From a virus: DNA of 64,000 nucleotides. The DNA lies in IMG/VR virus record IMGVR_UViG_3300050016_000100, positions 1-64,000 of that record, one strand, 5' to 3'. The position numbers and the translations under genes were made by a program. The notes beneath the pieces were generated by a model. That model was not told where the DNA came from. It did no database searches and saw only the letters and a program-made list of their open reading frames with translations. Shown here piece by piece: positions 1-64,000 of this stretch; the stretch's first letter is position 1, and the number at the start of each line of letters is the position of its first letter.

Positions 1-489
1 GACGGGACGAACACCTACACTGCTGCGGTCAGCTCGACGTCAGGCGGAGAGGTGTGGAAGTCTGGCATCCTGACGGGAACGCTCGCCTCCAACACGACCA
101 TCACCGTCACGTTCTCCGGAACACCGATCATCGCCGAGTACCTCTCGATTGCCTACGTCACTGGTCTGTCCAGCGCCGCCGCCGACAAGACGGCCAGCGC
201 AGATGCTGGTACTGGGTCGAGCTACAGCGTGTCGACCGGGACGCTCGGCAAGGCCAACGAGGTCGTGTTCGGGAACCTGATAATCGCGAACGTGTCCGGG
301 GAAACGATAACCGAGGGTGCTGGGTTCACAACCATCGACCACGTCAACGGCTTCGGCGCATCAGGGCAGGAGAGCTACACGTTCGCTTACAAGATAGTCA
401 GCTCGACCGCCTCCGTAACGTACAATCCGACTAGCAACCTGGCGTCCGCAGCCGGGGCGATCTGCGTCGCCAGCTTCAAGGGTTTCTGA
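1..489 (+). CDS. Phage structural protein, C-terminal part (5' end outside window)
   Basis: The frame is open from the first base to the stop at 489, so the gene starts upstream of the window. The visible 162 residues are rich in Ser, Thr, Gly and Ala with alternating hydrophobic residues, a composition typical of beta-rich tail or fibre proteins. The C-terminus ends in a short hydrophobic beta-like segment. An ATG-like start inside it at 52 is not needed because the frame continues upstream. It lies 6 bp before the SPRY-like fibre gene, so it belongs to the tail-fibre block. The family is not recognised. Confidence 0.6.
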   Translation, partial: DGTNTYTAAVSSTSGGEVWKSGILTGTLASNTTITVTFSGTPIIAEYLSIAYVTGLSSAAADKTASADAGTGSSYSVSTGTLGKANEVVFGNLIIANVSGETITEGAGFTTIDHVNGFGASGQESYTFAYKIVSSTASVTYNPTSNLASAAGAICVASFKGF

Positions 490-495
490 CCGCCA

Positions 496-2112
496 ATGAC
501 GACGCGCACCACGCTCAACCCGGCGGACTGCGGCGCGAACATCTTGCTGCTGAACGGGCACCTGCAAGCGGAGAAGATAGCAGCAGATAATGCGTTCACG
601 TTGGTCCGGTCGACCACCGCGCGCAATACTGGGAAGGTCTACTTCGAGTTCACGTCGTGGGTTCCAACAGGTGTCCCGCAGAACTCCTTCAACTATGTTG
701 GATTGTCGGACAGCGTTGCTCCCGTCAACGGCCTCATCGGTGCGCCTGGTAGCGTCGGATGCTGCTGGGGTTACGGCCCATTCGGCGGGGCGATGTACAC
801 AGGTGCCCCGCCAGACAGCAGCGGATTCAGCGGAGCAGCACTTCCCTCCACGGCGATCGCGAACGGCACGCACGGCATCGCCGTCGATTTCGATACCGGG
901 AAGGTATGGTTTACCGACGACTCTGGTGCCTGGTTACAAGGTGATCCGGTTGCAGGTACGTCCCCGTCGATGCAGCAGACCTCTGGCATCGGGTCGACGC
1001 CTCTGTACGCCGCTGCTATGTTCTTCAGCAACGACGGGTTCTTCATATTCAATTTCGGCGCCCAGCCGCTCGCCTACCTGCCGCCGAATGGATTTCAATC
1101 GTGGGACCCCCCTCCGCCTGGTCCGCACCAAGTGATCCCGGGGAGTTCGCCGCTTAACTTCTATGCTGGTATTTCGGCCCCCGGCGTGCGTCTAAGCCTT
1201 CAGAGCGACAGTGCTATACCGACGGTCGACGTCCCGTCGGCGAGCATCATCTACGTGTGGCCGTGCAACGGTTCGATTCTCCCGGTCTACAATGGCGACC
1301 ATTTTGCATCTTTCGACATGAGCGTCGGGGCGTCGATCCGGCTCGATGCTACAAATTATCCTGCTGGATGTCTGTTCGACGTCTGGGGATTCGCCAGCGG
1401 GGATGGAGCCAGCGGAAGCGTCGGCACCAGCGGAAGCTACACGCCGATCGTTGGGAACGTCGGGGTGTGCTCGCTTCTTGGCGGCATCGAGGTCAACGCC
1501 AACCAGACCACGATGCGCAACGGGACCGGCACGATGGTCGTGCCCGAGATGCAGGCGACTTATCTGGGGACGTTCTATACGACCACGGCCGGCCACACCG
1601 CGATGGTGAGGTTCCCAGCGGCGGTCTTGGGCGGGGCCAACAATGTGCTCGGCCTGTGGAACAACTACAATCGTGTGCGGATCGTCGCTCAGTGCCGCGA
1701 CCTCGGCGTCTTGCTAACGATGCCGGTGACAAACCTCGGATGGACAAACGCGTCCGCGACCTGGGCATATGCGGACGCCAGCGCGAACAACAGCATCACC
1801 TGGGTCGATGGCCTCGGCAAGTCACGAGTTCGCGGCGTCTACAGATCGTCCTTTGCCACCCAGAGCGTAAGCCCGTCTGCCTTCGGCGTCGGGATCGCGC
1901 TCGATGCTGACCTCACGTTCGCGAACGGCTCGGCGATCGGCGGCAAGAATGGTGCTGCGGACGCCTCGTTCATGGCAACCGCGATGGCAAACCGTGCCGA
2001 CGGGCCGCAGCGAGGTCTGCACAAGTACACCGCCGCTGAGATCGGAACGACGGAGCCGGTATGGGTGATCGGCGATCCATTCAGCGGCCTCGAGATCGAA
2101 CTGGATATGTAG
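496..2112 (+). CDS. Tail fibre protein with N-terminal SPRY-like domain
   Basis: A 538-aa protein. Residues about 15-200 look like a B30.2/SPRY beta-sandwich, with the characteristic stretch GIAVDFDTGKVWF near residue 125 followed by a D-G-W-type loop. The rest is Ser/Thr/Gly/Asn-rich beta sequence without recognisable domains. SPRY-like domains in phage fibres are generally thought to bind surface ligands, so a host-recognition role is likely but inferred. It is followed 17 bp later by the SGNH-like gene, in the same strand and block. Confidence 0.6.
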   Translation: MTTRTTLNPADCGANILLLNGHLQAEKIAADNAFTLVRSTTARNTGKVYFEFTSWVPTGVPQNSFNYVGLSDSVAPVNGLIGAPGSVGCCWGYGPFGGAMYTGAPPDSSGFSGAALPSTAIANGTHGIAVDFDTGKVWFTDDSGAWLQGDPVAGTSPSMQQTSGIGSTPLYAAAMFFSNDGFFIFNFGAQPLAYLPPNGFQSWDPPPPGPHQVIPGSSPLNFYAGISAPGVRLSLQSDSAIPTVDVPSASIIYVWPCNGSILPVYNGDHFASFDMSVGASIRLDATNYPAGCLFDVWGFASGDGASGSVGTSGSYTPIVGNVGVCSLLGGIEVNANQTTMRNGTGTMVVPEMQATYLGTFYTTTAGHTAMVRFPAAVLGGANNVLGLWNNYNRVRIVAQCRDLGVLLTMPVTNLGWTNASATWAYADASANNSITWVDGLGKSRVRGVYRSSFATQSVSPSAFGVGIALDADLTFANGSAIGGKNGAADASFMATAMANRADGPQRGLHKYTAAEIGTTEPVWVIGDPFSGLEIELDM

Positions 2113-2129
2113 GCAGCAAAGGAAACACC

Positions 2130-3092
2130 ATGCGCATCATCGACTTCGGAGCCAGCCTCACGATGGAGATCGCCACCGGACCCAACTCCATCGGGTACCG
2201 GCACGCCAACGCGATCATCTTCGGCAGGCCGTACAACGCGGCCGACAATCACGCCGTCAGCGGATCGTCCTTCGCCGATATCAGCAGGCAAGTGTTCAAT
2301 CTGGTGCCGATGGACGGCGACATCTACTGCGAGCTTTCGGCGATCAACGACGAGCTCTCCTACAGCTCCGGCGTCCCTATGCCGGCGGGCTACCTGACGC
2401 TGCTCCGCGAGATCATCGCGACGCACATCGCTTCGGCGTGCAGCGCGACGCGCCTGCTGGCAACCGACCCGAGCGTGGTCAAGGCCGGGAGCTGGTCTAG
2501 CTACGCGCCGCTGGCCATGCCGAACGAGATGTGCACCTCCAGCGGCGGGACCATCGACTTCCCGCTGACGGTGATCGACGGGAAGTTCGGCGTCTGCATC
2601 TACACCATCTTCAATGACAGCAGTTCGTTCGATGTTCTGGTGGACGGCGTCAAGGTCGGCAATATCTCGTCGAACTGTGCAGTGGACCCGTCGACCGTGC
2701 TGTACAAGGGCGGCGGCATCGGTGTCGGCGTCAACGTCGGAACGCGGATCGCGTACTTCAACTGCGCGTCCGGTGCCCGCACCGTCAGACTTGTCGCGCA
2801 GGAAGTCGGCGGCAATCCAGAGGCCGTGGCGTTCGTGTGTACCGGCGCCAGCGTCAGGCCTTTCACGCTCCTCGGATCGCCGATCAGTCATCTGGCCGGT
2901 GACGACACACCGAACATCAACGCGAACACCAGCGCCGCCGTTGCGGACGCCGTTGCGCAGGGCTACGCTGCCGCCTACTACGACGTCGGCAGTGCTGCCA
3001 GTCTGATCTATCCGGACGACTACATGGACCAGGTGCATCCCAAGAGCAGCGGCAACGTAAAACTTGGTCTTGTGCTGGGTTCGACACGATAG
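2130..3092 (+). CDS. SGNH/GDSL-hydrolase-like tail protein
   Basis: I place the start at ATG 2130 because an AAAGGA ribosome site precedes it; the open frame goes further upstream but overlaps the previous gene. The N-terminus MRIIDFGASLTM matches block I of SGNH hydrolases (GDSL-type, here GASL, nucleophile Ser at residue 9). The C-terminus has DQVHPKSSGN, the block V Asp-x-x-His pair that completes the catalytic triad. The middle, about residues 130-240, is a beta-rich insert. Such enzymes on phage tails can de-acetylate or de-esterify surface polysaccharide. The fold call is good; the substrate is unknown. Confidence 0.65.
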   Translation: MRIIDFGASLTMEIATGPNSIGYRHANAIIFGRPYNAADNHAVSGSSFADISRQVFNLVPMDGDIYCELSAINDELSYSSGVPMPAGYLTLLREIIATHIASACSATRLLATDPSVVKAGSWSSYAPLAMPNEMCTSSGGTIDFPLTVIDGKFGVCIYTIFNDSSSFDVLVDGVKVGNISSNCAVDPSTVLYKGGGIGVGVNVGTRIAYFNCASGARTVRLVAQEVGGNPEAVAFVCTGASVRPFTLLGSPISHLAGDDTPNINANTSAAVADAVAQGYAAAYYDVGSAASLIYPDDYMDQVHPKSSGNVKLGLVLGSTR

Positions 3093-3101
3093 GGCGACAA
3101 C

Positions 3102-4154
3102 ATGACCGTGAATCTGAAGCCAAATGTGGTTGATCTCAGTCACTACGACAATGTGACAGACTGGGACGCTGTCAAAGCGTTCGGCATCCTTGGCGTCATC
3201 AACAAAGCGACCGAAGGTCCTGGCATGGCCGATCGGACCTTTGCGATCCGCCGTCCGGAGGCCGCCAAACGCGGAATCCTTTTCGGTGCTTATCATTATC
3301 TTAGGCCCGGGAGCGTCACCGCGCAGGTCCGCCACATGCTCGATGTCATCGGCGATCCCGCCGGCATCGGGCTGGCGTTGGACCATGAGGACCCGAATGT
3401 GCCGCTGGCCAGCGCGCAAGCGTTCTGCGAGTGCATGAAGGAAGAGGTTGGCCGGTATCCGTGGCTCTACAGCGGATTCCTCATCAAACAGCAGCTTGGC
3501 CAGCGAATTAATCCGTTCTGGCGCGGCATCCAGTTGTGGCTCTCGCACTACTCGACCCACCCGACTTGGCCGCCATGCTGGGATAAGCCATTCTTGATTC
3601 AATTTACCGGCGATGGCGTGGGTCCAGGACCGCATCATGTGGATGGCATCGCGCCGCGCAGCGGCATCGACATTGATAGCTTTGACGGCACTGCCGAGCA
3701 GCTCGCGGCCGCGTGGGCCGGTGGCGTCACGCTCGCCGCAGCGGCCGCCGATCCGGCCACCGTCGCGCCGCCCATTGTGGTCGCAGGGCGCCGGCAGACC
3801 GGCATCACCATGACCAACTTCGGCGGCCCTGGCGACGTAAACGAAAGCGCCTATGAGCCGGGCAAGTTTGTCGATCCGACCAAGCCCGGCGTCGCGCTTC
3901 CGTTCCACCTCGCGGGCACACTGCCAAAGGTTCGCGTCTATTACGGCGACAAGTCCGTGGTCTGCGACATCGTTGACGTCGGCCCGCACAACACCCGCGA
4001 CGACTACTGGACGACTGGTGCGCGGCCGCTGGCCGAGAGCCAAGGCGGCAATCGCGCCGGCATCGACGGCACTCCGGCCGTGTTCGACGCGTTCAACATC
4101 GCGCCGAACGACCCGGCCTATGGCAAGATTGAGGTGGACTGGGAGTTCGTTTAA
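3102..4154 (+). CDS. Endolysin: GH25 lysozyme with C-terminal double-psi barrel-like domain
   Basis: A 350-aa protein. Residues 8-215 resemble glycoside hydrolase family 25 muramidases: VDLSHYDN with Asp11, the KATEG strand, GAYHY, and the acidic LALDHEDP with Asp94/Glu96, all expected in the active site. Residues about 240-350 look like an RlpA-type double-psi beta-barrel (VCDIVDVGPHNT, then a TPAVFDAF segment). The barrel could bind or cut glycan or peptide. No signal peptide is visible, so release would depend on a holin; the holin-like gene follows 23 bp later. Confidence 0.8.
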   Translation: MTVNLKPNVVDLSHYDNVTDWDAVKAFGILGVINKATEGPGMADRTFAIRRPEAAKRGILFGAYHYLRPGSVTAQVRHMLDVIGDPAGIGLALDHEDPNVPLASAQAFCECMKEEVGRYPWLYSGFLIKQQLGQRINPFWRGIQLWLSHYSTHPTWPPCWDKPFLIQFTGDGVGPGPHHVDGIAPRSGIDIDSFDGTAEQLAAAWAGGVTLAAAAADPATVAPPIVVAGRRQTGITMTNFGGPGDVNESAYEPGKFVDPTKPGVALPFHLAGTLPKVRVYYGDKSVVCDIVDVGPHNTRDDYWTTGARPLAESQGGNRAGIDGTPAVFDAFNIAPNDPAYGKIEVDWEFV

Positions 4155-4177
4155 CAGTTTTACAAAAGGAGTTTCCG

Positions 4178-4918
4178 ATGAGGGCGATCATCTTCGCTGC
4201 TTTCCTTCTACTCGCGCCTGTGGCTGCGGTCGCCCAGGCATCACCGCCGCCAGCTTCGACCGGGCCCGTCGCGGTTGGCCAGGCGATGGCGCACGTCGAT
4301 CAGCAGGGCCAGGTCGCAATCGTTCAGGCACCGGCCAGTGTCAGTTTCGGTTCCCTTGGCGGTGAGCTACTTCAGTGGCTCGCGCTGGTGTTCGGTGCTC
4401 CGATCGCGACCTTCATCACGCTTTGGATGAAGGCACTCGCGAAACGTGCCGGAGTCGAAGTAACCGCGGCGATGAGCGATAAGCTCGACGGTATCATCCA
4501 GAACGGCCTAATGGCGGGCGCGCACAACATCGGCGCGGATATGAAGGGCAGACTGAACGTAGACGTTCGCAACGACATGGTGGCGCAGGCCGTGGCCTAT
4601 GCACAGGCGCACGGCGCGGACACGATCAAGGATCTGTCCAATAGCAACACTTCGTTCGCATGGATGAAGTCCTTCGACCCGAACTCGGCGGCTGTTCAGG
4701 AAGCGCTGCGAGCTCGCGCCGCGAAGGTGCTCAACGATGTCTCGCCTCCGGGCGCGGTGACGAAACCACCGGCGACCACTACGGACACGGCCGCGCCAGC
4801 GCCGGCGCCAGGCGGCGCCGCCGCCGCGCCATTGGCTGGCGATCCGCCACCGACTCCGTCAGCTGCTCCGCCGGCGGCTTCACCGGCTCCGGCACCCGCG
4901 GGAGCGTCGCCAGCCTGA
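4178..4918 (+). CDS. Holin-like membrane protein (LLH/superfamily-6-like)
   Basis: A 246-aa protein with a strong AAAAGGAG ribosome site. It has an N-terminal hydrophobic signal-like segment (residues 1-20), a second membrane segment near residues 65-85 (LALVFGAPIATFITLWMKAL), then a helical region and a Pro/Ala-rich low-complexity tail from about residue 195. This order (membrane helix followed by a helix with regular acidic residues and a C-terminal linker) resembles the LLH holin family. Its place directly after the endolysin supports lysis. A structural tail-tip role is not excluded. Confidence 0.5.
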   Translation: MRAIIFAAFLLLAPVAAVAQASPPPASTGPVAVGQAMAHVDQQGQVAIVQAPASVSFGSLGGELLQWLALVFGAPIATFITLWMKALAKRAGVEVTAAMSDKLDGIIQNGLMAGAHNIGADMKGRLNVDVRNDMVAQAVAYAQAHGADTIKDLSNSNTSFAWMKSFDPNSAAVQEALRARAAKVLNDVSPPGAVTKPPATTTDTAAPAPAPGGAAAAPLAGDPPPTPSAAPPAASPAPAPAGASPA

Positions 4919-4920
4919 GA

Positions 4921-4936
4921 CGTTTCACGTGAAACA
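4921..4936. promoter_or_regulatory. parS-like palindrome
   Basis: CGTTTCACGTGAAACA lies between the holin-like gene and the next gene. It contains the perfect 14-bp palindrome GTTTCACGTGAAAC and matches 15 of 16 positions of the conserved bacterial parS (ParB-binding) sequence TGTTTCACGTGAAACA as I know it. A run of T follows, so a weak stem-loop terminator is the alternative reading, but the stem is only 5 bp around an ACGT loop. Confidence 0.55.
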
Positions 4937-4956
4937 TTTTTAAGCCGAGGTCCGCG

Positions 4957-5718
4957 ATGACGATCTTGAAGTATGGAAAAAAACCGGCGCGCATCGGAGC
5001 AGTGAAGATGCGCTTCGGCGCGTTCTTCGACTCGCGTAAGCTACCGGTGCCCCCCAGGCGGTTCGGCCACTATTCGATAGGGCAGCCTTGGGGAATGTTG
5101 GCCAATGATAAATACTCGAATTGCATCTTCGCGGGCGCTGCGCATGAGACGATGGTGTGGAAGCACGAGGCCGGCATCATTGTGCCGTTCCGCGACCAGG
5201 ATGTTCTCGCCGATTATGCGGCCGTAACTGGATTCGATCCGGAGAAACCGGAGACGGACCAAGGCGGCGATATGCAGGCGGCCGCATCCTACCGGCGCAA
5301 GATCGGCATCATCGATGCCCATGGAGTTCGCCACAAGATTGATGCTTACAATGCGCTGCGTCCTGGCTACGAACGCGACCTGGCGCTCGCTGTCTATCTA
5401 ACCGGTGCCGCCGGTGTCGGCCTGATGCTGCCGCCAAGCGCTGAGGCGCAGTTCGCCGCCGGCGAGGTGTGGGACGTGGTGCCTGGCGAAACCGGAAAGG
5501 ACGGCCATTATGTGCCATGCGTGGGTCGCAACAGTGCTGGCGACTACCTGGTGGCCACATGGGAACGGCTTCATGCGATGACGCCCGACTTTTATGCGGC
5601 GTATTGCGACGAGGCGACGGTCTATATATCGTTCGATGCGCTCGACGCCAAAGGCCTTACGCCCGAGGGCTATGCGGCGGATCAACTAAGGGCAAGCGTG
5701 GCGGCGATCGCCGCCTGA
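4957..5718 (+). CDS. Papain-like-fold candidate protein of unknown substrate
   Basis: A 253-aa protein, start ATG with GAGG upstream. It shows a possible catalytic Cys in NDKYSNCIFAGAAH (about residue 56) and a possible His in DGHYVPCVGRN (about residue 184), followed by an aromatic strand ATWERLHAM; this order is reminiscent of papain-like or C39-like peptidases. No signal peptide is seen. It sits in the lysis and secreted-protein block. The fold is inferred only from motif order; activity is not established. Confidence 0.4.
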   Translation: MTILKYGKKPARIGAVKMRFGAFFDSRKLPVPPRRFGHYSIGQPWGMLANDKYSNCIFAGAAHETMVWKHEAGIIVPFRDQDVLADYAAVTGFDPEKPETDQGGDMQAAASYRRKIGIIDAHGVRHKIDAYNALRPGYERDLALAVYLTGAAGVGLMLPPSAEAQFAAGEVWDVVPGETGKDGHYVPCVGRNSAGDYLVATWERLHAMTPDFYAAYCDEATVYISFDALDAKGLTPEGYAADQLRASVAAIAA

Positions 5719-5733
5719 AAAGGGAGTGACTTC

Positions 5734-6069
5734 ATGTTCAAGAATGTTCTACGCATGGGATTGCTCGGGGCGGCCCTTCTCACGGCCGGCTGCACCCCGG
5801 GAACCCTTCCGCAACTCGTCGTTCCGACCGTGGCGCAGGTCCAAGCTGCAACCGTTCAAGCCTGCAGCTATCTGCCGGACGTCGTGGCCGTCGCAAACAT
5901 CATCTCGGCGACCAACACGATGATCTCGACCGCCGCCGGGATTGCGTCGCAAATATGTAGTGTCGTGTTCGCGCCGCCGAAGAGTGCCGCCCGCTTTGGC
6001 GCCACGCTGCCGACCGTCAATGGTGTCGTCGTCACCGGACATTTCGTAGCCGGAAGACGCCTAAGATGA
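5734..6069 (+). CDS. Small putative lipoprotein
   Basis: A 111-aa protein with a lipoprotein signal: MFKNVLRMGLLGAALLTAGC, where LTAGC is a good lipobox and Cys20 would be lipidated. The mature part has Ala/Val-rich helices and two more cysteines. It overlaps the next gene by 4 bp (ATGA), so the two are translationally coupled. An outer-membrane spanin-type role is possible from position, but the mature region lacks the proline-rich look of classic o-spanins. Confidence 0.5.
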   Translation: MFKNVLRMGLLGAALLTAGCTPGTLPQLVVPTVAQVQAATVQACSYLPDVVAVANIISATNTMISTAAGIASQICSVVFAPPKSAARFGATLPTVNGVVVTGHFVAGRRLR

Positions 6070-6344
6070 TCAGGCTGCTACTTCTCGCAGCGATGATCTC
6101 GGCCGTCGCCCCTTCCCGGGCGGCGGCCTCCGATCTGACCCTCGAGGACGTCCGCGCGCTGGTCGCCGCGATGGGATTCAATCCCGGGACCAGCCGGTTA
6201 TTCGGCAACCGCGGCGTACAGACACTGACCAACGTCGACGTCGATAAAGGCGAAAAGCGGGGCGAGTTCGTGATCCGGGTCCGCATTTTGGGACCGAAGG
6301 CAGCGAGGCGACACCATTCTGCCGAGGCAATCCCGCCTCATTGA
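6066..6344 (+). CDS. Small secreted protein of unknown function
   Basis: A 92-aa protein starting in the ATGA overlap with the lipoprotein gene. Residues 1-21 form a signal peptide (MIRLLLLAAMISAVAPSRAAA). The mature part has an alternating basic/hydrophobic strand (GEFVIRVRILGP) and a His/Pro tail. Predicted periplasmic. No family recognised. Confidence 0.5.
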   Translation: MIRLLLLAAMISAVAPSRAAASDLTLEDVRALVAAMGFNPGTSRLFGNRGVQTLTNVDVDKGEKRGEFVIRVRILGPKAARRHHSAEAIPPH

Positions 6345-6358
6345 CGGGAGATACCATC

Positions 6359-6628
6359 ATGAGAGTTATGCCGCTGATCACGTTCTATGAGAAGCACGGC
6401 GCCCAGGTGAAGGCAAAGTTCGACGAGCTTGCCGGCAGGGGAGCACCGGGCTCGCACCTGGGCCTGGATCTTGCCGACACCGCCCTGGACTTCATCAAGA
6501 AGCACTGGCCGGCCTGGAACGAGGACAACCTGATCGACGACTTCAAGACCATGATCCACGAGGAGCTGGCACCGGAGCCGGCAGCCGGGCAGGTGCCTCC
6601 TCGCGACCAGGCCCAGGGGGATCGCTGA
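6359..6628 (+). CDS. Small hypothetical protein
   Basis: I chose ATG 6359 (MRVMPLITFYEKHG) because GGGAG lies 9 bp upstream; the open frame extends back to a TTG at 6341. The product is about 89 aa, acidic and helical, with WPAWNEDNLIDDF in the middle and a Pro/Gln tail. No signal peptide or membrane segment. It is followed 1 bp later by a GTG-started membrane gene. Confidence 0.5.
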   Translation: MRVMPLITFYEKHGAQVKAKFDELAGRGAPGSHLGLDLADTALDFIKKHWPAWNEDNLIDDFKTMIHEELAPEPAAGQVPPRDQAQGDR

Positions 6629-6629
6629 C

Positions 6630-7037
6630 GTGGCTGCCAAGGGCAGCACCGGGCAGACCGTGCTCGTCATCGGGATCATCGCCAGCGTGGCCATGGGCGT
6701 GGGAAGCACATTCCTACAGCTCCTGAACCCGAAGGGCGACTACGACAAGATGACCGTGAGGGTGGACACACTCGAGCGCGACATCCGCTGGAACTTCATC
6801 ACCAAGGAGTCCGAGGGCAAGGACGTTGGTCACATCAAGGACATCGAGGCCAAGGACGTCGCCCGCATCGACCGCGACATCTCCGAGCTGAAGGTGGCTC
6901 TGTCTGACCTGAACAAGTCGATCAACACCACCTACTCAGCCAAGGACGTGTTGGTCTCCCTCCAGAACAGGATCGCCGAGCTGGAGCGCGTCATCCGCGA
7001 CACTACCCGGCAGCCAGTCCCAGTCACGCAGAAGTAG
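6630..7037 (+). CDS. Membrane-anchored coiled-coil protein
   Basis: A 135-aa protein with a GTG start. Residues about 9-30 form one transmembrane helix (VLVIGIIASVAMGVGSTFL), followed by a long charged helical region with heptad-like spacing to residue 125. This topology (inner-membrane anchor plus periplasmic coiled coil) is seen in i-spanins, and the gene is in the lysis block, but the family is not recognised. Confidence 0.5.
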   Translation: MAAKGSTGQTVLVIGIIASVAMGVGSTFLQLLNPKGDYDKMTVRVDTLERDIRWNFITKESEGKDVGHIKDIEAKDVARIDRDISELKVALSDLNKSINTTYSAKDVLVSLQNRIAELERVIRDTTRQPVPVTQK

Positions 7038-7041
7038 AGAC

Positions 7042-7314
7042 ATGAACATCGCCAGTGTAGTCATGGTCGTGCTCCTGCTGTCCGTCACGGCGGTGGAGGC
7101 ACGCTTCTACTGGCCGTGGGAGCAGCCGCACGGGCGCCGCCACGCCCAGCGCGGCAACAGCGAGGCGATCAAGCCGCTGGGGGAGCCGAACTGTCAGCAG
7201 ATAAGGGAGGCCATCAAGACCCTGGAGCCGGACCGCCTGGAGAGGGCGCTGAGGTCGGCGTCGAGGAGGCAGCGCGACGCCATCGACAAGTGCCAGCAGG
7301 AGACTGGACCATGA
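7042..7314 (+). CDS. Small secreted helical protein
   Basis: A 90-aa protein, signal peptide at residues 1-20 (MNIASVVMVVLLLSVTAVEA). The mature part is basic and helical with two Cys (CQQIREAIKTL and DKCQQE) that could pair. It overlaps the next gene by 4 bp (ATGA), suggesting coupled translation of two envelope proteins. Confidence 0.5.
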   Translation: MNIASVVMVVLLLSVTAVEARFYWPWEQPHGRRHAQRGNSEAIKPLGEPNCQQIREAIKTLEPDRLERALRSASRRQRDAIDKCQQETGP

Positions 7315-7643
7315 CGAGCGAGAACGGACTGCGCGCGTCCGGGATACGAATTACGCTGCCGACTCTGGGTGCAATCTCGTCGATCATCGGCGTGTTCATA
7401 TTCGTCAGCGGGTGGGTCATCGGCTACCTAACGTTCCGCGCCGACATGCGCACCATCAGCGAGGGCGTGGTGTCTCTAAAGACAGAGATAGCCTCCCTTC
7501 AGACCCGCAACAACATCATGAGCCAGACGATCACCGACGACCGCCAGACCTTGTCTAACCGGCTCACAGCCATCGAGATTGACAGCAAGTACATCAGCCA
7601 GGGCATCGCTGAGCTGAAGATCGCCATTGTCCCGAAACGTTAA
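7311..7643 (+). CDS. Membrane-anchored coiled-coil protein
   Basis: A 110-aa protein started at the ATGA overlap; the open frame upstream is a shadow of the previous gene. It has one transmembrane helix near residues 20-42 (LGAISSIIGVFIFVSGWVIGY) and a C-terminal coiled coil with regular Leu/Ile. Topology is like the protein at 6630-7037, so the two may be diverged relatives or partners. Possible i-spanin-type function from position only. Confidence 0.5.
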   Translation: MTSENGLRASGIRITLPTLGAISSIIGVFIFVSGWVIGYLTFRADMRTISEGVVSLKTEIASLQTRNNIMSQTITDDRQTLSNRLTAIEIDSKYISQGIAELKIAIVPKR

Positions 7644-7662
7644 AACCAGCGGAGAATCCGTC

Positions 7663-7842
7663 ATGTCCCTACTTGGCTTAATCCTCGTCATCATCCTCGT
7701 TCTATTCCTGCTCGGCGGTGTTGCGCCGTGGGGCAACTATCCCGGCCCCTATCACGGCTACGGCTTCGGCGGTGGCGGCATCAGCCTGGTCGGCGTCGTG
7801 CTTATTGTTGTTCTCGTCCTCGTACTGCTCGGGAGGCTGTGA
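7663..7842 (+). CDS. DUF3309-like small membrane protein
   Basis: A 59-aa protein starting at ATG 7663 with GGAGA upstream. It has two very hydrophobic helices (MSLLGLILVIILVLFLLGG and a C-terminal VVLIVVLVLVLLGRL) joined by a Gly/Tyr/Pro loop. This two-helix, Gly-rich-loop pattern is typical of the DUF3309 proteins common in Alphaproteobacteria. Function unknown. Overlaps the next gene by 1 bp. Confidence 0.6.
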   Translation: MSLLGLILVIILVLFLLGGVAPWGNYPGPYHGYGFGGGGISLVGVVLIVVLVLVLLGRL

Positions 7843-7961
7843 TGCCGGCCACGATTTCGCTACAGCTTATCGGCATCTGGATCTGCGTCGGATTCTTCAC
7901 CGGCATCGGCTGGGCGATCGCGAACGTCATCATCAGCCGATTGCTGTTCCGAGGAATCTGA
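7842..7961 (+). CDS. Very small membrane protein
   Basis: A 39-aa ORF, ATG sharing its A with the stop of the DUF3309-like gene. The sequence is a single hydrophobic helix (LIGIWICVGFFTGIGWAIA) followed by a short basic end. Overlapping start and GGGAGG ribosome site upstream make it credible in spite of its size. Function unknown. Confidence 0.45.
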   Translation: MPATISLQLIGIWICVGFFTGIGWAIANVIISRLLFRGI

Positions 7962-7987
7962 CTTTACGCGTTTAGAGATTTTCGGTC

Positions 7988-8010
7988 CGCCGGGGTTGTG
8001 CGCCCCGGCG
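7988..8010 (+). other. GC-rich hairpin
   Basis: CGCCGGGG and CCCCGGCG form a perfect 8-bp stem around a 7-nt loop, 26 bp after the small membrane gene. No T-run follows, so it is not a classical terminator; it may still slow transcription or protect the upstream mRNA. The remaining sequence to 8159 shows nothing else clear. Confidence 0.4.
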
Positions 8011-8159
8011 ACCTTCGCTATTGTGCCGACTTCCCCCACAACACGGAACGAATCACGAGTCCCTGTCCCGCGCTTGACCGCGCGCCCCGCAACCAGCACT
8101 TCCGTTTTTCGATCAATTTATAGGTCGAAAAAGTGAAGTGTCCGACAACGGAGCAAGAC

Positions 8160-9818
8160 ATGAACACGCGCTTCACCATCATCGCCGCATTGACGGCCGC
8201 ATCCATCGCTACCATCGCATCGCCGGCGGACGCCCGCCGATACCACGATACGAAAACCGGTCCCCACTTTTCGACGCCGGGCGCGCAGCCCGGATTTAAC
8301 TTCTTCGGTTCCCACATGGTCGAAAGGAATGGCCAGTGGGTCTATGCCCCCCCGGGGACCGCCCAGCCGGCAGTTCGGCCCGTATGGCACCACCGCAAGG
8401 CCCGAAAACCAGCCCGCGCCCCAAGCCGGGCGGTCAGCCATCAGGCGGCGCCGATCCTGGCGTCTATTCCCCTGCCAACCCCCCGAAACTCAACCCATGG
8501 CATTCCTATTGGCAGCCCGGAACCACTGCCGCCACCGCCCGATCTAATTGTGGCGGCTAGGATTTTCGAACCAATGGGCAGGCGCGCGGTCCCCGACATC
8601 CTCACCGAGCCGGTGCTCGGCCACGAGATAGCGCCGCCAGACCTGGTCGCCGCGATGAAGGTAGACCTCGGCCGGAACCCGACCGGCTGGGGACATCTGT
8701 GGTGCGCGCGCTACCTCAATATGGTGCTAGCTCGCCTCGGTCTGCGACCGATGACCGGAGATTCGCGGAATATCGCCAGATCATTCCGTGGCTACGGCAA
8801 CGCCGCCCAGCCCGGCACGAAGGGCGCGATCGTGGTGAGCTCCGGACACGTTGCCGTAGCCACCGGTCGCACCTGCAAGGGCGGCAACGTCGAGACGATC
8901 TCAGGTAACTCGACCGGCCGCGTGGTCGCGATTAACTGCGAAATGAGGGCGAGAATCATAGCGTGGCGGATGCCCATCGGCGTTCCGGAGGTCGTCCGGA
9001 ATCGCGATCAGATCGATCTCGCAGATCGATCTGCCAAGCCGATACTGCGCACGCCGACAAAACTCACGGATCTCGCGCTCTACGCTTACAACGAGTATCT
9101 CGCGGAGAAACCGGCGCGTATCGCGTTGGCGACCATCGGCGCCGCACCGATCGGTGATGCCAGGAAGGAATTGCTGCTGGCCGCCGATGCCTTCGGCCTC
9201 AATCGCGACTACATGCTCGCGGTAGCCAAGGTCGAGTCCGGCTTCGCCTGTAAGCAAACGACCGGCCAATACAAGGGCACTTTCCAGCTCAGCAACCATG
9301 AGTTCGACACCCATCTGGGCGGCGGTGGGATCATGGACTGCCGGCGCAACGCCTTTGCCGCGGCGAGCAAGTTTGTGACCGAGAAGATTCTGTTCGAGCA
9401 CTTCGTCGGCCGCGAGGCTGCGTTCGAGGACATGTACCTCGTCCACCAGCAGGGACTCGGCGGCGCCATCGCTCACCTGACGCATCCCGACCGGATCGCG
9501 TGGCGGTCGATGTGCGCGACCGAGGAGGGCATCGAGAAGGGCGCCGCGTGGTGCAAGCGGGCGATCTGGGGCAACACGCTGCCGGCGATCAAGGCCCGCG
9601 CCGGCTCCGTCGAGAAGCTGACCAGCGGCGAGTTCGTCGATCACTGGAACCGACGCATCGCCGGCCTTGTCGGCGGAACGGCTCCCGCGTTCGAGACGGC
9701 ATCCGTCAAACCGGCATCAGCCGATCGCCGGAAACGTGCCCACCATCGCGGTGCCCGCATGGCCTACTACCAGTCCAGCAAGGAGAGCTACAATGCAGGG
9801 GCAGAGATTCCTCGCTAA
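8160..9818 (+). CDS. Secreted CHAP-like / lytic transglycosylase protein
   Basis: Start placed at ATG 8160 (the frame opens at 8133) because a signal peptide begins there: MNTRFTIIAALTAASIATIA..ADA. After a Pro/Arg-rich linker, residues about 170-280 look CHAP/NlpC-like (WGHLWCARYLN with a candidate Cys, and SSGHVAVATG with a candidate His). Residues about 345-480 resemble a lytic transglycosylase (MLAVAKVESGFACKQTTG with the catalytic-type Glu, then YKGTFQLS). A two-activity peptidoglycan hydrolase exported to the periplasm is likely. Its last 26 bp overlap the next gene. Confidence 0.6.
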   Translation: MNTRFTIIAALTAASIATIASPADARRYHDTKTGPHFSTPGAQPGFNFFGSHMVERNGQWVYAPPGTAQPAVRPVWHHRKARKPARAPSRAVSHQAAPILASIPLPTPRNSTHGIPIGSPEPLPPPPDLIVAARIFEPMGRRAVPDILTEPVLGHEIAPPDLVAAMKVDLGRNPTGWGHLWCARYLNMVLARLGLRPMTGDSRNIARSFRGYGNAAQPGTKGAIVVSSGHVAVATGRTCKGGNVETISGNSTGRVVAINCEMRARIIAWRMPIGVPEVVRNRDQIDLADRSAKPILRTPTKLTDLALYAYNEYLAEKPARIALATIGAAPIGDARKELLLAADAFGLNRDYMLAVAKVESGFACKQTTGQYKGTFQLSNHEFDTHLGGGGIMDCRRNAFAAASKFVTEKILFEHFVGREAAFEDMYLVHQQGLGGAIAHLTHPDRIAWRSMCATEEGIEKGAAWCKRAIWGNTLPAIKARAGSVEKLTSGEFVDHWNRRIAGLVGGTAPAFETASVKPASADRRKRAHHRGARMAYYQSSKESYNAGAEIPR

Positions 9819-10245
9819 GGCGGCCGCGGTCTGCATCGCGCTCGCGGTGACGATCTCGGTGGCGGATGCCGGGTGGGACTATGTCGGAACGCATAAGCCG
9901 CATCCGAGCAGCTGCGGCGGTGCGCGGATGGTCGCGCTCTCACGCTATAACCTCCCGGGAAGTCAGGTCTCGATCAGCACGAGGGCCCGCCCGGTCTACT
10001 TCAACGCCGAGGCCAATACCTGCGCGTCGAACATGCCGGATGGATTCCAAAAGGGCAGAACGGTGAACCTAAGAAACCCGCGCACCGGGCAGACCAGCCA
10101 CTGCATCATCAACGACACACTGCCACGAACTGGTGACGCGTGGCGTGTCGGAGTCCGCCTCGATGCGACGCCACTGGTCTTCCGGCAGCTTGGCCCTCTT
10201 GGGCCCGGCCGCAGGAAGGAATCGGGATGGGTGTGCGCGTCATGA
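9793..10245 (+). CDS. Secreted double-psi beta-barrel (RlpA-like) protein
   Basis: Start at ATG 9793 with AGGAGAG upstream; the frame extends back inside the previous gene. Signal peptide at residues 1-27 ending VADA. The mature part carries GRTVNLRNPRTGQ followed by CIINDTLP and a final LDATPLVFRQLG, the strand order of RlpA/expansin-like double-psi barrels with a conserved Asp. Probably binds or modifies peptidoglycan. Four Cys suggest a periplasmic fold. The end overlaps the metzincin-motif gene. Confidence 0.5.
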   Translation: MQGQRFLAKAAAVCIALAVTISVADAGWDYVGTHKPHPSSCGGARMVALSRYNLPGSQVSISTRARPVYFNAEANTCASNMPDGFQKGRTVNLRNPRTGQTSHCIINDTLPRTGDAWRVGVRLDATPLVFRQLGPLGPGRRKESGWVCAS

Positions 10246-10580
10246 CGATCCACCGCCGCATCATATTATTCGTCATCGCCGTCGCCGCGTGCTGCCTCAT
10301 CGGGGTCAAATTTGCTCCGGCCGGAACGCTCGTTCAGATGCCGCCGGCGAAGTGGAAGGGCTGCAAGCCGAAGGGCCATGTCACGATCCGGCACCATGTC
10401 GGGTTCGTCAGTTGCGGCGGCGTGATGGCGCCGTCCTGCGTGACCTGGCGCGGGAAGAATTATGTCATCGACCTGCAAAGCGACGTCGACGCCTGCGTTC
10501 GCGGAAAGATGCTGGCGCACGAGATGGCACACACTTGCGGGTGGAACCATGAAGGCATGACGTGGGAACGATGTCCGTGA
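10227..10580 (+). CDS. Small membrane-anchored protein with metzincin zinc motif
   Basis: Start at ATG 10227 with AGGAAGGA upstream. A 117-aa protein with an N-terminal membrane anchor (residues 11-28, ILFVIAVAACCLIGV) and near its C-terminus HEMAHTCGWNH at residues 98-108, an exact HExxHxxGxxH signature. In metzincin peptidases three His bind zinc and Glu is the base. The protein ends only nine residues later, so the usual Met-turn is absent. Four further Cys may form disulphides. Likely a minimal periplasmic metalloprotein; peptidase activity is unproven. Confidence 0.5.
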   Translation: MGVRVMTIHRRIILFVIAVAACCLIGVKFAPAGTLVQMPPAKWKGCKPKGHVTIRHHVGFVSCGGVMAPSCVTWRGKNYVIDLQSDVDACVRGKMLAHEMAHTCGWNHEGMTWERCP

Positions 10581-10682
10581 TCTAGCGGCACGCTTCTAAT
10601 AATGCTATGCGCGAAGGCGGGCTCTGGTCTTTCGTATGTGGCCGGCGCCCGTGCCCTCCTTGGGCGTTTCCTCCCTAGACTT

Positions 10683-10720
10683 GGCCGCCGGTTCTTAGAA
10701 GGCTCCGGCGGCCTTTTTTT
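10683..10720 (+). terminator. Rho-independent terminator of the lysis block
   Basis: GGCCGCCGG (10683-10691) pairs with CCGGCGGCC (10705-10713) around a 13-nt loop and is followed by seven T. It lies between the last rightward lysis gene and the convergent leftward operon, so it stops rightward transcription. No matching A-run on the left side, so it is not a good leftward terminator. Confidence 0.85.
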
Positions 10721-10722
10721 GT

Positions 10723-11262
10723 TCATTGATCAACGATAGGCAAAAGCAGCATCAGCACATCGAGCGGGATCGGATTCGCCTGCGGACATTTCGGCGTGAC
10801 GTCGAGGCATAGGTCCTCGCGTTTGATCCGGACCATGAGCGCGGACGACGGTGCGGTGAAGGCCTTGTCCATGTCAGCCAGGAACGCCTCGCGTTTCGGG
10901 TCCGGCTCGCCTTCCTTTGGCAATTTATCGGCTGATCCGTAATGCTGCTTGATCAGTGCCGCGTGGGCGTCCTGATAGGCCTTGAGCACGATGTCGGACT
11001 GCTGCAGGTCGACCGACATTGCGAACATGACATCGCCGCCGAAGCGGTACGGCGTCGGCCGATCGGGGCCGTAGGGGACGTTCGCGATCTGCCCTTCCTT
11101 CCCGACCGAGACGTAGTATGTCAGGCGCCTAAGCGCTTGTCCGACGCCGGTCACCTGCGCCACTGTCAGGCTCGATGCTTTCGCAGCCTTCGGCGGTTCG
11201 GCGGAGAACGCCGCAGTAGCGCAGCCGATCAGCATCACCGCCATCATCATCGTCTTCATCAT
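10723..11262 (-). CDS. Secreted protein of unknown function
   Basis: Start at 11262 (MMKTMMMAVMLIGCATAAFSA) with GGAGAGG upstream; the frame extends further but only as shadow. About 179 aa with a signal peptide; LIGCATA could also be read as a lipobox. The mature part is helical, contains two Cys (DLCLDVTPKC) and ends in a hydrophobic run (PLDVLMLLLPIVDQ). It is the last gene of the leftward operon and starts in a 4-bp overlap with the superinfection-immunity gene, so it may act with it in the envelope. Confidence 0.5.
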   Translation of the reverse strand: MMKTMMMAVMLIGCATAAFSAEPPKAAKASSLTVAQVTGVGQALRRLTYYVSVGKEGQIANVPYGPDRPTPYRFGGDVMFAMSVDLQQSDIVLKAYQDAHAALIKQHYGSADKLPKEGEPDPKREAFLADMDKAFTAPSSALMVRIKREDLCLDVTPKCPQANPIPLDVLMLLLPIVDQ

Positions 11263-11459
11263 GTCGCCTCTCCTCGTTTCTGATTCACATTGCTGGACAC
11301 GCTCCACGCCAGGCACACCACCCATCCGATCATCGTCCATCCGAAAAACAGGTTCACGATCAGGATCGACGCTCGGTTCATGTGATCGCGTCGATAGGCG
11401 ATCATCGCCGGCAGCATGTAAACGAAGGGCACGAGAAACATCCATAGCGGAGCGTCCAT
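11259..11459 (-). CDS. Superinfection immunity (Imm_superinfect-like) membrane protein
   Basis: A 66-aa protein from ATG 11459 with TAGGAGG upstream. It contains the family hallmarks: FVYMLPAMIAYRRDH followed by ILIVNLFFGWTMIGWVVCLAW. The family includes T4 Imm, which blocks DNA entry by later phages from the inner membrane. Two transmembrane helices are visible. Its position at the end of the early leftward operon fits an early host-exclusion role. Confidence 0.7.
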   Translation of the reverse strand: MDAPLWMFLVPFVYMLPAMIAYRRDHMNRASILIVNLFFGWTMIGWVVCLAWSVSSNVNQKRGEAT

Positions 11460-11469
11460 TGGATTCCTC

Positions 11470-12024
11470 CTAAGCTGTGTTCGCCTTTGCGAACATCTTG
11501 AATGGAACGCCACCGGGCTCCCGGTACTCAGCCCACGGCCAGCGGCGCAGGATTGACTCGTCTTGCGCGCGGAGCAGCCCAGCTCGAGCCGCATCAGGAC
11601 CAAGCGCAAAAATCCAACGATCTTTCACCGATTGCTTTTCGCCTTCGATCCATGATCCGTTGCCGGTCGGCGGCGGCCGGAGCCGATGCCACGTTGGTGC
11701 CCACCACCAATTACACGCGCGATAGAGCGCGCCAGTATGACCTTGGCTCGGATCACTATAGCTGACGATAGTTGTAACTTCTGGGCGAGACTGACGCAGC
11801 GCGCGGACAAACGCCGCCCACTGGCGACTGCCATCGTTCGGTTGCCTGCGCGTAAGGCACCAACGGACGAGCTCAAGCCAATGCTGCGGAAGCCGCCGAG
11901 CAGTTGGCGGTGCTACGATGATCGCCCCAAACTCGTCGTGCCACGCCATGCCGCGATTAATCGGGCCGAGATAATGGTTCTCGGTCAGCAACCCGGCGAC
12001 AGATCGACAGCTAGTCCAAGCCAC
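11470..12024 (-). CDS. Mom-like (GNAT-fold) DNA-modification protein
   Basis: I choose the GTG at 12024 (VAWTSCRSVAG), preceded by TAGGAG and 8 bp after the previous stop; an ATG at 12060 lies inside the previous gene. About 184 aa. Signature pieces of the phage Mu Mom family are visible: HYLGPINRG, the strand WLELVRWCL, and IVSYSDPSQGHTGALYRACN, which is the most conserved Mom segment. Mom is a GNAT-fold protein that turns adenine into a methylcarbamoylated base to resist restriction. The family call is good; the exact modification here is not known. Confidence 0.65.
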   Translation of the reverse strand: MAWTSCRSVAGLLTENHYLGPINRGMAWHDEFGAIIVAPPTARRLPQHWLELVRWCLTRRQPNDGSRQWAAFVRALRQSRPEVTTIVSYSDPSQGHTGALYRACNWWWAPTWHRLRPPPTGNGSWIEGEKQSVKDRWIFALGPDAARAGLLRAQDESILRRWPWAEYREPGGVPFKMFAKANTA

Positions 12025-12032
12025 AGTCGCTC

Positions 12033-12236
12033 CTATCTCGGCTCGTGCTGTTCGCACCATTTGTCCGCGTGCGTAAGTGGCACGGCGTCATTCCATTTCA
12101 GTCCGCGCCACTTTGCAAAGCAGATTGCCGCGTGTCCGGGCGAGAGTGGAGCAAAATGCCTACACGTCGCACAAGTTGGGGTTAGATAATCGTGCGCCAC
12201 CTCTGCAGCCTCTCGATCTTGCGGTGCGCCGCGCAT
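12033..12236 (-). CDS. Small Cys-rich (zinc-binding candidate) protein
   Basis: A 67-aa protein; ATG 12236 follows AGGAGAATTTG. It has CATCRHF, then C and KWCEQHEP further on, a CxxC...C...C spacing that could bind zinc. Located directly upstream of the Mom-like gene, so it could be an accessory factor, but this is only position. Confidence 0.45.
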   Translation of the reverse strand: MRGAPQDREAAEVAHDYLTPTCATCRHFAPLSPGHAAICFAKWRGLKWNDAVPLTHADKWCEQHEPR

Positions 12237-12245
12237 CAAATTCTC

Positions 12246-12419
12246 CTATTTCTTTAGCGCGTTCATAACGAAACGGGCCTGCCGTCGATACTCTTTCCTC
12301 TCACGCGCAGCAAAAGCCTCGCGCCAATAGCGGTCGCTAAACTCACGGCGGCCTTTGTCGGTTAGACCGGCGCGGGCGAGTGCCTTAGCTGCAATCTCAG
12401 TTTGGCTTTCCTTACGCAC
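12246..12419 (-). CDS. Small basic helical protein
   Basis: Start at GTG 12419 (VRKESQTEIAAKALARAG), chosen for the strong AGGAGGAAATCG just upstream. 57 aa, very rich in Arg/Lys/Glu/Ala and predicted helical. No family recognised; may bind nucleic acid from its charge. Confidence 0.5.
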   Translation of the reverse strand: MRKESQTEIAAKALARAGLTDKGRREFSDRYWREAFAARERKEYRRQARFVMNALKK

Positions 12420-12429
12420 CGATTTCCTC

Positions 12430-12645
12430 CTATATATCGTCGGACTTATCTGGGCAAACGTGAGCCATCGTCTTTTCAAGACGCACAACGCGCTCTTCAA
12501 GTGACGGCTTATCGTAAGAATCATTTTCCGGCACAATCCGGTAGCCGATGTTGGCGGCGATCCGCGTGGCGAACACTTCCTGCGCTTCGCAGCGCAGTTT
12601 AAGAATTTCCGCTAATAGACCATTTTCGCCGTGCGTTAAGATCAC
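12430..12645 (-). CDS. Small hypothetical protein
   Basis: 71 aa from GTG 12645 with AAGGAGAATTTC upstream. Helical and amphipathic with a C-terminal acidic end (CPDKSDDI). No family recognised. Part of the tiny-gene run whose start regions share the AGGAGAATTT spacer. Confidence 0.5.
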   Translation of the reverse strand: MILTHGENGLLAEILKLRCEAQEVFATRIAANIGYRIVPENDSYDKPSLEERVVRLEKTMAHVCPDKSDDI

Positions 12646-12656
12646 GAAATTCTCCT

Positions 12657-12857
12657 TTATCTCTTGACCGTATCAGCGGCAATCTTGAGCGCCAACGATA
12701 TTGCGTTCCATTCGGTCTTGTTCATGTACCAAACCGGAGCGTTGCGCGGCAGCTTGCGTTGCCGGTCAAATTCTTTCTTGACCTTGAGATAGGTCGCACG
12801 GCTGAAATTGCGCCGTTCCTTTTTGTAAGCCGCCTTCTGCTTTGCGGTCCACGACAT
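12657..12857 (-). CDS. Small basic protein
   Basis: 66 aa from ATG 12857 (MSWTAKQKAAYKKERR) with CAGGAGAATTTG upstream. Strongly basic N-terminal half (many Lys/Arg) and a helical C-terminal half ISLALKIAADTVKR. Could bind nucleic acid. Family unknown. Confidence 0.5.
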   Translation of the reverse strand: MSWTAKQKAAYKKERRNFSRATYLKVKKEFDRQRKLPRNAPVWYMNKTEWNAISLALKIAADTVKR

Positions 12858-12874
12858 CAAATTCTCCTGCTCTG

Positions 12875-13000
12875 TTAGTCACGCTTTCCGAAATGCGTGT
12901 ACATCCAACCGCGCTTAATCCACCTCAACCCTAGAGCATGGATTGCGGCCAATGCCTCCTTTTCCTACTCAGTTAACCGGCGGCGACCATCGGCTCGCAC
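12875..13000 (-). pseudogene. Tiny ORF broken by an in-frame TAG
   Basis: Reading from GTG 13000 (GGGGAGG upstream) gives VRADGRRRLTE, then TAG at 12967-12965, then in the same frame EKEALAAIHALGLRWIKRG and on to a stop at 12877-12875. RLTE-stop-EKEAL looks like one protein in which a CAG (Gln) has become TAG. TAG is used as a normal stop elsewhere in the window, so recoding is unlikely. Confidence 0.4.
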
Positions 13001-13140
13001 CAGGCAGTCGCCTCCCCTACAGCCATTTTAGCGCCACCGATCTTGTGTCTAAAATTGACATGCAAGCAACCGTCCACATGGCAGAAGCATAACGGTTCGG
13101 TGAGTGCGATTGAGTGCGGCTGAGCCGCGCCGGGTTCCTC
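12973..13140 (-). other. Open frame without a start codon (gene remnant)
   Basis: Downstream of the next gene's TAG the same frame stays open for about 55 codons to a TAA at 12975-12973. It encodes EPLCFCHVDGCLHVN and later GEATAWCEPMVAAG, with a C-x-C-x4-C pattern. A TAGGAGGAACCC ribosome site stands at its beginning but no ATG, GTG or TTG follows at the right distance. I read it as a small Cys-rich gene that lost its start. It overlaps the broken ORF in another frame. Confidence 0.3.
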
Positions 13141-13407
13141 CTAAGATGGGTGGTTGTATTGGAGAACATATTTTTTGGCTTCATCCTTGTTCACGTCCTT
13201 GCCATCCCAATCGAGGTGGATGGTCTCGCAATCAAGTTGGTCAATTAGCTCGCACAGAATGAGCCGCCGATCAGCGTCAGGATGATCCATCGCGCAGGAC
13301 ATCGAGACACCATCCGCAAAAAACCGCTCAAGGATTTTGACGGACTTATCGGTGAAGCCGCCCCATCCCTTGATCGTTCCCCACTTAAGCGTCAGCGACT
13401 CGGCCAT
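13141..13407 (-). CDS. Hypothetical protein
   Basis: 88 aa from ATG 13407 with TAGGAG upstream. Mixed alpha/beta with acidic centre (DHPDADRRLILCELIDQLDCE) and an Asp/Lys-rich C-terminus. No membrane segment or known motif. Part of the leftward tiny-gene run. Confidence 0.5.
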   Translation of the reverse strand: MAESLTLKWGTIKGWGGFTDKSVKILERFFADGVSMSCAMDHPDADRRLILCELIDQLDCETIHLDWDGKDVNKDEAKKYVLQYNHPS

Positions 13408-13419
13408 CGTGATCAGCTC

Positions 13420-13665
13420 CTACTTTGTTAAGCGATAGCCGTAGCAATCGCGGCCCCAGAACAAGCGCGAGCCACATACGAAAGAGTCTGGTTCCGGCAC
13501 TTCATGGCAATAATAGTATTTGGTGTCGGCCTCATTCGCAGACATGGCATTGCTGATGCGCGTCGAAACTTTCTCACAGCTTTCCAGGCTATCGAAATCC
13601 GAGACGTTGACCCGTCGCTCCATCGGGGTGCCTGCAAGAAACACCACCATGAGAAGATATTTCAC
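13420..13665 (-). CDS. Small secreted Cys-containing protein
   Basis: GTG 13665 chosen because AGGAG sits five bases upstream; longer frames run into the neighbour. 81 aa with a short signal-like start (KYLLMVVFLAGTP) and four Cys in the mature part (SLESCEKV, YYYCHEVP, SFVCGSR, RDCYGY), fitting a small exported disulphide protein. Function unknown. Confidence 0.45.
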   Translation of the reverse strand: MKYLLMVVFLAGTPMERRVNVSDFDSLESCEKVSTRISNAMSANEADTKYYYCHEVPEPDSFVCGSRLFWGRDCYGYRLTK

Positions 13666-13673
13666 GGTCACTC

Positions 13674-13898
13674 CTATGCCTCGTTGGCGATTACGGACAA
13701 CTTGCTCGCTGCCGATATGGTGACGTGGACTTCCTCTTTGCGATCTGGAAACGCCAAGCCAATCCACAAGGTCTTGTCGTCCATCATTTCCATGTGGACA
13801 AACGGACCAGCCGCGACAAGTTCATCGAACGCGCCAGCTTCGTCGGGCCGCGTAAAGATTTTGCCATCCACCCACGTCTTGTCGATATGTTTGCCCAA
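13674..13898 (-). CDS. Hypothetical protein
   Basis: 74 aa with a TTG start at 13898 supported by AAGGAG upstream. Compact alpha/beta sequence (TLWIGLAFPDRKEEVHVTISAA at the end). No known motif. Confidence 0.45.
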   Translation of the reverse strand: MGKHIDKTWVDGKIFTRPDEAGAFDELVAAGPFVHMEMMDDKTLWIGLAFPDRKEEVHVTISAASKLSVIANEA

Positions 13899-13911
13899 GT
13901 CGGCTCCTTTT

Positions 13912-14100
13912 TCACCAACTCATGTGCGGTAAGAAATGTGACGCGGCGATCAGCGCCGCAACGATCAGGCCGCCGATCACGTAGGGCGCAACGCCGGAAG
14001 TTTGACCTGGCGCGTCACTCATGCCAGAAGCGAACAGCCCAAGCAGCCCGAGAGCGAGTGAGAGTAACGCGACGATTCCTGCGATTATAAATGCAACCAT
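13912..14100 (-). CDS. Small two-helix membrane protein
   Basis: 62 aa from ATG 14100, AGGAG upstream. Two hydrophobic helices (residues 3-26 and 39-57) joined by a Ser/Gly/Asp loop. Inner-membrane protein of unknown role. Confidence 0.5.
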   Translation of the reverse strand: MVAFIIAGIVALLSLALGLLGLFASGMSDAPGQTSGVAPYVIGGLIVAALIAASHFLPHMSW

Positions 14101-14115
14101 GTTTCAGTCTCCTGC

Positions 14116-14445
14116 TCATTCAACGGTTGCGTGAACTTTTGACGGCGCGAGCATCTTCACGAAGATACTGATGTCGGTTTTCTTCTCGATGACCGGGCGG
14201 AACGCTTCTGCCCAAAACCATTTCTCTTGATCCGGTGCGTCTCTGAATGGGACAATCGGATTCACAATCTCGGCCAAGTGAACATGCTGCCGACCATCCT
14301 TGCCGATGCGGGTATCGCGCACGGTGTAAATCAAACCGCGCTTCGGCGTGACGACTTTCCAATAGGCACACCATGCGGCCCAATCGAAGCCGGGGCTACC
14401 TTCGGTTCCGATGCACACTACTTTCTGTCCAACGGTGAAAGCCAC
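14116..14445 (-). CDS. Hypothetical protein, paralog of the gene at 39411-39746
   Basis: 109 aa, GTG start with TTAGGAGATTTTC upstream. Opening VGQKVVCIGTEG, central strands and EIVNPIVPF, FRPVIEKKTDISIF at the end match, in the same order, IGKQVVCIKKDG, EIVNPPVKY and FRPVRRTDISEL of the protein encoded at 39411-39746. The N-terminal beta strands look SH3-like. The phage thus carries two members of this family, one early and one in the packaging block. Function unknown. Confidence 0.55.
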   Translation of the reverse strand: MAFTVGQKVVCIGTEGSPGFDWAAWCAYWKVVTPKRGLIYTVRDTRIGKDGRQHVHLAEIVNPIVPFRDAPDQEKWFWAEAFRPVIEKKTDISIFVKMLAPSKVHATVE

Positions 14446-14454
14446 GAAAATCTC

Positions 14455-15051
14455 CTAATCCAGTAGCCCGCGACTGCGAGCAACATTTTCAAGTTGATAC
14501 AGAAACCACGTCCGCCCAGGTATCGGATCAATGCCGAGCTTTTTCATGGCCGCTCGGCGCGTGCGCCAGTTCTTGTACTTGACGCTTTCCTTGACGCGCA
14601 TCAGGTCACGTAGATCGTTGTCCGAGTATCGTTCCGCAAGCGGCGGCGTGCCCTTGCGGCCGTTGAATATCGACTTGCGGCCCTGCGCCAGTCTGCGGCA
14701 TATCTCGCAGCCGTCGCGCTTCATTGCCGCCCAATTCTTGCGGCTATCCCGGCCGTTGGCATCCACCACCCATCGCCCGCGCTTGTGGATCGCCGTCTTG
14801 GTCGTAACCAGGCTATCGGTCCGGTCGAGCTTGCTGCCCTTGTTCTCGGCCAGCATTGCCGGGACAGCCACCAGCGCCACGCGCGGCGCTCGCATCATCT
14901 TGGCGTAGTCCTCAAGATTGCCGTCTTTGCCGATTACAAACCAATCTGTCGGCTCGAACCGCGCCAGCATCACCCGCTGCTTATCGTCGGGGAACCCCGA
15001 AACCGGGTTTATCAGGGCGATATATTCGGGTTTATCCACCATTTCCCGCAT
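14455..15051 (-). CDS. Hypothetical protein with Cys pair
   Basis: The open frame reaches 15273, but that part overlaps a rightward ORF, so I mark the start at the ATG 15051/15042 pair (MREMVDKPEYIALINP). About 196 aa; features a CEICRRL Cys pair near residue 120 and a basic helical C-terminus (RVKESVKYKNWRTRRAAMKK). A promoter-like sequence immediately precedes ATG 15042, so translation may be nearly leaderless. The true start is uncertain. Confidence 0.45.
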   Translation of the reverse strand: MREMVDKPEYIALINPVSGFPDDKQRVMLARFEPTDWFVIGKDGNLEDYAKMMRAPRVALVAVPAMLAENKGSKLDRTDSLVTTKTAIHKRGRWVVDANGRDSRKNWAAMKRDGCEICRRLAQGRKSIFNGRKGTPPLAERYSDNDLRDLMRVKESVKYKNWRTRRAAMKKLGIDPIPGRTWFLYQLENVARSRGLLD

Positions 15052-15080
15052 ATCATAAAACAGGGGTGGACAAATAGCAA
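15052..15080 (-). promoter_or_regulatory. Candidate leftward promoter
   Basis: On the minus strand TTGCTA (15080-15075) and TATGAT (15057-15052) are separated by 17 bp, a good sigma70-type pair. Transcription would begin within a few bases of ATG 15042. A rightward candidate (TTGGGA, 17 bp, TAGAAG) lies near 15127, so the region 15052-15201 may be a divergent control region. Confidence 0.4.
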
Positions 15081-15201
15081 GGCCCGTGCTTATATTCTCC
15101 CCAGGCCCCACGGGTTGCCCATTATTGGGAACAACGGCCAAGCCGACTAGAAGCAAATCCGGTGCATCGTGGGAAAGCCGGGCTTCTAAAGGAAAACGCC
15201 G

Positions 15202-15306
15202 ATGAAACGATGGCTTTACTGGCGCGTCGTATGGCTGAATGACAGAACCAATGGCCGATATTTGCGGCTGCAATCGCGGCTGTGGATTGCTGGTTGGAGC
15301 GATTGA
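15202..15306 (+). CDS. Tiny Trp/Arg-rich protein
   Basis: 34-codon ORF from ATG 15202 with AAAGGAAA upstream, starting MKRWLYWRVVWLNDRTNGRY and rich in Trp, Arg and Tyr. It ends just before the ribosome site of the next rightward gene, which supports it being real. Function unknown. Confidence 0.4.
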   Translation: MKRWLYWRVVWLNDRTNGRYLRLQSRLWIAGWSD

Positions 15307-15320
15307 AGGAACAGGCCGCC

Positions 15321-15698
15321 ATGAAATTCGCCACGGATGCAGTGCTCGGAACCTCGACAGGCCGCCTTTTGGGCGACATTGGCGGCATCTACAAGGTGCT
15401 TTCCTTCATGATCGGGCGCGCCGCCTATACGCACGATCTAGCATTCTATGGCCGTCAGGCCAGCAAGGCGCTCAAGGCCGCGCTCCCCGATCTGCCGATT
15501 GAGAAAGATGCCGGTCATGTGACCGGCGAGAATTACCGCGATTGCTTGGAAACGTGGGTCAAGCAATTCGGTCCTGAAATCGACCTGCCTGACAGCCTGC
15601 GCGACTGTCTCGCGGACGACAAGAGCGCGATGCAGACGCTTACCGAAATGGTCGATCCGAAAAAGATAATTCCGATCACCGTCGGTCGCGAGGAATAG
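15321..15698 (+). CDS. Hypothetical protein
   Basis: Start placed at ATG 15321 (MKFATDAVLGTSTGRLLGD), which has AAGGAA upstream; the frame is open from 15282. 125 aa, helical, with an acidic C-terminal half (GPEIDLPDSLRDCLADDK). No known motif. It is on the rightward strand inside the leftward operon, next to the rearranged region, and its stop codon is at the left end of an inverted repeat. Confidence 0.45.
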   Translation: MKFATDAVLGTSTGRLLGDIGGIYKVLSFMIGRAAYTHDLAFYGRQASKALKAALPDLPIEKDAGHVTGENYRDCLETWVKQFGPEIDLPDSLRDCLADDKSAMQTLTEMVDPKKIIPITVGREE

Positions 15699-15942
15699 GC
15701 CGGACTTCCGGCAACATGCGCCTCGGTGATGCAGGGGCAGAGTAAATCAGATGGTCAATCATCCTAACCGCAGCAAAACCAAACTTTTGAAGTTCAATGT
15801 TCTCAATCGTTATTCTGGCGAAGTTCAATTCACAGCCGAGATTGATTGCGCGGATGATGCCAAGGCTTCGGTCAAACTTGGCTTGGCAGTAAAGTGGGCG
15901 ATTGAAAGCCGGGCCGACCTGAGCGGGGCCGACCTGAGCGGG
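15697..15942 (+). repeat. Inverted repeat, left arm
   Basis: This 246-bp stretch, covering the spacer and first part of the pentapeptide gene, recurs in reverse orientation at 17641-17886 with at least one difference (GAC to TAC in the first repeat unit). The arms lie 1.7 kb apart. Confidence 0.85.
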
Positions 15943-16395
15943 GCCGACCTGAGCGGGGCCGACCTGAGCGGGGCCGACCTGAGCGGGGCCGACCTGAGCG
16001 GGGCCAACCTGAGCCGGGCCAACCTGAGCGGGGCCAACCTGAGCGGGGCCGACCTGAGCGGGGCCAAAGACGCGGATTACGCCATCGCCTGCACGCGCAT
16101 TTTACCTGATGGCGAGCTGATCGGCTGGAAAAAGTGCAAAGAGAGCGTCATTGTCAAACTGCGCATCCCAGAGGCGGCAAAGCGCAGCCATGCGTTCGGT
16201 CGTAAATGCCGCGCTGAATTTGCGGACGTGATCGAAGTCATTGGCGGGGAAATTGGCTACGCGCTACATGACGGAAAGACTGAATACAAACCCGGCCAGC
16301 GCGTGACCCCCGACAAGTGGGACGATAACTGGATTGACGAATGCTCCAATGGCATTCACTTTTACATCACCCGCGCCGAAGCCGAGGCGCATTGA
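15751..16395 (+). CDS. Pentapeptide-repeat protein with DUF5758-like C-terminus
   Basis: 214 aa. Residues 1-54 are a mixed N-terminal domain (KLLKFNVLNRYSGEVQFTAE). Residues 55-104 are ten A(D/N)LS(G/R) pentapeptide repeats, which fold as a square beta-helix. Residues 110-214 look like the phage C-terminal domain called DUF5758 (ILPDGELIGWKKC, then SNGIHFYITRAEAE). Pentapeptide proteins may mimic DNA, but here the function is unknown. The N-terminal coding part is duplicated in inverse orientation at 17641-17886. Confidence 0.7.
   Translation: MVNHPNRSKTKLLKFNVLNRYSGEVQFTAEIDCADDAKASVKLGLAVKWAIESRADLSGADLSGADLSGADLSGADLSGADLSGANLSRANLSGANLSGADLSGAKDADYAIACTRILPDGELIGWKKCKESVIVKLRIPEAAKRSHAFGRKCRAEFADVIEVIGGEIGYALHDGKTEYKPGQRVTPDKWDDNWIDECSNGIHFYITRAEAEAH
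15913..16062 (+). repeat. Ten 15-bp tandem repeats (pentapeptide coding)
   Basis: Ten in-frame copies of GCCGACCTGAGCGGG or one- to two-base variants. Six consecutive copies are identical in DNA as well as protein, which points to recent slippage expansion rather than old protein-level selection. Confidence 0.9.
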
Positions 16396-16479
16396 AGGAT
16401 TAGCCCGCATCCGGGCGACACCTTCTGGCACCCGATCCATCCATTGAATGTATGGTCACACCATTCTATTTTTGAATTT

Positions 16480-16629
16480 TCACCCATCGGTTCTCTCCAG
16501 ATAGGCAACGGCGGCACGAATCAAATCGACGCGATCTTCAAACTGTCCGAGGCCTACATTGCAGCGACTGCATATCAACCCGCGAACTTTGCCAGTACCA
16601 TCTCGCCCATTTATTTCGGCCTCCCACAT
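16480..16629 (-). pseudogene. C-terminal fragment of an endonuclease VII-type nuclease
   Basis: The frame encodes KVRGLICSRCNVGLGQFED and RAAVAYLERTDG, which is the C-terminal zinc and helix segment of recombination endonuclease VII-like (HNH/EndoVII) proteins. The N-terminal catalytic part with its first CxxC and DHxH motif is missing; upstream the frame overlaps the small Cys-rich gene. Probably cut off by the rearrangements in this region. Confidence 0.55.
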
Positions 16630-16793
16630 TCCGGACAGCCGTGGACCCAGACATCGGCGATCTTGCGTGATGACCATCCCTCGCGCTGCGCGGCCGGCCA
16701 GACCTCGGACCACTCGCCGCTCACGCCTTCGAACGTCGTGTCGCAGGAATCGCACTCGATAACAATTTTGTTATATTGCCGGTCCACGCTCAT
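16611..16793 (-). CDS. Small zinc-ribbon protein
   Basis: 60 aa from ATG 16793. Two Cys pairs, ECDSCDTTF near residue 14 and HGCPECGRPK at the end, 36 residues apart, form a typical zinc ribbon. Overlaps the next upstream gene by 4 bp (ATGA). Role unknown. Confidence 0.55.
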   Translation of the reverse strand: MSVDRQYNKIVIECDSCDTTFEGVSGEWSEVWPAAQREGWSSRKIADVWVHGCPECGRPK

Positions 16794-17356
16794 TTTGCCT
16801 TCCTCCTGAACGGTCGCTGGCCCTTCCCCGGCAGGCGGTTGGCGCTGCGCAGCGGCCGCGATGTAATCTGCTTTACCTGGGACGGCCTTTTCGGGAATCC
16901 ACTTGCTTTTCGCCGAGCTTGGCCTTTCGCCCTGTTCTTCGCGATCCGCTTGTTCTTCCGCGCCAGCCCGAGATCGCTGTGCTGTCCGTGCTGGCCCCGG
17001 ACGCGGGTCTCGACGTCGTGGTCGGCCTCGGGCAGCCAGAACAGGTGCGCGGGCGAGTTCGCCGGCGGCCTGTAGCCGACGATGATGCCGCCGCGTTTAA
17101 TTTTCTCCCGGTTTACCAGCGCGGGACGGTGATGCAGTTCGGCCTTCTGGTTTCCGAACAGCAACCGCAAAAACATATCGAGCTGCTCGCGCAGAGACGA
17201 TCTTCCCTTCCAGTGTTCGCGATCTACGAATGAACGGAAGACCGAGGCGGCGCGTTCTCCGTTTTCATGCGCGAACGACTTGGCAGCGTCGAACTGCCGC
17301 TCCGCGACATGCACGCGGATCTTGAGCGGAATGTGCGGGCGCGGCAGGCGGCTCAT
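16790..17356 (-). CDS. Basic protein, nuclease or DNA-binding candidate
   Basis: 188 aa from ATG 17356, with a long Arg/Lys-rich C-terminal tail. The middle has GGIIVGYRPPANSPAHLFWLPE followed by an Asp/His-rich stretch (ADHDVETRVRGQHGQHSD). I remember similar proteins from phage genomes but not a named family. The tail suggests nucleic-acid binding. Translationally coupled (4-bp overlaps) to genes on both sides. Confidence 0.5.
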   Translation of the reverse strand: MSRLPRPHIPLKIRVHVAERQFDAAKSFAHENGERAASVFRSFVDREHWKGRSSLREQLDMFLRLLFGNQKAELHHRPALVNREKIKRGGIIVGYRPPANSPAHLFWLPEADHDVETRVRGQHGQHSDLGLARKNKRIAKNRAKGQARRKASGFPKRPSQVKQITSRPLRSANRLPGKGQRPFRRKAK

Positions 17357-17832
17357 GATTTCCCCCTATGAATCGCGTCGACCATGCTCAGCCGAACGGA
17401 TGGTCCTAGCTTCGGTGTCTTTCGATTTACTTTGCGAGGCCGATAGACAAAAGTTTTCGAGGCATCCGCTGCGTCCTCGGCCTGCACGATCTCGGCCCAC
17501 GCCTTTCCATCGCGCCGGAATAGCGGGAAGTCCGCATGGTCCCCACCGACGATGTAGATCGGATAACCCTTGCTCTTGCCGGATGCGTTTAGGCGAAGGC
17601 CCCATCCGACGCCGGTCGGGTCGATCCGGCTCAGGTTGGCCCCGCTCAGGTCGGCCCCGCTCAGGTAGGCCCGGCTTTCAATCGCCCACTTTACTGCCAA
17701 GCCAAGTTTGACCGAAGCCTTGGCATCATCCGCGCAATCAATCTCGGCTGTGAATTGAACTTCGCCAGAATAACGATTGAGAACATTGAACTTCAAAAGT
17801 TTGGTTTTGCTGCGGTTAGGATGATTGACCAT
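17353..17832 (-). pseudogene. Chimeric ORF: pentapeptide N-terminus fused to ATPase fragment
   Basis: Residues 1-54 repeat the N-terminus of the pentapeptide protein at 15751. Three repeat units follow (YLSG, ADLSG, ANLSR), then the frame jumps into NIDPTGVGWGLRLNASG-type sequence that continues IYIVGGDHADFPLF, the strand pattern of HerA/DUF87-type ATPases. The last 45 residues (YRPRKVNRKTPKLGP) look unrelated again. So one ORF contains at least two joins. Probably a non-functional fusion left by recombination, or an assembly chimera. Confidence 0.6.
17558..17625. repeat. 68-bp direct repeat, copy 1
   Basis: Identical to 21123-21190. It encodes the ATPase segment IDPTGVGWGLRLNASGKSKG in both copies and marks where that gene is split. 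Confidence 0.85.
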
Positions 17833-17886
17833 CTGATTTACTCTGCCCCTGCATCACCGAGGCGCATGTTGCCGGAAGTCCGGCCT
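17641..17886 (-). repeat. Inverted repeat, right arm
   Basis: Reverse copy of 15697-15942. The repeat ends exactly beside the stop codon of the small membrane gene at 17887-18078 and, on the other side, runs into a shortened pentapeptide repeat followed by a fragment of an ATPase gene. Confidence 0.85.
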
Positions 17887-18078
17887 CTACTGACTGAAAA
17901 CGCGGGTGGCGATATTTGCGGGGATCGTGAAGGGCCATGGTGCAGCGGAGATAAAAGCACAGATAGCAAAGCTCTCGCCATTTCTGATGCAGACGGGGCG
18001 ATTGTAAAAGTAGCCGGTGCCGACAGCCCAACCAAAAATGTATATCCAAAACATCGTTATTGCTGCTCGATCCGACAC
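17887..18078 (-). CDS. Small membrane protein
   Basis: 63 aa from GTG 18078, preceded by AAGGATTAGCCCGCC, the start-region pattern shared by neighbouring tiny genes. Hydrophobic stretches ITMFWIYIFGWAVGTGYF and FAICAFISAAPWPF suggest two membrane segments. Its stop codon touches the right arm of the inverted repeat, so the original C-terminus may have been altered. Confidence 0.45.
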   Translation of the reverse strand: MSDRAAITMFWIYIFGWAVGTGYFYNRPVCIRNGESFAICAFISAAPWPFTIPANIATRVFSQ

Positions 18079-18084
18079 GGCGGG

Positions 18085-18264
18085 CTAATCCTTCAAATTG
18101 CGGATGGTCTGAGCGATGTCGTGGCCGATGGTTGGTTCGCCTAATACTCTGCCGCGCTGATACGCTGTCTCGGCGCATCGTTCCCGCTCTTTTGCCCTAA
18201 CGGCGTCAAAGCGATCACCAACGCGCTCCATCGCTTCTTTCAGAATGTTAGGCGTATGTGTCAT
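18085..18264 (-). CDS. Small helical protein, paralog of 37257-37442
   Basis: 59 aa from ATG 18264. MERVGDRFDAVRAKERERCAETAY closely matches MDRVGDKFDAVRSDERERCAKLAE in the protein at 37257-37442. Both are short and helical, with one conserved Cys. Function unknown. Confidence 0.55.
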   Translation of the reverse strand: MTHTPNILKEAMERVGDRFDAVRAKERERCAETAYQRGRVLGEPTIGHDIAQTIRNLKD

Positions 18265-18298
18265 ACATATCCCTTTCGGGCCTCTATATCCAAGTTGA

Positions 18299-18544
18299 TT
18301 ACGCGAGAAGCCCCTTGAGAGCTTCAGCGAATTTTCTCGTTTCTTCGTTATCCAGCTCGCGATGACAAAGTTGCTCGCGCTTGCCGTCGTTTTGCGCGGT
18401 CGGCTCTGTCCGGTAGACGCGGAAGGACGTGCGGCCCATCGCGCAAAGAGTAGTGGAAAACTCAATCTCCACCGATCCCCAACGCATCGGTCCCGGCTCA
18501 CCTTTCCCGGCTTCGGTCCCGCAATAAAGTGAAACGCTTGCCAT
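18299..18544 (-). CDS. Hypothetical protein, copy 1
   Basis: 81 aa from ATG 18544 (MASVSLYCGTEAGKGEPG), AGAGGATT upstream. Beta-rich with FSTTLCAMGRTSFRVYRTE and a helical end ETRKFAEALKGLLA. A near-identical copy is at 20637-20882 (one Asp to Gly change). Function unknown. Confidence 0.55.
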   Translation of the reverse strand: MASVSLYCGTEAGKGEPGPMRWGSVEIEFSTTLCAMGRTSFRVYRTEPTAQNDGKREQLCHRELDNEETRKFAEALKGLLA

Positions 18545-18558
18545 GTGTGGGTAATCCT

Positions 18559-18738
18559 CTAGGTGTGAGCGTGACTTTTCAACCATGCCAAAACTTCGAC
18601 AACGGCGGGGTCTGGTTTGTCGGGCCATAGTACCGGGTCAAAGGCTCCGTAACCGCGAATGACCTGATGCTGCGCCTCATATCGCGAAAGTGTCTCGAAG
18701 CATTCGAGGAACCGGGCAATTTGCGCTGCGGTTGGCAT
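18559..18738 (-). CDS. Hypothetical protein, copy 1
   Basis: 59 aa from ATG 18738 (MPTAAQIARFLECFETLSRY), preceded by GGATTAGGGCCGCC. Helical N-terminus, then GAFDPVLWPDKPDPAV and a helix ending HAHT. The same sequence is fused to an ATPase fragment in the second copy at 20897-21076. Function unknown. Confidence 0.5.
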   Translation of the reverse strand: MPTAAQIARFLECFETLSRYEAQHQVIRGYGAFDPVLWPDKPDPAVVEVLAWLKSHAHT

Positions 18739-18745
18739 GGCGGCC

Positions 18746-18949
18746 CTAATCCTTCAACTGATCGAGTTGTTCTTGCAGGCGATCGCGCTGGGCAAAAGCG
18801 TCACCCAATCCACAGGCATAGGGAACGCCCCAAGGCGTCTCTGTGTTCAGCGGATTCATCTTGAACTGCCGAATATCGCCCTCAAAGACCAGGGTGAAGG
18901 CTTCGGTAAATTCCTTTTTATCGCGCGGATCGAGCGGATGGCTTGGCAT
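18746..18949 (-). CDS. Hypothetical protein
   Basis: 67 aa from ATG 18949 (MPSHPLDPRDKKEFTEAF), AGGAG then GGCCCG upstream. Acidic/aromatic with a helical end (AFAQRDRLQEQLDQLKD). No motif recognised. Confidence 0.45.
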   Translation of the reverse strand: MPSHPLDPRDKKEFTEAFTLVFEGDIRQFKMNPLNTETPWGVPYACGLGDAFAQRDRLQEQLDQLKD

Positions 18950-18960
18950 CGGGCCTTCTC

Positions 18961-19215
18961 CTACAACGTGACGCCGAGCTTTTTTAGCTCGGCCTGAATG
19001 ATCTTTTTGGCGGCGGCGACGATCAACGCGCCGGTCTTGCAATCGACCACGACCGAAGCATCGTTGTTGTCCACATATCGGTCGCTGGCTAGACCGCCGA
19101 CTAGAAACTCAAGACCGCGATCAGTGTCATGCTTGCGGCAGGCGCGAGCGAGTTTGTTCCACCCGCCGAGAGCATCAACCAAAAATCCAGGCCGATAAGC
19201 TTCGTTCGCTTTCAC
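18961..19215 (-). CDS. Hypothetical protein
   Basis: 84 aa from GTG 19215, upstream GAGGATTAGGCCGCC. The end VVVDCKTGALIVAAAKKIIQAELKKLG is a strand plus helix. No known motif. The stop of the neighbour lies inside the ribosome-site spacer. Confidence 0.45.
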   Translation of the reverse strand: MKANEAYRPGFLVDALGGWNKLARACRKHDTDRGLEFLVGGLASDRYVDNNDASVVVDCKTGALIVAAAKKIIQAELKKLGVTL

Positions 19216-19221
19216 GGCGGC

Positions 19222-19437
19222 CTAATCCTCTAAAACATGCGCGGCAAAATAGTTGCCAGCCATACAGTCAGCTTGAGACGAATAACCGCTGCGGGTTTTT
19301 CCAGTATGGGAAATGACACGACCACCCGGCATCGGCCAATCTGGATCATAGCTAACGACCGTGCGCGACTTCAATTCGCGAGAGCCATAGCCCTTGAAGC
19401 GGTATGTCTTGCCCACCTGAATGTCGCGCGACTCCAT
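19222..19437 (-). CDS. Hypothetical protein
   Basis: 71 aa from ATG 19437 (MESRDIQVGKTYRFKGYGSR). The N-terminal half looks like a small beta barrel; two residues later a Gly/Ser loop. No family recognised. Confidence 0.45.
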   Translation of the reverse strand: MESRDIQVGKTYRFKGYGSRELKSRTVVSYDPDWPMPGGRVISHTGKTRSGYSSQADCMAGNYFAAHVLED

Positions 19438-19450
19438 TTGCGGGCCCTTT

Positions 19451-19738
19451 CTAACAGGGTTGGCTGACGCGAATTTCGTCAGCGTTGGAGTAGTCGCACA
19501 GGTGCAATTCCCAACTCTCGATAGGCTCCATTAGGGCCGCCATCGAGGCGAGAAACCCACTATCGTTAAAACTGTATTGCTTGTTCTGTTCAGGGTGTGC
19601 CGCCAGCCATTCGTCACGCAGCCGCTCAACGTCAATTTCCGCACGCGCCAGGAATACTCCCTGCACCATAAAGTCGCTGTAGCAGCCCGAAGTCACGGTA
19701 AAGGTCGCGCCCTTTGGGATCGGAACTTGCTTGCTCAT
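19451..19738 (-). CDS. Hypothetical protein
   Basis: 95 aa from ATG 19738. Beta strands at the N-terminus (GATFTVTSGCYSDFMVQGVF), a helix with WLAAHPEQN, and a C-terminal ELHLCDYSNADEI. Three Cys. Function unknown. Confidence 0.45.
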   Translation of the reverse strand: MSKQVPIPKGATFTVTSGCYSDFMVQGVFLARAEIDVERLRDEWLAAHPEQNKQYSFNDSGFLASMAALMEPIESWELHLCDYSNADEIRVSQPC

Positions 19739-19745
19739 TTCCGGG

Positions 19746-19931
19746 CTATTTTGACTGATCGAGGCAGAATGTCATAATAATGCGATGCTCATTCCCAACA
19801 TGAAGTTTTTTGCCTTCGGCTATACAGCCGTCCTCAGTACGGAACCCCGGCACTGAACTAATGGCTGCGGCTGGACTAGAATTGTAAAGTCCGCCCTGCG
19901 CGAAAGCGATCACAACTAAAATCCATGTCAT
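19746..19931 (-). CDS. Small secreted protein
   Basis: 61 aa from ATG 19931 with AAGGAGAGAGGCCGCT upstream. Short signal-like start (MTWILVVIAFAQGG), then a small domain with two Cys (DGCIAEGKK and TFCLDQ), a pattern common in tiny exported phage proteins. Confidence 0.45.
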   Translation of the reverse strand: MTWILVVIAFAQGGLYNSSPAAAISSVPGFRTEDGCIAEGKKLHVGNEHRIIMTFCLDQSK

Positions 19932-19946
19932 AGCGGCCTCTCTCCT

Positions 19947-20204
19947 TCAATCGAGGGGGTCTGGAATTAGACCAGTTATTTCGCTGTACGTCGACAGCAT
20001 CATAAGCGGCGGCACTAGAAATATGTCCCACCCGCCATCGTCGCCTCTAAGCATTGCGATAAGACAGAGAAGGCCCCAGATCGGGAACGCTACGATGTCG
20101 AAAACAATCCCGAGCGGCACCCATAACAAGGCCAGCGCCAAGAACGGAAGCGATAAAATGAAAATTGCGGATACTCGGGCGGCGTTTTTAAGTGACCAAT
20201 CCAT
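19947..20204 (-). CDS. Small membrane protein
   Basis: 85 aa from ATG 20204. Two long hydrophobic stretches (AIFILSLPFLALALLWVPLG and FPIWGLLCLIAML) indicate at least two transmembrane helices. Function unknown. Confidence 0.5.
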   Translation of the reverse strand: MDWSLKNAARVSAIFILSLPFLALALLWVPLGIVFDIVAFPIWGLLCLIAMLRGDDGGWDIFLVPPLMMLSTYSEITGLIPDPLD

Positions 20205-20217
20205 CGGGGCTATTCCT

Positions 20218-20424
20218 CTAGGCCGCTACTTGGTTCGGGCAGACAAACTTGCAATCGAAAAACCGCTCGATGTTTGGCCGTTCATAAATCTGCAATTCAG
20301 CGTGGGGAAACACCGGCCCGACCCATCCGCCGCCCGGCGGCGGCCCCTCCTTGCGCCAGCGATACGTGCTCTCCATGACCTTGCGCTCTTGCCGGACCGC
20401 GCCACACTTTTTGCATTTCGTCAC
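20218..20424 (-). CDS. Small zinc-ribbon-like protein
   Basis: 68 aa from GTG 20424. CKKCGAVRQERKV at the start and FFDCKFVCPNQ at the end form two Cys pairs, a zinc-ribbon spacing. The central Pro/Gly/Trp loop is unusual. Role unknown. Confidence 0.5.
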   Translation of the reverse strand: MTKCKKCGAVRQERKVMESTYRWRKEGPPPGGGWVGPVFPHAELQIYERPNIERFFDCKFVCPNQVAA

Positions 20425-20429
20425 GGCGG

Positions 20430-20612
20430 CTATCCTGACAATGCCGTGTCGATCTTATCGAGCAGCGGCTTTAGGGTTTGAGAGTTTTCGGAAAGTAGCT
20501 GTTTCTCGACCGCCGCCAACCACGCCCGCGCTTCCACCAACGCCTCTCGGACCTGCGTATAAGCCTCGCAGGGCTCCGCGCCATCTGGCATCATGCAACC
20601 GGGTAACGACAT
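20430..20612 (-). CDS. Small helical protein
   Basis: 60 aa from ATG 20612 (MSLPGCMMPDGAEPCEAYTQ). Two Cys near the start, then amphipathic helices (VREALVEARAWLAAVEKQL). Its ribosome-site region abuts the second copy of the 466-bp repeat. Confidence 0.45.
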   Translation of the reverse strand: MSLPGCMMPDGAEPCEAYTQVREALVEARAWLAAVEKQLLSENSQTLKPLLDKIDTALSG

Positions 20613-20616
20613 TTCC

Positions 20617-21082
20617 GGCCTCTATATCCAAGTTGATTACGCGAGAAGCCCCTTGAGAGCTTCAGCGAATTTTCTCGTTTCTTCGTTACCCAGCTCGCGA
20701 TGACAAAGTTGCTCGCGCTTGCCGTCGTTTTGCGCGGTCGGCTCTGTCCGGTAGACGCGGAAGGACGTGCGGCCCATCGCGCAAAGAGTAGTGGAAAACT
20801 CAATCTCCACCGATCCCCAACGCATCGGTCCCGGCTCACCTTTCCCGGCTTCGGTCCCGCAATAAAGTGAAACGCTTGCCATGTGTGGGTAATCCTCTAG
20901 GTGTGAGCGTGACTTTTCAACCATGCCAAAACTTCGACAACGGCGGGGTCTGGTTTGTCGGGCCATAGTACCGGGTCAAAGGCTCCGTAACCGCGAATGA
21001 CCTGATGCTGCGCCTCATATCGCGAAAGTGTCTCGAAGCATTCGAGGAACCGGGCAATTTGCGCTGCGGTTGGCATGGCGGC
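20617..21082. repeat. 466-bp direct repeat, copy 2
   Basis: Second copy of 18279-18744. Here the second gene of the pair continues upstream into different sequence and so is fused to an ATPase fragment. Confidence 0.9.
20637..20882 (-). CDS. Hypothetical protein, copy 2
   Basis: 81 aa, same as the protein at 18299-18544 except for one Asp to Gly change seen near residue 67. Same start region. Two copies 2.3 kb apart in direct orientation. Confidence 0.55.
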   Translation of the reverse strand: MASVSLYCGTEAGKGEPGPMRWGSVEIEFSTTLCAMGRTSFRVYRTEPTAQNDGKREQLCHRELGNEETRKFAEALKGLLA

Positions 21083-21331
21083 TTCTTCGCCACAGTAAAA
21101 GCAATGCCTCATTTTCGGTGCCATCGGATAACCCTTGCTCTTGCCGGATGCGTTTAGGCGAAGGCCCCATCCGACGCCGGTCGGGTCGATGTTGCAGACG
21201 CGTTCACCGGCTGCGAGTGCCGGCTCGATGATCTGGCTCTTGGCGACCGATGTCTTGCCGCTTCCGTTCATGCCGAGGATGGCGATGTGCTTCTTCAGCG
21301 CGGACTCCGGAATCAAGTTCTTCGCCATCAT
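20897..21331 (-). pseudogene. ATPase N-terminal fragment fused to a tiny-gene copy
   Basis: 144 aa from ATG 21331. Residues 1-70 start an ATPase with Walker A GMNGSGKT (residues 20-27) and IDPTGVGWG, resembling HerA/DUF87 ATP-binding proteins. The frame then leaves the ATPase after SGKSKGYP and runs through RHCFYCGEEA into the full copy of the 59-aa protein of 18559-18738. The missing ATPase continuation (IYIVGGDHADFPLF) is found 3.5 kb away at 17500-17557. Not expected to be a working ATPase. Confidence 0.6.
21123..21190. repeat. 68-bp direct repeat, copy 2
   Basis: Identical to 17558-17625, with offset 3565 bp. Both copies code for the same ATPase segment; upstream and downstream neighbours differ, so it is a recombination joint. 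Confidence 0.85.
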
Positions 21332-21648
21332 GATTCCCCCCCGAACCGCTCGAGCGCCTGCTTCACCGTAGGCCAGCGGCCAATCAGTTCCTCAGCGATG
21401 CCGACGAGCGCCCCGCGGTCGTAGCCCAGCCTCGTTTTCGAACGATGCGCGAACACGATCCTTCGCTCTAGTTCGGCCAATGCGATACTCGGCGCTCCAC
21501 CCAGGCGGCCGCGCAGGTCTGCGGCGATGGATCGGACGATCCGAATCTGACGATAATTGTCCTCGGTGGCGGCTAACCTGCGGAGCGCCTCGATCTGGCG
21601 CTCGACCTCGGCGAGCTTTTCCTCCGTCGTGAATGTGTAAAGGGTCAC
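21328..21648 (-). CDS. Helical hypothetical protein
   Basis: 106 aa from ATG 21648. Two long amphipathic helical regions (EEKLAEVERQIEALRRLAATE and ALAELERRIVFAHR), likely coiled coil. Overlaps both neighbours by 4 bp, so it was coupled to the ATPase gene and to the winged-helix gene. Function unknown. Confidence 0.5.
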   Translation of the reverse strand: MTLYTFTTEEKLAEVERQIEALRRLAATEDNYRQIRIVRSIAADLRGRLGGAPSIALAELERRIVFAHRSKTRLGYDRGALVGIAEELIGRWPTVKQALERFGGES

Positions 21649-22001
21649 GGGACCAGCTCCGCCGCGGCTTTGATACCTGCATCGGTCAGCTTCCAGACGA
21701 TGGCCGGACTCCCGCTCGGTGCCGGACGGTGATCTTGTGTCGCGAAGACGAGGCCGGCATCGCGGAGTTCGCCACGCCGTTTGCCGGCGCTGGTCTGCTG
21801 GCGTCCTATGGCGTCCCCGAGTTCGAAGTCGGTTAGGCCGGACGGCGCATTGGCAAGCGCGAGAAGTGCCTGCTTGCGGACCGTGCGGCGGTTCGACCGG
21901 TTGCGGCTCGCTGTCTGGTGGCTGGTCTCCGGATCAGTCGTGCGGGCGCCGGGACCAACCGAGAAAAGGTCCGGAGCTAGTTTCTCGTGTGTCCGGCTCA
22001 T
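21645..22001 (-). CDS. Winged-helix DNA-binding protein
   Basis: 118 aa from ATG 22001. Residues about 40-105 give a helix, then GLTDFELGDAIGRQQTSAGKRRGELRDAG, which is a clear helix-turn-helix, then a strand-turn-strand wing ending VWKLTDAGI. Such proteins often regulate or help replication in phages. In a run of 4-bp overlaps with the recombination genes. Confidence 0.6.
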   Translation of the reverse strand: MSRTHEKLAPDLFSVGPGARTTDPETSHQTASRNRSNRRTVRKQALLALANAPSGLTDFELGDAIGRQQTSAGKRRGELRDAGLVFATQDHRPAPSGSPAIVWKLTDAGIKAAAELVP

Positions 22002-22543
22002 GCCGACCTCCCTGCCTCTTTTTTCAATGTCGCGCGAGTCGTCCCGGTCATCGTCGCGAGTAGGTCGAGGACGTCGCGCTTTGACTTCTCGAAGGGCTCC
22101 TTCGCCATCGATGCCGCGCTCTGCGACTTGGCGGTTCTGACGATAACCTTCTTCCCGCTCAGATGGATTCTAGCGTACTCGTCGACGCTCCGAATGAAGG
22201 TCGCCAGATTCCGCGCGTGCGATGGCGTGTCGCAATCGAAGTCCTTCTCGTCGAACCATCCGGTCTCGATCAGCGCCCACTTCCTTAAGTGCTCCGCAGA
22301 AGGCCATCGCGCCGCGATTGATTCCGGAAGGTTGTGCCATGCGTCGTCGATGGCGGCGAAGTATTGGTTATGACTCGCGCGGGATCGCGCCTCGAGGACG
22401 ACGAGTGGGTAATCCTCATTCTCGTGAAACTGGCGCCGCGCGACCTTTTCATATCGGGTCTCCGGCATCATAACGAGCTTGAGTTCGCCGCTATCCGGGA
22501 GCGCCGCCCATGTCCACCGAAAGACAACCGGGACCATCCTCAT
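21998..22543 (-). CDS. Conserved phage protein beside the recombinase genes
   Basis: 181 aa from ATG 22543. A recognisable block is RASHNQYFAAIDDAWHNLPE followed by WPSAEHLRKWALIETGW, a pattern I associate with conserved proteins in alphaproteobacterial phage recombination modules (DUF1367-like context). Position between a winged-helix gene and YqaJ exonuclease suggests a role in recombination or replication. No catalytic motif is evident. Confidence 0.5.
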   Translation of the reverse strand: MRMVPVVFRWTWAALPDSGELKLVMMPETRYEKVARRQFHENEDYPLVVLEARSRASHNQYFAAIDDAWHNLPESIAARWPSAEHLRKWALIETGWFDEKDFDCDTPSHARNLATFIRSVDEYARIHLSGKKVIVRTAKSQSAASMAKEPFEKSKRDVLDLLATMTGTTRATLKKEAGRSA

Positions 22544-23289
22544 CGCGGGATCGCCTCCTTCGCGACGTCGGCCGGTTTGCGCTTCCCGCCGAGCATCGAG
22601 CGGACCTTCTCGACGAGCTGCTTCAGGTCGTAGTCGAAGCGCTCGATCTCGCTCTCGATCTGCTTGATAAAGGCATCGTCGCGCGCGACGGTAAAGACGA
22701 GGGCGCCCGGCATCCCGCGGTAGAAGATCACGAGGTCGACCTCCTCGAGCTCGGCGACGAGCATCGTCCCCTGGACCTGCGCGCGGTGCTCGGGAGGAAT
22801 CCCACCGCGCATGAGCTGCTCGATCATCAGGCGCGGAATCTGCGTCTTGATCTCGAGGCCCTTGGCTCTCTTCGTGAAGTCGTTGACGACGAAGCCGTCC
22901 GGCGACGCTCCGACGATCTGCCCGCGCGGGAGCTTGTTACGAACGAAGCCGACCCGCTCGACCTCGACGCCTCGGGTGAACGCGTAGTGTTCCCGCGCCT
23001 CGGCCTCCATTATCTTGCCGCGCTCCATCGCGGGGCCGGACCAATTCTCGGCCGGCTCGCCGGTCAAGAGTTCGCCCGCGAGGTCGTAGAGGAGTTTGCG
23101 CCGGGTCAGGCTCTCGCCCCCGTCCTTCCCGGACGCCATGATCGTCCCGAAGTTCGAGGCGGTCGGGAGGCCGAGCCGGAGTTTTATCCATTCCTCAGAG
23201 CCTTGTTCGCAATAGAAAATCTCAGGCGAACTCTTCGTAGAGTTCTTTGCGTTTGGCCGCATAGATGAGGCGAGCTTCTTCTCGATCAC
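22540..23289 (-). CDS. YqaJ-type (lambda Exo-like) exonuclease
   Basis: 249 aa. Contains the family landmarks: GSEEWIKLRLGLPTASNFG near residue 30, GKIMEAEAREHYAF, GASPDGFV and KGLEIKTQIP, where Asp, Glu and Lys make the PD-(D/E)xK nuclease site, and the later VQGTMLVAELEEVDLVIFY. This enzyme resects double-stranded DNA 5' to 3' and hands the 3' tail to the annealing protein encoded just upstream (4-bp overlap). Confidence 0.85.
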   Translation of the reverse strand: MIEKKLASSMRPNAKNSTKSSPEIFYCEQGSEEWIKLRLGLPTASNFGTIMASGKDGGESLTRRKLLYDLAGELLTGEPAENWSGPAMERGKIMEAEAREHYAFTRGVEVERVGFVRNKLPRGQIVGASPDGFVVNDFTKRAKGLEIKTQIPRLMIEQLMRGGIPPEHRAQVQGTMLVAELEEVDLVIFYRGMPGALVFTVARDDAFIKQIESEIERFDYDLKQLVEKVRSMLGGKRKPADVAKEAIPR

Positions 23290-24188
23290 TTCTTCGCCTC
23301 CGGCGCCTTCGCGCGTGCGGCAGCGTTCGCCTCGTAGCTCCGGATCGCCGCGACCGTCTCATCGAACCGCCCGCGCGGTAGTTTCGCGAGGCCGTCGATC
23401 TCCGGGTGGCCCTTCGGGCGCGTCTTGTTCATGTGGACGACGAGCCGATCCTTCGGGCAGCCGGCAGCGTCGGCGAGCGCGATGATCTGCTCTAGCTCGT
23501 CTTGCAGGAGCGGGTCGCCAAGGACGACCGGACGCCCGCTCTTCTTCCCGTCGTCATCTTCGCCCTTGGTGACGATATTGAGGACCGCGCAAGCGGTGTG
23601 CCGTTTCGCGTAGCTGACGGACGATGCCCATGCCTGGGCGTTGTTCTTGCTTCCGGTCGTATCGGCACCGAGGTCGAAGTAGCAGGATTCGTCGGTGTGG
23701 CCGTGGCCGATCAGAATGGCAGTGACGCGGACGCGACCATCGGGTGCGGTCCCGATCCGATGCCGAAGGCCAAAGCCGTACTTGTGCAGTATCGGCTTGA
23801 TCACCGGCATCATAATTTCCCATTTCGCATACGGGGTGTCCTGCGACACTTCGCCTGTCCGCTTGCCCGTCGCGTCCTTCTCCCGGACAACAATCGCTCC
23901 GCTTTTCGTGACGACCGGGAGCTCCGGTTGCATTTCGATCATCGCGTGATCGAACGCATCGCGCGCGGCGCGGTTAAGTACCCGCTCTTGGAAGTCAAGG
24001 ATCGGACCAAGGGTCGCTGCTGCTGCCGGGTTAACCGCAAGCCGCTCAACCATCGCAAGGAAGTCTCCGCCGAACCGGACCATCGCTATCCGATCAGGTG
24101 GAAGCGTCGCGACCTCCTGCTTAGCGACCGGTGGGCTTTCGAATAACCAGTCCTCGTCCACCTTCTCATTCACCTGCACCTTCGTCAT
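23286..24188 (-). CDS. ERF-family single-strand annealing protein
   Basis: 300 aa. The central domain has DTPYAKWEIMMPVIKPILHKYG, strands with ILIGHGHTDESCYF and the family hallmark SYAKRHTACAVLNIVT followed by GEDDDG. ERF proteins anneal complementary single strands in phage recombination. C-terminal region is a separate helical part (LADAAGCPKDRLVVH). Works as a pair with the YqaJ exonuclease. Confidence 0.85.
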   Translation of the reverse strand: MTKVQVNEKVDEDWLFESPPVAKQEVATLPPDRIAMVRFGGDFLAMVERLAVNPAAAATLGPILDFQERVLNRAARDAFDHAMIEMQPELPVVTKSGAIVVREKDATGKRTGEVSQDTPYAKWEIMMPVIKPILHKYGFGLRHRIGTAPDGRVRVTAILIGHGHTDESCYFDLGADTTGSKNNAQAWASSVSYAKRHTACAVLNIVTKGEDDDGKKSGRPVVLGDPLLQDELEQIIALADAAGCPKDRLVVHMNKTRPKGHPEIDGLAKLPRGRFDETVAAIRSYEANAAARAKAPEAKK

Positions 24189-24208
24189 GATATTCTCCCT
24201 GGGTTAAA

Positions 24209-24517
24209 TTATTCTTCGACCTCGGCCATCGGCCATCGATCGGCCGAGAAAGTAAACTTCGCGTCGATGCTCGGACCCTTTCGGTCGCCATTGAGTGGTG
24301 GCGCACCGTTCGCATCGATGAAGGCTGCGAGTGGCGCCACTTGGGTCGCCCGGACATAGCCGATGTGCTTGCTCTGCGCCCATATTTGAACCGCGTTCCG
24401 GTCGAACTTGTTCGACGGCTCGCGGATCAGCGTCAGTGGCTCGCCCTTCGGTAGCGATGCGACCAAGGCTTCGCTGCCGCGGTGTTTCATGCCGACGATC
24501 GAGTAGAGGCCTTTCAT
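24209..24517 (-). CDS. HIRAN-domain protein
   Basis: 102 aa from ATG 24517 with AAAGGGGAT upstream. The whole protein is a HIRAN domain: LTLIREPSNKFDRNAVQIW then IGYVRATQVAPLAAFID. HIRAN domains bind DNA ends or stalled-fork structures, consistent with its place in the recombination block. Confidence 0.75.
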   Translation of the reverse strand: MKGLYSIVGMKHRGSEALVASLPKGEPLTLIREPSNKFDRNAVQIWAQSKHIGYVRATQVAPLAAFIDANGAPPLNGDRKGPSIDAKFTFSADRWPMAEVEE

Positions 24518-24519
24518 CT

Positions 24520-24942
24520 TTATCCCCTTTGATGTCCTCTCGGCGGCTTGAATGTTGCAATCGGCAATGACTCAGCTCGTTCTTTTATGCTCGCGACCTC
24601 TACAAGCGTACGGCGGCCGGATTTTTTAGCTTTAAGGACGCCGCGACGTAAAAGGTCTTCGATGGTCCAGGTAGACTCGCTCGTATAACGCGCTGCGTTT
24701 TCTATGCTAAGGAACGCAGGCTCAAGTTGTTCACCACTGAGGGCTTCGGCGATATGCTCGCAAAGTCCGTATAGCAGTGTCGGGTGAATGTAGGTCTCGT
24801 TCGACGCGCCGAGCGTTTTCCCGATGATCTCCTGCGCTTTGCTCCATTGACCGGAGCTAATCGCGCTCGTCTTGATCGGCAGGTTACCGTCGACGATCTT
24901 CCGGGCGACCTCAAGATATTCCTTGTTGGTCACGGTTTTCAT
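24520..24942 (-). CDS. Protein with excisionase-like helix-turn-helix
   Basis: 140 aa. Residues 85-130 (FLSIENAARYTSESTWTIED, then LKAKKSGRRTLVEVASI) match the MerR/excisionase-type HTH_17 pattern. The N-terminal half is helical and unrecognised. Could regulate the early operon or help recombination; no integrase is present in the window, so a true excisionase role is unsupported. Confidence 0.55.
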   Translation of the reverse strand: MKTVTNKEYLEVARKIVDGNLPIKTSAISSGQWSKAQEIIGKTLGASNETYIHPTLLYGLCEHIAEALSGEQLEPAFLSIENAARYTSESTWTIEDLLRRGVLKAKKSGRRTLVEVASIKERAESLPIATFKPPRGHQRG

Positions 24943-25856
24943 CGGACGACCGACTTCGGCTTCTTGCCGATGCTCGCCCCGGCCATCTGGACGGTATAGC
25001 CGTTATTTTTCGCCCAACCGCGTACCGCCTTCTCGATGGCGTCGAGGGAGAAGTACGGGCCGAGCGTCACGAAGTCGAGCTTCGTCCGATCCTCGACGAG
25101 CGCGTATGGCTCCGTCGTCATCGTTGATAGCGTGCCGTCGCTCCCGCGCTGGCGCATTAAATCGGCCGGCTTCGCGAGCGTGTCGATATGGGCGGTCTGT
25201 GCGGCGCCGGCGGCGACATCGGCATGGGCCGACGCGGCAGATGCCTTAACTTCCTGGGCTTCGGCGGCGGCGGTCTTCTCCTCGATCTTCGCCGGCGCCC
25301 GTGCCCGCTCGGCTTCCTGGCGCCGCGCCTCGGCGGCGGCCAGTTCCTCAGCCTCCTTCTTACGAGCGATCTCGGCCTCGCGTTCCGCGGCCGCGGCGAT
25401 CCGATTCAGCTCAGCTTGCTTCTCTGCAAGGATGCGATTGTCGTAGTCCGTGAGCCTGGCGTTCAGTATGTCGGCAGCGCCGGGCTTGTTCGTCTTGACG
25501 CGCCGCGCCAGTTTGTCGATCGGACCGAAGAAAGTTTGATCAACGGCTTGGCCGCCGCGATAATACGCCATCTTTTCCTTCTCGTGGAACGCGGTGAGAG
25601 CCTTGGCGTGATCGCGGATTCGTTTGATCAGGCTGGTGTACTTGCCTTTGGTTTCATCGCTGTCGATCTGCTCCGGCAGCGCGCGCGCTTCGTCGAGAAG
25701 CGTGGTGGTGAGCGCGAGTGAATCTTTGAACTCGTCGCTCAAGTATTCGGTAACCACCTGCGCGAAGTCGCCCTCCTGTTCGGCGATTAGCTTCGGAAGC
25801 GGCGGTTGATTATGCCCCATCGGCGGCGGGGCGACGGTCTCAGTTTTTGCGTCCAT
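24939..25856 (-). CDS. Coiled-coil protein of the recombination block
   Basis: Start at ATG 25856 (MDAKTETVAPPPMGHNQPP), with AGGGAGAGACCG upstream; the frame extends further only as shadow. 305 aa. Long Ala/Glu/Arg coiled coil at about residues 130-215 and a compact C-terminal domain (TKLDFVTLGPYFSLDAIEKAV). The MGHNQPP motif recurs in alphaproteobacterial phage proteins. Function unknown; probably a DNA-recombination accessory. Confidence 0.55.
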   Translation of the reverse strand: MDAKTETVAPPPMGHNQPPLPKLIAEQEGDFAQVVTEYLSDEFKDSLALTTTLLDEARALPEQIDSDETKGKYTSLIKRIRDHAKALTAFHEKEKMAYYRGGQAVDQTFFGPIDKLARRVKTNKPGAADILNARLTDYDNRILAEKQAELNRIAAAAEREAEIARKKEAEELAAAEARRQEAERARAPAKIEEKTAAAEAQEVKASAASAHADVAAGAAQTAHIDTLAKPADLMRQRGSDGTLSTMTTEPYALVEDRTKLDFVTLGPYFSLDAIEKAVRGWAKNNGYTVQMAGASIGKKPKSVVR

Positions 25857-26022
25857 CGGTCTCTCCCTTGATGATCTTGATCGCCTTGTTGTAACCCTCG
25901 ATCTCGCCTTCGCCGCGAGCGATCTCAAGCATCCCGGCGAGCAGGTCGATCGCGACGCCCGTCGAGCCGCCGCGTATGTAGTCGATGTTGTCCTTCGCGC
26001 GCTGCTGCGCCCAGTCGCTCAT
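25840..26022 (-). CDS. Small helical protein
   Basis: 60 aa, MSDWAQQRAKDNIDYIRGGS, then helical with GEGEIEGYNKAIKIIKGE. Overlaps the following gene's start region and the HNH gene's end by 4 bp. Function unknown. Confidence 0.5.
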   Translation of the reverse strand: MSDWAQQRAKDNIDYIRGGSTGVAIDLLAGMLEIARGEGEIEGYNKAIKIIKGETDGRKN

Positions 26023-26597
26023 CGGTTTTCTCCTTCGTTAAAAGCAGCCGAGGACGCGAGACCGGTCCCGGCCGCTTCCCCCACGTTGGGGCTATCGCGA
26101 AAGCCGCGCTTGAACTCGCGCAGCCTGATCTTCTCCGGCGCCGACAGGTGGCCGGCCTCGGTGTTGCAAAGGACGCAAGCGAGGAAGATGTTCGAGATGT
26201 GGTTCGGGCCGCCGTGAGCCTGCGCGATCAGATGCTCGCGCGTCCGCGCTTCGGGCGTTCGGAACGCCATCCCGCAATAGAAGCACTCGTCGCCGTCGCG
26301 AGCGATCAGCGTCTCGATCACGGGTGGGTTGCGCTTATTGCGCTGAAGGAAGGCATCGGGCGGCCGCTGCACAGCGAGCCGGAAGTCAGGGTCGTTCTTC
26401 TTGAACGCTTCCCACGCCGCCTGCGCCTGCCCGGTGAACGTCCGCTGACCCGTCAGCTTTTGATAAATGATGGACGTCACGCCGCCGCCCTTGAAGCGGA
26501 CGACCTCCCACTCGTTCGTCGTGACGAGAAGCTCGGCTCCCCGGCCGACGAGCCACGCCTTGAAATTGTCGACCTCGTCGCGCTTGCGAGACTTCAC
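26019..26597 (-). CDS. HNH endonuclease
   Basis: 192 aa from GTG 26597, overlapping the previous stop. The C-terminal HNH site is complete: GDECFYCGMAFRTPEART, REHLIAQAHGGPNHISN and LACVLCNTEAG, giving the two zinc Cys pairs and the His-Asn catalytic residues. The N-terminal 90 residues form a separate beta/alpha part (FKAWLVGRGAELLVTTNEWE). Its place near the early promoter could serve host DNA attack or recombination. Confidence 0.75.
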   Translation of the reverse strand: MKSRKRDEVDNFKAWLVGRGAELLVTTNEWEVVRFKGGGVTSIIYQKLTGQRTFTGQAQAAWEAFKKNDPDFRLAVQRPPDAFLQRNKRNPPVIETLIARDGDECFYCGMAFRTPEARTREHLIAQAHGGPNHISNIFLACVLCNTEAGHLSAPEKIRLREFKRGFRDSPNVGEAAGTGLASSAAFNEGENR

Positions 26598-26749
26598 AGG
26601 ATGCTACCGTGCAGGAGAAGGTGGATCGCTGCGAACAGTGACGCGCTCGCCAACGCGAGGCAGACCAGCAAGACCACGGTCTGCCGGTCCTCCGGCTTGA
26701 CGCGCCGGAGAGGATTAAATCCATAAGGTGTGTCGGGAGTCAGGTTCAT
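26594..26749 (-). CDS. Tiny membrane protein, first gene of leftward operon
   Basis: 51 aa from ATG 26749, GGGGCGG upstream. MNLTPDTPYGFNPLRRVKPE then one transmembrane helix (VVLLVCLALASASLFAAIHLLL). Its stop overlaps the GTG of the HNH gene, which supports translation. Function unknown. Confidence 0.5.
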   Translation of the reverse strand: MNLTPDTPYGFNPLRRVKPEDRQTVVLLVCLALASASLFAAIHLLLHGSIL

Positions 26750-26888
26750 CGTCCGCCCCTATACGATTCGGTTGCGACGCCCGATCAATATAGTCGACTT
26801 TTCTCCCCACGGGAAGGCCCTGCGCGGGTAACCGGGGATAAGTTGCCCTTGTGCAACACCCGCCACGTCTGCTATTTAGGCGACCGCC
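26750..26888. promoter_or_regulatory. Divergent control region with operator-like palindrome
   Basis: All genes to the left read leftward and all to the right read rightward from here. GTTGCCCTTGTGCAAC at 26842-26857 is a palindrome (GTTGC...GCAAC), a likely operator for the regulator at 26889. A rightward promoter candidate is TTGTGC, 18 bp, TATTTA; a leftward one is TTCCCG, 17 bp, TATATT. The promoter calls are weak. Confidence 0.5.
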
Positions 26889-27173
26889 ATGTTCGAGAAG
26901 GTGTGCCGAGAGAACCTGATAAAGCTCGCCGACGGCTTCGCCGCGGCGACCGGCCTCTCGCTCTCGACGGTCGGCCGGAGATTCCACGGCAACCAGGCCT
27001 TCTTCACGGAGTTCAAGCGCGGCGAGTGCTCCCTGACCGTCTCGAAGTACGACGAGATGGTCGAGACCTTCCGGGCAGAATGGCCGAAGGACGCCCATTG
27101 GCCGTTCCTCCGGCCCGCGATGATCTCCCGCCCGAAGGGTAAAAAGTCGCTGGATAACAACTCTCGCCGCTAG
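26889..27173 (+). CDS. Putative phage repressor/Cro-type regulator
   Basis: 94 aa. LIKLADGFAAATGLSLSTVGRRFHG is a convincing helix-turn-helix at residues 10-35, and the C-terminus is basic (RPKGKKSLDNNSRR). It is the first rightward gene beyond the palindrome, the usual place for a Cro- or repressor-like protein that controls both divergent operons. No peptidase-type cleavage domain, so not a LexA-type repressor. Confidence 0.6.
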   Translation: MFEKVCRENLIKLADGFAAATGLSLSTVGRRFHGNQAFFTEFKRGECSLTVSKYDEMVETFRAEWPKDAHWPFLRPAMISRPKGKKSLDNNSRR

Positions 27174-27207
27174 TGCGGATTTCCCGAATCGCTTAAATCT
27201 TCGCTCC

Positions 27208-27423
27208 ATGAGCGACCCGTTCTACGACCGCGACGATCAGGTGACCTTCATCCAGGTCCCCCTCGACGACGCTACCTTCGCGTGGGTCATCGAGCTCGCG
27301 GAGCTTTGCCACGTCGAGCCGAGGCTCGTCATCGCGGCGATCCTTCGCGACGTCCGCGTCGACGATCAGACCGAGCACATGAACGAGCCGAGGCGGAGCG
27401 GCGGCGGGATACCGTTGCATTGA
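27208..27423 (+). CDS. Small hypothetical protein
   Basis: 71 aa from ATG 27208. Acidic strand (QVTFIQVPLDDATFAWVIEL) and a helical LCHVEPRLVIAAILRDVR that could be a helix-turn-helix-like pair. Role unknown; lies between the regulator and the replication genes. Confidence 0.45.
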   Translation: MSDPFYDRDDQVTFIQVPLDDATFAWVIELAELCHVEPRLVIAAILRDVRVDDQTEHMNEPRRSGGGIPLH

Positions 27424-27445
27424 TCCACAACAGAGAAGACGAACG

Positions 27446-27913
27446 ATGTCGAAGAACCGGAAGAAGGCGAAGAGCGGAAAGGCGGCACCGAAGCAGGAGC
27501 CGGTCAAGTCGTCGGAGGTCACGCAGCAGATCAGCGCCCGGAAGCTCTGTTCTCTGCTGGCGACAGCGCGCTCGACCTACAAGGACGTCCGCGAGATCGC
27601 CGGCGCGTTCGGCGCCGAGGTCAAGAACGCGGCCGAGCACGAGCATCTGAACAAGAAGGCGTTCAGCATGGTCAAGACGCTAGACCGGATGGAACCGGAG
27701 AAGCTCGCCGACACGCTCGACTCGCTCGACTATTACCTCGACGTCTCCGGTCTGCGGAAGCGGGCCTCACAGGTCCAACGCCTGCCGATGGGCGGCGGCG
27801 ATGAGGCGGCCGAGGAAGAACACGACACCGAGCCGGCGCGCGAGGGCGCGAAGGCCGGTAACGGTCATGCGGACAAACCGATGCCGGCGCCCGTCGGCGC
27901 GAGCGCAGACTGA
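27446..27913 (+). CDS. Helical conserved phage protein
   Basis: 155 aa. Basic N-terminus, helical core about residues 27-110 (ISARKLCSLLATARSTYKDV, LDSLDYYLDVSGLRKRA), acidic Ala/Glu/Pro tail. Helical arrangement resembles small nucleoid-type proteins, but no family is certain. Next gene is a nuclease-fold protein 4 bp downstream. Confidence 0.45.
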   Translation: MSKNRKKAKSGKAAPKQEPVKSSEVTQQISARKLCSLLATARSTYKDVREIAGAFGAEVKNAAEHEHLNKKAFSMVKTLDRMEPEKLADTLDSLDYYLDVSGLRKRASQVQRLPMGGGDEAAEEEHDTEPAREGAKAGNGHADKPMPAPVGASAD

Positions 27914-27916
27914 TCG

Positions 27917-28348
27917 GTGCGGTGGACGGCGAAGCAGCTAGCCGAGCACGACGCGCGGCGGGGGATCAAACGGCCTCCCGCAGCGCCCGCGTCGAAGACG
28001 CCTGGTCACGCCCGGCTCGCGCTCGGGCGCCTCCCGACCGGGACGATGAACAAGACCGAGGCGGCCTACGACGCCCGCCTCCGGGAGCTCACCCACGCCG
28101 GCGAGGTCCTCTGGCACAAGTTCGAGGGGATCAAGCTCCGGCTCGCGGATAATACGTTCTACACTTGCGACTTCGCCGTCCTGCCGAGGTCGGGAATCCT
28201 TGAGCTGCATGAAGTGAAAGGCGGCTTCTGGACGGACGACGCACGGGTAAAGATTAAGGTCGCGGCGGCGCTCTATCCGTTCAAGTTCATCGCGGTTAAG
28301 GTCAGGGCGAAGAAGCGCGGCGGCGGCTGGGAGACGGAGGAGTTCTGA
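27917..28348 (+). CDS. DUF1064-like (PD-(D/E)xK fold) endonuclease
   Basis: 143 aa from GTG 27917. TEAAYDARLRELTHAGEVLWH then FYTCDFAVL and ELHEVKGGFWTDDARVKIK give the Asp and Glu-x-Lys of a PD-(D/E)xK site; this is the DUF1064 family of phage nucleases found in replication regions. Possibly a Holliday-junction or debranching enzyme; that is inference. Confidence 0.65.
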   Translation: MRWTAKQLAEHDARRGIKRPPAAPASKTPGHARLALGRLPTGTMNKTEAAYDARLRELTHAGEVLWHKFEGIKLRLADNTFYTCDFAVLPRSGILELHEVKGGFWTDDARVKIKVAAALYPFKFIAVKVRAKKRGGGWETEEF

Positions 28349-29670
28349 TGAAGGGCCTGCGCTCGATCCGCCCCCTCCCGCGCGATTCGCTCCGCGGCAT
28401 CGAGTTCGCGAAGGTCGGGAAGAAACTCCCGAAGTTCGAGATCATCGACCCGGAGTCGATCTACGTCGAGGATTCCTACCAGCGCGCGATCATGAAGACC
28501 GGGCAATCCCTGATCCGGAAGATTTGTGAGAACTTCGACTGGAGCCACTACAAACCGCCGGTCTGCGTCCGCGTGAAGGAAAGCGGCAACGTTCTCGTTT
28601 GCATCGACGGCCAGCACACCGCGACGGCCAGCGCGTGCCACCCCGACATCGAGAAGATCCCGGTCATGGTCGTCGACGCTGCCGACGTCCCGAAACGCGC
28701 GGCCGCCTTCGTCGGGCACAACAAGGACCGGATCGGGCTGACGACGGTGATGATCTACCACGCCGAGCTCGCCGCGCAGGACCCGGACGCGGTCGTCATC
28801 GATCGCGCGCTGCGCGCGACCGGAGCGTCGATCCCGAAGCGCGCGATCTCGACTTCTGGGAAGGAAAAGCACCCGGTCGGCGTGACGATGTCGATCGGCG
28901 CGATCCGCGCGATCGCGAAGCGGCAGGGCCAGGACGCGCTCGAGCGCGTCCTTCGGCTCATGGTCGCGGTCGGGCGAGGACCGATCAAGTCGGTCGAGAT
29001 TACGGCGGCGGCGTTGATCTTCGCGATCTACCCGCCGCCGATCGACGACAAGCTCCGCAAAATCATCATGCGGAAAACGGCGGAGGAGTGGACTGCCTTA
29101 GGCTACGCCGAATCCGTCGCAAGCGGAAAGGCGATCGCCGTCGCCGTCGCGGCGATGTGGTGCCGCGAGCTCGGCGTCGAAGCTCCGGACCCGGGCGTGA
29201 AGGGCAACGCGACGGACCACGCCCGGCTGATCGTCGGACAGGCGCAGAAGAAGATCGCCCCCGCGCCGAAGCCGATTCCGCCGCCGCCAGCACCAGCGGC
29301 GAAAGGTAACAATCCCGCGCCTAAAGGTTACAATCCGCCCGTCTCGGCGGCCGCTCCGGCACCGGCGGCGCCGCAGCTCATCGAGCGGAACGGCGTCAAG
29401 GTCGACCTCGAGCTCGGCGCTATCTTCCACCGGAAGAAGGCCGCACGCCTCTCGGACGAAGGCGCTACCCTGGTCGGTGCGCTCGCGCGCGTTATGCCGG
29501 CGATGCTAGTCAACGACGACCTGGCGCGGAAGGTCTGGGGCAGCGCGATCGACTCGACTAACCGGATCGACGAGCTCGTTAAGCAAGTCGCCCCCGCGCT
29601 CGCGTCTGTTGACTTAAAAGTCAACACCGTCCCGAAGCTCGGCCGGACCCTCGCGGCGGTCGGGGGATAG
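28348..29670 (+). CDS. ParB/sulfiredoxin-fold protein (DUF6551-like)
   Basis: 440 aa, start overlapping the previous stop by 1 bp. Residues about 30-135 show a ParB-like N-terminal fold: IDPESIYVEDSYQRAI, then VCIDGQHTATAS, the conserved substrate-binding loop. Residues 170-270 are helical; a Pro/Ala linker (about 305-340) leads to a C-terminal winged-helix-like domain. ParB-fold phage proteins bind DNA or cut nucleotides; the exact role is unknown. It is not a clear match to canonical plasmid ParB. Confidence 0.55.
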   Translation: MKGLRSIRPLPRDSLRGIEFAKVGKKLPKFEIIDPESIYVEDSYQRAIMKTGQSLIRKICENFDWSHYKPPVCVRVKESGNVLVCIDGQHTATASACHPDIEKIPVMVVDAADVPKRAAAFVGHNKDRIGLTTVMIYHAELAAQDPDAVVIDRALRATGASIPKRAISTSGKEKHPVGVTMSIGAIRAIAKRQGQDALERVLRLMVAVGRGPIKSVEITAAALIFAIYPPPIDDKLRKIIMRKTAEEWTALGYAESVASGKAIAVAVAAMWCRELGVEAPDPGVKGNATDHARLIVGQAQKKIAPAPKPIPPPPAPAAKGNNPAPKGYNPPVSAAAPAPAAPQLIERNGVKVDLELGAIFHRKKAARLSDEGATLVGALARVMPAMLVNDDLARKVWGSAIDSTNRIDELVKQVAPALASVDLKVNTVPKLGRTLAAVGG

Positions 29671-29738
29671 CGGGGACATTGGCTGGACCGGCTCCCCGAT
29701 CCGACGCTAGGCTCGGTCGGTCGAATCGGGACCCCTTC

Positions 29739-30404
29739 ATGCAAGAGCTATTTCGAGGTGCGCGGCGCGGTCACTTCGCTTGCATAGCAATCGACGATGA
29801 TTCGGCTATGCTCGAACGCGGAACGGCGGCCGAGCACATCGTCTGCGCTGATTTGCTCCTGCGGCGTTATCGGGCCTATTTGGCCGGACATGGGCTTCCC
29901 TATGACGTCGTCGCGGATTGCTTCGGCCGCCTTTCCAGGATTCAGGTAAAGGGAACGCTCCAGCCGAAGAACGTCAGCGCGAAAGGTCGCGCTCCTCGGC
30001 TCGCTTATAGCTGGAACATTAGGAAGCGCGGGAAACTTCGGGCACGGAGACTGACCAATGATCAGTGCGACGTTATTGCGCTGGTGGCACTAGACATCCG
30101 CGCGGTTGCCTATTTCCCGGTCGCAGTCTGTAAGCAGACTGTTCAGCTTTTAGCTCCTGGCGGTCGACGCGCGCGAAGTGGCCGGCGTGGATTTTTGGGT
30201 GATGTCAGTCAATACCCGCCCGAACCCGCGATCCGTCAGCGCCACGGGTTTTATAAACTGGCGCCGCTCCCTCTCGAATGTCCCCACGGTCATAAATGGA
30301 CGAAGCGAAACACGATTCAGCAAAAGGGTAGCGGGCGATCATGCCGTGAATGTCTTCGAGCATCGGCACTTCGCCGTTCGCATCGGAGATCAAAAGGTGA
30401 CTGA
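29739..30404 (+). CDS. PDDEXK_5-like endonuclease with MT-A70-like N-terminus and zinc tail
   Basis: Start at ATG 29739 (GGGGA upstream). Residues 1-21, MQELFRGARRGHFACIAID, resemble the first 21 residues of the MT-A70 methyltransferase encoded next door (DLFRGAKKHHYGCIAVD). Residues 25-145 look like PDDEXK_5 nucleases (GTAAEHIVCADLLLRR, then RIQVKGT). The end has CPHGHKWTKRNTI and SCRECLR, a zinc segment known from HNH homing enzymes. This may be a mobile nuclease that landed in the methyltransferase gene. Ends inside the start of the methyltransferase gene. Confidence 0.55.
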   Translation: MQELFRGARRGHFACIAIDDDSAMLERGTAAEHIVCADLLLRRYRAYLAGHGLPYDVVADCFGRLSRIQVKGTLQPKNVSAKGRAPRLAYSWNIRKRGKLRARRLTNDQCDVIALVALDIRAVAYFPVAVCKQTVQLLAPGGRRARSGRRGFLGDVSQYPPEPAIRQRHGFYKLAPLPLECPHGHKWTKRNTIQQKGSGRSCRECLRASALRRSHRRSKGD

Positions 30405-31005
30405 TCTTTTTCGGGGTGCAAAAAAACATCATTATGGCTGCATCGCCGTCGACCCGCCGTGGCATCACGGGACATGGTCCGACAAGGGCCGCGGGCGATC
30501 CGCAAAATACGACACGATGACCCTCGCCGAGATCGCCGACCTGCCGGTCGCCGACTACGCGGCGAAGAACGCGTTCCTCTTCCTCTGGATCACCGGACCG
30601 TTCCTCGCGCTCAGCGTTCACGCCTCGATCATGCAGGCCTGGGGCTTCGAACCAAGCGCGGTCGCTTACGTCTGGATGAAGCCGACCCGCAAGGGCTACG
30701 AGCAAGGCCACCTGTTCAACTTCCTCGACGATCCGAAGCTGTTCAAGATGGGCATGGGAAAAACGACCAGGCAGAACGCCGAGTTCGCGATCCTTGGCCG
30801 ACGCGGATCGCCGCGGCGCCTGAGCGCTGGCGTACGGCAGGAAATTATCGAACCGGCACGCGAGCACTCGCGCAAGCCCGAGCAGTTCTACGAGAAGGTC
30901 GAAGCCTTCTGCGCCGGGCCGAGGCTCGACATATTCGGCCGGCAGCGTCGGCCCGGCTGGACCGTCATCGGCAACCAGGCCGACAAGTTCGGAAGGGCCG
31001 CATGA
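30397..31005 (+). CDS. MT-A70-family DNA methyltransferase
   Basis: Start at GTG 30397 with GGAG at 30385; the longer frame upstream is shadow. 202 aa. CIAVDPPWHHG has the DPPW catalytic motif (residues 19-22) of N6-adenine methyltransferases in the MT-A70 family; FLFLWITGPFL and later EIIEPAREHSRKPEQFYE are also family strands. Probably methylates phage DNA to resist restriction. Overlaps the previous gene by 8 bp and the next by 4 bp. Confidence 0.8.
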   Translation: MTDLFRGAKKHHYGCIAVDPPWHHGTWSDKGRGRSAKYDTMTLAEIADLPVADYAAKNAFLFLWITGPFLALSVHASIMQAWGFEPSAVAYVWMKPTRKGYEQGHLFNFLDDPKLFKMGMGKTTRQNAEFAILGRRGSPRRLSAGVRQEIIEPAREHSRKPEQFYEKVEAFCAGPRLDIFGRQRRPGWTVIGNQADKFGRAA

Positions 31006-31211
31006 CGAAACGGATGCGCGCTCACGAGATCGAACGGAGGGCCCGAGCGAAGCGGTCATCCGCGCTGGCGCGTAACGAATTGCGCCAGCCTTCGGTCCCG
31101 CGCGTCTCCGCTGCTGGGCCGACATCGCCTGCGATCAAGGCCGAGGACCCGGCGATCCGCGCGATGATTGACGCCGCAATCGCGGAACGGAAGGCGCCCG
31201 TCGATGATTAG
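31002..31211 (+). CDS. Small basic hypothetical protein
   Basis: 69 aa from ATG 31002 overlapping the methyltransferase stop. Arg/Ala-rich N-terminal half (RAHEIERRARAKRSSALARN) and a helical acidic end. Overlaps the next gene by 8 bp. Function unknown. Confidence 0.45.
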   Translation: MTKRMRAHEIERRARAKRSSALARNELRQPSVPRVSAAGPTSPAIKAEDPAIRAMIDAAIAERKAPVDD

Positions 31212-31485
31212 GGTGCCCCCGCCGGAGCAATATACCGCCGCGCCGAAGCTGACGATGCAGATGCGCGCCCTACTCTGGAAGTTACAAGAGACGGGCGGGA
31301 ATCTGAGATCGACCTACGGCACCGGATTCGTCATCAGGTCGCACAATAGATTCGAGGACCGTGCCGTTCTTGTGTTCTGGACGCCAAAACGAGTCCGCGA
31401 TGCGGCGATCCGATTTGGTTACGTGGACGAGCGCGGTCGACTCACCTCCGCTGGCCGTGCAGCACTGAAGGAAGGGACGTCATGA
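31204..31485 (+). CDS. Small winged-helix-like protein
   Basis: 93 aa from ATG 31204 (MIRVPPPEQYTAAPKLTMQM). RALLWKLQETGGNLRSTYGTG and later VRDAAIRFGYVDERGRLTSAGR resemble a small winged helix. Precedes the DUF1376 replication gene with 4-bp overlap. Possible DNA-binding accessory. Confidence 0.45.
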   Translation: MIRVPPPEQYTAAPKLTMQMRALLWKLQETGGNLRSTYGTGFVIRSHNRFEDRAVLVFWTPKRVRDAAIRFGYVDERGRLTSAGRAALKEGTS

Positions 31486-32291
31486 CCGATGATCGATTGC
31501 CTTGGTTTCATTGCTATCCGGAAAAGTGGCTTGCTGCGCTCGCCGAAATGAAACCTGACCAAGGATATGTCTATTGGATCATCTGCTTGCGCATCTATGA
31601 AAAACGCGGCCCGATCCCCGACAGCACCGAAGCATTGGCGCGGCGCATTGGCTATCGGCCATCGCACATTCAACGCATTGTCGAAACCCTTTGCGCGCTC
31701 GGCAAGCTAATCCGGACGCCGGATGGTCGGCTGACAAACCCATTTTCTGAGCAGGAAATTCTCTCCGGTGCGCAGATTGCGTCACGAACGCGTACGATTC
31801 GAACACACGCCGCGAATATATCGTGGCAAAAACGTAAACAAAATCAACACAACGGCCATGCACATGCAATGCAAAACGGTACACAGTTAGATATAGACTC
31901 AGAGACAGAGATAAAAGAAGAAGGAAAAGAACCATCGCTCGCCCTAACGGGCGGCGATTCTACTCCCTCGGACGGATGGCCTAGTCATGCGTGGGAACAG
32001 TTCTGGGGCAAATATCTGCACAAGGTCGGGAAGGCTGATGCCAAAAAAGCGTTTGACCGCGTTCGACGCGCGCGGATCGTAACATGGGCCGAGCTCGAGG
32101 CTGGACTTGATCGCTATCTCGCGAAGACTGACGACCGGCCGTGGTGCAATCCTTCGACGTGGCTGAATCAGCACCGATGGGCGGACCAGCCAGCGCAAGT
32201 GGTATCGACACGCGCGCGCAGTGGAGGTGGGTTTGCAGCGGTTGCACGGCGACTAGGACAATCTGAGCGAAACCAGGGAGGCGAACGATGA
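31482..32291 (+). CDS. DUF1376-type replication protein
   Basis: 269 aa. Residues 5-95 match the DUF1376 pattern: PWFHCYPEKWLAALAEMKPD, GYVYWIICLRIYEKRGPIPD, then helix-turn-helix-like RPSHIQRIVETLCALGKLIR. A low-complexity linker follows and the C-terminal part (WEQFWGKYLHKVGKADAKKAF) resembles primosomal accessory proteins. Likely an origin-binding or primosome protein for phage replication, coupled to the next gene. The segment 31780-31950 is less GC-rich than the surroundings. Confidence 0.65.
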   Translation: MTDDRLPWFHCYPEKWLAALAEMKPDQGYVYWIICLRIYEKRGPIPDSTEALARRIGYRPSHIQRIVETLCALGKLIRTPDGRLTNPFSEQEILSGAQIASRTRTIRTHAANISWQKRKQNQHNGHAHAMQNGTQLDIDSETEIKEEGKEPSLALTGGDSTPSDGWPSHAWEQFWGKYLHKVGKADAKKAFDRVRRARIVTWAELEAGLDRYLAKTDDRPWCNPSTWLNQHRWADQPAQVVSTRARSGGGFAAVARRLGQSERNQGGER

Positions 32292-33106
32292 CGGCTATGC
32301 CAGCGGTCCGAACGACCGGTGAACTCTATCCGGCGACAACAAGCGTCGAGATGCACCAGTTCATGTCGGCGGTTATTACAGGCGAGCGGGACGACCGCTA
32401 CAATGCGATCCTGCGAAGGGCGCTGACGCCAGCGGAACGGCAGGCGCTGACGAAGCGCGCAGGTGAGATCGCGCCGCTTCTGGAACGGGCGCAGTACCGG
32501 AAGTCGGCGAAGATCATCTCCGAGATGCTGGCGGGGTTCGGATCGTCGCGGGCGAGTGAGGACGAAGCCGAAGTTGTCGCCGCGCAATATGCTGCAGCAC
32601 TCGCTGGACATCCGCTCTGGGCTATCGAACGGGCGTGCGGGCGGTTCTCGCGTGGCGAAGTCGATGCCGACGAGGTCGGCGCGAAACACCTGGACCGTGC
32701 GTTCGCGCCGTCGACTGCGCAGCTCGCGATGATCGCGAAGAAAATCGTCAAGCCATTCGAGGACGACCTCATTCGGATCAAGATGATCTGCGGCGGAACG
32801 GTTGTGCCGGAGGAGATCAGCCCGGAGGAGCGCGAGCGTGTCGGCAAGAAGGTCGCAGCCTTCGCTGCCGAGCGCCGGCGCGAAGAGGACTCGGCCGACG
32901 AAGAGCGGCGCCAGTCAACGCAGCGTTCGCTCGAGAACACGCGCAATCTGGTTCTGGCCGAGTATCGGCAGGCCGGCATCGCGCCAGTCTATAGCGATAA
33001 TGGAACGCTCTGCTCGATCTCGCTCTACCGCTCGCTCGGCTACACGATCGAGGAGATTGACGGAAGGCGCGCGCTCGTCGCACCGGCGAAGGCGGCCGCG
33101 CCATGA
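32288..33106 (+). CDS. Replication accessory (helicase-loader-like) protein
   Basis: 272 aa, 4-bp overlap with the DUF1376 gene. Helical middle (MLAGFGSSRASEDEAEVVAAQ) and charged C-terminal region; no Walker motif, so not a DnaC-type ATPase. Position directly after the DUF1376 protein suggests a primosome or helicase-loading role; this is inference from context. Confidence 0.45.
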   Translation: MTAMPAVRTTGELYPATTSVEMHQFMSAVITGERDDRYNAILRRALTPAERQALTKRAGEIAPLLERAQYRKSAKIISEMLAGFGSSRASEDEAEVVAAQYAAALAGHPLWAIERACGRFSRGEVDADEVGAKHLDRAFAPSTAQLAMIAKKIVKPFEDDLIRIKMICGGTVVPEEISPEERERVGKKVAAFAAERRREEDSADEERRQSTQRSLENTRNLVLAEYRQAGIAPVYSDNGTLCSISLYRSLGYTIEEIDGRRALVAPAKAAAP

Positions 33107-33142
33107 GCGACCATCCGATCATATTCAGTGGGAATTATACGC

Positions 33143-33171
33143 TTGACTCCCGTGCCGTTTTGGGCTAGATT
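33143..33171 (+). promoter_or_regulatory. Promoter for the transposase gene
   Basis: TTGACT (33143-33148), 17-bp spacer, TAGATT (33166-33171), 25 bp ahead of the transposase ATG, with AGAGGTG as ribosome site. Nearby GGGAATTATACGCTTGAC at 33130 may be the left end of the IS. Confidence 0.6.
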
Positions 33172-33196
33172 TTGAGCCTGAAAAGAGGTGTAAATC

Positions 33197-33862
33197 ATGA
33201 GTAAATCCACTGTTTCGACCTTCGAGATTTTCGCCATGTTTCCCGACCAAGAGGCCGCCCGGACCTACCTTGAAGGCCAGCTTTGGCCCAATGGTCCTAC
33301 ATGCCCGGTCTGCGGCCTTGGCGAGCGCATTACAGCGCGCAAGGGCGGCTTCTTCAGGTGCAATCAATGCCAAGAGGACTTTACCGTCCGCACGGGCACC
33401 ATTTTCGAGCGCAGCCACATTCCGCTGCACAAGTGGCTTTACGCCATGTATCTGCTGCTCACCGCCCGCAAGGGAATTTCCAGCCTTCAACTCTCGAAAG
33501 AGATCGGCATCCGCCAAGGCTCGGCGTGGTTCATGCTTCACAGAATCCGTGAAGCCTGCGGCGGCGACCTGACCAAGCTGCAAGGCATCGTCGAAATCGA
33601 CGAAACTTACATGGGCGGCATCGAAGGCAACAAACACAAATCCAAGAAGCTGAATGTCGGCGGCGGCACGGGCGGCAAGGCCGCCGTCCTCGGCATGAAA
33701 GAGCGCGGCAAAGGCGGTCGCACTAAGGGCTTCAAGATCGAAGCAACCGACGCGCAAACGATCCGGGACGTGATCGTGCAGAACGTCGAGGTTGGTTCGA
33801 CGCTGCACACCGATGAACACCTTGCCTATCATGCCTATCCGGTTGACGCACACAGGTACTAG
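33197..33862 (+). pseudogene. IS1595-type transposase, N-terminal part
   Basis: Residues 35-60 hold a zinc ribbon (CPVCGLGERITARKGGFFRC then CQEDF), followed by GTIFERSHIPLHKWLYAMYL and a helix-turn-helix, then VEIDETYMGGIEGNKHKSKK with the first catalytic Asp and LHTDEHLAY with the second. From 33830 the reading frame enters the inserted cassette and stops at 33862. Without the insert it would join the frame at 35122 to give LHTDEHLAYAGMGGLFF. Confidence 0.85.
33822..33829. repeat. Target-site duplication TTGCCTAT, left
   Basis: The same 8 bp follow the cassette at 35114-35121. Eight-bp duplications are what IS1595-type transposases make. Confidence 0.85.
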
Positions 33863-35113
33863 ATGTTGATGGAACACACCGAGATTTTGGCGGAAGGCAT
33901 CACCCAATATGTAGGGGATTGCCGCGACGTGCTGCGCACGTTGCCGCCCGAGTCCGTGCATTGCTGCGTAACCAGCCCGCCCTATTTCGGCCTGCGGGAC
34001 TATGGCACCGCGACATGGGAGGGCGGAGACCCTACTTGCGACCATCTGAGGCCCGCCGCGCACGGTTACAAGCCGTTTGAAACCTCTACCCTCGGACCTA
34101 AAGCCGATGGAATTTCCGCCGACAATTCCGCCCATGCCGATGCCGTCAAGCGCCAGCAATACAAGGGCACTTGCTCCAAGTGCGGCGCTCACAGGATCGA
34201 TAGTCAGATCGGTCTTGAGCCGACGCCCGCCGCCTTCGTTTCCGAGTTGGTAGGTGTGTTCCGCGAGGTCCGGCGCGTTCTCCGCACGGACGGGACGCTG
34301 TGGCTCAACCTTGGGGATTGCTACTGCGGAGCAGGGTACTCGAATCACACGTTGGAACGGAACGGTGCGGCGCAACGCGCGGACGGCGGCAAACAAAAGC
34401 ACGGCACCGTGTGCCTGGATGGCCTCAAATCCAAGGATTTGATCGGTATCCCGTGGATGGTTGCCTTTGCCCTTCGTGATGATGGCTGGTTCCTGCGTTC
34501 CGACATCGTGTGGAACAAGCCGAACCCAATGCCGGAAAGCGTGACCGACAGGCCGACACGCTCCCATGAATACCTGTTTTTGTTGACCAAATCGGCACGG
34601 TATTTTTACGATCACGAAGCCATTGCCGAACCCGCCACAATGAAGCCGCAGGCTCGGTTGACGCCGCGCGATTTTGTGAACGGGAAAGACGCTGGCAGGG
34701 CCGCGCACCGCCGTCCCGATTATCGAATCCGTGACGATGCCGAACAGGAAAACGCGACCCGCAATAAACGATCCGTTTGGGAGGTCACTACCAAGCCTTT
34801 CGCGGGTGCCCACTTTGCAACCTTCCCGCCCGACCTGATCGAGCCGTGCATCCTCGCTGGATGCCCTGCGGATGGCACTGTGCTCGATCCTTTCGGCGGG
34901 GCTGGCACAACAGCCCTTGTCGCTGATCGCCTGCACCGCCGCGCCATTCTGATCGAACTGAACCCCGAATATGCGGCGATGGCCGAACGGCGTTTCCGGT
35001 CGGACGCGGGAATGTTTGCGCGTGTCGAAACCGTCAACACTACAGGTAGACCATGAAGGGAACACTAGATGTGGTGTCATTTTCGACCTGTGTGCGTCAA
35101 CCGGATAGGCATG
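33830..35113 (+). mobile_element. 1284-bp methyltransferase cassette with perfect 28-bp inverted ends
   Basis: The left end 33830-33857 begins CATGCCTATCCGGTTGACGC and the right end 35086-35113 is its exact 28-bp reverse complement. Between them is one gene, a DNA methyltransferase, and no transposase. The unit is bordered by the 8-bp duplication TTGCCTAT and removing it plus one duplication restores an intact transposase frame. It is therefore a true insertion of a non-autonomous mobile cassette, probably moved by a transposase acting from elsewhere. Confidence 0.9.
33863..35056 (+). CDS. Site-specific DNA methyltransferase carried by the cassette
   Basis: 397 aa from ATG 33863. VTSPPYFGLRDYG near residue 36 is catalytic motif IV (TSPPY) and DPFGGAGTT near residue 340 is the SAM-binding motif I; this order (IV first, I last) marks beta-class N4-cytosine or N6-adenine methyltransferases. 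A Cys cluster (CSKCGAH) in the middle may bind zinc. It resembles the phage methyltransferase at 35734-36894, but its location inside a mobile unit marks it as cargo. Only about 30 bp separate its start and stop from the cassette ends. Confidence 0.85.
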   Translation: MLMEHTEILAEGITQYVGDCRDVLRTLPPESVHCCVTSPPYFGLRDYGTATWEGGDPTCDHLRPAAHGYKPFETSTLGPKADGISADNSAHADAVKRQQYKGTCSKCGAHRIDSQIGLEPTPAAFVSELVGVFREVRRVLRTDGTLWLNLGDCYCGAGYSNHTLERNGAAQRADGGKQKHGTVCLDGLKSKDLIGIPWMVAFALRDDGWFLRSDIVWNKPNPMPESVTDRPTRSHEYLFLLTKSARYFYDHEAIAEPATMKPQARLTPRDFVNGKDAGRAAHRRPDYRIRDDAEQENATRNKRSVWEVTTKPFAGAHFATFPPDLIEPCILAGCPADGTVLDPFGGAGTTALVADRLHRRAILIELNPEYAAMAERRFRSDAGMFARVETVNTTGRP

Positions 35114-35412
35114 TTGCCTATGCCGGAATGGGCGGGCTGTTTTTCAATCACGAAACGATCAATCACGGCAACGGCGAGTATGTCCGCGACGGCGTGACGA
35201 CCAACTCGATTGAGTCCGTGTTCGCCGTTCTTAAGCGCGGGATCATCGGCGTGTACCACCACGCCAGCAAAAAGCACATTGGCCGTTACGTCGATGAATT
35301 TGCTTTCCGCTTGAACGAAGGCAACGTGCAGCACCACACCATGACCCGCCTGCAAAGCCTTGTCGGCGCAGTCAAGGGCAAACGGCTGACCTACAAAACA
35401 TTGACGGCATAG
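35114..35412 (+). pseudogene. IS1595-type transposase, C-terminal part
   Basis: Begins with the second copy of TTGCCTAT and continues AGMGGLFFNHETINHGNG, TTNSIESVFAVLKRGIIGVY and HIGRYVDEFAFRLNEGN, the C-terminal catalytic part (Asn/Glu and Lys) of IS1595-type transposases. An ATG at 35053 gives an ORF that also reads the cassette end, but that is accidental. Confidence 0.85.
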
Positions 35413-35421
35413 GAGAACACA

Positions 35422-35628
35422 ATGGCTCGCGTGATTTTTATCTGTGATGGCTGCGGTAAGCAGGGTGACGGTTATTTCGGCCAGCTTTGCGAAGCTCACA
35501 AGCCATCCGATTGGTTCGCTCGGCGCGACAAAGATGGCGAGCGCGAAGTTCAAATAGCTTGCTCTCGGCGCTGTATTGGTATTGTCGCATCTAAAACCGG
35601 CAAGACTGCCTGCATTCTGCCAGTCTGA
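35422..35628 (+). CDS. Small Cys-rich (zinc-finger-like) protein
   Basis: 68 aa, AGGAGAACACA upstream. CDGCGKQGDGYF, then FGQLCEAH and ACSRRCIG give a CxxC...C...CxxxC arrangement. Sits between the transposase remains and the second methyltransferase. Role unknown. Confidence 0.5.
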   Translation: MARVIFICDGCGKQGDGYFGQLCEAHKPSDWFARRDKDGEREVQIACSRRCIGIVASKTGKTACILPV

Positions 35629-35636
35629 GCGAACGC

Positions 35637-35759
35637 ATGAAAACACCAAAATCATTCGACGCGATGACAAAGATCGTCCTTGCCTATCGACCGAAACCGA
35701 AAACCAAAAAAGCGCGAGCGCGCAAGAGGAAACGTGACCGTTCAAATCCTCAAAGGTGA
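35637..35759 (+). CDS. Tiny highly basic protein
   Basis: 40 aa, MKTPKSFDAMTKIVLAYRPK followed by a Lys/Arg-rich tail. Its end overlaps the start of the methyltransferase, so it could be a translational leader. The composition suits nucleic-acid binding, but it may be just a leader peptide. Confidence 0.35.
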   Translation: MKTPKSFDAMTKIVLAYRPKPKTKKARARKRKRDRSNPQR

Positions 35760-36894
35760 TTGCAGGGACGTGTTGCGGACGCTGCCAGCGGAGTCCGTGC
35801 ATTGCGTCGTTACAAGCCCGCCCTATTGGGGCTTGCGGGACTACGGCATTCCTCCGTCGATTTGGGATGACGACCCGGACTGCGATCATCAATGGGGCGA
35901 GACTATTTCGGTCAACGCGACCAATCACACCACGAAGGCCCGATGGAATCACACGCGCAATGGCCGCGACGAATTGCAGCCGACAGAAAAGCGCGTTTCG
36001 TGGTTGCGCACCGAAGTTAAGCAGGGCCAATTCTGCCAACGCTGCGGCGCATGGGCTGGCGCGTTCGGCCTTGAGCCTACCTATCAGCTTTACGTCGATC
36101 ATGCCGTCGATGTGTTCCGCGAAGTTAGCCGCGTCCTGCGGCCGGACGGAACGCTTTGGCTTAACCTGGGTGACTCGTATTGCTCCGGCGGGCGCGCGAC
36201 GTGGCGCAGCGGCGCGAGCGAGAACAAGGGGCAAGACGTTCTCAATGATATGCCGCGTCCGGCGCAGCCGACCGACTTGAAGCCGAAAGACCTGATCGGG
36301 ATTCCGTGGCGGGTTGCCTTCGCATTGCAATCCGATGGCTGGTGGCTGCGGCAGGACGTGATCTGGGCCAAGCCCAATCCTATGCCGGAAAGCGTGACCG
36401 ACCGCTGTACCAAGGCGCACGAATATCTTTTCCTGATGACGAAGAGCGAGCGGTACTACTTCGACGCCGCCATGATTGCCGAAGATGCCACTACGGACGC
36501 CGCTCACAAGCATTGGACAGAACGCAAATACGATCAATCCATGCTTGCGAACAAACAAGAAAATGGTGTCAAAGGCCGTCCGATTGGAGTTGCTGGATAT
36601 ACCGCACCAGGAAAGCGGAATAAGAGGTCGGTTTGGACGGTCAATACTCAACCCTTCCCGGAGGCTCATTTTGCGACCTTCCCTACGGCTCTCGTCGAGC
36701 CTTGCATCAAGGCCGGCTGCCCGAAAGGCGGTGTCGTTCTGGACCCATTCGGCGGCGCGGGTACGACTGGCATGGTGGCTGACAGACTTGAACGAGACGC
36801 GATCCTAATTGAGCTCAATCCAGAGTATGCAGCGATGGCTGACCGGCGCATTCGTGCCGACGCAGGCATGTTCGCTAGCGGTGAGAATGGATGA
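35734..36894 (+). CDS. Site-specific DNA methyltransferase (phage copy)
   Basis: I choose GTG 35734 (VTVQILKGDC) because GAGGAAA is upstream and it aligns with the cassette enzyme; a TTG at 35680 gives a longer frame. 386 aa. VTSPPYWGLRDYG at residues 25-37 and DPFGGAGTT near residue 335, again motif IV before motif I. Shared blocks CRDVLRTLP, SVHC, LKPKDLIGIPW and KPNPMPESVTDR show it is a paralog of the cassette methyltransferase. Likely protects phage DNA. Confidence 0.85.
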   Translation: MTVQILKGDCRDVLRTLPAESVHCVVTSPPYWGLRDYGIPPSIWDDDPDCDHQWGETISVNATNHTTKARWNHTRNGRDELQPTEKRVSWLRTEVKQGQFCQRCGAWAGAFGLEPTYQLYVDHAVDVFREVSRVLRPDGTLWLNLGDSYCSGGRATWRSGASENKGQDVLNDMPRPAQPTDLKPKDLIGIPWRVAFALQSDGWWLRQDVIWAKPNPMPESVTDRCTKAHEYLFLMTKSERYYFDAAMIAEDATTDAAHKHWTERKYDQSMLANKQENGVKGRPIGVAGYTAPGKRNKRSVWTVNTQPFPEAHFATFPTALVEPCIKAGCPKGGVVLDPFGGAGTTGMVADRLERDAILIELNPEYAAMADRRIRADAGMFASGENG

Positions 36895-37055
36895 TGGCGT
36901 GCGCGGCAGCACTCAAGGCTGTAAGTCGAGTCATCTCGACGGAGCCGAAAACGGCCGAGGAAATTTTTTCAAAGGTGAATTGGTGGACGTTCGACACAAT
37001 AGCGGAGGCGCTTCAAGAACTGGGCGATTATGCACTTGACAATACCAGTAGTTAG
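36891..37055 (+). CDS. Small helical protein coupled to the methyltransferase
   Basis: 54 aa starting ATGATG in overlap with the methyltransferase stop. AALKAVSRVISTEPKTAEEIF then WTFDTIAEALQELGDY reads like a small helix-turn-helix. Last gene of this rightward group. May regulate or be a remnant; function unknown. Confidence 0.45.
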   Translation: MMACAAALKAVSRVISTEPKTAEEIFSKVNWWTFDTIAEALQELGDYALDNTSS

Positions 37056-37056
37056 T

Positions 37057-37260
37057 TTAGGCGATCCGATCAGCTGTCCGATTGTCCCGTGCTTCATTGG
37101 TCTCGGATTGAAGGATTGCGCGAGCTTCTCGGACCGTGATCTCGCGCGAGAATGGACCCTGCATTTTGCCGGCCAGACGTGATGCCGAGCAAATATCATC
37201 GTACTCCGCCGGAGTGACGTGCATCGTAATCTTGACTCTCCCGTCTTTCGGGCTGGTCAC
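37057..37260 (-). CDS. Small hypothetical protein
   Basis: 67 aa, leftward, starting in a 4-bp overlap with the next gene. HVTPAEYDDICSASRLAGKM then VREARAILQSE resembles a ribbon-helix-helix-like short DNA-binding protein, but not certain. It converges on the rightward gene ending 1 bp away. Confidence 0.4.
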   Translation of the reverse strand: MTSPKDGRVKITMHVTPAEYDDICSASRLAGKMQGPFSREITVREARAILQSETNEARDNRTADRIA

Positions 37261-37442
37261 GAAACCACACCGTTTCGGATTAACTTTGCGATGTAGAGGC
37301 CCACGGCTGGTTCCTGTAATTCGCGGCCGCCGATCTCAGCCAACTTTGCGCATCGCTCCCGTTCGTCGGATCGCACGGCGTCGAACTTATCACCCACTCG
37401 ATCCATCGCCTGCGCTAGAATAGAGTTGCCCATTTTCGGCAT
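37257..37442 (-). CDS. Small helical protein, paralog of 18085-18264
   Basis: 61 aa from ATG 37442 (MPKMGNSILAQAMDRVGDKF). The block AMDRVGDKFDAVRSDERERC matches the protein at 18085-18264. Forms a small leftward pair with the gene at 37057 inside the rightward region. Function unknown. Confidence 0.5.
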   Translation of the reverse strand: MPKMGNSILAQAMDRVGDKFDAVRSDERERCAKLAEIGGRELQEPAVGLYIAKLIRNGVVS

Positions 37443-37599
37443 CCTGGTGTTGGGGTTATCCACAATGGAAATATCGCGTAACTCGCGCGGCATGTCCAGT
37501 AGCCCGCAGCGACTATTTTCCCTATGCTTCGAATCGTTCGGTTCGCCACGCAGCGGTCTCGACACCTACATCAAACGAAGGGCTAAGGCCCATTCAAGC

Positions 37600-37788
37600 A
37601 TGAGCACCATAGCGAGGCAGACTGGACCGCCGGCAGCGGCGTCACTGCTGCGACCTATTTGGCGGGCGTTCTGCATCTGGCGATCTCGCCGGGCTGCTGC
37701 CCGCGCCGTACGGGCGATGCACCGATGGAATCACCGCCGCGCAGCCCGTAACATTATCCTCGCATCGAAGTGGGAGCGCCGCGCATGA
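37600..37788 (+). CDS. Small Arg-rich protein
   Basis: 62 aa from ATG 37600, MSTIARQTGPPAAASLLRPI then many Arg/Ala/Trp. The stop shares ATGA with the next gene's start, supporting translation. Composition is close to a random high-GC frame, so this is tentative. The stretch 37443-37599 shows no convincing gene. Confidence 0.35.
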   Translation: MSTIARQTGPPAAASLLRPIWRAFCIWRSRRAAARAVRAMHRWNHRRAARNIILASKWERRA

Positions 37789-37985
37789 CCGTCCGATGTT
37801 GGAAGCACAACATCGACATGGTCGTCGTGCGGCTCGATCACGGTAATCCAGTCCACCATTGTTCGGAGTGTGTGCGGATCGCACGCGAGAAGGTCGACGC
37901 CGTCTGCGCGGCATTTAGGGCGAAGGCGGGAAGATCCCGGCTCGGCGTTCGTCTTGCGGTTGACCAGAAACGACGAGCCTTGTAG
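37785..37985 (+). CDS. Small metal-binding-like protein
   Basis: 66 aa from ATG 37785 with GGGAG upstream. CWKHNIDMVVV then HHCSECVRIAREK gives Cys/His pairs that could bind zinc. Basic C-terminal end. Lies just before the NusG-like gene; function unknown. Confidence 0.45.
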   Translation: MTVRCWKHNIDMVVVRLDHGNPVHHCSECVRIAREKVDAVCAAFRAKAGRSRLGVRLAVDQKRRAL

Positions 37986-38082
37986 AAACGCGGCAATCGC
38001 GAGAGTTGTCAGTAGTCGCGCCCGGACGTGCTTTGCGTATCCGCCCGGGCGCGCGTTCGTTTTCCAGGACCAACTGCCGCCA

Positions 38083-38622
38083 ATGGCCGACGATGCCCTC
38101 CGCTGGTACGCCGCCCGCGCCAAGCCTGGGCACGAGCGTGTCGCAATGGTGAATCTCGCGCGCCAAGACTTCCCCGCCTATTATCCGCAGATCACTATCG
38201 AGCGGCGCCGGCGCGACCGAATCGTGAACGACACCGAACCGCTTTTCCCTGGCTATATCCTGATCCAGTTCGAGCTCGCGGTGGGCGCGTGGAAAGCGAT
38301 CAACGGAACGCGTGGGATAATTCGGCTGCTAGGTTTCGGCGACGAGGGCACGCCATCGCCGCTTCCGATCGGTGAGATCGAGCGGCTCCAGGACCGCGAA
38401 ACATCCGGATCGCTGTGCGTTTCCGAGGTGGTGCGCATCAGCCGCGACGACGTCTGCCGGATCAAGTTCGGTAATGCCGTGGACAAGATCGGACCGGTGC
38501 TGCGCACCCGCGGCGAGCGGATCACGCTGCTTTTAGATTTACTCGGGCGCAAAGTTCCTGTAACGGTGCCAATGCACGCTCTCGAGGTTGTCCATCGGGC
38601 CGATTCACGCCCGATGCGGTAG
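38083..38622 (+). CDS. NusG/RfaH-like transcription elongation factor
   Basis: Start at ATG 38083 (MADDALRWYAARAKPGHERV); the longer frame upstream is shadow. 179 aa. RWYAARAKPGHERVAMVNL, FPAYYPQITIERR, DTEPLFPGYILIQFEL and GTRGIIRLLGF follow in the order of the NusG N-terminal domain; the C-terminal part (VGNAVDKIGPVLRTRGERI-type strands) resembles a KOW domain. It is a phage-coded specialised NusG paralog, immediately upstream of the late genes, fitting an antitermination role. Confidence 0.75.
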   Translation: MADDALRWYAARAKPGHERVAMVNLARQDFPAYYPQITIERRRRDRIVNDTEPLFPGYILIQFELAVGAWKAINGTRGIIRLLGFGDEGTPSPLPIGEIERLQDRETSGSLCVSEVVRISRDDVCRIKFGNAVDKIGPVLRTRGERITLLLDLLGRKVPVTVPMHALEVVHRADSRPMR

Positions 38623-38946
38623 CCACTGACCGGAGAGAATCCAATGCGCTAAGGAAACGCGCGCGGCGTAGGGCGAGAAGGGCCATGCCCAAGTCCGCGA
38701 ATCATCTGAAGTGATTCATCGTCGCGCGCATCCTTCGGGGCCGGAACTAATAAGGCACTTTTAAGTGCTTTTTAAGTGCGAGTGCCGCGCCCACGAGTCC
38801 GAGAACATCCACCTACCCCCAAAACACACCTACGCAGTCGGGGTCAGCCATCTCGACGGCGTGGACGCGTCCCGTCCTCGGAACCGTCGCCCCCCGATGG
38901 GCGGGACGCACTTGAAAACTATTCGGAACAAAAGTAGCTTCGTGCA
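38623..38946. promoter_or_regulatory. Structured non-coding region before the terminase genes
   Basis: No convincing gene. It holds three inverted repeats: GAATCA...TGATTC (38699-38717), GCACTT-TT-AAGTGC (38755-38768) followed by TTTTT and a further AAGTGC, and GCGTCCCG...CGGGACGC (38867-38909). A promoter-like TTGAAA, 17 bp, TAGCTT ends 7 bp before the next gene. Could contain the late promoter, a packaging site, or the recruitment site for the NusG-like protein. Confidence 0.45.
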
Positions 38947-39417
38947 ATGCCACGAGCAGTTAAGGGCCAAAGGTTCGGCGGGCGCCTGAAGGGCGTGCCG
39001 AACAAAGCGACTATCGAGAGGGCGCTTCTCGCTGAGCGCGCGATTGCTGAGGCGAAGGCCAATGCGAAGCCGCTCGCGCGAGAAGTCCTCGATCAGTTCA
39101 TGCAGCTTTTCGCCGGGATGGCAGCGCATCACCAGCCGATGCCGGCAGGCCAGATGGCGCCACCGGATCGGAATCCGGATGAGACGAAGTTCGAGAAGTG
39201 GGCGCGGCTCGCCGTTCAATGCGCGAAGGACCTCGCGCCTTACCAGAGCCCGACGTTCCGCGCGATTGTGGTGGCGCCGACGCCTGAAAGCCCGAGGGGC
39301 AAGATCACGCGGTTTACGCTCGAGATATTTGATCGCACCGGACGCGGGCCGATCAAAGGGGCGAATGGCGCAGCCGGTAATGGAAAGGTGATCGAGCACG
39401 AGGCTGACGCATGGTGA
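38947..39417 (+). CDS. Putative small terminase or packaging protein
   Basis: 156 aa. MPRAVKGQRFGGRLKGVPNK is a basic Gly-rich start as in small phage packaging proteins; helical body (IERALLAERAIAEAKAN), and a beta-rich C-terminus. It lies two genes upstream of the large terminase. No classical helix-turn-helix is clear. No ribosome site is visible upstream. Confidence 0.5.
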   Translation: MPRAVKGQRFGGRLKGVPNKATIERALLAERAIAEAKANAKPLAREVLDQFMQLFAGMAAHHQPMPAGQMAPPDRNPDETKFEKWARLAVQCAKDLAPYQSPTFRAIVVAPTPESPRGKITRFTLEIFDRTGRGPIKGANGAAGNGKVIEHEADAW

Positions 39418-39746
39418 ATTGGCAGTTTGAGATCGGCAAGCAAGTCGTCTGCATCAAAAAAGATGGCGACTGGACATGGGAGCCGCCCGAGATCGCGGCT
39501 GGATGTCGAGGGCCACTCCACGGCGATGTGCTGACGATCCGATCCATCAAGAATCATGAGCTCGGCGCGATCGGCATCGCTTTACAATTCTATGAGATCG
39601 TCAATCCGCCAGTGAAGTATTTGAACGGCGATCACGAGTGTCTATTTGACGCCGTTTACTTTCGACCTGTGAGGCGCACGGACATCTCCGAACTCCGCAA
39701 GCTGACGGTTCCGCGGCCGTCGGTGCGAGTGGCGGAGGACGCATAG
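39411..39746 (+). CDS. Hypothetical protein, paralog of 14116-14445
   Basis: 111 aa. IGKQVVCIKKDG, ALQFYEIVNPPV and VYFRPVRRTDISELRKL correspond in order to the protein at 14116-14445. Beta-rich N-terminus of SH3-like look. Overlaps the packaging gene by 7 bp and the terminase by 1 bp. Function unknown. Confidence 0.55.
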   Translation: MVNWQFEIGKQVVCIKKDGDWTWEPPEIAAGCRGPLHGDVLTIRSIKNHELGAIGIALQFYEIVNPPVKYLNGDHECLFDAVYFRPVRRTDISELRKLTVPRPSVRVAEDA

Positions 39747-41005
39747 TGGCCATTGCTGCGGACGAGCATCTGCTCAAATACAGCCGGCCGTTCCTTTACC
39801 CGAAACAGCGGGCCGCAATCTTCGACGCCAGGCGTTATTCGATCACCGAAGCATCGACAAAGTCCGGTAAGACTTCGGGTGCAATCGTCTGGATCACCGA
39901 GATGGCATTCGCTGGCTGTGCCGGGTGGAATTACTGGTGGGTTGCACCGGTCAGCGGCCAGGCCGACATCGCCTTCCGCCGATGCTTGCGCGCGATCCCG
40001 CGCGAGCTCGCGACACCGAACATCACGCTCAAGACGATCACGCTCGTCAACGGCGCGATCATCTGGTTCAAGTCCGGCGACAAGCCCGACTCGCTCTACG
40101 GCGAGGACGTCTACGCCGCCGTAGTCGACGAGGCCTCCCGCACGAAGGAGGATGCGTGGTACGCGCTGCGTACAACGCTGACCGCCACGCGCGGGCCGGT
40201 CCGGATCATCGGCAACGTCAAGGGGCGCCGGAACTGGTTCTTTCAGATGGCGCGGCGGGCAGAGGCCGGAGCGCCCGACATGGGCTACCATAAGCTGGTC
40301 GCGGCTGACGCTATCGAAGCCGGCGTTCTCGATGCCGACGAGGTCGAAGACGCGCGGCGCAATTTGCCGGACCGGGTGTTCCGCGAACTCTATCTCGCCG
40401 AGCCATCGGATGACGAAGGCAACCCGTTCGGCCTTGCGGCCATCGCCGAGTGCATACAGCCACTTCAACCTGGCGTTCCTACCGTATGGGGGTGGGACCT
40501 CGCGAAGCACGTCGACTGGACCGTGGGCATCGCGTTCGACAAGCAAGGGCAGACCTGCCGGTTCGATCGTTTTCAGATGCCGTGGGACGAGACGATGACG
40601 AGAATCCACGCCGCGACCGGCCGCACCCCGGCGCTGGTGGATTCCACCGGTGTCGGCGATCCGATTGTCGAGATGCTGCAGAAGAAACCAGGATCGAAGT
40701 TCGAGGGCTACGGCTTCACCGGCCCATCGAAGCAGAAACTAATGGAAGGCCTGGCGGTCGCGATCCAATCGAAGTCGATCACGTTTCCGGCCGGACCGAT
40801 CACCCTCGAGCTCGAGCAATTCGAATATGAATACACCAAGACCGGCGTGCGCTATGGTGCGCCGGAGGGTTTTCACGATGACTGCGTCTGCGCGCTCGCG
40901 CTCGCGGTCATGCACAAGGGACACGCGCGGATGCCGATGAAGATCAGCAACGAAGCCATCGCGCGCGCCCACCGCGGCGGTTTGCGTGGAGCGCTGCGAC
41001 CGTGA
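39746..41005 (+). CDS. terL: Terminase large subunit
   Basis: 419 aa from GTG 39746. Walker A is STKSGKT (residues 37-43), Walker B is VYAAVVDEAS (122-131), and the C-terminal nuclease part has TVWGWDLAKHVDWTVGIAFD and EGFHDDCVCALALA with the metal-binding Asp residues. It cuts concatemeric DNA and pumps it into the prohead. Shorter than many TerL proteins but complete in motifs. Confidence 0.9.
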   Translation: MAIAADEHLLKYSRPFLYPKQRAAIFDARRYSITEASTKSGKTSGAIVWITEMAFAGCAGWNYWWVAPVSGQADIAFRRCLRAIPRELATPNITLKTITLVNGAIIWFKSGDKPDSLYGEDVYAAVVDEASRTKEDAWYALRTTLTATRGPVRIIGNVKGRRNWFFQMARRAEAGAPDMGYHKLVAADAIEAGVLDADEVEDARRNLPDRVFRELYLAEPSDDEGNPFGLAAIAECIQPLQPGVPTVWGWDLAKHVDWTVGIAFDKQGQTCRFDRFQMPWDETMTRIHAATGRTPALVDSTGVGDPIVEMLQKKPGSKFEGYGFTGPSKQKLMEGLAVAIQSKSITFPAGPITLELEQFEYEYTKTGVRYGAPEGFHDDCVCALALAVMHKGHARMPMKISNEAIARAHRGGLRGALRP

Positions 41006-42591
41006 AACGCAAGAACGTCGAGCAGCTGGTATTCGATGTCGTGGCGAAGATCGACGCCAAACGCGAAAAGGCTGCGCCGGCATCGGAGCCCGCGCCAGTA
41101 AAGGCCGCGCGCAAGCCGGTCAAGATCGGCGACATCGCGCTCGGTCGCGCCAAGGCGAATCGTCGTCGCGCCATCAATCCGTTCATCCTGGCGAACCATC
41201 CGCCGAGCGTCTTTCCTAAGGGCGTCAAGCCCACGATGGCGCAGGATAAGGCGATTAACGATTCGCTGGACTGGGCGGCACAGTCGATTCAGTCCGGGTT
41301 ATTCGAGGAAGGGCTCGCGTTCCTGGGTTACCCGTACCTGGCCGAGCTCGCGCAGCGGGCGGAGTATCGCGTCATCAGCGAGACGCTCGCGACCGAGGCC
41401 ACGCGCAAGTGGATTAAGATCGAGGCCGCCGGCGATACCGACAAGACCGATGAGATCAAGGCGATCGAGGCCGAGTTCGTCCGGCTCAAGGTCCAGGACA
41501 TATTCCGCGAAATATCGGAACAGGACGGATTCTTCGGTCGCAGCCATCTCTACATCGACACGGGCGAGGGCGACGATCGCAAGGAACTCATCACGCCGAT
41601 CGGTGACGGTCGCAATGACGTCACCACGGCGAAGTTCAAGAAGGGATCGCTTACTCGACTCAAGGCAGTCGAGCCGGTGTGGTGCTACCCGGCCCGGTAC
41701 AATTCGAACGATCCGCTCGCGGTCGACTGGTACAAGCCCGAGTCGTGGTTCGTGATGGGCAAGGAACTCCACGCCTCGCGCCTGCTGACATTCGTCGGTC
41801 GCGAGGTGCCGGACATGCTCAAGCCGGCGTATTCGTTCGGCGGTCTGTCAATGTCGCAGATGGCGAAGCCTACCGTCGACAACTGGCTTCGCACACGGGC
41901 GAGCGTTTCGGACCTCATCAAAGCGTTCTCGGTGATGGTGATATCGACCGATATGAGCGAGGTCCTATCTGGTGGTGGCGATGAGTTCTTCAGGCGCCTC
42001 GATTTTTTCAATGCGAACCGCGACAACAACGGCATCATGGCGGTTAACAAGGATTCCGAGGAACTCACAAACGTTTCGGCCCCGCTCGGCACGCTCGACA
42101 CTCTTCAGGCGCAATCGCAGGAGCACATGGCGTCGGTGAGCCGAACGCCTATCGTCAAGCTGCTCGGTATCCAGCCGGCGGGCCTGAATGCGTCGTCGGA
42201 AGGCGAGATCAAGACCTGGGACGACTGGGTTGCGGCCTACCAGCAGCGTTTCTTCCTCGAGCCGCTCACCCGGATTCTTGGGTTCGCGCAGATGAACTTG
42301 TACGGCAAGGTCGATCCGGACATCACAATCGCATTCGAACCGCTCAGGCAGATGACCGAGAAGGAGATCGGCGAGATCGACAAGGCCGAGGCCGAGGCGG
42401 ACCAGATTCGCATCGACACCGGGGTGATCTCGGCCGAGGAAGCGCGCAGGGCGCTCGCGGCGAAGGAAGACTCTCGTTATGCCGGCATCGACGTCGAAGA
42501 CGTCCCGGACCTCAAGGAAGAGGAAGCCGAGGGTCTCCAGCCGAAAGGCCAGAAAGGCTCCGGCGGTGAGGGCGGAGACGATGGCGATTAA
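41002..42591 (+). CDS. Portal protein (DUF1073-like)
   Basis: 529 aa, GTG start overlapping terL by 4 bp. LGYPYLAELAQRAEYRVISE, KLKAVEPVWCYPARYN-type strands and TPIVKLLGIQPAGLNASSEG are characteristic of the DUF1073 portal family; SSEGEIKTWDDWVAAYQQRF is a clear landmark. N-terminal 70 residues are extra and basic. Forms the ring through which DNA enters and leaves the head. Confidence 0.85.
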   Translation: MKRKNVEQLVFDVVAKIDAKREKAAPASEPAPVKAARKPVKIGDIALGRAKANRRRAINPFILANHPPSVFPKGVKPTMAQDKAINDSLDWAAQSIQSGLFEEGLAFLGYPYLAELAQRAEYRVISETLATEATRKWIKIEAAGDTDKTDEIKAIEAEFVRLKVQDIFREISEQDGFFGRSHLYIDTGEGDDRKELITPIGDGRNDVTTAKFKKGSLTRLKAVEPVWCYPARYNSNDPLAVDWYKPESWFVMGKELHASRLLTFVGREVPDMLKPAYSFGGLSMSQMAKPTVDNWLRTRASVSDLIKAFSVMVISTDMSEVLSGGGDEFFRRLDFFNANRDNNGIMAVNKDSEELTNVSAPLGTLDTLQAQSQEHMASVSRTPIVKLLGIQPAGLNASSEGEIKTWDDWVAAYQQRFFLEPLTRILGFAQMNLYGKVDPDITIAFEPLRQMTEKEIGEIDKAEAEADQIRIDTGVISAEEARRALAAKEDSRYAGIDVEDVPDLKEEEAEGLQPKGQKGSGGEGGDDGD

Positions 42592-43468
42592 ACTCCGCGA
42601 ACCAGACCTTAACGACATGTATCAGCGGCCCTATATGGCGCCGCGCCCGGCCACCGCACCGATCGCCAAGGACGCCGCCCCGCGAAAGAAGGGGGCAACC
42701 GTTCTTCCTTCGGTCCAGCCGAACGTCGGCATCGAGGCAGCCTACCGCAGGCGCATGTATGCGCTGATCGAGGCGATGCACAACTCGATCATCTATTGGA
42801 TCAAGGCAGCCTACAAAAAGAACGCGCCGGCGATCGCCCAGGATACTGCGGCCGACGAGCTGCGGATCGCCATGCGCAAGCTCGCGCGGCAGTGGCGCAA
42901 GAACTTCGATGAGGCAGCCCCGGAGCTCGCCGATTACTTCGCGACGGAAGCGTCTGAGCGGTCAGATGGCTCGCTGCGGTCAATCCTGCGGCGGGCCGGC
43001 ATGTCGGTCAGGTTCAAGATGACGGCCGCAGCGCGCGACATAATGGACGCGACGATCAATGCGCAGGTTGGGCTGATCCGGTCGATCTCGCAGGAATACC
43101 TCACCGCCGTCGAGGGCATCGTCATGCGATCGGTCCAGACCGGGGGCGATCTCGGGCAGCTATCGCAGGATTTACAGGCGCAGTTCGGCGTTACGAAACG
43201 CCGCGCCGCGCTGATCGCGCGCCACCAGAACAACATGGCGACGTCCGCAATGACCCGCGCGCGCCAGCAGGAGCTCGGGCTCAATACCGCCCGCTGGCGG
43301 CATAGCCACGCTGGCAAGGAACCCCGCCCGACGCACGTTGCTATGGACGGGAAGACCTATGACGTGCGAAAGGGAATGTGGGACCCCGCGGAAGGGCGCC
43401 GCGTGTGGCCGGGCGAACTAATAAACTGCCGATGCACGTCGCAGACGGTGGTGCCGGGATTCGGATAA
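42581..43468 (+). CDS. Head morphogenesis protein (SPP1 gp7 / Mu F-like)
   Basis: Start at ATG 42581, overlapping the portal gene by 11 bp. 295 aa. The C-terminal half has the family signature: TKRRAALIARHQNNMATSAM, RWRHSHAGKEPRPTHVAMDG, WPGELINCRCTSQTVVPGF with the conserved NCRC. Such proteins ride with the portal into the prohead. Confidence 0.85.
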   Translation: MAIKLREPDLNDMYQRPYMAPRPATAPIAKDAAPRKKGATVLPSVQPNVGIEAAYRRRMYALIEAMHNSIIYWIKAAYKKNAPAIAQDTAADELRIAMRKLARQWRKNFDEAAPELADYFATEASERSDGSLRSILRRAGMSVRFKMTAAARDIMDATINAQVGLIRSISQEYLTAVEGIVMRSVQTGGDLGQLSQDLQAQFGVTKRRAALIARHQNNMATSAMTRARQQELGLNTARWRHSHAGKEPRPTHVAMDGKTYDVRKGMWDPAEGRRVWPGELINCRCTSQTVVPGFG

Positions 43469-43819
43469 ATGCCTACGCTGCGAACGCTCGACGCGACCTT
43501 CATCAAACACGAAGTGCGGGACGGTCACGACTATCACGTTCACGTCGACCGGATCGAAGACGCCCAGGGCGTCCAGTTCCTATGCCCGAAGTGTTTCGTG
43601 GCTAATGGCGGCGCTGTCGGCACCCACCAGGTCATCTGCTGGTCGCGCAGCCGCGGTGTGCCTGACGAGGTCCGCCCGCAGCCCGGTAGGTGGAAGATCG
43701 ACGGCACCAGCATCGATGACCTGACCCTGAACGCCGATCCGCCGGCGACGCAGCGATCAGTTGCGATCACTGGCGGGTGTGGGTGGCACGGCCACGTCAC
43801 GAACGGAGCCGCAGAATGA
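43469..43819 (+). CDS. DUF6527-like conserved phage protein
   Basis: 116 aa. FLCPKCFVANGG, HQVICWSRSRGVPD and RWKIDGTSIDDLTL, then SVAITGGCGWHGHV: the Cys/His pattern of DUF6527-type phage proteins found in the head gene region. Probably zinc-binding and beta-rich. Function unknown. Confidence 0.6.
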   Translation: MPTLRTLDATFIKHEVRDGHDYHVHVDRIEDAQGVQFLCPKCFVANGGAVGTHQVICWSRSRGVPDEVRPQPGRWKIDGTSIDDLTLNADPPATQRSVAITGGCGWHGHVTNGAAE

Positions 43820-44007
43820 TGGCGCGCATGATCATCGATCAGAATGGCTACTTCGCCGCTCCGCCGGCACTCATCGGCGCAACCGACGCGGAGATCGTCG
43901 CCATGTACGAAAACAGGCTGCCGGCTGATCGCGCGACTGTGATCGCCAACGGTCTTCTGAGCGCTGCGATCGCGCTCAACAACACGCAACCCGCAGGACG
44001 ATGCTGA
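43816..44007 (+). CDS. Small hypothetical protein
   Basis: 63 aa starting ATGATG over the previous stop. IIDQNGYFAAPPALIGATDAE followed by a helical part, and a single Cys at the end. Lies 1 bp before the Nudix-protease gene. Function unknown. Confidence 0.45.
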   Translation: MMARMIIDQNGYFAAPPALIGATDAEIVAMYENRLPADRATVIANGLLSAAIALNNTQPAGRC

Positions 44008-44008
44008 C

Positions 44009-45970
44009 GTGACGACGATTGCGACTGACCCTCCAGTATCTGAGAAACAGCGCCGCGCGATGTTCGCCGCACGCGAGGGCCGCAGCACGCTGGGGATTCC
44101 GAAGAAGGTCGGCGAGGAGTTCGTCGGTAGCAAGGACGCCAAGCCCGCGGCTGGGGTCGCCATCACCGGCCCAGGAAACACGGCGCTGTTCCTGAAGCGG
44201 GCGCGCACTGCCGATCATCCGGGCGAATGGTGCTGGCCTGGTGGCGGCATCGAGGCAGGAGAGAAGCCGGAGGATGCGGCCCGCCGCGAGACCGCCGAGG
44301 AAACCGGATATAAACTGAACGGCATCAAGCCAATTCATCGCGCGATCAGCGACGATGGCGTCGACTTCACGACCTTTCACCAAGACGTCGGCGAACATTT
44401 CGTCCCGAAGGTCAATGACGAACATGCCGGATGGGCGTGGGCGTCGATGAGCGACCCGCCGCAGCCGCTTCACCCAGGCGTCAAGGCGATGCTCGAGAAG
44501 GTTACGAAGGACGCGGACGTGCGTGCCCATGATCAGGCACTCGCCCTCGATCGCTCGTCGGTCCGGTCATACGATAAGGATGGCCGGATGCGCGTCGAAC
44601 GCGCGCACATCAGTAAGGCGAACGTCTGCCCGTATAACGGCAGCGAGATCCCGGATTACGAGGCGCTCGGTCTCGATCCGAACAAAGTCTACCAGCTATT
44701 CCGCGATCCGGACGAGCTCGCCAAGGCGGCGCCGACGTTCAACGGAATCCAGCTCCTGCTCAAACACGTCCCGGTCAACGCGGACGATCACCAGCCAGAC
44801 CTGGTCGTCGGCACGACGGCGACCGGCGCGGAGTTCAATGCTCCGTACCTCGACAATGGTCTCATCGTCTGGGTGCGTGAAGGCATCGATGCAATCGAAT
44901 CCGAGAAGCAGAAGGAACTGTCCAGCGCGTATCGCTACCGCGCCGACATGACGCCGGGCGCCTATCAAGGCGTCCCCTACGATGGCGTCATGCGGGACAT
45001 CGTCGGAAACCACGTAGCGCTCGTAGAAGAAGGCAGAGCCGGGGCCGATGTGGTCGTCGGCGATGCCGCCACCCAAAAACTAGAGGAGCTATTCATGACG
45101 AAGCCTGTCGTGCTGTCACGCAAGGCGGCGATGGTTCAGGGGGCGCTCGCCGTCTACCTGAAGCCGAAGCTCGCCAACGACGCGAAGATCGACCTGGTGC
45201 CGACGCTCAAGGATCTCACCAGTAAGAACTTCGCGGAAAAGAAACCGGGGGTCATCACCAGCCTGAAGGAGATCACAAAGGACAAGCTCGCAAAGGACGC
45301 GAGCCTCGACGATGTGACCGGCCTGCTCGACGCGCTCGAGAAGGCTGAGATGGCCGAAGGCGATGCGACCGAGCCGAACTCCGGGCTTCCGCTTGTCGGC
45401 GGCAAGAAGGACGAGACGATGGACGCTGCCACCGAGTTCCTGAAGGGCAAGCTCTCATCCGACGACTTTTCCAAGTTCGAGGAGATGTCGAAGGAGAAGA
45501 AGGCTGGCGACGCGACCGAGACCCCTGAGGAAAAGGCGGCGCGCGAGGCCAAGGACAAGGCAGCGAAGGATGCCGCCGACAAAAAGGCGAAGGACGAGGC
45601 CGAAGCCGAGAAGGACAAGCCGACGAAAGCCGGCATGGACGCGGCGATCGCCAAGGCGACCCAGGACACCGAAGCACGCGTACTCAAGACCCAGCGCGAT
45701 CTCCGGGAAGCCGAGGAAGCCGTCCGACCCTACGTCGGCAAGCTCGCCATCGCGCACGATAGCGCCGAGTCGGTCTACCGCACCGCGCTCACGACTCTCG
45801 GCGTCGACAAGGCGGACGTCGAAGGGCTCGCCATTGGCGGCCTGAAGGCGATCCTCAAGCAGATGCCGTTGGCCGATGCCAAGGACAAGAAGCCGATCGC
45901 GATGGATGCGTCGGCACTCAAAGACTTCAGCGCGCGTTATCCCGACGCCGCGAAAATCACGCTCGGATAA
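44009..45970 (+). CDS. Nudix domain - DUF2213 prohead protease-like - scaffold fusion
   Basis: 653 aa, GTG start. Residues 79-101 form an exact Nudix box (GGIEAGEKPEDAARRETAEE). Residues about 175-355 resemble DUF2213 (RVERAHISKANVCPYNGSEI, PDYEALGL, FNGIQLLLKHVPV and GNHVALVEEGRAGADVVV), a family considered prohead-protease-like, with a conserved His and Ser-type region. Residues 390-653 are Lys/Glu/Ala coiled coil, like a scaffolding protein. So one chain could hydrolyse nucleotides, cut capsid proteins and scaffold the shell. The Nudix fusion is unusual. Confidence 0.7.
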   Translation: MTTIATDPPVSEKQRRAMFAAREGRSTLGIPKKVGEEFVGSKDAKPAAGVAITGPGNTALFLKRARTADHPGEWCWPGGGIEAGEKPEDAARRETAEETGYKLNGIKPIHRAISDDGVDFTTFHQDVGEHFVPKVNDEHAGWAWASMSDPPQPLHPGVKAMLEKVTKDADVRAHDQALALDRSSVRSYDKDGRMRVERAHISKANVCPYNGSEIPDYEALGLDPNKVYQLFRDPDELAKAAPTFNGIQLLLKHVPVNADDHQPDLVVGTTATGAEFNAPYLDNGLIVWVREGIDAIESEKQKELSSAYRYRADMTPGAYQGVPYDGVMRDIVGNHVALVEEGRAGADVVVGDAATQKLEELFMTKPVVLSRKAAMVQGALAVYLKPKLANDAKIDLVPTLKDLTSKNFAEKKPGVITSLKEITKDKLAKDASLDDVTGLLDALEKAEMAEGDATEPNSGLPLVGGKKDETMDAATEFLKGKLSSDDFSKFEEMSKEKKAGDATETPEEKAAREAKDKAAKDAADKKAKDEAEAEKDKPTKAGMDAAIAKATQDTEARVLKTQRDLREAEEAVRPYVGKLAIAHDSAESVYRTALTTLGVDKADVEGLAIGGLKAILKQMPLADAKDKKPIAMDASALKDFSARYPDAAKITLG

Positions 45971-45982
45971 GGAGAGACCCTC

Positions 45983-46939
45983 ATGGGTGACTTTCAGAAG
46001 CAAGTGAACGCGAACCAGGCTCCCGCGGTTGCGGGCGACTACGCCAGTTCGAATCCGCGATCCTCGGTTCTTGCCGGGGCTGGCGGACTCGTCGCCGGCG
46101 CCCCCGGCGTGACCGTCGGCCGATTCGCATGGCTGAGCTATGCGACGAGCGACAACGACAATGCTCCGGCAACCGTCTTCAGCTTTGGTTCCGGACCCGT
46201 TGCAGGCATCGTGCCGCGGAAGCAGCAGGCGCTGATCACGAAGTACCTCGCCTCGGCGAGTAACGTCATCGCCCCGGGCTTCGGCATGTGGCTCGATAGC
46301 TCCGGCGACTTCTGGATGCAAAATGACGGCATCACACCGGCGCTGATCGGCCAGAAGGCGTTCGCGAACTATGCGGACGGCAAGGCCATCTTCGCCGCCG
46401 CAGGCGCCACGCCCGCGACCGCGTCGGTCACCGGCACCGTTGCCGGCCAGACCGCGTCGGTCACCGGATCGATCCTGGGCAATCTGCTCACGGTCAGCGC
46501 GGTCGGCTCCGGTTCACTCGTTCCAGGTGCAGTCCTTGCTTCCGGTACGGCGGTCGCTACCGGCACGAAGATCGTGCAGCAGATGTCCGGCACCATCGGC
46601 GGCGTCGGCACTTACCTGGTCGACATTCCGAACCAGAACACCACACCTAACCTGACGATCACGGCCGCCTATGGCCTGCTGACTGTCTCGGCCGTCGGTT
46701 CGGGTGCTCTTGACGTTGGCGATGTCCTCGCGTCCGGAACTGCCATCACTGCCGGCACGGTCATCACCGGCCTCGGCACTGGCACCGGCCTCACCGGCAC
46801 TTACTACGTCAGCCAGGCGACCGACTCGACGCCTGGAATCACCATCACCGCCGCGCGCGCCATCGAGACCAAGTGGTACGCGAGGTCAGCCGGGCTCCCG
46901 GGCGAGCTCGTCAAGATTTCCTCACAGCCGCTCGGCTAA
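45983..46939 (+). CDS. Head decoration/cement-like protein with two inserted beta domains
   Basis: 318 aa with AAGGAGAGACC upstream. The N-terminal 150 residues (VGRFAWLSYATSDNDNAPATVF) and final ETKWYARSAGLPGELVKIS resemble phage structural cement proteins. Inserted between them are two copies of a Gly/Thr/Val domain (about 162-217 and 231-287) with the pattern GSILGNLLTVSAVGSG ... GTYLVD. The same domain type occurs in the proteins at 57946 and 58687. Confidence 0.6.
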   Translation: MGDFQKQVNANQAPAVAGDYASSNPRSSVLAGAGGLVAGAPGVTVGRFAWLSYATSDNDNAPATVFSFGSGPVAGIVPRKQQALITKYLASASNVIAPGFGMWLDSSGDFWMQNDGITPALIGQKAFANYADGKAIFAAAGATPATASVTGTVAGQTASVTGSILGNLLTVSAVGSGSLVPGAVLASGTAVATGTKIVQQMSGTIGGVGTYLVDIPNQNTTPNLTITAAYGLLTVSAVGSGALDVGDVLASGTAITAGTVITGLGTGTGLTGTYYVSQATDSTPGITITAARAIETKWYARSAGLPGELVKISSQPLG

Positions 46940-46953
46940 AGGAGCAACGCATC

Positions 46954-48045
46954 ATGAACCGACAAGAAGCAATGCAGGCTTGGGGCGCGGACTCCGCGCA
47001 CCTGGCCGCCCGTGGGTTGGTCCTTCTGGACGCGAAGTCGTATATCCCGGACGAGTTCCGGCACGACTTTGCGCTCGCGATGGACGCGCAACCTGCGCTC
47101 GCGACATCGGCGAACGCCGGCATCCCGGCTTATCTGACGATGTTCGTCGATCCGGAGCAGGTCAAAATCCTGTTCTCTCCGACCAACGCCGCGAAAATTA
47201 TCGGCGAAATGAAGAAGGGCACGTGGCTCGACGAAACCGCGATATTCACGGTGATCGAACACACCGGCGAGGTGACCAGCTACGGCGACTACGCCGAGGG
47301 TGGCAGTTCCGGTGTCAACACCAACTTCCCGCAGCGCCAATCGTATCTATTCCAGACGATGAAGCGCTACGGCGAGCGTGAGCTCGAACGCGCTGGTCTC
47401 GCCCGCCTCAACTATGTGAGCGAGATCGACGTCGCGGCGTCGATGAGCCTGAACAGGCTTGCCAACCTCTCCTACTTCTTCGGTATTGACGGCCTGCAGA
47501 ACTATGGGCTGATCAACGACCCGAACCTGTCGGCGGCGATCACCCCGGCGACGAAGTCGAACGGCGGCACCGGCTGGTTCACGACCGGCGGCGGCGTCAA
47601 CGCGACGGCGAACGAGGTCTACAACGACATCGTCGCGATGTTCAAACTGCTGGTCGATCAGTCCGGTGGCAACCTCGACAAGGAAGCGAGTTGCGTCCTA
47701 GCGATGTCGCCCGACTCGGCACTCGCCCTGCAGTTCACGAACACCTTCAACGTCAACGTGGAGGATCTGCTGAAGAAGAACTTCAAGAACCTCCGCCTCC
47801 AGACCGCCGTGCAGTACGGCGCCACGTCGGCGACCAACCCGCAGGGCGTCGCCGCCGGCAATCTCGTTCAGCTGATCGCTGAGAACGTGGAAGGCCAGAA
47901 AACCGGCACCTGCGCGTTCAACGAAAAGATGCGCTCGCATCCGATCATCCGGGCGACCTCGTCCTTCCAACAGAAGGCAACCGCGGGAACCTTCGGGGCC
48001 GTGATCAAGCAGCCCTTCGCGTTCGCGCAAATGGTGGGAGTGTAA
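46954..48045 (+). CDS. Major capsid protein (DUF2184-like)
   Basis: Start at ATG 46954 with AAAGGAG upstream. 363 aa. AYLTMFVDPEQVKILFSPTN, KRYGERELERAGLARLNYVS and the C-terminal SHPIIRATSSFQQKATAGTFGAV are features of the DUF2184 capsid family. Position right after protease/scaffold and cement genes supports the call. Forms the icosahedral shell with an HK97-like fold. Confidence 0.85.
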   Translation: MNRQEAMQAWGADSAHLAARGLVLLDAKSYIPDEFRHDFALAMDAQPALATSANAGIPAYLTMFVDPEQVKILFSPTNAAKIIGEMKKGTWLDETAIFTVIEHTGEVTSYGDYAEGGSSGVNTNFPQRQSYLFQTMKRYGERELERAGLARLNYVSEIDVAASMSLNRLANLSYFFGIDGLQNYGLINDPNLSAAITPATKSNGGTGWFTTGGGVNATANEVYNDIVAMFKLLVDQSGGNLDKEASCVLAMSPDSALALQFTNTFNVNVEDLLKKNFKNLRLQTAVQYGATSATNPQGVAAGNLVQLIAENVEGQKTGTCAFNEKMRSHPIIRATSSFQQKATAGTFGAVIKQPFAFAQMVGV

Positions 48046-48051
48046 GATCCA

Positions 48052-48582
48052 ATGGCTGATAAGCAGAAGCAGAACGTCAAGACCGCGGGGGCCGTAGCGG
48101 CTCCCGCGATCGCGGCAGCGAAAGCGACCAAGACTGTCACCGTCGCGTGCAAGATGCCGAGCGGCCTCCTGCTCCGCATCTTCAAGATGGTCGACCAATC
48201 CGTCCAGGTCATGGGCGGCGGCAGCCGCATCGAGAAGCAGGCCGAACAGATCGGCAAGGCCGTAAAGATCAACGGCTACGCCAGCCCGTTCGGTAAGGCG
48301 CCGAAGCACACCGTCCTCGAGCAGACCTACGGCGGCTACGGGCTCACGCCCGGAGTCGACGCGGAGTTCTTCGCCAAGTGGATGCACGACAATGCGGAGA
48401 GCGATCTGGTGAAGAACAGGATCGTATTCGCGGCGTCCGACTCGGATCGAGTCGAAGCTGAAGCGGATGACTACAAGAAGGAATGGGACGGGATGCACCC
48501 GATCACGCCCGACACCGACAAACGCATCCCACGCGGTGTCAAGACCGCCGACGAACAGAAGAAACCACAGGCGGCGGCCTGA
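48052..48582 (+). CDS. Conserved head-region protein
   Basis: 176 aa. N-terminus basic/Ala-rich, then PSGLLLRIFKMVDQSVQVMG, and HTVLEQTYGGYGLTPGVDAEF. Acidic-basic C-terminal tail. Found in this position in relatives as a structural protein; exact role unknown. Confidence 0.5.
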   Translation: MADKQKQNVKTAGAVAAPAIAAAKATKTVTVACKMPSGLLLRIFKMVDQSVQVMGGGSRIEKQAEQIGKAVKINGYASPFGKAPKHTVLEQTYGGYGLTPGVDAEFFAKWMHDNAESDLVKNRIVFAASDSDRVEAEADDYKKEWDGMHPITPDTDKRIPRGVKTADEQKKPQAAA

Positions 48583-48586
48583 TCCG

Positions 48587-49039
48587 ATGGGCGCCGTCGC
48601 CACCTTCGACTATGCGGCATGGCTCGCGCGCTATCCTGAGTTCGGCCCGAGCGGGCAGCAGCCCGTCTCGGCCGACCAGGCGGCGATGTATTTCGCGGAG
48701 GCAACGGACAATCATCGCAACGACGGATTCGGGCCCGTCGAAGATGCGACCACGCAGCTTCGGCTACTGAATATGCTGACCGCACACATCGCGGTCCGCA
48801 ACGCAGCAAACGCTAATGGATCTCCGGCATCCGGGCTGGTCGGGCGAATCTCGTCCGCGACCGAGGGCTCGGTATCGGTATCAACCGATGCTCCGGGGAT
48901 TCCCGCATCGGCGGCATGGTTAGCGCAGACCAAATATGGACTAGACTACTGGAACGCGACGAAGTCGTACCGGACGGCCCGCTATCGCGCGCGCCCGACG
49001 AGGGTCATCAACGGCCCCTACCCGTTTTTTAGGCAGTAG
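48587..49039 (+). CDS. Head-tail connector protein (DUF4054-like)
   Basis: Start at ATG 48587. 150 aa. MGAVATFDYAAWLARYPEF, then AAMYFAEATDNHRN, and LRLLNMLTAHIAVRNAAN are typical of the DUF4054 connector family. Likely sits at the neck between portal and tail. Confidence 0.7.
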   Translation: MGAVATFDYAAWLARYPEFGPSGQQPVSADQAAMYFAEATDNHRNDGFGPVEDATTQLRLLNMLTAHIAVRNAANANGSPASGLVGRISSATEGSVSVSTDAPGIPASAAWLAQTKYGLDYWNATKSYRTARYRARPTRVINGPYPFFRQ

Positions 49040-49041
49040 CC

Positions 49042-49491
49042 GTGGCGAGGTTCAAGGGCGGCGCGAAACTCACTGCCGCGCTGCGCGAGCTGGCGGAGAA
49101 GGTCACGAAACCCGGCACGCTCCGCGTCGGGTTCCTCGAAGGCGCGACCTATCTGGACACCACGCCGGTCGCGATGATCGCGGCGATCCAGAACTGGGGA
49201 GCGCCGAAGGCCAACATCCCGCCGCGACCGTTTTTCTCGAACATGGTCCGCGACAAGAGTCCGGGATGGGGAAAAGCCGTCGAGACGAACTTGAAGGACA
49301 CCGGGTACGACGCTACGGTGGCGCTCAAGCGAGTCGGTAAAGGAATTGCGGGACAGCTGCGACAATCAATCCTCGATACGACCACCCCGCCGCTTAAGCC
49401 GGCGACGGTCCGTCGAAAAGGATTCGACAAGCCGCTGGAAGATACCGGCCACATGCTCAACAGAGTAAACTTCGAAGTTAAGGGCGACTGA
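49042..49491 (+). CDS. Neck/tail-completion protein (HK97 gp10-like)
   Basis: 149 aa, GTG start. The family landmark is IQNWGAPKANIPPRPFF, followed by helices and PLKPATVRRKG near the end. Proteins of this type complete the neck or tail. The sugar cassette begins 4 bp after it, so the cassette splits the neck gene series. Confidence 0.65.
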   Translation: MARFKGGAKLTAALRELAEKVTKPGTLRVGFLEGATYLDTTPVAMIAAIQNWGAPKANIPPRPFFSNMVRDKSPGWGKAVETNLKDTGYDATVALKRVGKGIAGQLRQSILDTTTPPLKPATVRRKGFDKPLEDTGHMLNRVNFEVKGD

Positions 49492-49494
49492 CCG

Positions 49495-50715
49495 ATGCGA
49501 GGAATCTACGCCAGCCTCCCGATATGGGGGGGCGCGCACGTCGCGCTCTGGAGCCGCTATGCGCTTCCGGCCATGCTGGCGCCAGGCAATCTGCCGGCGA
49601 TCTCGCGGATCGCGCCGACGACGGTGCTGATCTACACGAACGCGATGGACAGGAACGTTATTGAGGCGCTTCCCGAGTTTAACGACCTGATGGACGTCTG
49701 CGCGGTATCGTTCGTCATCATCGGCGTCGACGCGAACGAAATGGTGGAGCTCCTTCACCCCCAGGCCCGCCACGGTGGAACCTGCTACAAAAATTGTCAG
49801 AACATGGCAATCAAGCGCGCGTGGGAGGACGACTGCGGCAACGTCTTTATGACCGCCGACACGATCTGGTCGAACAACGGCGCGGCCAAGATCGAGGAGG
49901 CGCTCGCCGCAGAGAAACGCGGACTCGTACACGTCGGCTATTGCACGGGCGGGCGGGCACTCACGGCGAATCCGGATGCGCTCGGCCGCGAGATGGCGGC
50001 GTGGGCGGCCGATGCAACACCGCTCGAGATGTCGCGGCGCTTCCTGCGCGCAAGCGGCGGCGGGGCGCTGCCGCCATCGATCACGGAGCCGAAGTTCGGA
50101 CGTAACCCGTCGAACCTACGATGGTCGACGGGGGACGGGCGCGGGATGATGGTCCGGCCGATCCATCTCAACCTCAGCTTCGCGTACCCGCAGATGGGGC
50201 CGATCGCGATGAACCACGGCGTCGACCACGACTTCGCGAACCGGGCGTTCACCAGCCGGGACCAGCTGATGCTGATCCAGGACACGACCGAGTTCATGGT
50301 GCTCAGCATCGATACGCTCGGCGATAGCGCACCGGTCTATGATCCTGGGCAGGAGCCGGACTATCCGGACTACAGCCCGGAACTCGTGGCGGCCTACATG
50401 AAGGATTCGGCGTCGCCGTGGCAGCGGGAGTGGATGCGCGATTACTGGTGGTGCCACGATGGCACGCTTGCGCTTGACGACCCCGATCGCCAGCGCGTCG
50501 AACGCGAGAGCGATCTAGCGGTTGATGAGATGTTCGCTTGCTACAACCGCGCGGCCACCATTGCGTTCTGGGCGAATCGGCGGCAACAAGGATTGCCAAT
50601 GACTCACAGAACGGAAGTGGGACACAAGAAACACAGCGCGACTATGCGTGCGCGACATCAACTAGGGCGATCTCGCCCCAACCGCTCGGCGGTGATAGGA
50701 AGGGAGGTGGGTTGA
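49495..50715 (+). CDS. Glycosyltransferase-like protein
   Basis: 406 aa. N-terminal half has strand/helix alternation with VLIYTNAMDRNVIEALPE, VIIGVDANEMVELLHPQ and FMTADTIWSNNGAAKIEEAL, fitting a GT-A-type nucleotide-sugar fold with the DxD-like region unclear. The middle has HLNLSFAYPQMGPIAMNHGV-type sequence and FMVLSIDTLG. I recognise it as resembling large unnamed glycosyltransferase-like proteins in rhizobial surface-sugar clusters. First gene of the cassette. Last 40 residues are basic. Donor and acceptor unknown. Confidence 0.5.
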   Translation: MRGIYASLPIWGGAHVALWSRYALPAMLAPGNLPAISRIAPTTVLIYTNAMDRNVIEALPEFNDLMDVCAVSFVIIGVDANEMVELLHPQARHGGTCYKNCQNMAIKRAWEDDCGNVFMTADTIWSNNGAAKIEEALAAEKRGLVHVGYCTGGRALTANPDALGREMAAWAADATPLEMSRRFLRASGGGALPPSITEPKFGRNPSNLRWSTGDGRGMMVRPIHLNLSFAYPQMGPIAMNHGVDHDFANRAFTSRDQLMLIQDTTEFMVLSIDTLGDSAPVYDPGQEPDYPDYSPELVAAYMKDSASPWQREWMRDYWWCHDGTLALDDPDRQRVERESDLAVDEMFACYNRAATIAFWANRRQQGLPMTHRTEVGHKKHSATMRARHQLGRSRPNRSAVIGREVG

Positions 50716-50720
50716 CGGAA

Positions 50721-51648
50721 ATGAAGTTTCTCGTCAACCTTTGACCTCTTTAATCACAATGAGACCGGGCAGCGGTCGCTCGAGGACGTGGTCGGCATCT
50801 TCGGCCACCAGCTTCGCGCGCTCGGCCACAAGATCGTATGGGCGCCGGATAACAAAAAATGGCTTCCGCGCGATGCTGGTGTGAACATCATCGTCGAGGG
50901 GTTCTCGAAGGAAGCTGTTGCGTCGATTGCTAACGGTCACGCGCAGGGTGCGCGATTCTTGATCCTCGCGACGGAAGAGCCCACACCGAAGGGGTTCAAC
51001 CACGGCACGCAGGAAGAGATGGTCCGGCGCCAGGAGTTATTTCCGGAGGCCGCTAAGTATGCGGAGGGGATCCTTCACTTCGTTCCGGGCGACGCGGTCA
51101 CGCGCTGGTACGCGCAGTTCGCGCCGGCTGCGATGGTCGAGCTCGGCTACGCCGACACGCTTGTTCGCACTCCAGACAATAAGGAACCAGCCTACGACTT
51201 CGGTTTCTTCGGATCACTGTCGCCTCGCCGGCACAAGATTCTCAAGAAACTCGCGAAACGCATTGGCACCGTGAAGGCGGTCCGGATCGTCGCTGACTTT
51301 GCGACTCAGTTTGACCGCGATCAGGCCATGCGGGAGGCAAAGGTCATCGTCCAGATCAGGAAGTTCGATGAGATGGGGCTGGTCTCGTCGTCACGATGCA
51401 ACACTTCCCTGTGCATTGGGCGTCCGATCGTGGCGGAACCCCACTTGCTATCGAAGCCGTGGGACGAGATAGTGCGGTTCTCGACCACCCTAGACGGTTT
51501 CTACGATACGGCAATTATGATACGCGGAGCCTGGCGCGGCGTGCACGCGGATCAATTCGCCAAGTTTAAGCATCGGCTATCTCCCGAGCATTGCGTAGGC
51601 CGCGCGATGCGAGAGATCGGGTTCGACCTCGAAAGGTGTGCGGCGTGA
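50721..51648 (+). CDS. GT-B-like glycosyltransferase, split by a CTTTGAC frameshift site
   Basis: ATG 50721 (GGGAGG upstream) encodes MKFLVNL and then TGA. Skipping one base at CTT TGA C gives MKFLVNLDLFNHNETGQRSL and 300 more residues to the stop at 51648. The body has VGIFGHQLRALGHKIVWAPD, GFFGSLSPRRHKILKKLAK and AKVIVQIRKFDEMG ... SLCIGRPIVAEP, typical of CgeB-like GT-B glycosyltransferases. Either a programmed +1 shift (as in prfB), an indel, or a start at GTG 50788. The transferase call is stronger than the start. Confidence 0.55.
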
Positions 51649-51670
51649 AGTAATTCAAAGGGGCGCGACA

Positions 51671-52099
51671 ATGGCTGACACGGTACGGGCTCGGAAGTAT
51701 CTTCCGACGCTCTCTGACCTCATCGACCGGCTGACGATCGTCCAGCTGAAGGCAGTCTTTATCCCGGCGCACCGGGACGAATACGTCGCCGAACGCAAGC
51801 TGATTGAGCACGACATCGACCTGATCCTATCGAAACAGAAACGCCGCATGACGGCAGCCGACATCCATGCGATCGTTGTCATCATGCTCGCGAACCGATT
51901 CATCTGGGAAAACGAATCGAAGGCCAGGGCCGGTGGCAAGGAACAGGACAAGCTCCTGAAGCTCACGCACTCGATCAACGGTGTGCGCGCGGCGGCAAAG
52001 AACGCGCTCGCACGATTCGACGGTGGCCGGAAGGATTACAAGATCGATGCCTTGGCGGCTGACTTGCCTCCGGAGTTCGGGAACTGGAAGGTGTTCTAG
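51671..52099 (+). CDS. Small helical protein associated with glycosyltransferases
   Basis: 142 aa from ATG 51671. LPTLSDLIDRLTIVQLKAVF at the start recalls the [DE]LIDKLTI-type motif of DUF6165/DUF4254 proteins that travel with surface-sugar genes; this is from memory, not alignment. Helical throughout, with a Lys/Glu-rich middle. Could be a chaperone or small accessory of the cassette. Function unknown. Confidence 0.4.
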   Translation: MADTVRARKYLPTLSDLIDRLTIVQLKAVFIPAHRDEYVAERKLIEHDIDLILSKQKRRMTAADIHAIVVIMLANRFIWENESKARAGGKEQDKLLKLTHSINGVRAAAKNALARFDGGRKDYKIDALAADLPPEFGNWKVF

Positions 52100-52335
52100 T
52101 GACCGATGATCTCGAAACATTGATACGCAATAGGCAGAACGAATTGCGCGACCCGCGACGATTCACCCATCCGGTGATTGTTATCGACGAACGCTCGTTG
52201 ACAGAGCGAGTCGGCGACTGGATCGACGAACACGAATACGGATTGTTGAACTGGTCGATTGTGGCCACAGGCGCGGCTCTGATTCTCATTGTCGTCTGTC
52301 TGCTAGTAATGATCAGCGTCAGAGTTGTCAGTTGA
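52099..52335 (+). CDS. Single-span membrane protein
   Basis: 78 aa, GTG start overlapping the previous stop by one base. N-terminal 45 residues are charged (LRDPRRFTHPVIVIDERSLT), followed by one transmembrane helix (WSIVATGAALILIVVCLLVM). May anchor the pathway to the membrane; unproven. Confidence 0.5.
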   Translation: MTDDLETLIRNRQNELRDPRRFTHPVIVIDERSLTERVGDWIDEHEYGLLNWSIVATGAALILIVVCLLVMISVRVVS

Positions 52336-52943
52336 AGACGATCGACCTGATCTCCTTCGAGGCCGACATCGCGGAAGCGTTCAATCGCGGCGAGATACGC
52401 GCGCCGGTCCACCTTGCGGGCGGAAACGAGGAACAGCTCATCGAGATATTCGAGGGCGTTCGGCCGATTGACTGGGTCTGCTGCTCGTGGCGATCGCATT
52501 ACCACTGCCTGCTCAAAGGCGTCCCACCGGAACGGCTGAAGGCCGACATCATCGCGGGCCGGTCGATAACGCTGACCTATCCGGAATACAGGATCGTCTC
52601 GTCGGCAATCGTCGGCGGCGTCCTACCGATTGCGCTCGGCCTCGCCTGGTCTATCGCGCGGGCGGGCGGCGATGAGCGGGTATTCGTCTTCGCTGGCGAC
52701 ATGACGTCGCTCGGCGGCATGTACGCAGAATGTAAACGCTATGCCGAGGGGTTCAACCTGCCGGTATTCTTCGTCGTCGAGGATAACGGCATCTCGGTCT
52801 GCACGGATACGAAAGACACGTGGGGCGAGCGGACGACGGTCTCAAAGCCTGAGGGAGTGCGCGCCGCGAATGGTGCGACGATGAGGTATCGCTACGTGCT
52901 GCCGTGGCCCCATGCCGGAGCAGGGAAGCGAGTTCAGTTTTGA
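52332..52943 (+). CDS. TPP-dependent enzyme, alpha (TPP-binding) half
   Basis: 203 aa from TTG 52332, overlapping the previous stop. HYHCLLKGVPPERLKADIIA, SSAIVGGVLPIALGLAWSIA, then the thiamine-diphosphate motif AGDMTSLGGMYAECKRYAEG (Gly122-Asp123) ending in Asn152, the GDG-N site that binds Mg-TPP. This is the E1-alpha or transketolase N-terminal half, shorter than usual (E1-alpha about 300+). Paired with the next gene. It should make a carbanion for a two-carbon or acyl transfer; a sugar substrate is inferred from context. Confidence 0.7.
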   Translation: MKTIDLISFEADIAEAFNRGEIRAPVHLAGGNEEQLIEIFEGVRPIDWVCCSWRSHYHCLLKGVPPERLKADIIAGRSITLTYPEYRIVSSAIVGGVLPIALGLAWSIARAGGDERVFVFAGDMTSLGGMYAECKRYAEGFNLPVFFVVEDNGISVCTDTKDTWGERTTVSKPEGVRAANGATMRYRYVLPWPHAGAGKRVQF

Positions 52944-53461
52944 GCGCGTACTTCACCGAACTGTCACGCGCGATGGAGATGATCGGCTCCCACCCGCGCG
53001 CCGTGTTCATGGGCCAAGCGGTTGCCTGTGCCGGAACCGCAATGAGCCGAACACTTGCGGGCGTCCCGAAGAACAAGTTGATCGAGTTGCCCGTCGCTGA
53101 GGACATGCAGATGGGCATGGCGATCGGTGCAGCGATGAACGGCGATATGCCGGTGTGTATCTACCCGCGATTTAATTTTCTGCTGCTGGCGATGAGCCAG
53201 TTGGTGCTGCATCTCGATAAGCTGCCACTCTATTCCCGCTACCGGCCGCGCGTGATCATACGCACGGCGATCGCGACGCCGGACCCGCTCGATCCTGGAC
53301 CGCAGCACCTCGGCGACTATACCGAGGCGTTCGAACTGATGCTCACCACCGTCGTCGTGCGTAGGCTTGACGATGCCGCGCGGATCGTGCCGGAGTACAT
53401 GGACGCAACGCAGCGGTTGGAATCGACGCTGCTGGTCGAGCGGACGGAGCTCTACACATGA
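52940..53461 (+). CDS. TPP-dependent enzyme, beta (pyrimidine-binding) half
   Basis: 173 aa from TTG 52940, overlapping the alpha gene's stop by 4 bp (TTGA). IELPVAEDMQMGMAIGAAMN carries Glu54, which in E1-beta/transketolase proteins touches the pyrimidine of TPP. Then VCIYPRFNFLLLAMSQLVLH and QHLGDYTEAFELML resemble the Pyr domain. Needs the alpha half to act. A typical C-terminal third domain is missing, so the enzyme is a minimal heteromer. Confidence 0.65.
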   Translation: MSAYFTELSRAMEMIGSHPRAVFMGQAVACAGTAMSRTLAGVPKNKLIELPVAEDMQMGMAIGAAMNGDMPVCIYPRFNFLLLAMSQLVLHLDKLPLYSRYRPRVIIRTAIATPDPLDPGPQHLGDYTEAFELMLTTVVVRRLDDAARIVPEYMDATQRLESTLLVERTELYT

Positions 53462-54597
53462 GTAGGCCGGAGATCAGATACCCCACAGCGTTCTCGGTGT
53501 GGGGCGACGAGGAGCGCGCGGCAATCGACCGTATTTTGAGGCGCGGCCAGTTAACGATGGGCGCCGAGGTCGCAACATTCGAACGCGAGTTTGCATCCTA
53601 TCACGACCGTAAGTACGCGATCATGGTCAACTCCGGAAGCTCGGCCAACCTGGTCGCCGTCGCGGCATTGTGTCACCGCACTGGATCTCGACCGATCAAA
53701 CGCGGGGATGTCGCATTGGTGCCTGCGCTGGCGTGGAGCACGACCTACGCTCCGATTATCCAGCACGGCCTCGATCTCGCGCTAATGGACTGCGACGGCG
53801 GATGGAACGCCGACGTTTATCATCCAAGACTCGATGCGAAGAATGCCCGCCTCGTTGTGGGATGCTCGATCCTCGGCAATCCAGCGAACCTGGAGGCGAT
53901 GCGCACTATGGCCGGTGTGCTCGATGCCGCATTCCTCGAAGACAACTGCGAGAGCATCGGCGCGCGGACGAGCGACGGGAAGCTATGCGGTACATTCGGC
54001 GATCTGAGCACCTTCTCGTTTTTCTATTCGCATCAAGTCAGCGCGATCGAGGGCGGCGCGATCCTGACCGACGACGAAGAGCTCGCCGGACTTTGCCGCA
54101 TCTTGCGGGCCCACGGATGGACGCGCGACGTCACGCCGCCGGTGTCGTTCGACGAGGAATACAATTTCGTCGCCTTCGGCTACAACGTGCGCCCGCTCGA
54201 GATGCACGCCGCGGTCGCGCGATGCCAGCTACGCAAGCTCGACGCCTTCACAATTCGCAGGCGGATGAACGCCGTCCTATTCCGCAAGCTGACCGCCGAC
54301 CTTCCGATCTTTCACCCGGACATCGATGGCGATCCGAGCCCGTTCGGTCTGCACTTCATGGTCAATGACCACGACGCCAGGAACCGGCTTGCGGTGGCCC
54401 TACGGGGCGATGGAATCGATTGCCGGCTGCCGACTGGCGGTAGCCTCACCCGGCATCCCTACGGGGCCCGCTGGAGCGCCCAGGAGACCCCTCGGGCGGA
54501 TGCGGTCCATGATCAGGGCATGTTTCTGGGCAACGGCCCGCTGGACCTGACCGATCAGATTACGGCGGCGGTCGAAGTCATGCGGAGGACGCTCTGA
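53458..54597 (+). CDS. DegT/DnrJ/EryC1/StrS-family PLP enzyme, dehydratase-like (His for Lys)
   Basis: 379 aa. Family features: SVWGDEERAAIDRILRRGQL, MVNSGSSANLVAVAAL, EDNCESIGAR and GDLSTFSFFYSHQVSAIEGG. Where aminotransferases carry the PLP-binding Lys, this protein has His192 (SHQ). His at this place marks the ColD/RfbH-type sugar 3-dehydratases, which remove a 3-OH from a nucleotide-linked 4-keto-6-deoxysugar. Therefore deoxysugar formation rather than amination is expected. Coupled to both neighbours by overlaps. Confidence 0.7.
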   Translation: MSRPEIRYPTAFSVWGDEERAAIDRILRRGQLTMGAEVATFEREFASYHDRKYAIMVNSGSSANLVAVAALCHRTGSRPIKRGDVALVPALAWSTTYAPIIQHGLDLALMDCDGGWNADVYHPRLDAKNARLVVGCSILGNPANLEAMRTMAGVLDAAFLEDNCESIGARTSDGKLCGTFGDLSTFSFFYSHQVSAIEGGAILTDDEELAGLCRILRAHGWTRDVTPPVSFDEEYNFVAFGYNVRPLEMHAAVARCQLRKLDAFTIRRRMNAVLFRKLTADLPIFHPDIDGDPSPFGLHFMVNDHDARNRLAVALRGDGIDCRLPTGGSLTRHPYGARWSAQETPRADAVHDQGMFLGNGPLDLTDQITAAVEVMRRTL

Positions 54598-55529
54598 TGC
54601 GGATACTGATCACCGGCGGAGCCGGCTATATCGGATCGGTTCTCACGGCCGCGCTCCTGGAAGATGGCCACGATGTCACGGTTCTCGACAACTTCATGTA
54701 TCGGCAGACGTCGCTGAACATGCTTTGCGCGTACCATGACTTCGATGTAATTCGCGGAGACGCGCGGGATGCGGTGGCGCTATTGCCGCTGATCCGGAAG
54801 GCGGACGTGGTGATTCCCCTGGCGGGGCTTGTCGGCGCGTCGCTCTGCGCGAGCGACATGGCCGGCGCCGAGACGACGAACCTCGGCGCCGTGGTGACCG
54901 CGATCTCGTTGATGAGCCGGGAACAGTTGATGCTGATCCCGATCACGAACAGCGGTTACGGCGTAGGCGAACCAGGAATCGAGTGCACGGAAGAAACACC
55001 GATGCGGCCGATCAGTCTCTATGGGCGGACGAAGGTCGAAGCCGAGAAGATCGCACTCGATCATGGCAATGCGATCAGCTTCCGGCTCGCGACGGTCTTC
55101 GGTATGTCGGCCAGGATGCGGATCGACCTGTTGGTCAACGATTTCGTCTATCGCGCTGTGACAGACCGCGCGGTGGTGCTATTCGAGTCGCACTTCAAAC
55201 GGAATTACATTCACGTTCGCGACGTCGCCCGCGCGTTCTGTCACGGCATCGATAACTTCGACGCCATGAAGGGCCGACCCTATAATGTGGGGCTGTCCGA
55301 TGCTAACTTATCGAAGCTGGAACTATGCGAGCGGATCAAGGCGCGAATCCCGGCCTTTGTCTTTCTGGAGGCACCGATCGGTGAAGACCAGGACAAACGG
55401 GACTACATCGTCTCAAACGCACGCATCGAGGCGACCGGCTGGCGTCCGACATGGACGCTCGATGCTGGCATCGATGAGCTCGTCAAAGGCTACAGGATGA
55501 TCAGGAACACGATTCATGGGAACGCATAG
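54597..55529 (+). CDS. NAD-dependent sugar epimerase/dehydratase (extended SDR)
   Basis: 310 aa. MRILITGGAGYIGS (GxxGxxG at residues 7-13) binds NAD; the catalytic set is T117/S119 in ITNSGYG and YGRTK with Tyr142 and Lys146. Also VVIPLAG and RNYIHVRDVAR. Belongs to the nucleotide-sugar epimerase/dehydratase SDRs; could supply or reshape the 4-keto sugar used by the PLP enzyme. Substrate unknown. Shares one base with the previous stop and overlaps the next gene by 14 bp. Confidence 0.8.
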   Translation: MRILITGGAGYIGSVLTAALLEDGHDVTVLDNFMYRQTSLNMLCAYHDFDVIRGDARDAVALLPLIRKADVVIPLAGLVGASLCASDMAGAETTNLGAVVTAISLMSREQLMLIPITNSGYGVGEPGIECTEETPMRPISLYGRTKVEAEKIALDHGNAISFRLATVFGMSARMRIDLLVNDFVYRAVTDRAVVLFESHFKRNYIHVRDVARAFCHGIDNFDAMKGRPYNVGLSDANLSKLELCERIKARIPAFVFLEAPIGEDQDKRDYIVSNARIEATGWRPTWTLDAGIDELVKGYRMIRNTIHGNA

Positions 55530-57000
55530 ACTCGACCTGATGCTGATCCACCCCGGTGCCGCGCATGGCATCTACGGGGCGCTCGGTGATGATCTGGTCG
55601 CGGTCGAACCGCCGCTGTGGTGCCGGCTGATCGCCGGATATGTGCGCGACCGAGGATTCTCAGTCCGGATCATCGATGCCGAGGCCGAGCGGTTGCATCC
55701 GGCGAGCGTTGCCGCGTTCGTGGCCGAGGCCGATCCACGGCTGGTCTGCATCGCGGCCTACGGTCACCAGCCATCGGCGTCGACTCAGCAGATGGTCGCC
55801 GCCGGCACCACAGCGCGCGAGATCACTGATCGTTCGGCCACCCCGATCCTGATGGTCGGCGGCCACGTTTCTGCGCTACCGGAACGGACGCTGAATGAGG
55901 AAATGATCGACTATGCCTGCGTCGGCGAAGGTCCGGAAACGGTCGCGAGCTTATTGCGCGGCAACTCGGTTGAGGAAGTGCCCGGCCTCGTCTGGCGCGA
56001 TTCGGAGACACTGAAGGTCCGGATCAATCCATCGGCGCCGCTGATCGAAGACCTCTCGCAGCTTCACGGCGATGCCTGGGACCTGCTGCCGATGGCGACC
56101 TACCGGGCGCACAACTGGCAATGCTTCGGCGAGCTCGGCCGGCGCAAACCATACGCCTCGATCTTCACGTCGCTCGGCTGCCCGTATCGATGTTCGTTCT
56201 GCTGCATCAACGCGCCGTTCGAGACGAATCGATACCGTATGCGCGATCCGCGTGATGTCGTTGACGAGATCCTCAGTCTCCGGAGTCGATACGGCGTCAC
56301 GACCTTCAAGATCGTCGACGAGATGTTCGTGCTCAACGAGCGGCACTACACGGCTATCGCCGAGGGCCTCGTCGCATCGGGGATCTCCGATGACCTGAAC
56401 ATCTGGGCCTATGCCCGCGTGGATACGGTTAAGCCGGATAAGCTCGCGCTCCTGCGCACCGCCGGCATCCGGTGGCTCGCACTCGGGATCGAATCGGCCA
56501 GCGCCTATGTTCGCGATGGCGCATCGAAACGGCTCAAGAACGACGACATCGTCGGCGTGGTGCGCACGATCCAGGCGGCCGGGATCAACGTGATCGGAAA
56601 CTACATCTTCGGGCTGCCGGACGATGATAGTGCATCGATGCAGGCCACGCTTGACCTTGCGCTCGAACTCAACACCGAGTTCGCTAACTTTTATTCAGCA
56701 ATGGCCTATCCGGGCTCCCGGCTCTATGACGAGGCGGTCGCGAAGGGATGGACGTTGCCGGAGACCTGGCGCGGATATAGTCAGCACAACGACGATTGTC
56801 GGCCGCTCGACACCACGCACGTCGATGCGGCCACCGTGTTGCGGTTCCGCGATGCGGCTTTTACCGCCTACTTCACCGATCCGGACTATCTCGACATGGT
56901 GCAGGATCGATTTGGTCTCGAGACGCTCGATCACGTCCGGCGCATGACTCAGTACCGGCTACGCCGGAAACTCCTCGAGCGCGCGCGGGCGGCGGCGTGA
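55516..57000 (+). CDS. B12-binding radical SAM enzyme
   Basis: 494 aa. Residues 1-150 look like a cobalamin-binding domain (RLIAGYVRDRGFSVRIIDAE, PILMVGGHVSALPE, YACVGEGPETVASL). Residues 210-430 are the radical SAM barrel: FTSLGCPYRCSFCC with Cys222, Cys226, Cys229 for the 4Fe-4S cluster, then KIVDEMFVLNERHYTAI, WYARVDTVKPD-type and NVIGNYIFGLPDDD. Such enzymes often methylate or rearrange unactivated carbons. In this cassette it may add a methyl or branch to the sugar. Ends overlapping the next tail gene. Confidence 0.8.
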   Translation: MGTHRLDLMLIHPGAAHGIYGALGDDLVAVEPPLWCRLIAGYVRDRGFSVRIIDAEAERLHPASVAAFVAEADPRLVCIAAYGHQPSASTQQMVAAGTTAREITDRSATPILMVGGHVSALPERTLNEEMIDYACVGEGPETVASLLRGNSVEEVPGLVWRDSETLKVRINPSAPLIEDLSQLHGDAWDLLPMATYRAHNWQCFGELGRRKPYASIFTSLGCPYRCSFCCINAPFETNRYRMRDPRDVVDEILSLRSRYGVTTFKIVDEMFVLNERHYTAIAEGLVASGISDDLNIWAYARVDTVKPDKLALLRTAGIRWLALGIESASAYVRDGASKRLKNDDIVGVVRTIQAAGINVIGNYIFGLPDDDSASMQATLDLALELNTEFANFYSAMAYPGSRLYDEAVAKGWTLPETWRGYSQHNDDCRPLDTTHVDAATVLRFRDAAFTAYFTDPDYLDMVQDRFGLETLDHVRRMTQYRLRRKLLERARAAA

Positions 57001-57371
57001 ATCTACACGACATTGCGTCTGGCGCGATCGGTTCGGTCAACCCGACCGTGCTGGTAACGCTACAGCACAGCACCGGATCGACGACGGACGACGATGGCAA
57101 GCGGACCCCGACCTACGACACGACGACCGGGGTGCGCGCGCAAGTGCAGGCGCTGACGTTCACTGACCTGCACCAAATTGACGGGCTAAACCTGAACGGG
57201 ACTCGGCGTGCCATCTATCTATACGGCGCCGTCGCTGCTACGGTGCGCGCGAGCGGTCAGGGAGGCGACCTGATAACGCTACCAGACGGAAGCGTGTGGC
57301 TGGTCGCTTACGTCCTCGAACAGTGGCCTGATTGGTGCAAAGTAGTTTGCACCCTCCAGGACGGGTCATGA
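56997..57371 (+). CDS. Neck/tail structural protein
   Basis: 124 aa from GTG 56997, overlapping the radical SAM gene by 4 bp. NPTVLVTLQHSTGSTTDDDG, YDTTTGVRAQVQALTFTDL and a strand-rich end (LITLPDGSVWLVAYVLEQWP) suggest a head-tail joining protein. With the sugar genes removed it would follow the gp10-like gene, as expected for a neck series. Confidence 0.55.
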   Translation: MNLHDIASGAIGSVNPTVLVTLQHSTGSTTDDDGKRTPTYDTTTGVRAQVQALTFTDLHQIDGLNLNGTRRAIYLYGAVAATVRASGQGGDLITLPDGSVWLVAYVLEQWPDWCKVVCTLQDGS

Positions 57372-57949
57372 ACTCTGGCATTTATGTAATCACGTCACCG
57401 TCCGGCGGGCAGTATATCGGAAGCGCCATTCACTTCGGCACCCGCTGGCGACAACATCAGTACGAACTTCGGAAGGGTTCTCACTTTAATCGCGCGCTAC
57501 AGCGGGCGATGGCTAAGTATGGAATCGAGCAGTTGCGGTTCGAAAAGTTACTGGTGTGTCATCCGACCGATTTGCTGATGTTCGAGCAGATCGCACTCGA
57601 CGGATTAAATCCGAGATACAATGCTTGTCCAATTGCTGGAAGCCAACTCGGGCGCCGCCATACCCACGACTCGAACGAAAAAAACGCCGCCGCTCATCGT
57701 GGCAAGAGTCTCACGCCAGAGCATAGAGAAAAGCTTCGGCAGAAGTCTCTTGGCAATCAGAACATGAAGGGGAAGCTGATGCCGTGCGAGGTTAGAGATA
57801 AAATCTCTGCGGCATTAAAAGGACGCGGCCCTTCCTCGGATCACATGCAACGTCTTCATCATAGTAACCGAGGCCGAAAAAAATCGGCTGAGGAGATAGC
57901 TCGGCGCCAAACGACTCGTGCGGCGAATCAGATGGCGGCAATGGCATGA
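57368..57949 (+). CDS. GIY-YIG homing-type endonuclease with NUMOD3 repeats
   Basis: 193 aa from ATG 57368. SGIYVITSPSGGQYIGSAIH is the GIY-(x)n-YIG core, followed by RWRQHQYELRKGSHFNRALQ with the catalytic Arg and a later Glu (MFEQIALDGLNPRYNAC). Residues 120-190 contain NUMOD3-type segments (GKSLTPEHREKLRQKSLGN; KGRGPSSDHMQRLHHS) that bind DNA. A free-standing mobile endonuclease inserted between tail genes; its end overlaps the next by 4 bp. Slightly less GC-rich than neighbours. Confidence 0.85.
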   Translation: MNSGIYVITSPSGGQYIGSAIHFGTRWRQHQYELRKGSHFNRALQRAMAKYGIEQLRFEKLLVCHPTDLLMFEQIALDGLNPRYNACPIAGSQLGRRHTHDSNEKNAAAHRGKSLTPEHREKLRQKSLGNQNMKGKLMPCEVRDKISAALKGRGPSSDHMQRLHHSNRGRKKSAEEIARRQTTRAANQMAAMA

Positions 57950-58674
57950 CGGCGCTGCTCGCTCCGACTCAGTCGAACATCATGAAAACGCTGCGGACGT
58001 TCATCTTGAGCGTCGTTCCGTCTGGCGTCGCAGTGGTCGATGGGCAAGACAACCGCGTGTCGGAACCGGCCGGTTCGGACTTCGTGGTGATGACTCCGAT
58101 CAGGCGCGACCGGCTTTCGACCAATGTGGACACATACGTCGACGCACTGTTCACCGGATCGATTGCCGGAAACATCCTAACCGTCTCCGCCGTATCGTTC
58201 GGCGCTATCAAGATTGGCAGTCCGGTCCTCGGCAGCGGGGTCATGGCGAACACGTCCGTCACGGCGCTCGGCAGCGGATCTGGGGGCACCGGGACTTACA
58301 CGATCAACAATCCCCAGAACCTCGGCAGCCGGCCGATCGCGTGCGGCGTCGCGGCGATCCTGCAGCCGACAAGGGTGATCGTCCAACTCGACGTCCACGG
58401 ACCAGGCAGCAACGATAACGCGCAGATCATCGCGACAGCGCTTCGCGACGAGTACGCGTACGAAAGTTTCAAGGCATCCGGATTCGACGTCACTCCGCTC
58501 TATGCGGAGGACCCGAGGCAGATACCTTTTCTGAACGATCAACAGCAGTACGAGACCCGGTGGGTGATCGAGGCCGCAATGCAGGCCAACCAAGTCGTGA
58601 CGGTTCCGCAGGAGTTCGCGGGCGTCGTGACGGTCCTCACCAAGAGCATCGAAGAGGCATTTCCAGCATCATGA
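57946..58674 (+). CDS. Tail neck protein (LIC_12616-like) with inserted beta domain
   Basis: 242 aa. N-terminal MKTLRTFILSVVPSGVAVVD-type strands and C-terminal EAAMQANQVVTVPQEFAGVV fit the neck/tail-completion family LIC_12616. The inserted domain at residues about 70-125 (GSIAGNILTVSAVSFGAIKI, GGTGTYTIN) is the same type as in the cement protein. Confidence 0.55.
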   Translation: MTALLAPTQSNIMKTLRTFILSVVPSGVAVVDGQDNRVSEPAGSDFVVMTPIRRDRLSTNVDTYVDALFTGSIAGNILTVSAVSFGAIKIGSPVLGSGVMANTSVTALGSGSGGTGTYTINNPQNLGSRPIACGVAAILQPTRVIVQLDVHGPGSNDNAQIIATALRDEYAYESFKASGFDVTPLYAEDPRQIPFLNDQQQYETRWVIEAAMQANQVVTVPQEFAGVVTVLTKSIEEAFPAS

Positions 58675-58686
58675 GGAACTAAAACC

Positions 58687-60432
58687 ATGACAATTCCCGC
58701 AAACCAAGTCGTCACCGTCACCCCAGGCGTGCTCGCCGCAGGCGGCAATGCGCTCGACCTAATCGGAATCATGCTGACCGCGAACACGAGGGCACCGGCG
58801 GGCACGATCCTTTCATTCCCGGACCCGACGTCCGTTGGAAAATACTTCGGTTCATCGTCGGATGAGACCGCAAAGGCCAAGGTCTACTTCAAGGGGTTTG
58901 ATAATTCGAATGTCAAACCGGCCAAGTTGCGCATCGCGCAATACAACGCGGCGGCTGTCCCCGCCTATTTGCGCGGCGGCCAAGCATCGACGCTGACGTT
59001 GACACAACTCCAGGCGCTCAGTGGGTCACTGACCGTCGTGATGGACGGCTATCCGCACACCGCTAATGCGATCAACCTCTCGGCCGCGACAAGTTTCTCG
59101 TCGGCTGCGAGCATCATCGGAAGCGCGATTAACGCCTCCGAACCGGTCCAAGCTAACTTCACCGGCTCGATCTCTGGCAACCTCCTGACCGTTTCCGCGG
59201 TAGCTTCGGGCGTGCTCGCGATCGGTCAGACCGTGAGCGGCACCGGCGTCGTAGCTGCGACCATCATCACTGGACTCGGAACGGCAACCGGAAGCACCGG
59301 AACGTATAACGTCAATAACGCGCAGACGGCTATTAGTGCGGGCATGAGCTCGCTCGCGACCGCGCCCACCGTGAGCTACGACTCAATCTCCGGCGCGTTC
59401 GTCGTCACTTCCGGAATCGTTGGTGACGAATCGTCGGCGGCGTTCGGCAGTGGCACCATCGCTGCCGGACTGATGCTGACGTCCGTCACTGGTGCCGTGC
59501 TGAGTCAAGGCGCAGACGCGACCACGCCAGGCCCATTCATGGATTCGATCGTCAACCAGACCCAGGACTGGGCGACATTCTTCACGCTGTTCGATCCTGA
59601 TGGCGGCAACGGCCATGCGAACAAGCTAGCGTTCGCTCAGTGGACGAGCCTGACCATCGACCGCTACGCGTACATCTGTTGGGACAATGACATCGTCGCG
59701 ACGGAGATCGTTCCTGCGACGTCGACCCTCGGCTACGCGCTGCAGCAGGCCAACTATGACGGCACCTGCCTGATCTATTCACCCGACGCCGAAAAGGCGG
59801 CGTTTATCAGCGGCACGGTCGCATCGATTGACTTCACCGAGACGAACGGCCGTACCACCGGCGCGTTCCGCTCGCAGGCCGGGCTGCTTGCCGACGTCAC
59901 CGACGCCGCAACCGCGGTCAACCTTGCGGGCAATCCGCAGGTCGCTGGCGACTTCGGCAACGGATATAACTTCTATGGAGCCTATGCGACGGCGAACGAC
60001 CAGTTCGTGTTCTTCAATCGCGGCACCATCACCGGTCCGTGGGACTGGTTGGACAGCTACATCAACCAGATTTGGCTGAACAACCAGTTCCAACTCGATC
60101 TGATGCTGATGCTGACTCAGAACAAGTCCGTGCCGTACAACCCGCAGGGCTACGCGTTGATCGAAGCCGCGCTGATGGACACGATCCAGGAGGGCCTCAA
60201 CTTCGGCGCCTTCCGCGCCGGCGTCACGCTTTCCGCGCTACAGGCCGCAGAGGTCAACAACGCGGCGGGCAAGCCGATCGACAAGACGCTCAGCACACAG
60301 GGCTGGTACTTGCAGATCAAGGATGCCCTCCCGGCCGTTCGCCAGAACCGCGGCTCGCCGCCGTGCACGTTCTGGTACATGGACGGTGAGAGCGTCCAGG
60401 CCATCAACCTCGCCAGCATCGACGTCCAGTAA
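58687..60432 (+). CDS. Tail sheath-like protein (DUF3383-like) with inserted beta domain
   Basis: 581 aa. Features of DUF3383: YFGSSSDETAKAKVYFKGFD, ATTPGPFMDSIVNQTQDWAT-type middle and the C-terminal LSALQAAEVNNAAGKPID. DUF3383 proteins are sheath-like in contractile-tailed phages. Residues about 159-216 (GSISGNLLTVSAVASGVLAI, GSTGTYNVN) are an inserted copy of the mobile beta domain. It is the largest virion gene in this part. Confidence 0.7.
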   Translation: MTIPANQVVTVTPGVLAAGGNALDLIGIMLTANTRAPAGTILSFPDPTSVGKYFGSSSDETAKAKVYFKGFDNSNVKPAKLRIAQYNAAAVPAYLRGGQASTLTLTQLQALSGSLTVVMDGYPHTANAINLSAATSFSSAASIIGSAINASEPVQANFTGSISGNLLTVSAVASGVLAIGQTVSGTGVVAATIITGLGTATGSTGTYNVNNAQTAISAGMSSLATAPTVSYDSISGAFVVTSGIVGDESSAAFGSGTIAAGLMLTSVTGAVLSQGADATTPGPFMDSIVNQTQDWATFFTLFDPDGGNGHANKLAFAQWTSLTIDRYAYICWDNDIVATEIVPATSTLGYALQQANYDGTCLIYSPDAEKAAFISGTVASIDFTETNGRTTGAFRSQAGLLADVTDAATAVNLAGNPQVAGDFGNGYNFYGAYATANDQFVFFNRGTITGPWDWLDSYINQIWLNNQFQLDLMLMLTQNKSVPYNPQGYALIEAALMDTIQEGLNFGAFRAGVTLSALQAAEVNNAAGKPIDKTLSTQGWYLQIKDALPAVRQNRGSPPCTFWYMDGESVQAINLASIDVQ

Positions 60433-60448
60433 GGAAGGAACAAACATC

Positions 60449-60880
60449 ATGGGTCTCACCCTCACCGCGGCCAATTCCATCATCCAGATCACGGTCGCCG
60501 GCGTCGGCGGCGCCACGCTTGCAGGATTTGCTGCCGACGACATCTTCAACACCCCGTCGATCGCACCGACCGAAACGGTCATGGGCGTCGACGGCAACCT
60601 CTCCGGCGGATTCACCTTCCGCGAGATCAAGCAGGACTATTCGATCATGCCGGATAATCCGGCGACGAACGACCTGTTCACGCAATGGCAGCAGCAGCAG
60701 CAAAGCCAGCAGGACGCGTTTACGGCGAACGGTATCGCTATCGTGCCTGGTCTGCTTCAAAAGTGGATCATGACCAAGGGATTCCTGACCGGCTTCCCAC
60801 CGGTGCCGAGCGCCGGCAAGCTGTATAAGGCGCGCAAGTTCGAGATCACCTGGGAACGGGTCAATTCCGCGCCGACATGA
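60449..60880 (+). CDS. Tail tube-like protein (DUF3277-like)
   Basis: Start at ATG 60449 with AAGGAAGGAA upstream. 143 aa. DDIFNTPSIAPTETVMGVDG, GFTFREIKQDYSIMPDNPA and FEITWERVNSAP fit the DUF3277 family of tube-like proteins that follow the sheath-like protein. A Gln-rich patch (QWQQQQQSQQD) is seen mid-protein. Confidence 0.7.
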   Translation: MGLTLTAANSIIQITVAGVGGATLAGFAADDIFNTPSIAPTETVMGVDGNLSGGFTFREIKQDYSIMPDNPATNDLFTQWQQQQQSQQDAFTANGIAIVPGLLQKWIMTKGFLTGFPPVPSAGKLYKARKFEITWERVNSAPT

Positions 60881-60892
60881 GGAGGACGTTAG

Positions 60893-61342
60893 ATGGGGCG
60901 AAAGACGAAGCCAATCGAGATCAAGGAAGAAGGTCGCGACAAGGGTAAAGTATTCGTCATCAAGGAGATGTCGGCGCGCGGCGCCTTTAAGTGGGGTTGC
61001 CGCGCGCTGTCTGCGATGTCTCGATCGGGCGTTCCGATGCCACCAAATATCGAAGGCACCGGTCTGCTCGGCGTCGCGGCGATCGGCATCCGCGGCATAT
61101 TCCTCGCGGACCCGGACGAGATCGAGCCGCTGCTCGATAAAGTCATGAGCGAGTGCATACGCTTTGCGCCCAGCAAGGAACCGGAGCTGACCCGACTCGT
61201 CAACGATGATCTTGATGACATCGAAGAAGTCGCAACGGTGATTTTTCTCTACATGGAGGTGCTCGACCTGCACGTGGGTTTTTCCGTGGCCGACGCCCTT
61301 TCGAAGCTGGCGTCGGCGAAGACGACGACGGACCAGAACTAG
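60893..61342 (+). CDS. Tail assembly chaperone, short form
   Basis: 149 aa. MSARGAFKWGCRALSAMSRS, LLGVAAIGIRGIFLADPDEI and IEEVATVIFLYMEVLDLHVG are typical of the first tail-assembly chaperone. A slippery site near its end allows a longer form (see 61276-61282). Sits between tube and tape measure genes as in most tailed phages. Confidence 0.75.
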   Translation: MGRKTKPIEIKEEGRDKGKVFVIKEMSARGAFKWGCRALSAMSRSGVPMPPNIEGTGLLGVAAIGIRGIFLADPDEIEPLLDKVMSECIRFAPSKEPELTRLVNDDLDDIEEVATVIFLYMEVLDLHVGFSVADALSKLASAKTTTDQN

Positions 61343-61503
61343 TCGAGTACCCCAACGTAGACCCCGCCTGTGGAGCAGTAATTTCGGCCGGCAAAGCTAC
61401 GATGCACGAGCTCGACACGGTCTACGGGCTGGAGGACCTTTACGACTTGCTCGAGATACTGACCGTCGACACCCACAATCGCCGTTTGCTAAAAAGGGAA
61501 TGA
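60893..61503 (+). CDS. Tail assembly chaperone, predicted -1 frameshift long form
   Basis: Shifting back one base at GGGTTTT (61276-61282) moves translation from the 149-aa frame into an open frame that runs to TGA 61501-61503 and adds about 74 residues: FFRGRRPFEAGVGEDDDG, then TVYGLEDLYDLLEIL and NRRLLKRE. Frameshifted double products are well known for tail chaperones (for example lambda G/GT). The frame has no start of its own before ATG 61402, which supports reading by shift. Confidence 0.65.
61276..61282 (+). promoter_or_regulatory. -1 frameshift slippery heptamer GGGTTTT
   Basis: In frame it reads G GGT TTT, a perfect X XXY YYZ heptamer, in the last fifth of the chaperone gene. A downstream structure is not obvious by eye. 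Confidence 0.65.
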
Positions 61504-61507
61504 CGAC

Positions 61508-61714
61508 ATGCCATCACTAACTGCCGCCCAAGCCACCACGTTTGCTGACCAGATGCTGATCTCTCAGGCAGGCCAGAGATATATCCAGGTTGCCAATGAC
61601 CCTACCCTCCAGGACGCCTTCACTAAGGTAAATTCGTTCATAGCGAAGTACACCGTCGCGGCTGCTTTTCACGATGCTCTAATCGCCGACTCCAGGTTTG
61701 TGCCACCGGGCTGA
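61508..61714 (+). CDS. Small tail-region protein
   Basis: 68 aa. AAQATTFADQMLISQAGQRY then helical; no motif. Between the chaperones and the tape measure gene. Function unknown. Confidence 0.45.
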   Translation: MPSLTAAQATTFADQMLISQAGQRYIQVANDPTLQDAFTKVNSFIAKYTVAAAFHDALIADSRFVPPG

Positions 61715-61726
61715 TAGAAAACCGTC

Positions 61727-63259
61727 ATGCCCACCATCATCGACTCCCTCATCGTCGAACTCGCGCTCGATCCTTCTAAGTTCACGCAGGGTCAGCGAGA
61801 AGCCGTCGACTCGCTTCGAAAGACCGAGGAAGCGGCGGTCGGGTCCGGCAAGAAGACCGAGGAGGCTGGCGCCAGGTCGTTCGAGGGCATGAACCGGCTC
61901 GGCAAGCAGGCGCTCGGGTTCTTCGCTCTCATCGCCGGCGGTGTTGGCATGAAGGAGTTCGCGCAGCGGATCGTCACCGGCGACGTTGAGATGGGGCGCA
62001 TGGCGCTGCGGCTCGGCCAGACCGTCAGCGGCCTCTCTGTCATGCGCGGCGCTGCGATTCTCGCCGGCGGCGACGCCGCAACGATGACGCAGTCGGCACT
62101 GAACCTGACCCAGCAGCTCCAGATGCTTTGGATCACCGGCACGTCGCAGGTGATCCCGTTCTTCCGCGCGCTGCACATTGACGTGCGCCGCGGCAATGGC
62201 ACGTTCAAGGACGCGACCGAGCTCTACCTTGAGATGGCGAAGCGATTCGAGGGAATGGACCCCGCGCGCGCCGGCGCCTTCATGTCGGCGATGGGCATCG
62301 ACAACACCACCATCGCCATGATCCTCAAGGGCCGCGACGCCTTCCAGTCTTACCTCGACGAAGCCAAGAAGTTCGGCCCGATCAATGAAGAAGATGCCGC
62401 CGCAGCCGAGACGATGCTGCGCGCCTGGCGCGCGATCGAAGTCCGGTCGCTGGCGCTGGGCGGCCGCCTAACGACCACGCTTCTGCCGACGATCAGGCGC
62501 ATTAAGGAAATCCTCGAACAGCCGATCTCGGAAGTCCCCGGCAATCTGGCGGCGTGGATTTCGCGCAAGTTCTCGCCTGACAAAAGCGTCGCCGCGATAG
62601 ACAAAATCAATCCGTTCGCGCCCATCATACTGCCGGAACCAAAGAAAACGCCGGGACTCGTGGATACGGTTACCACGCCGTTCCGCGAGATGTTCAAGGG
62701 TGCCACGACGACGCCGTCACCGTCGCCGCCTATCCAGCTACCCGAGCCGGAGAAGATGCCGGGACTCTGGGAGACGATCACCGCCCCATTCCGCGGCGAG
62801 CCTGAGCCGACGCCGTTGCCGAAGTCGCGCCCGATCCCGTCCCGCGCGTCCGGCGACTGGAAGGTCCCCGAGATTATGCTGGCGATGCTCCACCCCGGTG
62901 AGATGGTTGTGCCCGCGCCGATCGCCGATAAGGTTCGCGCTGGTGGCGATGGAGGCGGCTTGCCCGGTCGCGCTCCGGAAGACCGTGAGACGCGCCTACA
63001 CGGATGGGAAGGCATTGCGCTACGCGGCGTTCAAGGTCTGCTGCAGGGCGCGGCGGGCGCGGCGCAGGTGAACAACAGCCATACCGATAACCGTTCCGAA
63101 AGCAGCGTTCACAACAACACCGAGACCCACGTCGGCAACGTCCACATCCACACGACCGCGCAGGATGCCAGCGGCATCGCTCGCGACCTTCGCGCTGCGC
63201 TCGAGACATCGAATGAGCGGATCCGCCGGACCGCGCAAGCCAACAGCAGCCTGGTGTGA
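61727..63259 (+). CDS. Tape measure protein (short)
   Basis: 510 aa. LIVELALDPSKFTQGQREAV and SFEGMNRLGKQALGFFALIA, then a helical region (KEFAQRIVTGDVEMGRMALR) are characteristic of tape measure starts; later Pro-rich segments and a His/Asn-rich NNSHTDNRSESSVHNNTE. Its length sets tail length, so this tail should be short for a contractile phage. Four lines of similar Pro-Glu repeats (PLPEPEKMPGL) occur near residue 310-360. Confidence 0.75.
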   Translation: MPTIIDSLIVELALDPSKFTQGQREAVDSLRKTEEAAVGSGKKTEEAGARSFEGMNRLGKQALGFFALIAGGVGMKEFAQRIVTGDVEMGRMALRLGQTVSGLSVMRGAAILAGGDAATMTQSALNLTQQLQMLWITGTSQVIPFFRALHIDVRRGNGTFKDATELYLEMAKRFEGMDPARAGAFMSAMGIDNTTIAMILKGRDAFQSYLDEAKKFGPINEEDAAAAETMLRAWRAIEVRSLALGGRLTTTLLPTIRRIKEILEQPISEVPGNLAAWISRKFSPDKSVAAIDKINPFAPIILPEPKKTPGLVDTVTTPFREMFKGATTTPSPSPPIQLPEPEKMPGLWETITAPFRGEPEPTPLPKSRPIPSRASGDWKVPEIMLAMLHPGEMVVPAPIADKVRAGGDGGGLPGRAPEDRETRLHGWEGIALRGVQGLLQGAAGAAQVNNSHTDNRSESSVHNNTETHVGNVHIHTTAQDASGIARDLRAALETSNERIRRTAQANSSLV

Positions 63260-63262
63260 CGC

Positions 63263-63754
63263 ATGGAATTACTGACCGCAGACGGCCCGAATCTTCCGGC
63301 CATCACCCAGTGGGGACTTTTCGGCGGTGGCGGCGCGGCCGTAACCGCTGACAATGTCGTCGCGTTCGAGCTCAAGAAGAATTGGTACTTGGCCGACTAC
63401 CCGGTCGAGGGCGGAGGATTCGAGAGCTACGACAAGGTTGCGGTGCCCTATGACGTCCGACTCCGTTTCTCGGCGGGCTACTCCGCAGGTAACCGCGCGG
63501 CGCTGCTCAATTCAATCGACCGGATCGCCGGAGACCTGAATCTCTACGATGCGGTGACGCCCGAAAAGACCTACCCGAACGTCAATGTCACGCACTACGA
63601 TTTTCGACGGACTGCCGATCGCGGCGCCGGGCTGATCCAGCTCGACGTGTGGCTGCTCGAAGTCCGATCCGGGTCGTCATCGGTGTTCGGCAGCGGTGCG
63701 CAGGGTGCAAGCGCGTCGAGCGCGAGCTTCGGCGGAAACGTGCAGGCGAAATAA
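63263..63754 (+). CDS. Tail/baseplate protein
   Basis: 163 aa. AFELKKNWYLADYPVEGGGF and KVAVPYDVRLRFSAGYSAGN, LNSIDRIAGDLNLYDAVTPE are typical of a small baseplate-hub or tail-tip protein following the tape measure gene. Ser/Gly-rich end. Family not pinned down. Confidence 0.5.
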   Translation: MELLTADGPNLPAITQWGLFGGGGAAVTADNVVAFELKKNWYLADYPVEGGGFESYDKVAVPYDVRLRFSAGYSAGNRAALLNSIDRIAGDLNLYDAVTPEKTYPNVNVTHYDFRRTADRGAGLIQLDVWLLEVRSGSSSVFGSGAQGASASSASFGGNVQAK

Positions 63755-63755
63755 G

Positions 63756-64000
63756 ATGAAGACGATTCCTCTCCAGCCGCTTCCATGCCAGATCGTGGGC
63801 GTCACGCTTGCGAACCAGGTCTGCCAGATCAAGGTCTACCAGAAGTTCTTCGGCGTATTCATGGACCTCTACGTCAACAATAAGCTGATCATCGGCGGCG
63901 TCATCTGCGAGAACCTGAACCGGATCGTGCGATCGCTTTATCTCGGCTTCCTCGGCGACCTGCAATTTAAGGATACGCAGGGCTCCGCCGACGTGGAGTA
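63756..64000 (+). CDS. Tail plug/baseplate protein (DUF6983-like), 3' end outside window
   Basis: Starts at ATG 63756 and is still open at the window end. QPLPCQIVGVTLANQVCQIK, GVFMDLYVNNKLIIGGVICE and RSLYLGFLGDLQFKDTQGS fit DUF6983, a beta-rich phage tail family. Continues downstream. Confidence 0.65.
   Translation, partial: MKTIPLQPLPCQIVGVTLANQVCQIKVYQKFFGVFMDLYVNNKLIIGGVICENLNRIVRSLYLGFLGDLQFKDTQGSADVE

Follow-up and report, generated by a model that had tools for sequence, protein, structure and literature searches.

A gene for a NusG-like protein was found ahead of the terminase genes in a 64-kb stretch (the window) of a linear IMG/VR virus record of 73,144 bp. Judged by its sequence, the protein is a specialised NusG paralog (NusG-SP), distinct from housekeeping NusG, and its gene heads a block of about 34 kb. 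The favoured reading, given a probability of roughly 0.6, is that the phage has adopted this paralog as an RfaH-like antiterminator of its late operon, loaded at an ops element. This reading is supported by the pre-terminase position of the gene, the NusG-SP ancestry of its product, an ops octamer and the ops-reading residues of the protein. Pausing, loading, antitermination and late timing are steps that we infer. The features of the region are as follows.

37785..37985, + strand: ORF of 66 amino acids with cysteine pairs, just 5' of nusG, a possible first gene of the unit; no match in a family search
38083..38622, + strand: nusG, encoding the specialised NusG paralog (NGN and KOW domains, 179 amino acids), from Pfam, PHROG, PDB, AlphaFold and Foldseek
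38604..38608, + strand: TTCAC, at the spacing from the octamer seen in chromosomal TTTCACCC-N5-GCGGTAGC; suggestive only
38616..38623, + strand: GCGGTAGC, the octamer at the core of ops and a putative loading site; the nusG stop codon (TAG, 38620-38622) falls within it
38623-38946: intergenic gap of 324 bp, from the end of nusG to the start of the TerS-like ORF
38752..38786, + strand: AT-rich hairpin GGCACTTTTAAGTGC with only three G-C pairs, followed by TTTTT; inferred from the sequence
38867..38909, + strand: 11-bp hairpin GCGTCCCGTCC...GGGCGGGACGC (local z -3.5, longest-arm p 0.08); 37 nt separate its end from the start of TerS
38947..39417, + strand: TerS-like ORF opening the late block, assigned from its position and from homologous genes in the same place in L008, L013 and L014
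39411..39746, + strand: small ORF between the TerS-like ORF and TerL; no family match in Pfam and PHROG searches
39746..41005, + strand: terminase large subunit, TerL (phrog_2, E=8e-32)
41002..64000, and in the record onward to about 72.6 kb, + strand: remainder of the late block, with portal, head, protease, major head, sugar, sheath and tape-measure genes

The main ORFs from 38083 to the end of this block are on the + strand, portal, head, sheath and tape-measure genes among them, and the late block longer than 25 kb of the preliminary description was borne out. The virus is contractile-tailed, as seen from the tail sheath and tape-measure genes in the block. An aminotransferase gene, a nucleotide-sugar epimerase gene and a further ORF are located between the head and tail genes at about 53.5-57 kb (53458-57000). 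These sugar genes do lie in the late block as had been proposed, but with a GC content of about 0.59-0.62 they are not GC-poor. Similarly, the gap between nusG and the terminase was described nearly to its true length (325 bp), but TerL does not follow it directly, being preceded by the TerS-like ORF and the small ORF. No internal terminators above chance level were detected in the late block, and sigma70-type promoters were found at chance level only. Two N6/N4 DNA methyltransferase genes are located 5' of nusG (33863-35056 and 35680-36894). Elsewhere in the window, 10646-10728 on the + strand matched the alphaproteobacterial suhB/mmgR sRNA, terminator included (Rfam RF00519, 68.6 bits, E=5e-12). 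Sub-threshold matches to RF00519 were present in three TerL-related phage records (G315, G317 and G330), and several to many copies in the genomes of Methylobacterium and Methylorubrum that contain L119-L121.

The claim that 38083-38622 encodes a phage NusG paralog was confirmed. The product matched Pfam NusG (PF02357, E=1.2e-18) with 67.8 bits against a cutoff of 22.2, placing an NGN domain in the protein, and aligned over nearly its full length with phrog_6386, annotated as transcription antiterminator (E=7e-17). E. coli RfaH was the best solved relative in the PDB (E=2e-9). The structure prediction that had been suggested as a check gave an NGN domain and a beta-barrel KOW domain (AlphaFold, 16 aligned rows, pLDDT 88.5), and Foldseek searches with this model returned NusG and RfaH. 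The strict NCBIfam equivalog cutoffs for RfaH were missed (TIGR01955, 87.4 against 144.5 bits; PRK09014, 64.7 against 124 bits), as were those for LoaP (39.6 against 125 bits) and UpxY (41.2 against 100 bits).

An IMG/VR search with the single NusG protein found zero relatives, and the single-NusG alignment was too diverged for a pattern search. Relatives were reached via TerL. Among the TerL relatives, an iterated profile identified a NusG-like gene in 16 distinct lineages. Some of these are prophages, of Methylorubrum rhodesianum, Methylobacterium variabile and M. frigidaeris among others. In most of these lineages a single TerS-like gene separates nusG from TerL. When 39 viral records were searched over their whole length, seven NusG matches were obtained; all seven were on the same strand as TerL and 0.5-2.8 kb upstream of it, and no match was found elsewhere in these records. 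On the TerL tree the nusG trait was clustered yet patchy, with 9 changes against a mean of 14.7 after shuffling. The nearest TerL relatives of the window (L014, L047 and L071) are without a NusG gene and presumably manage without one. The nusG gene of Microcystis phage MaAM05 was rejected as a comparable case, since it is part of a bacteria-like secE-nusG-rplK-rplA cluster. One of the related lineages, L023, has a TerL gene (7956-10034) with an apparent in-frame, intein-like insert of about 250 residues between conserved parts.

The octamer at the end of nusG has a chance probability of about 0.01-0.02 when the window is taken by itself. GCGGTAGC was the commonest 8-mer within 400 bp 3' of 25 chromosomal paralog genes (10 of 25, none upstream). 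In 61 chromosomal loci it was present downstream in 20, and neither upstream nor reversed in any. Its context was mostly TTTCACCC-N5-GCGGTAGC, and two further loci had the variant GCGGCAGC with the same flank. The extended element, TTTCACCC-N5-GCGGTAGC-NTGG, was located 52-221 nt after the gene in the 20 octamer-bearing loci and the two variant loci among L144-L168 and L176-L211, and looks like a general loading element for alphaproteobacterial paralogs. In phages, GCGGYAGC adjoined nusG in 6 of the 16 lineages, against 0.36 expected and none on the reverse strand (P about 7e-7 from base composition), for a choice of regions, and of Y as the fifth base, that was made in part after inspection of the data and not fixed beforehand. 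It is located at the downstream end of nusG in the window, L031, L004 and L009, and just upstream in L024 and L048. With a narrower, downstream-only region the count was 4 of 16 phages (P 3e-4 at record-specific rates). The phages and the chromosomal loci share ancestry and are not independent samples. An exact octamer is missing from ten of the 16 phage lineages, and no excess was observed in 91 NusG-less relatives (3 forward, 7 reverse, 4 expected).

At the target operon of the window, the match to the ops element is confined to the core octamer, and the pause flank is unmatched. Neither a 32-column nor a 15-column matrix of the chromosomal element picked out the window site (p 0.20), owing to differences in the flanks and in the pause dinucleotide. 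The flank-only score of TTCAC was matched by 7% of positions. GTGCTTTTT at 38765, which matches the 3' half of E. coli ops, was set aside, being about 140 nt from the octamer. Three other sequences are recorded here as observations. TTTCACCCGGAC, in the aminotransferase gene (54307-54323), reproduces the chromosomal flank consensus exactly, with the octamer missing, and is probably a chance match. AGTGCGGTAGCACT in L024 (6862-6875) is a perfect 5-bp hairpin with the ops GGTA loop, about 37 nt before the start of the phage nusG, and L031 has a similar sequence, GTGCGGCAGCAC, where its nusG ends.

Hairpins in the gap had been put forward as the loading element, with three inverted repeats regarded as special. 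Neither claim was supported. The gap has six inverted-repeat arms of at least 7 bp (G-U allowed), where dinucleotide shuffles give 3.9 (p 0.22), and the longest arm, 11 bp at 38867-38909, had a p of 0.08. The suggested comparison with relatives covered the leaders of nine other phages, and only L009 had a similar structure or stable hairpin. Since the nusG-TerS gap is moreover 14 nt in L024 and the two genes overlap in L023, the leader hairpins are not a conserved feature and were rejected as a conserved signal. An Rfam search of the leader returned no family. Blind motif searches 5' of nusG gave nothing exceeding shuffles; 3' of nusG, in six related leaders, a 14-mer scored 38.6 against a maximum of 34.7 in 12 shuffles, and overlaps the ops-like octamer in L004 and L009. 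The hairpin at 38752-38786 with its T run could be a weak terminator-like element or a leader attenuator.

Loading of a late antiterminator through an RNA hairpin, as for LoaP, or through a 5' leader upstream of nusG, as for UpxY, would make the octamer a chance occurrence. The signal would then be the hairpin at 38867-38909 or a GC-rich repeat just 5' of nusG. The folding of the whole gap is in keeping with this: the + strand was more stable than its own shuffles (z -3.3 to -3.6) and the reverse complement was not (-0.1), although z was also <= -3 in 5 of 120 stretches of 324 nt drawn at random from the record, of which one overlaps the gap. The distance of the hairpin from TerS is also close to that in L009 (35 nt), and in L024 and L048 the octamer precedes nusG instead of following it, while that of the window is weak when taken alone. 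However, the absence of such hairpins from most other leaders, the short or missing gaps in L024 and L023 and the strong ops enrichment across phages and chromosomes make this alternative unlikely. GCGGTAGC at 38616-38623, rather than the gap hairpins, is likely to be the loading site.

RfaH contacts the G4-A7 loop of ops via K10, H20, R23, Q24, T68 and N70-V75 (PMC5995543), and is held shut by E48, I93 and F130 (PMC7593976). Over eleven checked positions the RfaH residues are K H R Q E T N T R G I, against K N R Q E A N T R G I in the window protein. Thus nine of eleven residues are identical (K10, R23, Q24, E48, N70, T72, R73, G74 and I93), and H20 and T68 differ. The RfaH row was read from the PDB match, apart from its two leading residues, which were filled in. 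Q24 was present in all six phages with the octamer against 1 of 10 without it. In chromosomal loci, R73 was present in 10 of 22 with the octamer against 3 of 39 without. The pattern is not uniform, as K10 had the opposite trend in chromosomes (0 of 22 with the octamer against 12 of 39 without).

The autoinhibitory alpha-helical C-terminal domain of RfaH has no counterpart in the AlphaFold model. E48 and I93 are kept and F130 could not be placed, and the model has strands at 124-171 forming a KOW barrel (block pLDDT 92-96), so that RfaH-type fold-switching is not indicated. This open beta-barrel form would suit a host-directed factor that displaces host NusG in general and thereby blunts Rho-dependent silencing of the phage or reprograms host transcription, with no dedicated site. 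NusG paralogs are indeed known to compete for one surface of RNA polymerase (PMC6391919). Such a role would leave the fixed place before the terminase and the octamer enrichment unexplained, and was considered improbable.

The origin of the paralog was studied by searching 289 alphaproteobacterial genomes with the window protein. The best match was a NusG-SP with 38% identity (E=4e-29). The matching paralogs were mostly 32-40% identical to the window protein, and the housekeeping NusG, likely that of the host, 25%. The neighbours of 25 chromosomal paralogs include DegT aminotransferases, sugar-nucleotide dehydrogenases and epimerases, and glycosyltransferases, together with nine winged helix-turn-helix genes. 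These polysaccharide loci, and the aminotransferase and epimerase encoded by the phage, raise the question of whether nusG was captured as cargo along with genes for polysaccharides, to act on the sugar genes at 53-57 kb or on surface polysaccharide operons of the host and not on the virion genes. This was judged very improbable, given that the sugar genes come about 15 kb after nusG within the same co-directional block and that the linkage of nusG to the terminase is repeated in many phages.

On the NusG tree the window protein has a long branch and low identity to every relative, as a functionless, degenerate passenger might have, yet the intact frame, the confidently predicted fold and the conserved key residues and place make that explanation extremely improbable. 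The phage proteins are not monophyletic. A single phage clade was rejected with p 0.03 when all phage rows were used, and with p 0.065 for the core rows, without four aberrant rows. Because of this weaker second result, capture of NusG paralogs by phages on more than one occasion is suggested, not proven.

An RfaH-like, ops-loaded antiterminator would work in the following way. RNA polymerase transcribing nusG would pause at the octamer at the gene end, and the non-template strand of the paused complex would expose the GGTA loop. The NGN domain would read this loop and bind the clamp, displacing host NusG, and hence Rho too, from RNA polymerase. The paralog would then remain on the polymerase across the virion operon of about 34 kb. 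As the site falls within the final codons of nusG itself, the paralog would be made by early polymerases and carried by later ones. These results suggest that a bacterial switch for long operons was taken over by the virus, by which its late genes would be transcribed to the end. The preliminary description had foreseen a NusG-type late antiterminator loading at a special DNA element. That idea, of a putative antiterminator, gained support from the placement in diverged phages, the ancestry, the octamer and the residues, but hairpins as the element were not supported. A wider proposal is more tentative: alphaproteobacterial phages may have repeatedly recruited RfaH-like paralogs of their hosts plus the ops site as a late-gene switch, possibly a third route beside N- and Q-type proteins in which replacement of NusG, and not an added factor, provides processivity.

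To our knowledge, little is known of how late transcription is kept up in most phages outside the lambdoid group. If the proposal is true, a NusG paralog and a short DNA site can sustain it, and the alphaproteobacterial ops element would provide a sequence handle for the targets of uncharacterised NusG paralogs in phages and polysaccharide loci. Lambda Q and N and GafZ of the Caulobacter GTA likewise promote read-through by polymerase of a phage-type cluster (PMC11150451; PMC7171158), but none belongs to the NusG family; GafZ, which is bound at the promoter, is believed to cooperate with host NusG and not to replace it. Phage NusG homologs annotated as transcription antiterminators are known from PHROG 6386 and from RfaH/NusG proteins annotated in UniProt, such as A0A6J5MAV8; a description of their target, their loading site or a link to the late operon was not found. 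A one-sentence mention of rfaH-like genes on prophages exists (PMC7593976). In the literature searched, which covered few subscription papers and no supplements, neither a phage NusG paralog tied to a late operon nor, within the same limits, an ops element behind alphaproteobacterial paralog genes was found.

NusG paralogs are established as long-operon antiterminators with RfaH, LoaP and UpxY (PMC7819879). UpxY of Bacteroides and LoaP of Bacillus resemble the window protein in being encoded beside the long operon that they regulate (PMC7819879). They differ in their far weaker profile matches to it and in their loading mode, UpxY acting in the leader 5' of its own gene. The alphaproteobacterial NusG-SP proteins are the best relatives, and a third of the 61 loci have the octamer just 3' of the gene. 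In chromosomes, however, it is located well past the gene within the extended TTTCACCC flank, whereas in the window it overlaps the stop codon and has TTCAC only. E. coli RfaH shares the NGN and KOW domains, most of the checked residues and GCGGTAGC with the window system (PMC5995543), and is its closest solved structure. The window protein differs from RfaH by its scores under the NCBIfam cutoff, its predicted barrel and its pause flank, and by being encoded in a phage, beside its presumed target and before the virion genes.
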